A stretch of DNA of 36,318 bases, taken from NCBI GenBank assembly GCA_030669585.1, contig DAOVDI010000014.1:1-36318 (forward strand), given 5' to 3'. Of the stretch, positions 1 to 36,318 are shown piece by piece. Numbering within the stretch: position 1 is the first letter of the stretch; each line of letters opens with the position of its first letter. The stretch comes from Acidobacteriota bacterium. GTDB lineage: Bacteria > Acidobacteriota > Aminicenantia > Aminicenantales > Aminicenantaceae. Position numbers and translations under genes: made by a program. Below the pieces are notes generated by a model. It worked only from the letters and a program-made list of their open reading frames with translations, was not told where the DNA came from and ran no database searches.

Positions 1-2
1 CC

Positions 3-281
3 GAGATTCTTTCTCCTACTCCCAAAAAACAAGGGATTGCTGACCGGTCTGCCGGCTTGAGCTCCTATGTTATGAGATCTGTTTACGGATTGGCCAGGGG
101 GAACGAGCCCGTGAGCCAGGCGGCCAAGAAGAGGTATGAAAAGTCAAAAGTCATGGTGGAAGCTTTTATGGTAAAGTTCAACACGGTATTTAAAGAAGAT
201 GTTGAAAATTTTAAGAAATTGGTTGCTGAATCCGGATTTTCAATGTTCAAGCCCTTCAAACCACTTAAGTTGGATAAGTAA
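3..281 (+). CDS. C-terminal fragment of BNR/sialidase-like (VPS10-type) glycosyl hydrolase, truncated by window start
   Basis: Frame is open from the window edge (EILSPTPKKQGIADRSAGLSSYVMRS...) to the stop at 281. The tail '...FSMFKPFKPLKL' resembles C-termini of BNR-repeat proteins. Confidence 0.5.
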   Translation, partial: EILSPTPKKQGIADRSAGLSSYVMRSVYGLARGNEPVSQAAKKRYEKSKVMVEAFMVKFNTVFKEDVENFKKLVAESGFSMFKPFKPLKLDK

Positions 282-408
282 TTAATTCGTTCGTCTCGTT
301 ATGATTAATTATGCGAGTCCTACGCTGCGGTCATTTATATTGGCAAAGATGAACTCCCTTGTTATAAAATGGTTGTGCTAAATGTTTTGATAGTTTGAGG
401 AGAATGCC

Positions 409-1044
409 GTGAATAAAGATGAAGTTTTTGATGTCATTTTATCTACAAAAGTCATCGCTGTTATCAGGATGGCCGATACAGAAAAATTGGCGAAAGTCAT
501 CCGTTCCGTCCAGGAGGGTGGTGTCAAAGCCATTGAAATAACAATGACGACTCCAGATGCAGTCAATGTGATCCACACAATATCAAAAAAGAAATCAAAG
601 GATATTTTGCTCGGAGCCGGCAGTGTTCTTGATCCGGAAACTGCTGCTCTTGTCATCCATTCCGGAGCCGACTTTGTCGTCTCTCCGGCCACCAATCCGG
701 AAATGATCAAGCTCTGCAACAGGTACGGCAAGCTTGTGGCGCCGGGAGCATTCACTCCAACCGAGATCATCTCCGCATGGGAGATAGGGGCTGATATAGT
801 AAAAATATTCCCTGCCACTTCTGTGGGGCCCAAATACTTTAAAGATATTAAGGGGCCGCTTCCTCAAGTGAGACTTATGCCTACCGGAGGAGTCAATTTG
901 GATAACGCGAGGGAATTTATTAAAAATGGGGCGTGCTGTGTGGGGATAGGCACTGCGCTTCTAGATAAAAAAGCCATTGCAGAAAACAATTGGGATGTCC
1001 TGACACAAAAAGCTGAAAGCCTGATCAAGTCAGTAAAGGCTTGA
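409..1044 (+). CDS. eda: Bifunctional 4-hydroxy-2-oxoglutarate / 2-dehydro-3-deoxyphosphogluconate (KDPG) aldolase
   Basis: 211 aa; motifs VIAVIRM, AIEITMTTPDA, GAGSVLDPETA, FVVSPATNPE, KIFPATSVGPKYFKDIKGPLPQVRLMPTGGV; GTG start preceded by TTTGAGGAGA. Confidence 0.93.
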   Translation: MNKDEVFDVILSTKVIAVIRMADTEKLAKVIRSVQEGGVKAIEITMTTPDAVNVIHTISKKKSKDILLGAGSVLDPETAALVIHSGADFVVSPATNPEMIKLCNRYGKLVAPGAFTPTEIISAWEIGADIVKIFPATSVGPKYFKDIKGPLPQVRLMPTGGVNLDNAREFIKNGACCVGIGTALLDKKAIAENNWDVLTQKAESLIKSVKA

Positions 1045-1795
1045 AGTATAGATCCCCGAGGATGTCCTTGAGAGGGTCTATATCGGTCGAGGAATATCCA
1101 AGATGGTTATGCCTCCTCCATCCTTCTGAAAATTTAAATTTTCCTGACATGAACCCGACCTCTTTTGTCATATCTGCCATTGTTATGAGATAGGAATCGA
1201 GTCCCTGGCTTTTGTGAAGCCAGTTTTTCTGGCTCTTGTGTTTGGCCAGCATTTCTGTTTTTTTATCCATAACCGAGCCGACATCCACGTAAGACTCCGG
1301 ATAGATCTTTTTTCTCATCATGTCTTTGAGCCCATAAGGAAGTGCATGATATAAGGCAATATCCTTGATATAGGGGGGGGTTGGAGGATCGGTGTTGTAG
1401 TTAGGCACTCCCCGGATAAATGCGGCTGTTACTGCGATTTTTGCCGCATTCATGTGGTCTTCCATGTAGTCTTCCATGGACATGGCAAGAAGGATATCCG
1501 GCTGTACCTGACGGATGGTAGCTGCAACTTTGCGGATCAATTTATGCGTGTAGAAAACATCCAGATCATCTGTTATACTTTCGTGAAAGATTGCCCCTAT
1601 AAGAGAGGCTGCGCTTTTGCCTTCTTCTCTCCGGATCTTGATAAAATCATCCCTGCTTTGGGTTTGTGTGCCGCAGCTGCCATTAGCGATATTCATATAA
1701 TGAAGACTGTTCCCTTTTTTCTTTAGAAGGATCAATGTGCCTCCCATCATGAATTCGATATCATCAGGATGGCAGCCAAGTGCTAATACAATCAT
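1025..1795 (-). CDS. PIG-L family deacetylase (LmbE-like)
   Basis: N-terminal LALGCHPDDIEFMMGGTL metal-binding motif and 256 aa length. Confidence 0.88.
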   Translation of the reverse strand: MIVLALGCHPDDIEFMMGGTLILLKKKGNSLHYMNIANGSCGTQTQSRDDFIKIRREEGKSAASLIGAIFHESITDDLDVFYTHKLIRKVAATIRQVQPDILLAMSMEDYMEDHMNAAKIAVTAAFIRGVPNYNTDPPTPPYIKDIALYHALPYGLKDMMRKKIYPESYVDVGSVMDKKTEMLAKHKSQKNWLHKSQGLDSYLITMADMTKEVGFMSGKFKFSEGWRRHNHLGYSSTDIDPLKDILGDLYFKPLLT

Positions 1796-1817
1796 GTTTT
1801 ATCCTTTGAATTAATTA

Positions 1818-2747
1818 TCAGTGCATTTCAACTTCGCAGGTTCCGATCCCTTCCCTGTAGTAATTGAACCGGACATTGGGATGACCGGCCAGAAGTGACA
1901 TTGGAACGGATGAATCAGGTATTTTCTTTGAGATCATAAATGCGGTCAAGCGGATTCCAAATGGGTTGTCGTGGCTTCCAAAATGCCAGATAGAGACTTT
2001 TTCAGACTTCCAGGTTTCAACAGGGCCTACGGTTACAGCGCGAACAGGGATGTTGCTGACCACTCCTCCTCCTGATGTTCTGGCATTCTGGATCAGGGTC
2101 ATCGGATGAAGATCGACAACCCTTGTTTTGAGTTTTCTGTACTCCTCAGGAGAGGGAGGGATGTCTTTATACTGTCCTTCTCTTTTCACCGGGTCGTTAA
2201 AGGCCCAGTGTTTGACCTCTCCCTGTCCCCCCTGCATAAGAAGACATTTTATCTCAAAAAAACTGTTTGAAAAATCTTTAATACCGCCTGCTGTTGGGAA
2301 GTGGATATTTTCCTTTGGCATGGCCCATTTTTTATCGATCCGGTTAAAACAGAGATCCATATCCGACCTGGCAAAACTGAGCGGGTGATCCAGCCCGACT
2401 TCCTTGTCGCCGATAACCCATTCGTCCATTCCCCAGAAATGCGCATTTTTAAGATCGATCTCCAGGTCATTGACCAATTGGGCAACCAGAGGGAGCTGTT
2501 CGGTCGGCCCGATGGGGCCGCATATGCCGGCAGGGCGGCTTTCTGTTGCTTCTTTCCAGGTCTTTATATATTCAAGGGCTTCTGCCATATAAAAGGATTC
2601 TCTTGAGTCGAATATTTTGATACTGAAACCGGGCCTGGAGAGCTGTTCGATATCCTTTACAGTGAGTTTTGCCGCGTCGGCCTGTATCTCTTCATTCAGG
2701 GTAGTATAGTCCCACCATTCCGGGGCAATGCTGCTGAGTTTTCTCAT
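1818..2747 (-). CDS. Glucosamine-6-phosphate isomerase/deaminase-like protein with divergent active-site motif
   Basis: 309 aa with [20 protein letters not shown] and [14 protein letters not shown], similar to the NagB fold motifs. Confidence 0.8.
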
Positions 2748-2775
2748 GATTTCCTCCTGATCTATTTTGCCGGAC

Positions 2776-3324
2776 TTATTCGCTGATCAGTCTTACGATA
2801 GCTGGTTCGTCTTCTTCGATCTTGCTGAAGCGACTGATCTGTTCGTCCGCAAAGAAGTTATCATGCAGATCGTCATTGGCAGTCGATACCTCGCCGATGA
2901 TTACATACTCTGATTTAGCCCAGAACGTGTGCGGAACTCCCTGCACTAAGGTAATCCGTTCCCCTGCTTTCAGGATCAAGGATTTTGCAGTGGGGATATC
3001 ACGTTCTTCCCCGTTGACCTGAAGCCGCACAGTGTCTCTGTCTGAAAAAACCTGGATCGCCAGCTTTCCCCAGCGGCATATAATATCCTCCTTTTTGGAT
3101 TTGTGATAGTGCCGGGGAGTTACCTGGTTTTGTCTGGAGTACATCAGCTTCTCGCAGTATTCTGGCTGTTCAGTCAGATTCACCAGGACAAGACCCTTGT
3201 TCATGAAGTCGCCCTGCCCGAGGTCGGTCACATCCCACCTTGGATTAGGTGGCAGTGTCCAGCCATGGCGCTCAAAGGCTGCCTTAGCCTCGCGAATTGC
3301 TGCGTTGATCTCTGACCGTTTCAT
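2776..3324 (-). CDS. D-lyxose ketol-isomerase (cupin fold)
   Basis: [36 protein letters not shown]...[18 protein letters not shown]; start at MKRS chosen because GGAGA precedes it. The ORF track's start at 3345 lies upstream. Confidence 0.85.
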
Positions 3325-3356
3325 ATTCTCTCCTTTTTCATGCATTCATTGGTATG

Positions 3357-4388
3357 TCAATGTGTTTCCCATACTCTCAATCCGTAACGGCTCAGATAAA
3401 CAGGAATATGTATGAACTTGCTGTTGGCGGATTCGATATTTCGAAGCATCTTTCTCTTATTACTGGGGGAAGGGCTGCTCAGAAGTGTGATAGAACCCCC
3501 TTTGCCACCTGCTCCATTAACTTTCCAGCCAAGTGCTCCGTGATGCCGGGCAATCTCGATAACCTGTTTTGTGGCCTCTGAAACCAGGTGAGGACTCAGA
3601 TCAGCCTGGGCTTCTGTGTTTTCGCGCATCGCAGCGCCAAAGGCCTTAAAATCGCCGGCATACAGGGCATTTTTCCCTTTTTCCGGGGGGATTCGCAGGG
3701 CTTTGATCTTTTTGCAGTCAGGACCTGCTCCTTCGAGCTCACGGATAACCTTTTCATGAACATCCGAGGATTTGTGAGTCTCTCCCAGATAAACGAGAGA
3801 CAGGCGAGATTCCAGTTCCCAGCATACAGTGTTGGGGATATGTATATGAGAAACTTGAGAGTCTGGATACCGGGTCATCTCGATGTAGCAAATACCGCCA
3901 TATGCGGATGCAATCTGATCCTGTATTCCAGATTGGAGTTTCAGATAGTGGGTTTCCACTTCATGGGCCTTTGCAGCGATCTCGCCTTGAGTCATGCGGT
4001 CCGGGGTCAGCATGTCAAGTGCGCCGATCAATGCCACCGATACCGCCGCAGACGTGCCGGTAGAGCACCCGCTAGGTGCTTCGGAGTAAATGCTCACTTC
4101 AATGTCCAGATCAAGGGGAATGTTCATCGCATCAACAGCCGCCTCCAGCAGCGGATGTTTGTCGTATACGATCTCCGCTGGATCAATTGTATAGTGCTGA
4201 GAGTAGTTTTCAGCATAGATGGTTACTTTTCCCTTTGCTTGTTTTGTCTCTTTGAGAACCATCTGACACTGAACAAAGGGACTAACACTGATGTTCAAGA
4301 CTTTGCCGTGCTCAGCAAACCATGTGTCGGTCCAACCACCAAGATCACAGATCCGGACCGGGGCGACAGAGTTAATAATTCGTGTCAT
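3357..4388 (-). CDS. GHMP-family sugar kinase
   Basis: APVRICDLGGWTDTWFAEHG at the N-terminus, SEAPSGCSTGTSAAVSVALIGAL ATP-binding loop, and GALGWKVNGAGGKGGSITLL at the C-terminus. Confidence 0.87.
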   Translation of the reverse strand: MTRIINSVAPVRICDLGGWTDTWFAEHGKVLNISVSPFVQCQMVLKETKQAKGKVTIYAENYSQHYTIDPAEIVYDKHPLLEAAVDAMNIPLDLDIEVSIYSEAPSGCSTGTSAAVSVALIGALDMLTPDRMTQGEIAAKAHEVETHYLKLQSGIQDQIASAYGGICYIEMTRYPDSQVSHIHIPNTVCWELESRLSLVYLGETHKSSDVHEKVIRELEGAGPDCKKIKALRIPPEKGKNALYAGDFKAFGAAMRENTEAQADLSPHLVSEATKQVIEIARHHGALGWKVNGAGGKGGSITLLSSPSPSNKRKMLRNIESANSKFIHIPVYLSRYGLRVWETH

Positions 4389-4389
4389 C

Positions 4390-5451
4390 TCAGATGATCT
4401 TTTCTATGGCATTGATATGTTCAGGCTCCAGTTTGATCTTTCCTGCTTTGGCGTTTTCTTCCAGTTGAGCTGTTGTGGATGATGCGGCGATGATTGGCCC
4501 CATTCCTGGAAGCTGCAGCATATAAGCGAGAGTGAGCTGGGTCAGGGTAAGACCCCATTCATGAGCCAGGTCTACAAGCAGGTGTAATTTTTTCAGTATA
4601 TCTTTTGTCAGTTCCTTATCCAGCCTGTTCTCGTCTACAAGCCGGTCACCGGCCTTGAGAGCAGATCTGTCCAGATACCGTTCGGACAACAGGCCGCCTC
4701 TCAAGGGGCTGAAGGGTATATAGGAAAGGCCGTTCCGGGCGCAGTATTCCAATGTTCCTTTTCTTTCAGGTTCTTCTCCGTAAAGGATGTCAAATTGATT
4801 CTGTACCGATTGGATCTGTGACCGCCGGAATTTTTTGGAATATTTAGCGTACTGCTGGAGCTGTTCTGAGTTGAAGTTTGAAACACCAATATAGCGGATC
4901 AGATCCTGGGAAATGAGATCCTCAGCAGCCAACAGGCTTTCTTCGATTGGCGTGTCTTCATCAAACCAGTGAAACTGCATGATCTCTATCCTGTCTGTCT
5001 GCAAACGGTCGAGTGAGGCATAAGTCGATTCCAGGATGTTAACTCTCGAAAGCCTGCAGTAATTAGGTGTCAAGCCATCCATCTGGCCATACATTTTGGT
5101 GGCAAGTTCGACATTGCGGCGCTGATCCGGGTTGGCGGCTAACCATTTGCCGATAACGCGTTCGGAATTTCCGCTGGATGCGTTATAGCGATTGGCCGTA
5201 TCCCAGAATGTGACCCCTTCCTCAATGGCCTTGTCAAAGATCTTGAATGCGGTTTTTTCATCCACACGGGACCCGTCTCCGGTTTCAGGATAGCCGTATT
5301 TCCATGTGCCGAGGCCGATATTGGATACCATTAGCCCTGTATTTCCGAAAGGCCTGAAAGGCATTTTATTAAAGCTGTCAAGTGTAAAAGCCAGTCCGTA
5401 TAAATCAGGGTTGGGAATTAAATGGTCGATAATGTTACTTTTTTTACTCAT
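4390..5451 (-). CDS. Aldo/keto reductase
   Basis: FRPFGNTGLMVSNIGLGTWKYG, FWDTANRYNASSGNSERVIGKWL, IRYIGVSNFN motifs. Confidence 0.92.
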   Translation of the reverse strand: MSKKSNIIDHLIPNPDLYGLAFTLDSFNKMPFRPFGNTGLMVSNIGLGTWKYGYPETGDGSRVDEKTAFKIFDKAIEEGVTFWDTANRYNASSGNSERVIGKWLAANPDQRRNVELATKMYGQMDGLTPNYCRLSRVNILESTYASLDRLQTDRIEIMQFHWFDEDTPIEESLLAAEDLISQDLIRYIGVSNFNSEQLQQYAKYSKKFRRSQIQSVQNQFDILYGEEPERKGTLEYCARNGLSYIPFSPLRGGLLSERYLDRSALKAGDRLVDENRLDKELTKDILKKLHLLVDLAHEWGLTLTQLTLAYMLQLPGMGPIIAASSTTAQLEENAKAGKIKLEPEHINAIEKII

Positions 5452-5489
5452 TATTTTATTCCTTGATCAATATTTATTCAGGTACAAGA

Positions 5490-6374
5490 CTATATATTTT
5501 CTTTCAGGATGATGGAGAGATAATCCCGGTATAGACAATCCGGAAGGGTTTGAATAAACTTTTTCAAATGATCTGTATCTATAAATCCCATCCGAAGGGC
5601 CACTTCCTCCGGGCATCCGAATTTTAATCCTTGACGCTTTTCAAGAGTCGAAATAAAAGAGGATGCGTCAAGCAGGCTTTCCGGTGTTCCGGTATCCAAC
5701 CATGCAATGCCTCTTCCCATAATCTTTGCCCGAAGTTTTCCTCTTTTCAGATATTCCAGGTTGAGATCAGTGATCTCCAGTTCTCCCCGGTCCGATGGTT
5801 TGAGGCTTTTTGTGAAGTCCACAACTTCGTTGTTATAAACATATACGCCTGTCACAGCATAATTGGATTTCGGGATCTTCGGCTTTTCCTCTATACTGAT
5901 GACTTTTTTATTTTTGTCGAATTCAACCACCCCGTATCTTTCTGGATCATTTACATAATATCCAAAAACAGTGGCTCCGGTATTGGTCATGAACGCGTCG
6001 CGTAGAAAATCGTAATCCCCATAAAACAGATTGTCACCCAGGATCAGGATGACCTGGTCATTGCCGATAAACTCTTCTCCGATAAGAAAGGCCTGTGCGA
6101 TGCCTTTGGGTTTTTCCTGGACAGCATAGGAAAGCCGTATTCCCCACTGTGAGCCGTCCTTGAGGAGATCACGAAATCTTGGCAGATCAGTGGGTGTGGA
6201 GATGACAAGGATGTTCTGGATTCCGGACAGCATAAGCGTGCTCAGCGGGTAATAGATCATGGGTTTGTCATAGATAGGCTGGAGCTGTTTACTCATAACT
6301 TCGGTGAGGGGATAGAGCCGTGTTCCTGCGCCTCCCGCCAGAATGATTCCTTTTGTTTTTACTGAATTTACCAG
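5490..6374 (-). CDS. rmlA: Glucose-1-phosphate thymidylyltransferase (RmlA-like); likely CTG or other non-canonical start
   Basis: The ORF track begins at an internal ATG (6296), but the same frame continues upstream as [41 protein letters not shown], the essential nucleotide-binding N-terminus. The frame opens after TGA at 6384-6386 with no ATG/GTG/TTG; CTG at 6372-6374 has AGAGG a few nt upstream. Confidence 0.87.
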
Positions 6375-6484
6375 AACAACCTCTCATAAAAAGTCTATCA
6401 CAAAATATCCTGGATAAGAACAGGTTTTATGGGCAATTTCGAAAATCATTTTTAAAATACTGCGAAATAAAATTAAAAATTCGA

Positions 6485-6512
6485 TTGACAAGAGGAAAAA
6501 AATGCTTACAAT
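6485..6512 (+). promoter_or_regulatory. Putative sigma-70 promoter of the Fur/PerR gene (-35 TTGACA 6485-6490, -10 TACAAT 6507-6512, 16-nt spacer)
   Basis: Direct match to consensus elements with appropriate spacing. Confidence 0.6.
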
Positions 6513-6532
6513 ATAAATTGTAATGATTACAG
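6506..6532. promoter_or_regulatory. Overlapping palindromic operators, candidate PerR/Fur boxes
   Basis: TTACAAT-ATAA-ATTGTAA (6506-6523, perfect 7-4-7) overlaps TTGTAAT-G-ATTACAG (6518-6532), the latter close to the PerR box consensus TTATAATNATTATAA. Confidence 0.6.
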
Positions 6533-6945
6533 AAATGGAATTAATCAAATCTAAATTACAGAAGAAGGAGATTACGCCTACCTATATAAGGTTGAGAGTT
6601 TTAGATTATCTTGAGGCGAACAAAGTACATCCTACGGCTGAAACAATATATAAAGCATTGGTAAAGGAAATTCCAACAATATCCAGAACTTCGGTGTACA
6701 ATACTTTGAATGGTTTTTTAGAAAAGGGGCTTATTTCTTCCATATTTATTACAGGTACAGAGACAAGGTTTGACAGTAATACCTCCCCTCATCATCATTT
6801 TTTTTGTGAAAAATGCGGACAGATAATCGATCTGGATATTGAGTGCAGCTATTTTAAAAAAGGATATGTGAAGGGCCATAAAATAAAAGAATTACATGGT
6901 TATTTTAAAGGCATATGCAAAAACTGTATTAAAAAAAGGAGATGA
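6523..6945 (+). CDS. Fur-family transcriptional repressor, PerR-like
   Basis: RLRVLDYLEANKVHPTAETIYKALVKEIPTISRTSVYNTLNGFLEKGLI, then HHHFFCEKCGQIIDLD and CKNC metal-binding motifs. Alternative start at 6535. Confidence 0.9.
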   Translation: MITEMELIKSKLQKKEITPTYIRLRVLDYLEANKVHPTAETIYKALVKEIPTISRTSVYNTLNGFLEKGLISSIFITGTETRFDSNTSPHHHFFCEKCGQIIDLDIECSYFKKGYVKGHKIKELHGYFKGICKNCIKKRR

Positions 6946-6948
6946 AAT

Positions 6949-7644
6949 ATGGACATAAAAACTTTTTATAAAATAACTTACGGGATGTATGTAGTAAGTT
7001 CAAAAAAGGGAAATAAATTTAATGGACAGATTGCCAATACTGTCATGCAGGTAACAGCAGAGCCTCCAAAGCTTTTAGTTTGTATTAACAAAGAAAATTT
7101 AACTCATCAGTACATTCAGGAAAGCGGGGTCTTTTCAATATCTATTTTAGATCAGAATACACCCATGAAATTTATCGGGCATTTTGGTTTTAAGTCTGGT
7201 AGGGAATTCAATAAATTTAAAGAAATAGACCATAAAATAGGCAAAACAGGGGTTCCTGTCGTTACTTCGAATACTCTTGGATATTTGGAGTGTGAAATTG
7301 CCATGAGTATGGATGCGGGCACACATACAGCATTTGTTGGCAGGATTGTTGAAGCTCAAACAATCAAAGAAGGGGAACCACTGACTTATGCTTATTATCA
7401 CCAGATTAAAGGGGGAAAATCGACAGAAAAAGCCCCTACATATATTAAAAATGAAAAAAAAGAAATTAAGGAGGAAATGAAAATGGAAAAATATGTATGC
7501 ACTGTATGCGGCTATATTTATGATCCGGAAAAAGGTGATCCCGATTCAGGCATAAAACCAGGAACACCTTTTGAAGAAATACCTGATGATTGGGTATGTC
7601 CCATATGTGGTGTGACAAAAGACAACTTTGAAAAGGTAAAATAA
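6949..7644 (+). CDS. Flavin reductase domain fused to C-terminal rubredoxin (high-molecular-weight rubredoxin, Hrb-like)
   Basis: N-terminal flavin reductase-like domain ([36 protein letters not shown]); C-terminal [49 protein letters not shown]. Confidence 0.9.
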
Positions 7645-7645
7645 A

Positions 7646-8830
7646 ATGGCGATCAGAAGAATAAAATCCGGTGTTCATTCCGTAGGTGCGATCGACTGGG
7701 ACAGAAGGTTATTTGATGAACTCATTCCACTTCCTGACGGAACAAGCTATAACGCATATTTTATCCAGGGCAGTGAAAAAACAGCGCTCATAGATACAGT
7801 TGACCCTACAAAAGCGCAAGAACTCATAGAAAACCTCAAGAAACTCGGAGTTGATAATATTGATTATGTCATATCTAACCATGCTGAAAAGGATCACTCT
7901 GGAACAATCCCAAAAATTCTAGAGCTATTCCCTAACGCCAGAGTTGTTACTAATGCGAAATGCAAAGAAATGCTTAAAGATCTAATGTTAATCCCTGAAA
8001 ATAAATTAATAGAAATAAACGATGCAGATACTTTATCTTTGGGAAATAAGACCCTCCAATTCATTATTACTCCATGGGTCCATTGGCCCGAAACAATGCT
8101 GTCTTATCTTATAGAAGATAAAATATTATTCCCTTGCGATCTTTTCGGGTCACATCTTGCCACCAGTGATTTATATGCAACAGATGAGGCAAGAGTCTAT
8201 GACGCAGCCAAGATGTATTATGCAGAAATCATGATGCCGTTCAGGAATCTCATAAAAAAGCACATGGAAAAACTCGAACAGTTTAAGATTGAGATGATTG
8301 CACCCAGTCATGGTCCTATCTATAACAAGCCTGAATTTATTCTCAATGCCTACAAGGATTGGATCTCTGATCAGGTTAAAAACGAAGTCATCATCCCGTA
8401 CGTTTCAATGCATGGGAGCACGGAAAAGATGGTAAATCATTTGGTTGATGCCCTCATAAAAAGGGAGGTAACCGTAAAACCTTTTAATTTAACCAAAACA
8501 GATATTGGAGAACTGGCAAAATCACTTGTGGATGCCGCAACTATTATTATTGCTTCTCCAACAGTCTTGATTGGTCCTCATCCAGCCGTAGTATATGCAA
8601 CTTATCTTGCCAATGCCCTGAGGCCAAAAACCAGATATGTATCGGTTATTGGATCCTATGGCTGGGGTGGAAAGATGCTGGAGAAAATTGTCGGCACTGT
8701 TGGTAATCTTAAGGTAGAAGTTCTCTCGACAATTATTATAAAGGGCTACCCAAAAAAAGAAGATCTCGATGCATTGGAAAAACTGGCGGATGAAATATTT
8801 ACAAAGCATAAGGAATTAGGAATTATTTAA
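7646..8830 (+). CDS. A-type flavoprotein / flavodiiron protein (FprA family NO/O2 reductase)
   Basis: Metallo-beta-lactamase-like [11 protein letters not shown] diiron motif and C-terminal flavodoxin-like domain ([19 protein letters not shown]). Confidence 0.93.
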
Positions 8831-8844
8831 AAAGGAGATTTAAA

Positions 8845-9219
8845 ATGACAAAACGATTACAGATTTTTAAATGTGAAATCTGCGGTAATATTGTAGATGT
8901 ATTGCATAGTGGCGTAGGAGAGCTTGTATGTTGTGGACAGCCGATGGTTCTTCAAAAGGAAAAGACAGAAGATGAGGGCAATGAAAAACATGTCCCTGTT
9001 ATTGAACGCACTGAAAAAGGAATAAAGGTAAAGGTAGGTACTGTTAATCATCCGATGGAAGAAAATCATTATATTGAATGGATAGAGGTCATTTCTGATG
9101 GCCGGGCTTACCGGAAATTTCTCAACCCGGGTGATTCTCCGGAAACGGATTTTGCAATAAGTCATGATAAAGTCGAAGCCAGAGAATATTGCAGTATCCA
9201 TGGTTTATGGAAGAGTTAA
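8845..9219 (+). CDS. dfx: Desulfoferrodoxin / superoxide reductase (two-centre type)
   Basis: [27 protein letters not shown] desulforedoxin centre; [14 protein letters not shown] and YCSIHGLWK catalytic-centre motifs. Confidence 0.95.
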
Positions 9220-9241
9220 ATTTATTGAAAGAGGAGATGAA

Positions 9242-9817
9242 ATGAAAAGTTTAAAAGGAACTAGAACGGAAAAAAATATTTTGACAGCTTTTGCGGGCGA
9301 GTCTCAAGCAAGAAACCGTTATACGTATTTTGCCTCGAAGGCAAAGAAGGAGGGATATGTTCAGATTGCTAATATTTTCCAGGAAACGGCTGACAATGAA
9401 AAGGAACATGCTGAACGGCTTTTTAAATTCCTGGAAGGCGGAGAAGCTGAAATTTCTGCGTCCTTTCCTGCAGGAATTATTGGAACTACTGCAGAAAATT
9501 TAAAAGCCTCTGCAGCCGGGGAGAATCATGAACATACGACTATGTACCCTGAATTTGCCAAAATCGCAGATGAAGAAGGATTCCCTGAAGTTGCCGGCAC
9601 AATGAGAGCTATAGCCGTTGCAGAAGCGCAGCATGAGAAAAGATACCTTGGTCTGCTTAAAAATGTCATAGAAGGCAAAGTTTTTAAAAAAGATAGTCCG
9701 GTAAAATGGAGATGCAATAACTGCGGTTATATTCATGAAGGCGACGAAGCTCCCAAAGAATGTCCTGCATGCGCCCATCCACAAGCACACTTTGAACTTT
9801 TGTGTGAAAATTATTAG
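9242..9817 (+). CDS. rbr: Rubrerythrin
   Basis: [31 protein letters not shown]..., [24 protein letters not shown] and C-terminal [22 protein letters not shown] before the ATG at 9242. Confidence 0.95.
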
Positions 9818-9895
9818 AGATTAAGATACTGCCAAAAATAAATAATAGAAATAAGGAGATAAAAATTTGATCGATCCGTTAAAGGAGATTTTTTT

Positions 9896-10645
9896 ATGAA
9901 AAGAGTTTTTAACTGGACGGTTAATGTGAGTCTTATATTTATAGCCGCCTCCGCACTGACATATACAATCCATTATCTTCTTTTCCGTGATACACATCAT
10001 ATTTTTATTTACATGATTGGAGACTTTGGTTTTCTTTTCATAGATGTACTGCTGGTTGTTTTATTTATCGAGCGCATTCTTTCCCGCAGAGATAAGCAAT
10101 CAATGATGAAGAAGTTAAATATGATTATCGGCACCTTCTTCAGTGAAGTCGGGATGGATTTACTCAAAAAGTTTTCGGCCTTTGTGAATAATGCAGAAAA
10201 TCTTGAGAAAAAATTGAAAATATCGCCTTTATGGAGAAAGAAGGACTTTCAGAAGGCTATTACTGCAGCTCAAGAGTTTTCTTATGAAATAAAAATTGAT
10301 AAAGACAAATTATGCGAGCTCCGTGATTTTCTTCTTGATAAGCGCTCATTCATGATGCGATTGCTGGAAAATCCAAATCTACTCGAGCATGAAAGTTTTA
10401 CAGACCTCTTGTGGGCAATCTTTCATCTTACCGAAGAACTGGCCTTTAGAAAGGACAAGTTAGAAGAACTTCCCCAAGAGGATTATAATCATATTGCCAA
10501 TGATTTGAAGCGGGCCTATTCACAAATCACCAGCGTGTGGATCGCTTACACAGGTCATCTTAAAGAAAGTTATCCATTCCTGTTTTCCCTGGCGGCGAGG
10601 ATCAATCCTATGGACCCGAATGCCACTCCAATTATATCCAGCTAA
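9896..10645 (+). CDS. Uncharacterised membrane protein
   Basis: 249 aa, SD AAAGGAG, two N-terminal hydrophobic segments, alpha-helical charged C-terminus; no family recognised. Confidence 0.65.
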   Translation: MKRVFNWTVNVSLIFIAASALTYTIHYLLFRDTHHIFIYMIGDFGFLFIDVLLVVLFIERILSRRDKQSMMKKLNMIIGTFFSEVGMDLLKKFSAFVNNAENLEKKLKISPLWRKKDFQKAITAAQEFSYEIKIDKDKLCELRDFLLDKRSFMMRLLENPNLLEHESFTDLLWAIFHLTEELAFRKDKLEELPQEDYNHIANDLKRAYSQITSVWIAYTGHLKESYPFLFSLAARINPMDPNATPIISS

Positions 10646-10780
10646 TACGGTGCTTCTATAAACGAGCCTTTAGGAGGTATTTAATGTCAGAAATCTTGGT
10701 ATAGCAAAAAGGCCTACAATTGAAGTCAGTAGAGATGAAAAAGTATTAGAAATATCGAAGTAAAGGATAAGGCAAAGAAA

Positions 10781-11287
10781 TCAGTTTTGTGCGGCAAGAG
10801 TTAAAATCCATCTGGCAAAAGACCTTGCGTCTTCCAGGTCGTTTCTATCAGGATGAGTGCTGGCAGAAACAGCCATTTCTGCCCAGACTTTATGTTCTGG
10901 CGATTTCTCCAGAACCTCAAGTGCCTGAGGAGAGACTTTTCCGCGGCATGAAAAACTGCCCAGTATTTTTGCTTTTGAGGCCAGCACAAACGCATATTCC
11001 AGGGCCTGTCGAGAAAGCCGGCTGCCGGTAAGCGACCCATAAGTTGAAAATAAAGCGATTTTTTTGTTCGGGGGAATATTTCTCAAGATTCCTTCAAGAG
11101 GGAAGGGAATGCTGTGAGAATAAACTGGGAATCCGATAAAAATAAGGCTGTATTCCTCGATTTCCTGTTCCTGAAGTTCATTAACAGGCTTGATTGCTTT
11201 ATTGCCTGCCAATGTCATATAGATAGCATCAGCAATTTTTTTTGTGTTTCCTGTATTGCTGAAATATGTTACAAGAGTTCTTGGCAT
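10781..11287 (-). CDS. Flavodoxin family protein
   Basis: MPRTLVTYFSNTGNTKKIADAI FMN-binding loop, FIGFPVYSHSIP, ALFSTYGSLTGSRL. Confidence 0.85.
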   Translation of the reverse strand: MPRTLVTYFSNTGNTKKIADAIYMTLAGNKAIKPVNELQEQEIEEYSLIFIGFPVYSHSIPFPLEGILRNIPPNKKIALFSTYGSLTGSRLSRQALEYAFVLASKAKILGSFSCRGKVSPQALEVLEKSPEHKVWAEMAVSASTHPDRNDLEDARSFARWILTLAAQN

Positions 11288-11369
11288 AAAAATACTCCCT
11301 GTCAGAATTTATAGCACAAAGGAATTTCCTTTTAGCTCCTCTGAGAATTAACTATCTTTATGTCCAATT

Positions 11370-11410
11370 TTTTGCTTTTGATATTAGTTTTTATTAATAT
11401 CAAAGCAAAA
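11370..11410. repeat. AT-rich hairpin, possible terminator downstream of the minus-strand glycosylase gene
   Basis: TTTTGCTTTTGATATTA ... TAATATCAAAGCAAAA imperfect inverted repeat with one bulge. Confidence 0.4.
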
Positions 11411-11435
11411 TATCATGGTCAATTACAGTTTCTAT

Positions 11436-12056
11436 TTATTTCAACACTTTACCTGTCTTTTTATACCACATATACAAGTCAAGTTCAGCAGAAGTTGTTC
11501 CCAATTTACATGCAATATCTATGAATTGTTTTTCTATTGCCAAATAAATATTCTTTGATAAATTCTTAGGTTTTTGTTTGATATAACCCTGTTCATCCAA
11601 TAAATTAATAATGTGCCTGTCAAGTATAGCATAATCAAAATACCCAACATTTCTTAAGAAGTGGCTGCTTTCTTTCCACCCAAGGCCCTTTATGTTTTTA
11701 ACCAACCATTCTCTTGGCTCTTTTTCTTTCTTTATAATTTCTTTTATATTTTTATGTTTTCTTGCTTCGATTATGTATTTGGTTTTTTTGTTATGAAAAC
11801 GGTGTTTGTTTCTTTTTATGCAATTATATAAACTATCTTGAGGCTTACTCAAAAAGCCGTTAGCACCAAATTCTTCTTGAATGCTGAGTGCTGTGCGTGC
11901 TTTTGAATTTGCTGTTAGAATACAAAAACACAACTCACAGAACCAGTCGTCATTTCCTTTTTTACCAAGGTCTTCAAATTCTTTTAATCTTTTGTTTACT
12001 GTTTTTGAAATAGGTGATTGCTTTAGCTTTTTTATTGTTTTAATTAGTTGATTCAC
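11436..12056 (-). CDS. N-glycosylase/DNA lyase, Ogg2-type (archaeal-type 8-oxoguanine DNA glycosylase)
   Basis: HhH-type motif region NIKGLGWKESSHFLRNVGYFDYAILDRHIINLL with catalytic K and D; 206 aa. Confidence 0.83.
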   Translation of the reverse strand: MNQLIKTIKKLKQSPISKTVNKRLKEFEDLGKKGNDDWFCELCFCILTANSKARTALSIQEEFGANGFLSKPQDSLYNCIKRNKHRFHNKKTKYIIEARKHKNIKEIIKKEKEPREWLVKNIKGLGWKESSHFLRNVGYFDYAILDRHIINLLDEQGYIKQKPKNLSKNIYLAIEKQFIDIACKLGTTSAELDLYMWYKKTGKVLK

Positions 12057-12270
12057 GAAGATCCCCAGTTTTGTCGATTACATCTGTAAAAAAAAGATCA
12101 AGAATTTACCCAAAAATTCGAGCTTGAAAGTGTAGCAGAATGGAGGAAATACTGTAAAGAATAAAAATATGGTGCTTCCTCAGGAAAGTGTTGTTACTTG
12201 ATCAAACATACTCACCAAGTTATTATTTTCAATCTAGTTAGGAATAACTATATAATTGGGAAAATGAATA

Positions 12271-12630
12271 ATGAAGTATAAGCCCGTAAAGGATCGCTGC
12301 TGCCAGAATGAAAAATGCCAGAATTATCGCAATATTAAAACACTCCTGAATCAGGTGATCGATTCTTGCCGAATAGTAAATCCCTTCATCTTCACAACCG
12401 ATGGTTTTGAGCCTTATTCTTGGGTTGCTAAAAGCTTTTTGAATTCTATTTGTTTGTATGCGCAAGTCATCAAGAAACGCCGGAAGAATCGTGTCATTAA
12501 AGTAGAACGACAATTGATCATTGGGACCAAACAAAAGATGGAACAACTCCTGTTTGAATCAGAGGATTCCTCTACAATCAACACATCATTTATGGAGCGA
12601 CTTAATCTTTTCCTCCAAGTAAAAGTATGA
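12271..12630 (+). pseudogene. Remnant of IS1-like transposase
   Basis: FIFTTDGFEPYSWVAKSFLNSICLYAQVIKKRRKNRVIKVERQLIIGTKQKMEQLLFESEDSSTINTSFMERLNL resembles the C-terminal half of IS1-type transposases; no complete catalytic domain. Confidence 0.7.
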
Positions 12631-12637
12631 GTTCGGA

Positions 12638-13507
12638 TTATTTTTTACGACACGTCAGGCTAACGGTTTTGGAATTGTTGTTTAAGTTTGATTCATTGGC
12701 CACATTGTTTACATTGATGATCGTCATTTTTACACTGAGAGTTTCCTGTGGGTTCAGTGCACGTTTGAATCCTGTGAGGCTAACCGAAGCCCCGGGAGTT
12801 TTTAACAATTTTGAAGGATCTACTACATTTAATGTATAGCCTCCCCAGCCTGAGTTTTCAGCAATGGCCTGGACTGCGACACTATCATTCGGAGGCAGAT
12901 TATACGCACCATCAGCAACACCTGCAGATCCCTGGTTTTTAATGGTCACTTTAACCATACAATTTTTGTCCAGTTCGATTCTCTCCACAATCAGGTCACA
13001 TTGTTTTTGGCGGCACGTCAGGCTAACGGTTTTGGAATTGTTGTTTAAGTTTGATTCATTGGCCACATTGTTTGTATTGATGATCATCATTTTTACACTG
13101 AGAATTTCCTGTGGATTCAGTGCACGTTTGAATCCCGTGAAGCTGACCGAAGCCCCGGGAGTTTTTAATAACTTTTTAGGATCGACTATATTTAATATAT
13201 AGCCTCCCCAGCCTGAGTTTTCAGCAATGGCCTGGATTGCAACACCTGTTTTTGGTGGACTGTCATAAGCAGCATCAGCAACACCTGCAGATCCCTGGTT
13301 TTTAATGGTCACTTTAACCATACAATTTTTGTCCAGTTCGATTTTCTCCACAATCAAATCGCATTTTTTTAATTTGATTTTCTGGGGTACAGGTTTTTTA
13401 AACTTTTGTTGTTCCCCTGCGCTAGCTATTCCGAACAGAGTGAATCCAAATAAAAAGATCATCATTGTGATTAATTGAATTTGGTATGTTTGGAAATGTT
13501 TTCTCAT
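12638..13507 (-). CDS. Secreted protein with two tandem CARDB-like domains
   Basis: N-terminal signal sequence (MMIFLFGFTLFGIASAG); repeated CDLIVEKIELDKNCMVKVTIKNQGSAGVAD...NVANESNLNNNSKTVSLTC. Confidence 0.82.
   Translation of the reverse strand: MRKHFQTYQIQLITMMIFLFGFTLFGIASAGEQQKFKKPVPQKIKLKKCDLIVEKIELDKNCMVKVTIKNQGSAGVADAAYDSPPKTGVAIQAIAENSGWGGYILNIVDPKKLLKTPGASVSFTGFKRALNPQEILSVKMMIINTNNVANESNLNNNSKTVSLTCRQKQCDLIVERIELDKNCMVKVTIKNQGSAGVADGAYNLPPNDSVAVQAIAENSGWGGYTLNVVDPSKLLKTPGASVSLTGFKRALNPQETLSVKMTIINVNNVANESNLNNNSKTVSLTCRKK
12651..13372. repeat. Tandem ~363-bp direct repeat encoding the two CARDB-like domains
   Basis: GTCAGGCTAACGGTTTTGGAATTGTTGTTTAAGTTTGATTCATTGGCCACATTGTTT occurs at 12654 and again at 13017 (period 363 = 121 codons), with similarity along the unit. 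Confidence 0.9.
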
Positions 13508-13692
13508 TTTTCCCTCCTTTTTTTTATTTTATTTTTAAGATCAATCTTTTTCGGATTAATTTTCTCCTCATCGAATTAATCTCACTTAATATAATTATAT
13601 AAAAATAAATAAAATAAATCTTAAAAAAAATAAATTTCATAAAAAAAATAACGCTAGTGTACAATCTTGTTCGCAACTTTTGATTTAAGGAG

Positions 13693-13760
13693 GTAGCCAT
13701 CGCAAACTCTTTTCTATTAAAAAAACAAATTCATTGAAAGGGGTAATTAACGATGGCTAC
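13693..13760. repeat. Perfect 10-bp inverted repeat with 48-nt spacer
   Basis: GTAGCCATCG (13693-13702) and CGATGGCTAC (13751-13760). Confidence 0.6.
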
Positions 13761-13878
13761 TAGTAAAAATCATCGGGGTTTTAAAAAAAAATTCTAGTGG
13801 AGTTCATAGGATGGGAATCCAAAATGTCTTAAAAAAAAGAATGGATCGGCTCCAGCTGGCAGAGATGCAAGGTCCATT

Positions 13879-14534
13879 TTATGCGCAACATCCTGGCCAA
13901 ATCACACGATTTCCGATTCTAAGAAATACTCCTCTCTCTTCGGCTGCCATCAAGAGTTCCTGCTGGACACGTTGTGGAGGGGGAGGCCGTTCAGCCATGA
14001 AGGTGAGTTTGAGGTGATCGATAATTTTGTAACTTTATGATCTTCTATGAAAGTGATGATTGACATCTGGCCTCTACACGAGGGGCACAACAAAGGATCA
14101 ACTTCATAGACTTTTCTTATCATCTCCGCCCAGCCTTTGGAGGGCACATATTTCCCACAGAGACAGAGATCAGAGAGGAGGTGCCTTTTGTACTTGAAAA
14201 ATATCCTCAGCATCTTTGGGACAGTGAATACCACCTGGCGGTGGTGTATATCCAATACAAGTTCTTCCCGCATCCATTCGCCCCACTCTTCGCGTCTTTT
14301 GGCATGACATGACGGACAAAATCCCCGGCCGTGACAAGAAAACATCAGCAGCCTCTCCAGGCCACAATCTTTACACTGAATCCGCGCAAATCCGTTCTTC
14401 GGATTACAGCAATCAAGGTATTTATTCACAACATCCTGTATTATGGGACGTAAGTACCCATACTCCTTTGTAGATAGATCGTATGAATTAATACAGTTAG
14501 ATTCGATTGATCCAAAATAATTTGGAACTTGCAT
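13879..14534 (-). pseudogene. Decayed IS91-family transposase (internal deletion plus frameshift)
   Basis: N-terminal zinc-binding region (CKDCGLERLLMFSCHGRGFCPSCHAKRREEW, HHRQVVFTVPKMLR) joined directly to the C-terminal MIRKVYEVDPLLCPSCRGQMSIITFIEDHKV; past a frameshift the other frame reads KIIDHLKLTFMAERPPPPQRVQQELLMAAEERGVF. Confidence 0.85.
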
Positions 14535-14546
14535 TTAACTACAAAT

Positions 14547-14563
14547 TAATTATAAAATAATTA
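14547..14563. promoter_or_regulatory. AT-rich palindrome at the BrnT start codon, candidate autoregulatory operator
   Basis: TAATTAT-AAA-ATAATTA perfect 7-3-7 inverted repeat immediately before/overlapping the ATG. Confidence 0.35.
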
Positions 14564-14862
14564 TGAAAGACGTACGATTTGAGTGGGACAGAAAAAAGGA
14601 TCTAGCCAATTTTCGGAATCACGGTGTTGAATTTGATGAGGCCAAAACTGTTTTTTATGATGAACATGCAATTGAATTTTATGATAAAGATCATTCTTTG
14701 AAGGAAGCCCGCTTTTTGATGATAGGATTGAGCTCAAAATTTAGGATACTGCTTGTGAGTTATACAGTAAGGGAAGGAATTGATGAAGATTTAATTAGAA
14801 TAATATCTTCTCGAAAGGCGACAAAAAGCGAACAGAAAGTCTATTTTGAGAGATCAATATGA
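14563..14862 (+). CDS. brnT: BrnT-family ribonuclease toxin
   Basis: FEWDRKKDLANFRNHGVEFDEAKTVFYDEHAIEFYDKDHS...RIISSRKATKSEQKVYFE. Confidence 0.92.
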   Translation: MKDVRFEWDRKKDLANFRNHGVEFDEAKTVFYDEHAIEFYDKDHSLKEARFLMIGLSSKFRILLVSYTVREGIDEDLIRIISSRKATKSEQKVYFERSI

Positions 14863-15083
14863 AAAAAGAATACAATCTTAACAAGATGAAAGGTAGAAAA
14901 AACCCCTATGCAAATCGTCTGAAAAAACAGATAACGATTCGTTTGGATAATACTACAATAGAATATTTCAAAAAGCTTGCCAGTGAAACGGGATTCTCAT
15001 ACCAGACGCTTATTAATCTGTATCTGACGGACTGCGCTGAAAATCATAAGAAGCTAAAAGTCCAGTGGATCAAGCCCAGCTAA
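14859..15083 (+). CDS. BrnA/CopG-like antitoxin
   Basis: Overlaps brnT by 4 nt; RLKKQITIRLDNTTIEYFKKLASETGFSYQTLINLYLTDCA. Confidence 0.87.
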   Translation: MKKEYNLNKMKGRKNPYANRLKKQITIRLDNTTIEYFKKLASETGFSYQTLINLYLTDCAENHKKLKVQWIKPS

Positions 15084-15288
15084 TAAATAGCAACTACTCG
15101 GTTTTAAACAGGTTCTCGATTTCATTAAAAAGGGATCTTGCTTAAAGGACTTCAAAGCCCTTCCTTGTTCTCCCACCAGGTTGATCTCAAGAATTGAAGA
15201 TGAAACATTTCAAAAACTCCTGCGTATAAGATAGTGAACGGTTGATCAGTCGTTTACAGAACAAACTAATCATGTTAGGAGGCTCAAC

Positions 15289-16191
15289 ATGAGAAAAATA
15301 ACAATTATTTTCCTTGCTTTTTGGCTGGCCGCATTGACTTCCCCCAGTATATCAGGAGAATCGCTCCAAACAGAACTCATCCCCACAGAGGCCAGATGGC
15401 TCATTCACATTGATGTCGAAAAATTCGCAAAGACAGAATTGAAACAAATTTTGGAAAAAAATTCTGAAAATGATCTCGGCAGAGAAATCATGGGAATCGA
15501 AAAGACCACGGGCATCGATTTTTTCAGCGACATTTCCGCTGTCACGTTAATCGGCATGAACCACGAGAATAACGAACCTGTCGTGGCATTCTCCGGCAAC
15601 CTAGACAAAACCCACCTGCTCGGTCTGCTCAAAGAAGAGGAATCCCTGAATAAATTTAATTACGGTAATTTCCTCATTTACAACTGGGATGACGACGAAT
15701 ACGGCGTTTTTGCCAATGATAACCTTTTAATATTTTCAGAGAATCGCAGTGGGCTCGAAAAAGTTCTCGACACTTTATCGGGAAAAGGGAAAAATTTTTC
15801 CGGGACTACTTTACAAAGACAGTTCAGGGCTTTATCTCCGGATACATTTCTTATCGCCGCGGCCGGAAATGTGTCCGATTTGCTCGAAGAAGATGACGAT
15901 GATTTTGGAGCGCTCATCCTCAAGAAGACAGAATCCGCTTTTTTCTCGGCCAACGAGCAGAACAGCAAAGTGAAACTGCAGTTATCTCTTCAAACGGATT
16001 CTCCTGAAACGGCGACCAAGATGGGAAGTATGGTCACAGGCCTGAAGGCGTTTCTCTCCATGAATGACAAAATCGATTCCGAATGGGATATTGTCAAGTC
16101 ACTCAAAGTTTTCGCAAAAGACACGACCGTCGTGCTTGAATCACAAGGTTCTGTTGAAGAACTACTCAACGTTTTTTTAGGGAAAAAATAA
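15289..16191 (+). CDS. Secreted protein of unknown function
   Basis: Signal peptide MRKITIIFLAFWLAALTSPSISG; 300 aa; SD AGGAGG; precedes the sigma factor gene. Confidence 0.7.
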   Translation: MRKITIIFLAFWLAALTSPSISGESLQTELIPTEARWLIHIDVEKFAKTELKQILEKNSENDLGREIMGIEKTTGIDFFSDISAVTLIGMNHENNEPVVAFSGNLDKTHLLGLLKEEESLNKFNYGNFLIYNWDDDEYGVFANDNLLIFSENRSGLEKVLDTLSGKGKNFSGTTLQRQFRALSPDTFLIAAAGNVSDLLEEDDDDFGALILKKTESAFFSANEQNSKVKLQLSLQTDSPETATKMGSMVTGLKAFLSMNDKIDSEWDIVKSLKVFAKDTTVVLESQGSVEELLNVFLGKK

Positions 16192-16214
16192 GCCGGAGCC
16201 GATTTTTTCAGCTC

Positions 16215-16826
16215 ATGAACGATACAACGAAGCTGACAACCGACGAAGAGCTGGCTCTGGAAGCCCAGGCCGGCTCTCGCCGCTGCTTCGAGGAGCTTAT
16301 CACACGATACAGCTCCAAGCTTTTTCACTTCCTTCGCCCTAAAATCTCGAATGTTTCAGATATCGAAGACATCATCCAGGAGACATTCTATAAACTCTAT
16401 AAAAATATCTTTCGTTATGATCCCAAATGGAAATTTTCGACCTGGCTCTACACGGCGGTCAACAGGCAGGCCATCAGCCATTACCGCTCCAAACAAAATA
16501 AAAATATCCATGGGATGCCTATCCAAACCGATGCGGACCCTGCTGACACACTGATCCAGGAGACACAGAATCAAAATGTGTGGAAATTGGCTCAGAATCT
16601 CAAGGCTAACCAGTACGAAGTCCTCTGGCTTCGCTATGTCGAAGACCTGTCTTTAAAAGAAATCGCCAGAATTATGCGGAAATCTCACACAGCGGCCCGG
16701 CTTCTTCTTCACAGGGCCCGTCTGAATCTTGGAAAACAGTTCCAGAAAGATCCGGAGTTCGGACAATATCTCATCCATCCCAATCCGGAAGGACAAAAAA
16801 TGTTTTACAGGGAGAATAGAGGATGA
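16215..16826 (+). CDS. ECF-type RNA polymerase sigma factor
   Basis: Sigma region 2 (DIEDIIQETFYKLYKNIFRYDPKWKFSTWLYTAVNRQAISHYRS) and region 4 (YEVLWLRYVEDLSLKEIARIMRKSHTAARLLLHRAR). Confidence 0.92.
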   Translation: MNDTTKLTTDEELALEAQAGSRRCFEELITRYSSKLFHFLRPKISNVSDIEDIIQETFYKLYKNIFRYDPKWKFSTWLYTAVNRQAISHYRSKQNKNIHGMPIQTDADPADTLIQETQNQNVWKLAQNLKANQYEVLWLRYVEDLSLKEIARIMRKSHTAARLLLHRARLNLGKQFQKDPEFGQYLIHPNPEGQKMFYRENRG

Positions 16827-17347
16827 TCTGTTTTATTTCAAAATGGTTGATATCGGGTGCGCTTGATTCGCACAGGGCCATTCCCGGATTTCTCCGGCCA
16901 CACATCAATCGATGTGTCTCATGCCGGGATTTCATCCAGATCTCCCAGACTTTAGAAAAACGAGCCGTTAAGGACGCACAGTTTATCATTAAGAAGACTC
17001 CGGACTCGCTTCTGGAAAAAGTGAAAGAACAGCCGTTCCAGCCGGTTGAACAAAAAAGACAAACCTGGGGGCCGCGCAAACTGATCCCTGTCGTCTCGGT
17101 TTCACTGGCGGCCATCCTCCTTGCTGTTTTTCTACTTTTCCAACCTTCCAAGGCTCCCTCTTTAGGCATGAATTCCTTATTTATGTTCGGGAGAGATTTG
17201 CTGCCGGGAGGAACCATTCAAAGACTGGCTTCTCAAATCGAGTCTCCCTATGATGCTGAGTGGAACAGCCTGAAAAAGAATGTAAAATCCGCAGCCGATC
17301 ATCTTAGAGCTCAACTTGATCTGAAAATAGGGCCTAACAAACGGTAA
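16823..17347 (+). CDS. Probable anti-sigma factor with zinc-binding motif and one TM helix
   Basis: ATGA overlap with the sigma gene; HINRCVSC matches Hx3Cx2C; hydrophobic LIPVVSVSLAAILLAVFLLF. Confidence 0.68.
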   Translation: MICFISKWLISGALDSHRAIPGFLRPHINRCVSCRDFIQISQTLEKRAVKDAQFIIKKTPDSLLEKVKEQPFQPVEQKRQTWGPRKLIPVVSVSLAAILLAVFLLFQPSKAPSLGMNSLFMFGRDLLPGGTIQRLASQIESPYDAEWNSLKKNVKSAADHLRAQLDLKIGPNKR

Positions 17348-17603
17348 CAAGCCTTTATCTGCGATTGGTTGCGCTACCCTGAATCAGATGCGTGATATGT
17401 GTAGGCCTTTGTCATATGCGGTTGGATAAAATTGCTTGTCAGAGGGAGAAGTACCCATATCAAGAGATTGAGAGTTGTCGCTTAACCTGTTGGGGAGAGC
17501 GATCAACGCAGAATCTGGCGGGATGACGTAAGGTCTTGCAGTGTTGCCACAACAACATGCGCACCAACAACTTACACGAATTATAAATTTTCCGATTTTT
17601 CCC

Positions 17604-17648
17604 TTGACAATTGTGACACTGTGTCGTATTGATACGACATCATGTCGT
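17604..17648 (+). promoter_or_regulatory. Promoter (TTGACA 17604-17609 / TATTGA 17627-17632) overlapped by a chain of palindromic operators
   Basis: GACAC-T-GTGTC (17615-17625), GTCGTAT-TG-ATACGAC (17623-17638), ACGACAT-C-ATGTCGT (17634-17648), all perfect. Confidence 0.7.
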
Positions 17649-17678
17649 TTTAAAGTGTTGCCATTGAGGAGACCTAGA

Positions 17679-18071
17679 ATGAAACAACCGCCGCTGGCTA
17701 ATGCGGAATTGGCGATTATGAAACTTCTTTGGAATGAAGACCTATTGACTGCCCGGAAGATGCGCGAGCAGCTCTATCCTGACGCGTCCAAAGCGCAGCA
17801 CGGGACCGTTCAAAGACTGCTGCAGCGACTGGAAGATAAGGGATATGTTGAGCGCGACCGCACTCTGCCTGTTCATTTCTTCTCCGCTAAGATCGATCGC
17901 CAGACCTATGCGCGTAATCAATTGGAATCACTCGCTGCTAAGTTGACTGGAGGTTCGCTTGCGTCGCTAATTACATATCTCGTGGAGGGCAAAAAGTTGT
18001 CTCCCAAAGAGCTCAGTCGGCTTCGGGTTATCCTCGATGACTATCGGGCGAAGGAGGATCAGCATGATTGA
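17679..18071 (+). CDS. BlaI/MecI/CopY-family transcriptional repressor
   Basis: PPLANAELAIMKLLWNEDLLTARKMREQLYPDASKAQHGTVQRLLQRLEDKGYVERDR; ATG at 17679 with GAGGAG upstream preferred over the longer ORF start at 17541. Confidence 0.9.
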   Translation: MKQPPLANAELAIMKLLWNEDLLTARKMREQLYPDASKAQHGTVQRLLQRLEDKGYVERDRTLPVHFFSAKIDRQTYARNQLESLAAKLTGGSLASLITYLVEGKKLSPKELSRLRVILDDYRAKEDQHD

Positions 18072-18168
18072 TCTCCTTTTCCAGACTGCGCTCAGCAACG
18101 TGAATGAACCGCCTTATGACACATTTTTTTTGGAAGAATTAGCTTCTTTGATCGGTCTAATGAAATGA
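18064..18168 (+). pseudogene. Stub that may be the beginning of a BlaR1/MecR1-like (M56) sensor peptidase gene
   Basis: ATG overlapping the repressor's 3' end; MIDLLFQTALSNVNEPPYDTFFLEELASLIGLMK-stop; the opening residues resemble M56 starts and the position is that of the usual partner. Confidence 0.4.
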
Positions 18169-18242
18169 AAGCTTTTCAAATGGATAACACAGAGCCAAGT
18201 CTTAAGGATATAAACATTAAATAAAATCGCTAGGAAAAGAAC

Positions 18243-19154
18243 ATGCAAATTTCAATATCACAGCTTTCAAAACGCTATCCCGGCGGCAAACTGGCCCTTA
18301 AGGACATCGACATGGAAATCCCAAAGGGATTGTTCGGTCTGCTGGGTCCCAACGGCGCCGGAAAAACCACATTGATGCGTATCCTGGTCACACTGTTGAA
18401 GCCCAGCTCCGGCCGGGTGAGGGTCAATGATCTGGACATCCGCAAAAACCGCAAGGAGATCCGGCGGCAGATCGGCTATCTCCCCCAGGATTTTTCCGTG
18501 TTCGCCAAACTGACGGTCTGGGAGTTCATGGATAACAGCGCCTGTCTCAACGGCAAACTGTCCAAGAACAAGCGCCGGGATAGGATCGACCTGCTGCTGG
18601 AAAACGTGTGCCTCTTCTCAGCCACGGACCGCCTGACCGGGAAGCTCTCAGGCGGCATGAAGAGGAGGCTGGGCATTGCCCAAACCCTGATCGGAGACCC
18701 TCCGCTCCTGGTTGTGGACGAACCCACGGTAGGCCTGGACCCGGAGGAGCGGATCCGGTTCCGCAACCTTTTGTCCGACCTCTCCGCCCAGGACCGGATC
18801 ATCCTTCTTTCCACCCATATCGTGGGTGACATCTCCTCCACCTGCGAGACTATCGCGCTTATGGACATGGGACGCATCGTCTTTCACGGTCCACCGGCCG
18901 ACCTAGTGGACAGCGCCCGGGGAAAAGTCTGGACCGTATCCACCGGCTATGAAGACCTGGACGGCTGGAAGGAACGATTCCCAGTCATCTCCACGGTTCC
19001 CTCGGAAAGCGGATATGAGCTGCGGATCGTGGCGGAGAATCCGGATACGATGGAGGCCATACCCGCGGAACCCAATCTGGAAGATGCCTACATCCATTAC
19101 ATGCAGAAGGCGGCCTCGGGCCACTTGTCCGGAATATTTGAAAAAAAGGAATGA
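18243..19154 (+). CDS. ABC transporter ATP-binding protein
   Basis: LLGPNGAGKTTLMRIL Walker A, LSGGMKRRLGIAQTL signature, LLVVDEPTVGLDPEER Walker B, LLSTHIV. Confidence 0.96.
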   Translation: MQISISQLSKRYPGGKLALKDIDMEIPKGLFGLLGPNGAGKTTLMRILVTLLKPSSGRVRVNDLDIRKNRKEIRRQIGYLPQDFSVFAKLTVWEFMDNSACLNGKLSKNKRRDRIDLLLENVCLFSATDRLTGKLSGGMKRRLGIAQTLIGDPPLLVVDEPTVGLDPEERIRFRNLLSDLSAQDRIILLSTHIVGDISSTCETIALMDMGRIVFHGPPADLVDSARGKVWTVSTGYEDLDGWKERFPVISTVPSESGYELRIVAENPDTMEAIPAEPNLEDAYIHYMQKAASGHLSGIFEKKE

Positions 19155-19164
19155 GGTTAAAGCT

Positions 19165-22100
19165 ATGACATCTGTAATAATCTGTCTAAAAATCGCCGCA
19201 TATGAGGCCAAAATTCTCCTGAGGTCGTGGGGCTTCCGCATATTCGCCCTGCTGGGCCTCATTATTATGAGCCTTTTGACGGCCGGGATCGCAGCCCCCT
19301 CCTTTTCCTTCCCCTACTACTTCCGGTCCCTGTCGGGATCCATCCCGCTGTTCAGCTTTAAACTCTTCAATGTCTTTCAGGGCATTATCGTGGTTTTCAT
19401 GGCCACGGAATTCTTCAAACGGGACAGGAGAACAGATTCCACCCAGGTCATATTTTCCCGGTCCTTTTCCAACACCAGCTACATCCTAGGCAAATTCTTC
19501 GGAGTTATCGGGCTGTTTGTCCTTATGAATATCCTTGTCGGCGTGATCACGGCCCTGATCCATCTCTTCCTATCGGAGACGCCTTTAAACATCCAGGCTT
19601 ACCTTCTTTACTTCCTGACACTTACCCTTCCCACTATGGTATTTCTTATCGGCCTGTCCTTCGTTTTGGCCGTTGTCATCCGCAGCCAGGCGGTCGTCAT
19701 TCTGCTTGGACTGGCCATATCATCCCTCAGTCTGGCTGCCCTGGGAAACAAGGCCTACTTTATCCCCGACATATTCGGATTCCACACACCACTCATGTAT
19801 TCCGATTTTATCGGGCTTGGCAACAGCGCACAGCTTTTTCAGCTGCGGCTCCCCTTCCTCCTTCTGGGCCTGGGGTTCGTCTTTGGTACGGTGCTTCTGG
19901 CCAAACGGCTGCGGCAGTCGTCCTGGACGACGGCTCTGTCCGGGGGACTGTCAACCCTGCTTATCCTCTCGGCTTTGGGCCTGATTTTCAGCCATATCCA
20001 ATCCAACAGGGACATCGATTCCCTCCGCAGTGACCTTCTGGCGGAAAGCCAAAAATACGCCGAGGTCCCCGCACTGAGCCTAGAATCCTGTTCCCTTGAT
20101 GTGGAATTTTCCGGCAATGTCCTGTCGGCCTCTTCCGAGATTCTTTTAAAAAACAGTCAGGACAGGCCCGCCGAATCTATCCTCCTGACCCTGAACCCGG
20201 GACTCCAGATCAGCCGTATAGCCGCAGGCGATTCGACTCTTGATCATGTTAGAAAGGGCCACCTCCTCCTCATAAAGCCATCGGATCCCCTGGCCCCCGG
20301 TGCCGGCATCACTATCCGGATAGATTATGCAGGCACTCTGCTGGAGGCCTACTGCTACCCGGACATCGATGCTAAAAGCCTGCGCAAGCCCTCGAAACTG
20401 GGGATTTACAATGTCCCCAAAAAATACATCTTTCTATCAGAAAAATTCATCCATCTGACTCCGGAAAGCGGCTGGTATCCCCGGTCAGGGATCCCTCTCA
20501 GTCACCGCTTTCCCGGGGCGGTAGCCCATGATTTCTCTCAATACACGCTCAGTGTCCGACTGCCCGAGGGCTGCACAGCCGTCTCCCAGGGTCTTCCGGA
20601 AATCAAGCAGTCAAACAATGGTAAAACCTGCACTTTCCGTCCCACAACCCCTCTCCCTCAGATATCCCTGACAGTCGGCCCCTTCGAGGAAAGGATTCTT
20701 AAGGTCAAGGACGTTGAATACAGGCTCTATACTCTCCCGGGGCACGATTATTTTACCCAATATTTCGATGCCATCACCGAAGACCTACCCAAGACCATCA
20801 CCCAGCTGAAGGACGAGTTTGAGGTCACCCTCGGTTTGGACTACCCCTACGAGCAACTGGCGTTGGTGGAGGTCCCCATCCACTTTTTTAGCCATAAGCG
20901 CCTCTGGAGCGCGGCGGACGAAACCGTCCAGCCCCAGATGGTTTTTCTGCCGGAAATGGGAACACTGTGTCAAGGAGCGGACTTTGCGTCCATGGAGCGC
21001 ATGATGCAGAGAAGAGGGGGAAATATGAGGCGCCAGGGGGCGGAAACCAGTCCCGCCCAGATCCAAAACTTTTTTTTCACGCGCTTTATACGCAATAACC
21101 TCCTGGGTACCGGGATTGAACGGGGAGGCTTTAGGGGGAGACGAGATACAGCCCTTTCCAGTGTGACGGAATCAGACGTGGACACACAATACAACCTTTT
21201 GCCGAATTATTTCGTTTTCACATCCACGCTTGCCTCCGACCGCTGGCCTATACTCCACTCCGCCATGGAGTCCTGGCTACAGGACCGAATTTCCGCCGCC
21301 AGCTTCCGCTTCAACCGAAGCGGCGGTCTGACCGACCAGGAAAGAACCAACCGGCTTCTGGACGGACATTCCATGACTGAACTTCTGGAGGATGAAAGCC
21401 TGGGCGGTGACCAGCTCAACGATGTCATCCTGGCCAAGGGTAAATATCTGATGACCATCATCGAATCCCGCATCCAGGAGGACAACTTTGATAAAAAACT
21501 CCTGTCCTTTATCAAAGAGAAAAAGTTCAGCACCATTACGGAAGAAGAATTTCTCCTATTCCTTTTTGCCTATAGGGAATTCGATCTGGAACCTGTGATG
21601 GCTGCCTGGTATGAGGAAACACAGGTCCCGGCCTTCACCGTCGGCTCCATCGGTGTGTTCACTGTCCGGGACGGGGAACAGCAGCGCCACCATGTCCGCC
21701 TGCTTGTTACCAACATATCAGAAACTGAGGGTATCGTAAAAATCAGTATGATGTCGGGACAGAGTAGACGTGGGGTTCGTGGCGGCGGGGGAGGGTGGGA
21801 GATCGAAAGCACTATTCTTATCCCGCCCAAAACAACCAAGGAGGTCGGCATCCTCCTTGATACCCAGCCTCTGATGCTGCAGCTGGATACAACCATCTCG
21901 CGCAATATCCCCTCCACCATGAACCTGCCCCTGTGGGAGCGGAAATCGGAGGAAGCGGAGACCTTCTTTGAAGGGGACAGGTCCACTCCCTGTGAGGAGG
22001 GCCAATTCGATACTCCCGGAGAATATATAGTTGACAACGAGGACCCGGGATTCGTTGTGGCCGGCGGCGGAGACAATCGGCTTAGGTCGGCCATCCGCCG

Positions 22101-22593
22101 GCTATTCGACAGTTCAAGCACCGAGGCGGAGTATCTCGGTTACAATCCCAACAATCCTCCAGGACGCTGGACCCCGGTCATCCTGCAGAATTTCTACGGT
22201 ACTATCCTCCACACCGGCCATATGATCAAGGTCGGTGAGGGAAGCAACAGGGTTTCCTGGACGGTTAACCTCCCGGAAAGCGGCAGCTACGATATCTATT
22301 TTTACAACGAAACCATGGGCCAAGGCCGGGGCCGTGGAATGGGCAGTGGCCAGCGGGGCGGAAACAGGGGGGAACGGCAGCGGCCCACCCAGGAGGAAAA
22401 ACACTTCATCGTCCACCACGAGGACGGAACCGAAGAGATCACCTTCGAAATCCAGGAGTCGTCTCAGGGTTGGGTTCTTCTGGGAACCTTCCGCCTGGCG
22501 GCTGGAACGAACACGATCGAACAAACGGACAAGGGCAAGGGGGCCTTCCTCACGGCCGATGCTGTAAAGTGGGTTAGAATAAGCCAGAATTGA
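19165..22593 (+). CDS. ABC-2-type permease fused to an M1-like (HEXXH-less) domain and a C-terminal golvesin-like domain, copy 1
   Basis: Start ATG 19165 (MTSVIICLKIAAYEAKILLR); N-terminal multi-TM permease; VEVPIHFFSHKRLWSAADETVQPQMVFLPEMGTL as in ABC permease/M1 hybrids; C-terminal VSWTVNLPESGSYDIYFYNE...GWVLLGTFRLAAGTNTIEQTDKGKGAFLTADAVKWVR. Confidence 0.85.
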   Translation: MTSVIICLKIAAYEAKILLRSWGFRIFALLGLIIMSLLTAGIAAPSFSFPYYFRSLSGSIPLFSFKLFNVFQGIIVVFMATEFFKRDRRTDSTQVIFSRSFSNTSYILGKFFGVIGLFVLMNILVGVITALIHLFLSETPLNIQAYLLYFLTLTLPTMVFLIGLSFVLAVVIRSQAVVILLGLAISSLSLAALGNKAYFIPDIFGFHTPLMYSDFIGLGNSAQLFQLRLPFLLLGLGFVFGTVLLAKRLRQSSWTTALSGGLSTLLILSALGLIFSHIQSNRDIDSLRSDLLAESQKYAEVPALSLESCSLDVEFSGNVLSASSEILLKNSQDRPAESILLTLNPGLQISRIAAGDSTLDHVRKGHLLLIKPSDPLAPGAGITIRIDYAGTLLEAYCYPDIDAKSLRKPSKLGIYNVPKKYIFLSEKFIHLTPESGWYPRSGIPLSHRFPGAVAHDFSQYTLSVRLPEGCTAVSQGLPEIKQSNNGKTCTFRPTTPLPQISLTVGPFEERILKVKDVEYRLYTLPGHDYFTQYFDAITEDLPKTITQLKDEFEVTLGLDYPYEQLALVEVPIHFFSHKRLWSAADETVQPQMVFLPEMGTLCQGADFASMERMMQRRGGNMRRQGAETSPAQIQNFFFTRFIRNNLLGTGIERGGFRGRRDTALSSVTESDVDTQYNLLPNYFVFTSTLASDRWPILHSAMESWLQDRISAASFRFNRSGGLTDQERTNRLLDGHSMTELLEDESLGGDQLNDVILAKGKYLMTIIESRIQEDNFDKKLLSFIKEKKFSTITEEEFLLFLFAYREFDLEPVMAAWYEETQVPAFTVGSIGVFTVRDGEQQRHHVRLLVTNISETEGIVKISMMSGQSRRGVRGGGGGWEIESTILIPPKTTKEVGILLDTQPLMLQLDTTISRNIPSTMNLPLWERKSEEAETFFEGDRSTPCEEGQFDTPGEYIVDNEDPGFVVAGGGDNRLRSAIRRLFDSSSTEAEYLGYNPNNPPGRWTPVILQNFYGTILHTGHMIKVGEGSNRVSWTVNLPESGSYDIYFYNETMGQGRGRGMGSGQRGGNRGERQRPTQEEKHFIVHHEDGTEEITFEIQESSQGWVLLGTFRLAAGTNTIEQTDKGKGAFLTADAVKWVRISQN

Positions 22594-22599
22594 AAACCC

Positions 22600-22686
22600 A
22601 TGAAAATTTCAATATCACAGCTTTCAAAACGCTACGACGGTGGCAAACTGGCCCTCAAGAACATTGAAAAGAACGAATTAAAGTAG
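22600..22686 (+). pseudogene. 28-codon relic of a duplicated ABC ATPase gene
   Basis: ATGAAAATTTCAATATCACAGCTTTCAAAACGCTACGACGGTGGCAAACTGGCCCTCAAG matches the start of 18243-19154; the end (GAAAAGAACGAATTAAAG...ATGACATCCG) matches the sequence around 19140-19175. Confidence 0.85.
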
Positions 22687-22690
22687 AACC

Positions 22691-25600
22691 ATGACATCCG
22701 TAATGATCTGTCCGAAAATCGCCGCATATGAGGCGAAAATTCTACTAAGATCGTGGGGATTCCGCATATTCGCCCTTCTGGGACTCGTTATACTGGGCAT
22801 GCTGACGGCTGTGATCGCAGCCCCCTCCTTTTCCTTTCCCTATTACTTCCGCTCACTTTCGGGATCCATCCCGCTGTTCAGCTTCAAACTCTTCAATGTC
22901 TTTCAGGGCATTATCGTGGTTTTTATGGCGACGGAATTCTTCAAAAGGGACAGGCGGACGGATTCCACCCAGGTCATCTTTTCCCGGTCCTTCTCCAATA
23001 CCAGCTATATTCTCGGCAAGTTCCTCGGGATCCTGGGGCTCTTTATCTTGTTGAACATTTCCATCGGACTGATCACAGCACTGATCCATCTCTTTGTTTC
23101 AGCCACTCCTGTCAACCTCATGGCCTATCTTCTTTATTTTTTGACATTGAACCTTCCTACATTGGTATTTATGGTAGGTCTGTCCTTTGTGTTGGGTATG
23201 ACCATCCGCAGTCAGGCAGCCGTAGTACTCTTGGGACTGGCCCTGTCCTCTCTCAGCCTGGCTGTACTGGGGAACAAGGTTTATTTTATCCCGGACATAT
23301 TCGGATTCCACACCCCGCTGATGTATTCCGATTTTATCGGATTGGGCAACAGCGTCCAGCTGTTTTATCTGCGGTTTCCCTATGTCCTCCTCGGCCTGAG
23401 TTTTGTCTTCGGGACAGTGCTTCTGGCCAAGCGGCTGAGGCAGTCCCCCTGGACAACAGCACTATCCGGAACGCTGTCCGTGCTGCTCGTTCTATCCGCC
23501 TTTGGCCTGATATTCATCCATATCCAGGCCAACAGAGACATCGACACACTTCGCCGTGATTTGATAGCGGCCAGTGACAAATACAAAGACGCCACCCAGC
23601 TCAGCATGGAATCATGTTCCCTGGATCTTGAATTTGCCGGAAGCACCCTTTCAGCTGCTTCAGAGATCTGGCTGAAAAACAGCCAGGAAAAACCCGCGGA
23701 CTTTATCCTCTTGACCTTGAATCCGGGGCTTCAGGTCAACCGTATCACCACCAGCGGCCGGGTTGCGAATTTCTCCAGAGAGAACCATATACTGCTCATC
23801 CAGCTGCCAAAGCCCCTGGGCCCCGGTGAAAACATCGATATTCAAATAGACTATGCCGGCACTCCTATTGAGGCTTACTGCTACCCGGACATCGACATAG
23901 AAGCCCATTGCAAACCATCCAAGATGGGTCTTTACAGTGTGCCTAAAAAATATGTTTTCCTATCGGAGAACTTTGTCCATCTGACTCCGGAAAGCGGCTG
24001 GTACCCCCGGGCGGGAATCCCACTCAGTCACCGCTTTCCCGGCGCTGTGGAGAGTGATTATTGTCAATACACGCTCAGGATCAGCCTGCCGGAGGGCCGC
24101 ACTGCCATCTCCCAGGGTCTTCCTGAAATCAAGGAGTCGAGCAGCAGGAAAATCTACACTTTCCGCCCAAAGACCCTCATCCCTCAGATATCCCTGACGG
24201 TCGGCCCCTTTGAGGAAAGGACCCTCAAGGTTAAGAACGTAGACTATAAGCTCTTCACCCTTCCGGGGCACGATTATTTTACCCAATATTTAGATGCCAT
24301 TACCGAAGACCTGCCTAAAACCATCACCCGGCTGAAGAACGAATTTGAGGTTATTCTGGGATTGGACTACCCCTATGAGCAGCTGGCTTTTGTTGAGGTC
24401 CCTATTCATTTTTACAGCCACAAACGTCTCTGGAGCGCGGCGGATGAAACCGTCCAGCCTCAGATGGTATTTCTCCCGGAGATGGGCACATTGTGTGAAG
24501 GGGTGGACTTTGCGTCCATGGCGCGCTGGTTCCGGAGGATGGGGAGAAGCAAAGGTAGCAGGGGGAAGGAAATCACCCCCGCCCAGATTCAGACCTACTT
24601 TTTCAACAGCTTCGTTCGCACAAACCTCCTGGGCACCCAGCCCGCCAAAGAAGGTTTTCGCGACGGCGCCCTTTCCAGGGTGACGGAATCCGATGTGAAT
24701 GCGGAATATAACCTGATGCCGAATTATTTCACTTTCACCTCGACGCTGGCCTCCAACCGCTGGCCCATCCTCCACTCCGCCCTGGAATCCTGGCTTCAAG
24801 ATCGTATCTCCGCCGCCAGCTTCCGCTTCGACCGGAGCGGCGGATTGACCGACCAGGAAAGAACCAACCGGTTGCTGGACGGCCGCTCCATGTCTGACCT
24901 GATGGCCGAAAAAAATCTGAATTACAGCGAGCTATACAATGTCATTCTGGCCAAGGGAAAATATCTGATGACCGTCATCGAATCCCGCATCCAGGAGGAC
25001 AATTTCGACCTAAACCTGCTGGCTTTCCTCAAGAAAAAAAAGTTCAGCACCATTACGGAAGAAGATTTTCTTCAATTCCTTTTTGCCTATAAGGAATTCG
25101 ATCTGGAACCTGTGATGGCCGCCTGGTATGCAGAAAAAAAACTGCCGGCATTCACCATCGGCGCCGTCGGTATGTACAATGTCTTGGATGGAGAAAAAAA
25201 ACGCAGCCACATCCACATGTTCATTACCAACATCTCCGAAAACGAGGGCATTGTCAAAATCAGCTTGATGACGGGACAGAGTAAAAGTAAGGGGTACACG
25301 GGCGGAAGCCTGTGGGAGACTGAAAGTGCTATTCTTATCCCTCCGAAAACAACCAAGGACATCGGTGTTCTCCTGGATACCCGGCCCGTTTTGTTGACTG
25401 TGGATACAACCATCTCCCGAAACATTCCCGCCACCATGAACATGAATCTGTGGCAGCAGAGATTGGAGGAAGCGGAAACTTTCTTTGAGGGGGAGAGGTC
25501 CACTCCCTATGAGGAGGACCGACCGGAAACAGGAGAATATATCGTCGACAACGAGGACCCGGGATTCGTCGTGGCCGGTGCCGGTGGGAACAACTGGCTC

Positions 25601-26083
25601 CGGTCGACCATCCGCCGGCTATTTGACCCATCCGGCAAAGAGACGGAGTATCAGGAATACAATCCCTCTAATCCTCCCGGGCGGTGGAGTCCTGTTATTC
25701 TTCAGGATTTCTATGGAAAAATTATTCGCTCGGGGTATATGATCAAGGTCGGTGAGGGCGGCAATAAGATCTCCTGGACAGTTAACCTCCTGGAAAGCGG
25801 AAGCTACGACATCTATTTCCACAATGAAACCATGAACTATGAAAAGGGCGGAAACAAGGAAGGATGGAAAAAGCCCACCCAGGAGGAAAAAAATTTCATC
25901 GTCCAACACGAAGACCGAACCGAGGAGATCGCCTTCGACATCAAGGAATCATCTCGAGGCTGGATCCTTCTGGGAACCTTCCGCCTGGCGGCTGGAATGA
26001 ATACAATCGAACAAACAGATAAGGGCAAAGGAACCTTCCTTACCGCGGATGCTGTAAAGTGGATTAAAACGAGCCAGAATTGA
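22691..26083 (+). CDS. ABC-2-type permease / M1-like / golvesin-like fusion, copy 2 (tandem paralog)
   Basis: Closely similar to 19165-22593 along the whole length, e.g. SFSFPYYFRSLSGSIPLFSFKLFNVFQGIIVVFMATEFFKRDRRTDSTQVIFSRSFSNTSYILGKF identical in both. Confidence 0.88.
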   Translation: MTSVMICPKIAAYEAKILLRSWGFRIFALLGLVILGMLTAVIAAPSFSFPYYFRSLSGSIPLFSFKLFNVFQGIIVVFMATEFFKRDRRTDSTQVIFSRSFSNTSYILGKFLGILGLFILLNISIGLITALIHLFVSATPVNLMAYLLYFLTLNLPTLVFMVGLSFVLGMTIRSQAAVVLLGLALSSLSLAVLGNKVYFIPDIFGFHTPLMYSDFIGLGNSVQLFYLRFPYVLLGLSFVFGTVLLAKRLRQSPWTTALSGTLSVLLVLSAFGLIFIHIQANRDIDTLRRDLIAASDKYKDATQLSMESCSLDLEFAGSTLSAASEIWLKNSQEKPADFILLTLNPGLQVNRITTSGRVANFSRENHILLIQLPKPLGPGENIDIQIDYAGTPIEAYCYPDIDIEAHCKPSKMGLYSVPKKYVFLSENFVHLTPESGWYPRAGIPLSHRFPGAVESDYCQYTLRISLPEGRTAISQGLPEIKESSSRKIYTFRPKTLIPQISLTVGPFEERTLKVKNVDYKLFTLPGHDYFTQYLDAITEDLPKTITRLKNEFEVILGLDYPYEQLAFVEVPIHFYSHKRLWSAADETVQPQMVFLPEMGTLCEGVDFASMARWFRRMGRSKGSRGKEITPAQIQTYFFNSFVRTNLLGTQPAKEGFRDGALSRVTESDVNAEYNLMPNYFTFTSTLASNRWPILHSALESWLQDRISAASFRFDRSGGLTDQERTNRLLDGRSMSDLMAEKNLNYSELYNVILAKGKYLMTVIESRIQEDNFDLNLLAFLKKKKFSTITEEDFLQFLFAYKEFDLEPVMAAWYAEKKLPAFTIGAVGMYNVLDGEKKRSHIHMFITNISENEGIVKISLMTGQSKSKGYTGGSLWETESAILIPPKTTKDIGVLLDTRPVLLTVDTTISRNIPATMNMNLWQQRLEEAETFFEGERSTPYEEDRPETGEYIVDNEDPGFVVAGAGGNNWLRSTIRRLFDPSGKETEYQEYNPSNPPGRWSPVILQDFYGKIIRSGYMIKVGEGGNKISWTVNLLESGSYDIYFHNETMNYEKGGNKEGWKKPTQEEKNFIVQHEDRTEEIAFDIKESSRGWILLGTFRLAAGMNTIEQTDKGKGTFLTADAVKWIKTSQN

Positions 26084-26105
26084 AAACCTAGAAATGGAGT
26101 TGTCC

Positions 26106-27644
26106 ATGAAAAAATCAATCCGAAAATATTCACACAGGCATCATGTTGCCAATCGCCTGACAATTATTGGGCCGGTGGTTGTATTCAGTTTACTCCTGAT
26201 CTCCACGGCAGGCTCTCTGTCTGCAGGCGATGAGCTGACTCTGGACAGGGCTCTCAACATCGCCTTCCAGAACAGCCCGGCCATGCGTCAGGCCTCCCTT
26301 CAGCTGGAGTTCAACGAGCGCAACCTGATGGCCGAGAAGGCCGGGCTAAAGTCCCAGTTCAGTTTGAGCGTGACGCCCTACCTCACTTCCAGCAACAGGG
26401 TGTTCAGTGACCTCACCTCCAGCTACAACACCCAGACCCAGACAAAAACGGAAACCGCCTTCACCATTCGTCAGCCCATCAAATGGACGGACGCCACTTT
26501 AATCGTCACTGACAAGTTCAACTGGCAGGAGGCGTCCAGCTCTTTTGCTGGTGGGGAGAAGATGTCCAACTTCTCCAACAGTCTAACCTTCAGCCTCAGC
26601 CAACCCCTCTTCACCTACAACCGGAAAAAGATGCAGATCAAGGAGCTGGAGCTTGCCCTTGAGAATGCACAGCTAGCCTATGCCATCCAGAAACTTCAGA
26701 TCGAAAGACAGGTTACCCAGCAGTTTCTCAACCTCTATTACTCCAGGATGAGCATCCAGATCTCCCAGGAGGAATACAAAAACGCCATGGAAAGTCTCGA
26801 CATCATCCAGAGCAAGGTGGATGCCGGCATAACCGCACCTGAAGAGCTCTATCAGGCAGACATCACCAAGGACAACAGCCTGGCTTCGCTGGAAAACAAG
26901 CGCATGCAGCATGAAAACAGTCTGGATACATTCAAAACGCTTCTGGGACTTGAGTTGGAAGCCCTGATCGATGTGTCCGCCGACATTCAGAAAACAATTG
27001 TGGAAGTGGATCTGAATATGGCCATTGCCCACGGGCTGAAAAATCGTATGGAGCTGCGGCAGAAGGACATCGAGATCCAGAATGCCATGCATGATCTCAT
27101 CAAGGCGGCAGCCGAGAATGAGTTCAAGGCCTCCCTTAATCTCTCCTTCGGGCTGACCGGAACCAACCCACAGTTCGCGGGCATCTACGACTCGCCCAAC
27201 ACCGACCGTCTGATTGCCCTCACCCTGAACATCCCCCTGTTTGACTGGGGACAGAAGAAACATCACCTGGCCGCCACCAGGGCCCAGATCGAGACGGTCA
27301 AGCTCTCGGCTGAAGAAGAGATAAAAAGCATAAAAACTGAGATCCGCGAAGCCTACCGGACTTTGCTGAATCAGAAACGTCAGATAGAAATTGCGGAGAA
27401 AAGCATAAAAAACGCGGATCTCACCTACGCCATCAACCTGGAGCGCTACCGCAATGGTGATCTCTCGTCCAAGGATCTGCAGTTCTATCAGCTACAACTG
27501 TCCCAACAAAAGCTCAGCCTGGTCCAGGCTCTGATCAGCAACAAACTGGCCCTGCTTGACCTGAAGATCAGGACGCTCTGGGATTTTGAGGCCCACCGGT
27601 CCATCTTGAACGAACTCGAAGATATATCGGAACAGGAGGGATAA
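26106..27644 (+). CDS. TolC-family outer membrane efflux protein
   Basis: LTLDRALNIAFQNSPAMRQASLQLEFNERNLMAEKAGLKSQ plus paired coiled-coil repeats and NIPLFDWGQKKHHLAATRAQIE. Confidence 0.92.
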   Translation: MKKSIRKYSHRHHVANRLTIIGPVVVFSLLLISTAGSLSAGDELTLDRALNIAFQNSPAMRQASLQLEFNERNLMAEKAGLKSQFSLSVTPYLTSSNRVFSDLTSSYNTQTQTKTETAFTIRQPIKWTDATLIVTDKFNWQEASSSFAGGEKMSNFSNSLTFSLSQPLFTYNRKKMQIKELELALENAQLAYAIQKLQIERQVTQQFLNLYYSRMSIQISQEEYKNAMESLDIIQSKVDAGITAPEELYQADITKDNSLASLENKRMQHENSLDTFKTLLGLELEALIDVSADIQKTIVEVDLNMAIAHGLKNRMELRQKDIEIQNAMHDLIKAAAENEFKASLNLSFGLTGTNPQFAGIYDSPNTDRLIALTLNIPLFDWGQKKHHLAATRAQIETVKLSAEEEIKSIKTEIREAYRTLLNQKRQIEIAEKSIKNADLTYAINLERYRNGDLSSKDLQFYQLQLSQQKLSLVQALISNKLALLDLKIRTLWDFEAHRSILNELEDISEQEG

Positions 27645-27647
27645 AGG

Positions 27648-28727
27648 ATGAGAAAAACCACAACGGGACTCAATGTTACGCCACTGTGTGTATTGTTATT
27701 TATATTCATATTGGTTTTGACCGGTTGCCAACAGGAACGGATGACGGAGCAAACCGACACCACCATCCCAGTCCGGGTGATGGAAGTGAAAAAATCCTCC
27801 ATCCAGGAATTAGTGACTGCGACAGGAACGGTCTATGCCGTCAAGGAAACCATCCTCAAAACGGAACAGGCCGGGCAGTACATGCTTCGGCGAAATCCCA
27901 GGACAGGAAAACCCTTTGTCATGGGGGATTCCGTGGCCGCCAACACCCTGCTCTTCTCCCTGGACAATCCCGAATATGTCAATCAGATCGCCATGGATTC
28001 GAAAAAGTTGAGCCTCGAGTCTGCGGAGAGGGAATTCACCAAGCAGCAGGGCGTCTACGAAAAGGGCGGCATCACTCTGAGCGAGGTAAAAGATGCGGAA
28101 AAAGCCCTGATCGACGCCCGCTACAGCTATGACAATGCTAAGATTTCCCTGGGCAAGCTGGAGATCCGCACCCCCTTCAAGGGGATTATCGTGAACCTCC
28201 CACACTATACCTCCAGTCAGTGGGTAGAGGCCAACACCGAAGTGGCCACTTTGATGGATTACTCCTGCCTTTATGCCGAGCTGACCCTTCCCGGCAAGGA
28301 GATGGACCGCATCCAGCAGAACCAGAATGTGGCCGTCAGCAACTACAGCCAGAAAAAGAAGAAGATTGAGGGAAAGGTCACTCAGATCTCACCGGTGCTG
28401 GATCCCACCAGCCGGATGTTCAAGATCAAAATCGAAGCCTCCAACCAGGACCTCTTTCTCAAACCCGGAATGTTTGTGCGCGCCGACATAATTGTACAAG
28501 AGAAGGAGGATGTGATCGTCATCCCGAAGGACATCATCCTGGACAGGCGCGGACGCAAAACCGTTTATGTCGTCCAGCGGGGAATCGCCCTGGAACGGAG
28601 GCTTGAGCTGGGTATTGATAACAGCGACAGCGTGGAAGTGACTAAGGGGCTCGATCCGGATGACAGCCTCGTCATCGAAGGCTTCGAAACCCTGAGAAAC
28701 CGCTCCCGCGTCAAGGTCATCGAGTAA
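27648..28727 (+). CDS. RND efflux periplasmic adaptor (membrane fusion) lipoprotein
   Basis: Lipobox VLTGCQQ, lipoyl/hairpin region, IRTPFKGIIVNLPHYTSSQWVEANTEVATLMDYS, FLKPGMFVRADIIVQEKEDVIVIPKDIIL. Confidence 0.92.
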   Translation: MRKTTTGLNVTPLCVLLFIFILVLTGCQQERMTEQTDTTIPVRVMEVKKSSIQELVTATGTVYAVKETILKTEQAGQYMLRRNPRTGKPFVMGDSVAANTLLFSLDNPEYVNQIAMDSKKLSLESAEREFTKQQGVYEKGGITLSEVKDAEKALIDARYSYDNAKISLGKLEIRTPFKGIIVNLPHYTSSQWVEANTEVATLMDYSCLYAELTLPGKEMDRIQQNQNVAVSNYSQKKKKIEGKVTQISPVLDPTSRMFKIKIEASNQDLFLKPGMFVRADIIVQEKEDVIVIPKDIILDRRGRKTVYVVQRGIALERRLELGIDNSDSVEVTKGLDPDDSLVIEGFETLRNRSRVKVIE

Positions 28728-28728
28728 A

Positions 28729-31700
28729 ATGAAAAAGCTGGCACAATTTTCCGTCAAACACCCCACGACCATCTTGATGATCATCCTGGCTATCTGTCTC
28801 CTCGGTTACATAGCCTTCCAGAGGCTGGGGATGGATCTTCTCCCCCGGCTGAACAGCCCGCGGCTTTATATCTCCATGGTAGCTGAGAATCGTCCTCCCG
28901 CAGAGATGGAGGAGCAGTTTGTTTCCGGTCTGGAAGCCACGGCCGCCCGCGGCCACAAGGTGACCGGCGTCTCATCCATTTCCAGGGTGGGAAGGGCGCT
29001 GATCACCGTCGAATATGACTGGAACACGGATATGGACGAGGCCTACCTTGAACTCCAGAAGGCTGTCACCGATTTCAACCAGGGTCAGGATCTTGATGAG
29101 ATCACCGTCAGCCAGCTTGATCCCAATGCCCAGCCCATTGTCACCGCCGTTTTCTGGCACGAGGACCTGGAGGATCTGGACAGGCTGCGGCAGACCGCGG
29201 AAAACAACATCCGCAACGACCTGGTCCGGCTTCCCGGCGTGGCCGCTGTGGAACTTGTCGGAGAGAGGAAAAGAGAGATCGAGATCCGGACGGATTCCTT
29301 TACCCTGGAAGCCTACGGGCTGACATCGGACCAGGTGGCTTCCGCCATCCAGCAAAGCAACCAGAGCATCTCTGGCGGGTCCATCGTCGAGATGGGCCTG
29401 AAATATACCATACGCGGCGTTGGAGAGTTGGAGTCGCTGGAAGACCTCAGGAACCTGATCATCGCCTATAAAACCGATGAAACGGGAGAATCGTCCGACC
29501 GCACCCCTATCACCTTGAAAGATATCTCCGAGGTGGGCTACGTTCTCAGCGAGCCCGAGAATATCGTCCACTACAACGGCCGCCGGTGTCTTGCCCTCGA
29601 GATCTTCAAGGAAGCCCGGTTCAACACCACAGAGGCCTCCGAATACATCCGCAGCCAGCTGGAAAGCCTTCAGAGATCCCTTCCCGGATATGAGCTGCAC
29701 ATTATCCAGGACCAGGCAGGTTTCATCAAATCCGCAGTCAGGGAAGTGGAGCAGACCGGATTGATAGGTATTTTTCTGGCCGTTCTGATCCTGTTCATTT
29801 TTCTTCGTCGAATAGGGGTTACCGCCGTCATCAGCATCGCCATCCCAATCTCCATCATCGCCACTTTCAATCTGATGTACTTCAACAAGCTGACCCTTAA
29901 CATCATGACCCTTGGAGGCCTGGCTCTGGGAGCCGGTATGCTGGTGGACAATGCCATCGTCGTGGTGGAAAACATCTTCCGCCATCTGGAGGAGGGATTG
30001 GGTCTCAAGGAGGCGGCCGTGCGCGGCGCAGGTGAGGTGGGGGGAGCCATCACCAGCTCCACCCTGACCACCATCATTGTTTTTCTTCCCATCGTCTACC
30101 TGCAGGGCATCGCCGGCGAGCTGTTCAAGGAGCAGGCCTGGACAGTGGCCTTCGCCCTCCTGTCCTCCCTTTTTGTGGCTCTGTCCGTCATCCCCATGCT
30201 TAGTTCCAGGATATTGAAAGCTCCCAAGGCCAAAGAGGCTAAATCCTCCCTGCAGTTTCCCTTTTACGCCCAATTCCTGGGCGGCGTACTGAAAAAGCGC
30301 TGGTTTGTGGTTGCCCTGGCTTTTCTCTTGATCCTGTCGGCGGCCTTTCTGGCGGTCAATATGGGCAGCGAATTTTTGCCCCAGACGGACCGCAATGAAC
30401 TGGAGATTTCCCTTCTTCTGCCGGAAGGATCAAGCTTGGAGCGGACGGAATCCGCGGTCCACAGCCTGGAATTGTTGCTGGAAGAAAACCATGGGGAATC
30501 CATCCAGTCCATCTTCTCCCGCATCGGCCCGGTGGGAACCGCTCTGACGGAATCGGAAGCGCTGGCCGGAGAAAACAGCGCCATGCTTTTGATCAGTCTC
30601 AAACCCGATTCTATAGACCTGGACTCTCTGCAGGCGTGGTTCAAAAACCAGCTGACCGACATTCCCGGCCTCAACGCCCAGATCATGCGGGCCAAGACCG
30701 CCCTCCAGATTACCCTTGGCACGAAAGAGGCTCCTCTGGTCGTTGAAATACAGGGTAAGGAACTGGATACCCTGCAGTCCCTGTCCAATCAGGTGGAGGC
30801 CATCCTGATGCAGCAGCAGGGATTAAACGCCGTCGAAACCAGCTTTCAGGAGGGCCGGCCCGAGGTGGAAGTGGTTATCGACAGGACCGCCGCCGCAAGC
30901 TTCGGCCTCACACCCTATAGCATCGGAACGCAGTTAAGCGCCCTGCTGGCCGGACAGGAGCTGGGTGAATATGAGGACGAGGGCGAATACATCAACATCA
31001 TGCTGCGCTCGCCCGAACCTTCCCTAAAGGAGCTGGAAGGTCTTCTGTTGGACTCGACCGGAGGACAGAAGCTGAGGCTGGATGAGGTGGCCTCAATTCG
31101 AAAAACAACCTCTCCCCGTGAAATCCTGAGAAACAACCAGGTTCGGACAGCCGAAGTGTCGGCCCAGCTCAGCGGAGAGGAGGCCTTCGACAAAACCGTC
31201 GCCCGTGTGGAAAAGGCGCTGGCAGAAGTCATCCTGCCCCAGGATTATTCCTTTGCCGTTACCGGTGAGGAAAAACTGCGGAGGAAATCCTTCAGCCACC
31301 TGTGGTTCGCCTTCCTCCTGGCCGTCATCCTGGTCTACATGGTCATGGCCTCGCAGTTCGAGTCCCTGCGTCATCCCTTTGTTATCCTTCTGACTATTCC
31401 TCTGGCTATGGTGGGAGCAGTGGGGCTGCTCATGATTCTAAAGCTCCCTCTGAACATCATGTCCTTCATCGGAATGATCATGCTGGCCGGGATCGCCGTC
31501 AACGACTCCATCATCCTGGTGGACCTGATCAACCAGATCCGGCGGAGCGGCAGGGACATGGAAGAAGCCATCATTACGGCGGGGCAGCTGCGCATCCGGC
31601 CCATTTTTATGACTTCCGCCACCACCATCCTGGCCCTCTTCCCGCTGACCCTGGGCATCGGGGAAGGGGCGGCCCTTCGGGCCCCTCTGGCCGTGGCCGT

Positions 31701-31803
31701 TATAGGAGGGTTGGTGACCTCTACCCTCCTGACCCTGGTGGTTATTCCCGCGGTCTATCGTATTTTGGGCGGCCGCCTGAAGCAGAGAGAAGAGAGGATT
31801 TAG
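28729..31803 (+). CDS. RND multidrug efflux transporter permease (AcrB/HAE1-like)
   Basis: 1024 aa; GAGMLVDNAIVVVENIF TM4 motif; GIAVNDSIILVDLINQ TM10 region; duplicated 6-TM halves with large loops. Confidence 0.95.
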   Translation: MKKLAQFSVKHPTTILMIILAICLLGYIAFQRLGMDLLPRLNSPRLYISMVAENRPPAEMEEQFVSGLEATAARGHKVTGVSSISRVGRALITVEYDWNTDMDEAYLELQKAVTDFNQGQDLDEITVSQLDPNAQPIVTAVFWHEDLEDLDRLRQTAENNIRNDLVRLPGVAAVELVGERKREIEIRTDSFTLEAYGLTSDQVASAIQQSNQSISGGSIVEMGLKYTIRGVGELESLEDLRNLIIAYKTDETGESSDRTPITLKDISEVGYVLSEPENIVHYNGRRCLALEIFKEARFNTTEASEYIRSQLESLQRSLPGYELHIIQDQAGFIKSAVREVEQTGLIGIFLAVLILFIFLRRIGVTAVISIAIPISIIATFNLMYFNKLTLNIMTLGGLALGAGMLVDNAIVVVENIFRHLEEGLGLKEAAVRGAGEVGGAITSSTLTTIIVFLPIVYLQGIAGELFKEQAWTVAFALLSSLFVALSVIPMLSSRILKAPKAKEAKSSLQFPFYAQFLGGVLKKRWFVVALAFLLILSAAFLAVNMGSEFLPQTDRNELEISLLLPEGSSLERTESAVHSLELLLEENHGESIQSIFSRIGPVGTALTESEALAGENSAMLLISLKPDSIDLDSLQAWFKNQLTDIPGLNAQIMRAKTALQITLGTKEAPLVVEIQGKELDTLQSLSNQVEAILMQQQGLNAVETSFQEGRPEVEVVIDRTAAASFGLTPYSIGTQLSALLAGQELGEYEDEGEYINIMLRSPEPSLKELEGLLLDSTGGQKLRLDEVASIRKTTSPREILRNNQVRTAEVSAQLSGEEAFDKTVARVEKALAEVILPQDYSFAVTGEEKLRRKSFSHLWFAFLLAVILVYMVMASQFESLRHPFVILLTIPLAMVGAVGLLMILKLPLNIMSFIGMIMLAGIAVNDSIILVDLINQIRRSGRDMEEAIITAGQLRIRPIFMTSATTILALFPLTLGIGEGAALRAPLAVAVIGGLVTSTLLTLVVIPAVYRILGGRLKQREERI

Positions 31804-31806
31804 CCC

Positions 31807-34800
31807 ATGATTCGACGGATTATCCGACGGCCGGTTACTGTATTTATGCTCATCACGGGCCTCTGCCTGCTGGGGGCTGTCTCCTTCCTGCAGCTTTCCT
31901 TCGAGCTTTTCCCGAACACCGAGCTTCCTCAACTGATCATCTATATATCCGGGCCGCAGAACGCCGATCCCGGCTATGTGGAACACTATGCAGTGATCCC
32001 GCTGGAGGGCGCCATCGCCGGGCTGGAAAATATCGAAAAAATCGAATCCTATGTGAGCAGCAGGCAGGCCACTATATTTGTTTACTATAACCAGTCCAGC
32101 CGCCAGAAATACGATTATCTGAAGCTCCAGGACAGGGTTGCAGCCGCTGCTGCCCAGCTGGAGGAGTCCTTCCAGGCGACTGTTGTCCAGACCAATCCTG
32201 AGCAGCTCTCCAATCAGTACCTCTCCTTTCAGGCCAGAGGGGAAGGCAGCCTGGATCAGATCCGCAGTGTTATCGATGAAAAGGTCATTCCCCAGCTAGA
32301 AACCATAGATGGGATGGCCAACGTCAACGTGTACGGCGGCAGCAAACGGTCCATCGAGATCGTGCTGGACAGCAAACAACTGGTCGAGTTTGGTTTGACG
32401 GTCAACCAGGTCGCCTCCCGTATCAACCAGCAGGCCGGAAAAAGGCAGTTCCTTGGAGTCGCCCGGGAGGGACGCCAGAGGTATTTCGTCAATCTGGTTA
32501 GCGAGTACACAGAAGTTCCCGATCTGCGTGATGTCGTGGTTAAAAACACGGGCCCCATAACACTGGGCCAGATCGCTGAAATCAGGGATGGTTGGGCGGA
32601 AGAGGAATCCATCTCGCGGATCAATGGTATGGAAGCCGTCACGGTCTCGCTGGTTCGCAGCTGGAACACAAACCTCCTTTCCCTGGCTGCCAAAACCCGG
32701 AAAACCATCTCAGACATCAACCGTCAGGTCAGCGCCGATGGGATCGAGCTTGTCATCCAGGTGGATGAAGCCCGGGTGATCGAAGACAACATCCAGTCCA
32801 TCCTTATGTTGGGCCTTTTAGGAAGCCTTCTGGCTATAGCCGTCCTCTGGGTATTTATACGTCGGCTCAAATTTGTTTTTATCATCGCTCTCAACATCCC
32901 CATCTCTGTCCTTATATCCATGAATCTTTTTTACGCGCTGGGGATCACTATCAACACACTTACGCTTGTGGGAATCGCCATCGCTGTGGGGATGCTGTTG
33001 GATAGCAGCATTGTTGTGTTGGAAAACATCAACCGCCACATTAATAGAAATTCGGATGCAGGTAATGCCGTAGTGAATGGGACCAATGAGGTACTGCGGG
33101 CCATAATCGCCGCCACACTGACCACAATCTGCATTTTCATCCCCTTTCTATTCTCCACCGAGCCTCTTGTGAAAACACTGGGCTGGCAGATCGGTGTGTC
33201 CATCATTGCCACCCTTCTCGTTTCTCTGGCCGTAGCCTTCCTTCTGATTCCCACCATCGCCTTTCGGATCCTTTCCGGGAAAAAAAAGTTCACACCTTCA
33301 CCTGCGCTCAGCCAAAAGCAGCGGCCCATGCAGATCTATACCGTACTTCTCAAGACAGGCCTGCGTTTTCCGGCGGGAACGCTGGCCGTATGTGTAGTGG
33401 CCTTTTTTATCAGCCTGGCCATCTGCCTGGGGCTCAGCATCAACGTTCCCCAAGAGGTCCCGCTTGACACATTCAATCTATATGCCATCCTCCCCTCAGG
33501 GACGACCCTGGAGACGGCGGATGAACAGGCCCGGAGGATGGATGAACGGCTGAAGGATATTCAGGAAATCAAGGAAAGGACAGACTCCATCCAGGAGGAC
33601 AATATTGTCCTGACATTTCAGCTGAAGGACAATTATGAAAAGATTGCCGGACGTCCCCTCGGGGAAATCAAGGACTCCATCCAAGAGATGCTGGAAGATG
33701 CCTTCCCCCGTATCGATTTTTCCTTTGAAGAACCCACCCAGAGTGCCGGCTTCCAGGGCAGTGGCGGCAGCGGCAAGGATTTCCAGCGGCTTCTCGGTAT
33801 GGGGGCTAGCCAGGAGAAGGTTATCCTCAGCGGACAAGACCTGGAGATCTTGGAGGCTATCGCTGACGATATCCAATACAATATAGAAAACCTCGATACC
33901 ATCAGATCGGTTAATACTAGCGTTTCCTACCAGCAGCCCAGCATCGATCTCCTCCTGGACAAGGCGGCACTCAAACATTTCGATGTGGAGCTCCAGTCAG
34001 TTATGAACGAGCTGAACACCTTCCAGAAGGAGATTTCCGTCACCGTCAAGTACATGGACGGTCCGGAAGAAGTGGACATCATCTTGAAGACCGAAGAGGA
34101 AGAGGAAAAAACCTCGGATGACCTCCGCAGGCTCCAGATCCCGGCCGCCACGGAAGGTCTGGTCCCTATCACCCAGATTTCCCAACTCTTGTATACGGCA
34201 GGCTACAGCCGGATCAGCCGGACAAACCAGGAAAAGCAGGTAACGGTGGCCTATCGGTTCGAGTCGGATATCGAGGATTCCAGCACCCTTCTGGATCAGG
34301 CCCGGGCAGAAATCGAAGCCATGGTCGCCGGTATCTACCCGCCTCCCGGCGTGGCCATCGAGGTGGCCCATGATAAAAGTGACGTTTCGGAATTTTACTT
34401 TCTGATCGGCATCGGAATACTTCTCATCTTCATGGTTCTTGCCTCCACTTTCGAATCATTGATTACCCCTTTTGTGATGATGTTCACCCTGCCCTTGGCC
34501 GCGGTGGGCGCCTTCCTGGCTCTCATCCTGACGGGGAACTCCATCTACAACGCCAACGCACTGATCGGGTTCCTGATCCTGCTGGGTGTTGTCGTCAATA
34601 ACGGCATCATACTGATCGACTACTCGCGCATCCTCCAGCGGAAAAAATTCCGCCTGTCCCGTGCCCTGATAACAGCTGGCCAGACACGGGTTCGGCCCAT
34701 TCTGATTACGGCAACGACCACCATCCTGGCCATGCTGCCCATCGCAATGGGCCGGGCGGAGTATATCTCCCAGATTGGCGCCCCTTTTGCCATCACTGTG

Positions 34801-35889
34801 ATAGGGGGGCTGGCCTTCGCCACCCTCTTTACCCTGGTCATCATCCCCACCGCTGCCTTCGGCCTGGACAACACACTACGCTGGCTGAACAGACTGCCGC
34901 TCAAAACCACGCTTCTGATGTTGGCCCTGTTTTTCCTGGGTCTGGTCCTGATAGTCAACACAATCCATTCGGTGCTCTGGCAGTTTGCCTATATACTTGG
35001 GCTTCTGGCCGCCGTGCCCGCCGGCACCTGGTTTGTCCGGACCAGCCTCCGCCGCAGCCGCACCCGGCTCTTCGCCGATGATGTGCCCATCACCATCACC
35101 ATCCGCAATGTTTCCAAAGTATATGATGACTTTATCAAATTCGCCAAAGAATGGAGAAAAGGGCGCAAAGACCGGGGGACATCATCAGGAAGCCTTCCTT
35201 TTAAGGAGCGGCTGGCCCGATGGTTTTATCTCCTGCCCCTCTATGCCTTTCTGGTCTTCTTCCTGTTCTTTTACATCAGGGGAGGATTGTGGCGGCTGAT
35301 TCTGATCGTGGTTTTCTACATGGCCAGTCTGAATATGTACCGCACCTTCAAACCTGCACAGGGACCGGCCCTCCGGTTGCGGGACAGGATATTCAATCTG
35401 GGAGAGAAGGTGGTTTGCTGGGGGCTTCCCATCCTCGTGCTCCTCTGGCTGAGGGGTTTGTGGCAGGATACATTTTCCGCTGTTTTCTTTGGCATGATCT
35501 GGTATCTGGCCATTCTTTTCCAGGCCGTGGCTAAACGTTTGGAGCAAAAGGGCGTCAATGTCGACCGCCTGACCGGCCGGTTCGGCCGGCTGCGGCGTGC
35601 CTTCTACAGATTTGTTCAAAGCGTCCCCCTAATCAGCCGCAAAAAGAAGCCTTTCGAGGCGCTGGACCAAATCTCCCTCTCCATTGGAAGCGGGATGTTT
35701 GGCCTAGTGGGACCCAACGGGGCGGGCAAAACCACCCTGATGCGCATTATCTGCGGCATCCTGGGCGCCAGCCGCGGTAAAGTGTCCTTCAATCACCTAA
35801 ACCTGGAGGAGCACAGGGAGGAACTTCAGGCCCTGATCGGATATCTACCCCAGGAATTCGGCACCTATGAAAACATGACCGCCGTCTAG
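31807..35889 (+). CDS. RND efflux transporter fused to extra TM segments and the N-terminal part of an ABC ATPase; ends at an in-frame TAG
   Basis: RND core to ~residue 1030 (GMLLDSSIVVLENINRHI, GVVVNNGIILIDYSRI); then ITITIRNVSKVYDDF, hydrophobic segments, and FEALDQISLSIGSGMFGLVGPNGAGKTTLMRII; stops at TAG 35887-35889. Confidence 0.9.
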   Translation: MIRRIIRRPVTVFMLITGLCLLGAVSFLQLSFELFPNTELPQLIIYISGPQNADPGYVEHYAVIPLEGAIAGLENIEKIESYVSSRQATIFVYYNQSSRQKYDYLKLQDRVAAAAAQLEESFQATVVQTNPEQLSNQYLSFQARGEGSLDQIRSVIDEKVIPQLETIDGMANVNVYGGSKRSIEIVLDSKQLVEFGLTVNQVASRINQQAGKRQFLGVAREGRQRYFVNLVSEYTEVPDLRDVVVKNTGPITLGQIAEIRDGWAEEESISRINGMEAVTVSLVRSWNTNLLSLAAKTRKTISDINRQVSADGIELVIQVDEARVIEDNIQSILMLGLLGSLLAIAVLWVFIRRLKFVFIIALNIPISVLISMNLFYALGITINTLTLVGIAIAVGMLLDSSIVVLENINRHINRNSDAGNAVVNGTNEVLRAIIAATLTTICIFIPFLFSTEPLVKTLGWQIGVSIIATLLVSLAVAFLLIPTIAFRILSGKKKFTPSPALSQKQRPMQIYTVLLKTGLRFPAGTLAVCVVAFFISLAICLGLSINVPQEVPLDTFNLYAILPSGTTLETADEQARRMDERLKDIQEIKERTDSIQEDNIVLTFQLKDNYEKIAGRPLGEIKDSIQEMLEDAFPRIDFSFEEPTQSAGFQGSGGSGKDFQRLLGMGASQEKVILSGQDLEILEAIADDIQYNIENLDTIRSVNTSVSYQQPSIDLLLDKAALKHFDVELQSVMNELNTFQKEISVTVKYMDGPEEVDIILKTEEEEEKTSDDLRRLQIPAATEGLVPITQISQLLYTAGYSRISRTNQEKQVTVAYRFESDIEDSSTLLDQARAEIEAMVAGIYPPPGVAIEVAHDKSDVSEFYFLIGIGILLIFMVLASTFESLITPFVMMFTLPLAAVGAFLALILTGNSIYNANALIGFLILLGVVVNNGIILIDYSRILQRKKFRLSRALITAGQTRVRPILITATTTILAMLPIAMGRAEYISQIGAPFAITVIGGLAFATLFTLVIIPTAAFGLDNTLRWLNRLPLKTTLLMLALFFLGLVLIVNTIHSVLWQFAYILGLLAAVPAGTWFVRTSLRRSRTRLFADDVPITITIRNVSKVYDDFIKFAKEWRKGRKDRGTSSGSLPFKERLARWFYLLPLYAFLVFFLFFYIRGGLWRLILIVVFYMASLNMYRTFKPAQGPALRLRDRIFNLGEKVVCWGLPILVLLWLRGLWQDTFSAVFFGMIWYLAILFQAVAKRLEQKGVNVDRLTGRFGRLRRAFYRFVQSVPLISRKKKPFEALDQISLSIGSGMFGLVGPNGAGKTTLMRIICGILGASRGKVSFNHLNLEEHREELQALIGYLPQEFGTYENMTAV

Positions 35890-36318
35890 TTTCTGGATTA
35901 CCAGGCCATGCTCAAAGGGATATTGAACAACGGGGATAGGGAGCGAATCGTCAGCACCGCGCTGGAATCCGTTCATCTCACGGATAACCGGGACCACAAG
36001 ATTGGGACATTTTCGGGCGGAATGAAGCAGCGCATAGGGATCGCCCAGACCTTACTCAAGCTGCCCAGGGTCCTGGTTGTGGACGAGCCCACCGCAGGAC
36101 TGGACCCGAGGGAGAGGATCAAATTCCGCAATCTATTGAGTGAGCTGGCCAAGGACCGCATCGTGATCTTTTCCACCCACATCATCGAGGACATCTCCAG
36201 CTCCTGCAACAAGCTGGCCGTTCTGCTGGAGGGCAGAGTCAAGTTCGTCGGCACCCCCAAGGAACTGGTCGAACGGACCCGGGGAAATATCTGGCAGGCC
36301 AATATCCCGGAAGGTGAT
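35890..36318 (+). pseudogene. Remainder of the ABC ATPase domain, same frame after the TAG, continuing beyond the window
   Basis: FLDYQAMLKGIL...FSGGMKQRIGIAQTLLKLPRVLVVDEPTAGLDPRERIKFRNLL...FSTHIIEDISSSC is open from the TAG to the window edge. Confidence 0.85.

Follow-up and report, generated by a model that had tools for sequence, protein, structure and literature searches.

An RND permease fused to an ABC-2-class ATPase domain with a transmembrane insert recurs in Acidobacteriota and many FCB-group lineages

We find that one open reading frame (31807–35889, plus strand) in a contig of an Acidobacteriota bacterium (contig DAOVDI010000014.1 of assembly GCA_030669585.1; hereafter the window, the whole stretch of 36,318 nucleotides that was analysed) encodes, in this order, an RND permease, two transmembrane (TM) helices, the first strand and A-loop of an ABC nucleotide-binding domain (NBD), an insert of ~176 codons with four TM helices, and strand 2, Walker A and the rest of the NBD (Table 1). 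The same RND–ABC design recurs across Acidobacteriota and many lineages of the FCB group and is real, not an assembly accident. Our preferred reading, to which we give a probability of roughly two in three, is that the NBD with its membrane insert is functional and couples an ABC-2 permease encoded downstream to an RND tripartite pump.

Table 1. Features of the fusion gene and its operon (positions refer to the window unless a locus is named).
Feature	Position	Strand	Basis or remark
Stand-alone ABC-2-class ATPase (NBD1), strand 1/A-loop/strand 2 uninterrupted	18243..19154	+	Clade shared with fused NBDs
ABC-2-type permease, tandem copy a	19084..22593	+	72% identical to copy b
ABC-2-type permease with M1-aminopeptidase-like and golvesin C-terminal domains, tandem copy b	22691..26083	+	Golvesin_C above cut-off; Peptidase_M1 below
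TolC-family outer-membrane channel (OEP)	26094..27644	+	Pfam OEP, E 8e-45
Periplasmic adaptor (MFP)	27648..28727	+	HlyD_D23; TIGR01730 RND_mfp above curated cut-off
RND1, unfused partner RND permease	28729..31803	+	NCBIfam RND_permease_2, E 5.9e-197, below curated cut-off
RND2, RND (HAE1-type) permease part of the fusion, residues 1–1015	31807..34851	+	Pfam ACR_tran
Two extra TM helices linking RND domain and NBD	34909..35040	+	Hydropathy scan; AlphaFold2 helices H176–196, H200–224
NBD strand 1 up to the A-loop Tyr, ITITIRNVSKVY	35089..35124	+	Matrix rank, AlphaFold2 strand, conserved K-x-Y
Insert (176 codons) from the A-loop to strand 2; its parts are an amphipathic segment rich in K/R, four TM helices in two hairpins, and a helix rich in K/R	35125..35652	+	Hydropathy, charge, AlphaFold2
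NBD remainder: strand 2, Walker A, Q-loop, FSGGMKQR signature, Walker B, H-loop; cut off by the end of the contig	35653..36318	+	Pfam ABC_tran
In-frame TAG	35887..35889	+	CAG in second copy (contig C172); Gln/Arg in relatives
Predicted ABC-2 permease downstream of the fusion	L002 844–1587; L055 11599–12342		

The RND part of the fusion matches the ACR_tran profile (PF00873) over its full length (profile positions 1–1015 of 1021, E 1.4e-147). In the closest homolog (locus L055), the NCBIfam family RND_permease_2 matches residues 4–1015, far under its curated cut-off (441 of 1250 bits). The residues equivalent to the AcrB proton relay are partly replaced in the fusions (loci L055–L081 and the window): D407, R971 and T978 are kept, while D408 has become Asn, Ser, Gly or Cys and K940 has become Asn. 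The window's RND1 likewise keeps D407, R971 and T978 and has replaced D408 and K940 (the latter by Asn), and many ordinary RND pumps also lack the D408 and K940 equivalents; their absence is thus no sign of lost proton coupling. The preliminary description of this DNA was confined to the C-terminal third of the fusion: its split NBD is real, but the RND permease that makes up the first 1015 residues was missed, as were the conserved seven-gene operon and the downstream ABC-2 permease that surround it.

We asked whether the segment in front of the insert belongs to the NBD, as the preliminary description had proposed from ITITIRNVSKVYDDF at 35089–35133 and its continuation FEALDQISLSIGSGMFGLVGPNGAGKTT at 35653. 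Both segments are found exactly there and in the same frame; the A-loop Tyr lies at 35122–35124 and is separated from FEALD by 176 codons. We derived a strand-1/A-loop position matrix from nine ordinary NBDs and scored it at every position (~500–1950) of whole fusion proteins. The ITITIRNVSKVY-type segment ranks first in 32 of 38 fusions and never under third: it is first in 21 of the 26 named homologs (second or third in the others), in 10 of 11 distant ones (second in the other) and in the window. The matrix scores themselves are modest, some of them 5–9 against best chance scores of 7.8–10 in control proteins, and the argument lies in the consistent place of the segment, not in the height of its score.

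Scores no higher than the control maxima are also what one might see if the fused NBD had lost its first strand and A-loop and ITITIRNVSKVY were a chance beta segment in a linker. We regard this as very unlikely, because the segment scores best in most fusions and several other observations point the same way. Only seven columns are invariant among 31 aligned sequences that reach down to 22% identity (i.e. the A-loop K and Y, one Trp, A-L in strand 2 and G-M before Walker A), and the K-x-Y of the segment is among them; the A-loop aromatic residue is Tyr in 31 of 31, but lies ~175 residues upstream of strand 2. Deep relatives show LEVRHLEKVYG and YSIELHTLTKIY, which are textbook strand-1/A-loop sequences. 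A 647-residue AlphaFold2 model of moderate quality (22 sequences, mean pLDDT 66, pTM 0.46), places a strand at 35095–35124 (model residues 241–250, pLDDT about 82), and the stretch from the insert to strand 2 has no strand in the model that could substitute for strand 1. Foldseek recovers the NBD from this model, but its local alignment is unlikely to span the insert and weighs neither for nor against strand pairing. Finally, the stand-alone sister NBD1 reads MQISISQLSKRYPGGKLALKDIDMEI, in which the same strand motif joins strand 2 directly, only a few residues apart; this hairpin is uninterrupted in NBD1, and the insert of the fused NBD sits in that same loop.

The TM insert separates strands 1 and 2 in every member read, and strand 1 precedes it at the same place in every homolog read and lies elsewhere in none. 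Homologs with the insert, to which the preliminary description had looked for comparison, occur in several phyla. With the matrix ranks and the AlphaFold2 strand, the constant place of the strand supports its assignment to the NBD. All three possible refutations listed in the preliminary description were put to the test, and none overturned the reading. We consider it very probable that the NBD is genuinely split and completed across the insert, with strand 1 presumably pairing with the NBD sheet.

The hydropathy scan resolves four TM stretches in the insert, at about 35221–35277, 35281–35337, 35389–35445 and 35473–35529. K/R counts in the five loops are 10, 1, 5, 1 and 13: positive residues crowd at both outer ends and in the middle loop and are scarce in the two turns. 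By the positive-inside rule, this distribution indicates two hairpins with both NBD parts in the cytoplasm. The preliminary description had anticipated much of this: it counted about four hydrophobic stretches in ~170 codons, argued that an even number would keep both NBD parts cytoplasmic, and placed two further hydrophobic stretches before the NBD (~34900–35040), where two TM helices are now located. AlphaFold2 predicts helices at model residues 254–271, 276–300, 305–324, 334–363, 366–392 and 404–416, four of which are long. Hydropathy gives four TM helices in the window and about half of the relatives scanned, whereas one or two weaker helices fall under the threshold in the remaining ones. 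The insert has no convincing relative in Pfam or the PDB. A derivation from the downstream ABC-2 permease was considered and rejected (hhalign probability 0.2%). Compared with L055, dN/dS is 0.105 for the RND part and 0.135 for strand 1 and the insert; purifying selection extends over the insert.

In the NBD remainder, GPNGAGKTT, YLPQ, FSGGMKQ, LVVDEPTAGLDP and STHI are near-invariant among relatives and represent Walker A, the Q-loop, the signature, Walker B and the H-loop, respectively. The closest solved relatives of the fused NBD are ABCA4/ABCA1, TM0544 and NosF, and by sequence it is assigned to the ABC-2 class, the ATPase class that accompanies type V permeases.

In the window copy, the signature and the later NBD motifs fall past an in-frame TAG, for which the preliminary description proposed Glu. 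This choice is not upheld: most relatives have Gln and some Arg, and a second copy reads CAG. The second copy, which lies at the start of the short contig C172 of the same genome (L002, G000:C172, 1–889), is 90% identical to the last 706 bases of the window and completes the NBD, after which a membrane protein of 247 residues follows. The two contig ends share these 706 bases, an overlap that strain variants or duplication of a block would be expected to produce. With Gln or Arg in relatives and CAG in the second copy, recoding of the TAG finds no support. The dN/dS of the NBD compared with L055 is low on both sides of the TAG (0.048 before and 0.078 after). Because of this and of the residues found in the relatives and the second copy, we read the TAG either as a lesion that is recent or confined to one strain or as an error; the gene is otherwise under constraint.

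The fragmented assembly (191 contigs), the TAG inside the NBD and the 90%-identical copy on C172 could together be taken to mean that the fusion is a decaying or mis-assembled gene, i.e. a chance join in a metagenome bin that is now a pseudogene. Such an origin is highly improbable: the same fusion is open in independent assemblies from several phyla, including single-contig genomes, dN/dS is 0.05–0.135 on either side of the TAG, and a lesion, strain variation or error may account for the TAG, but for nothing more. We rejected a chimera or assembly artefact because so many homologs from separate assemblies are open; a recurrence in dozens of such assemblies far exceeds chance.

Scanning the species genomes of GTDB, we recovered the same fusion at 27 loci, a lower bound since the two short peptide patterns used favour close relatives, in Aminicenantes, Gemmatimonadetes (Gemmatimonadota), Calditrichota, KSB1, Zixiibacteriota (Zixibacteria), Krumholzibacteriota, Bacteroidales/Bacteroidetes and others, among them one labelled 'Deltaproteobacterium'; one of these loci (L079) is broken by frame changes. 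Metagenome bins dominate the genomes sampled for the fusion, and the window's own family includes Candidatus Aminicenantes MAGs. The fusion is present in eight of 142 genomes of the window's class, while 34 of the 396 genomes sampled from its phylum match a broader profile, most of the ORFs being near 1600 residues long and some lying on single-contig genomes. Six deep members of the phylum were read (L107, L108, L109, L110, L111 and L112). They form a deeply diverged subfamily from other Acidobacteriota, some with single-contig genomes, and show the RND part, two TM helices, a LEVRHLEKVYG-type strand, the TM insert, strand 2 and Walker A. In the fusion tree, sequences cluster by phylum where tested, as would fit an ancient gene, though its scattered occurrence points to losses or transfers. 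The L055 record is titled Deltaproteobacteria, but its fusion is 90% identical to that of the window and nested among Aminicenantes sequences, and it is probably a mislabelled bin.

We also compared the operon surroundings. Wherever flanks exist, the main family has a block in the order ABC-2/M1-like permease, TolC-family channel, MFP, RND1, fusion (RND2–ABC) and ABC-2 permease. A stand-alone ABC ATPase lies upstream of the block where that region was read, and the genes downstream are unrelated and differ between loci. RND1 adjoins the fusion in syntenic loci, and in the deepest members RND1 and the fusion persist and are usually joined by the permease; of the six that were read, two (L109 and L111) have a next gene that lacks detectable similarity to the ABC-2 permease. 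The MFP and TolC-family genes are those expected of a tripartite efflux system. The fused NBDs and the stand-alone NBDs of the operon form one clade relative to other NBDs (99/96), a grouping that suggests a duplication within the operon behind the pair of fused NBD and NBD1. The ABC-2 nature of copy b of the tandem permeases is deduced from its sequence and its operon. Both copies have golvesin C-terminal domains. We searched the M1-like regions of both copies for a HEXXH motif and found none; these regions are probably catalytically dead.

Some further genes lie close to the operon or elsewhere in the window. A gene for a BlaI/MecI-type (Penicillinase_R) repressor (17541–18071) directly precedes the first ABC gene of the operon and, in a single case (L082, 1029–2006, genome G052), a gene identified by eye as a serine beta-lactamase-like hydrolase lies directly upstream of NBD1. 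The two genes hint at a link with the cell wall or beta-lactams. At 6523–9817, we read an oxidative-stress-like cluster of genes for a Fur-family regulator, a flavin reductase/rubredoxin, an FprA-type flavoprotein, desulfoferrodoxin and rubrerythrin.

The permease encoded downstream of the fusion matches Pfam ABC2_membrane weakly (best E 0.003), and a PDB sequence search with it gave no matches. Its AlphaFold2 model (pLDDT 86.6) has the elbow helix, the coupling helix and the six-TM fold. The best 46 PDB fold matches are all of the ABC-2/ABCG/ABCA/NosY/TarG/CcmB type, although statistically weak (best E 0.004). Because these 46 matches are unanimously ABC-2-type, we take the downstream gene to encode a predicted type V ABC permease.

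Relying on these findings, we propose that (i) RND2, most likely together with the neighbouring RND1, would form the inner-membrane part of a TolC/MFP tripartite exporter, as MdtB and MdtC form a paired inner-membrane RND pump of such an exporter; (ii) the C-terminus of the fusion would be a complete ABC-2-class NBD with two TM hairpins inserted between the A-loop Tyr and strand 2; (iii) strand 1 would rejoin the rest of the NBD on the cytoplasmic side, since the insert, with its even helix count, turns back on itself, and so complete one ATP site; (iv) the insert would hold the NBD at the membrane next to the RND domain and perhaps fix it to RND helices; (v) ATP hydrolysis by the fused NBD would drive the type V ABC-2 permease encoded next downstream; and (vi) the ABC part would move a substrate out of the inner membrane and hand it to the RND porter and then to the TolC duct. 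That the fused NBD works with the downstream permease seems probable to us; that RND and ABC parts act in one assembly is somewhat less so, if still favoured. By analogy with its ABCA/ABC-2 kin, the system probably exports a lipid-like or amphipathic substrate. Of this picture, the reading frame, the fusion, the place of the insert, conservation, selection, the operon and the predicted fold of the downstream permease come directly from the analysis; we infer the pairing of strand 1 with the NBD sheet, the ATPase activity, the NBD–permease pairing, the RND1/RND2 heteromer and the substrate hand-over.

Several points weigh against this mechanism: the window copy has a stop inside the NBD, the fold matches of the downstream permease are unanimous but weak, an RND trimer and an ABC dimer are mismatched in symmetry, and the fused NBD could pair instead with the stand-alone NBD1 or the other ABC-2 permease. 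As a speculation, a trimer rich in RND2 may reconcile the symmetries by offering two NBDs that dimerise under two copies of the ABC-2 permease. Pairing of the fused NBD with NBD1 and its ABC-2/M1-like permease, which would make one ABC exporter with two ATPases, accords with the finding that the two NBDs are sister sequences in one operon. We consider such a heterodimer improbable, since each NBD is adjoined by a permease gene of its own and the downstream permease has a predicted type V fold, which normally depends on an NBD.

Alternatively, the fused NBD may energise the RND part itself, so that ATP hydrolysis replaces or supplements the proton gradient in driving or gating its cycle, with the four-TM insert as the mechanical coupling element. 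The covalent link, the strict conservation of the insert across deep lineages and the relay changes at D408 and K940 beside retained D407, R971 and T978 would fit this mechanism; however, the next gene of the operon encodes an ABC-2 permease as the obvious partner of the NBD, and RND1 also lacks the D408 and K940 equivalents. We hold it rather unlikely that ATP drives the RND part directly, and less likely than that it drives the ABC-2 permease, the role that we prefer for the fused NBD. A wider conjecture is an envelope pump with two energy sources: its ABC ATPase, which four TM helices interrupt and anchor, would drive or gate by mechanical action an RND permease on the same polypeptide, and ATP and the proton gradient would be joined in a single export cycle. 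This is a tentative idea that we hold doubtful.

Each module of the system comes from a known superfamily and the system is not categorically new; what appears to be new is the combination. HAE1-type RND pumps (e.g. AcrB and MdtB/MdtC) resemble the fusion in their full-length ACR_tran domain, paired RND genes, and MFP and TolC-family genes in the same operon. By contrast, the fusion adds two C-terminal TM helices and a split NBD (about 550 residues), has an NCBIfam score near one third of the curated cut-off and does not keep the D408/K940 equivalents. MacB/LolCDE-type (type VII) systems, including MacAB-TolC, likewise join an ABC ATPase with an MFP and a TolC-type channel, and a review on tripartite pumps describes the NBD of MacB as fused to its own permease domain (PMC8277102); the NBD of the present fusion is ABCA/NosF-like, of the ABC-2 class, and sits on an RND permease, and the separate permease is predicted to be type V. 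Type V (ABC-2) exporters (e.g. PmtCD, NosFY, TarGH and ABCA/ABCG) share the NBD class (ABCA4, ABCA1, NosF and TM0544) and the predicted permease fold. We know of no such exporter with TM helices inside the NBD or with an RND pump on the NBD chain. The best NCBIfam ABC family matches are ATPases of the GldA/DrrA type; the GldA match begins after the insert in the fusion (profile positions 15–221) but from position 1 in the stand-alone NBD1. The system is thus neither an ordinary RND nor an ordinary ABC exporter, because strands 1 and 2 are not contiguous, the D408/K940 relay is changed and the score lies under the curated RND cut-off. In the open-access literature, we found neither an RND–ABC fusion polypeptide nor an NBD interrupted by TM helices; searching the first 300,000 characters of the same review (PMC8277102) for such terms likewise returned no mention of an RND–ABC fusion. 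The RND–ABC hybrid is apparently undescribed.

Databases may hide this family under the generic label 'RND permease', but it can be found by the rule RND + K-x-Y strand + four TM + ALxxVxL...GPNGAGKTT. The split NBD shows that a membrane-embedded insertion is tolerated, and in this family maintained, in the loop joining the A-loop to strand 2, which adds to what is known of the ways in which an ABC motor can be tied to the membrane. RND and ABC exporters count as distinct superfamilies that differ in their source of energy. With a conserved chain that contains both, accompanied by an ABC-2 permease, an adaptor and an outer-membrane channel, their direct cooperation becomes testable. If the doubly energised pump proved real, it would represent a separate class of transporters in Acidobacteriota and many FCB-group lineages.
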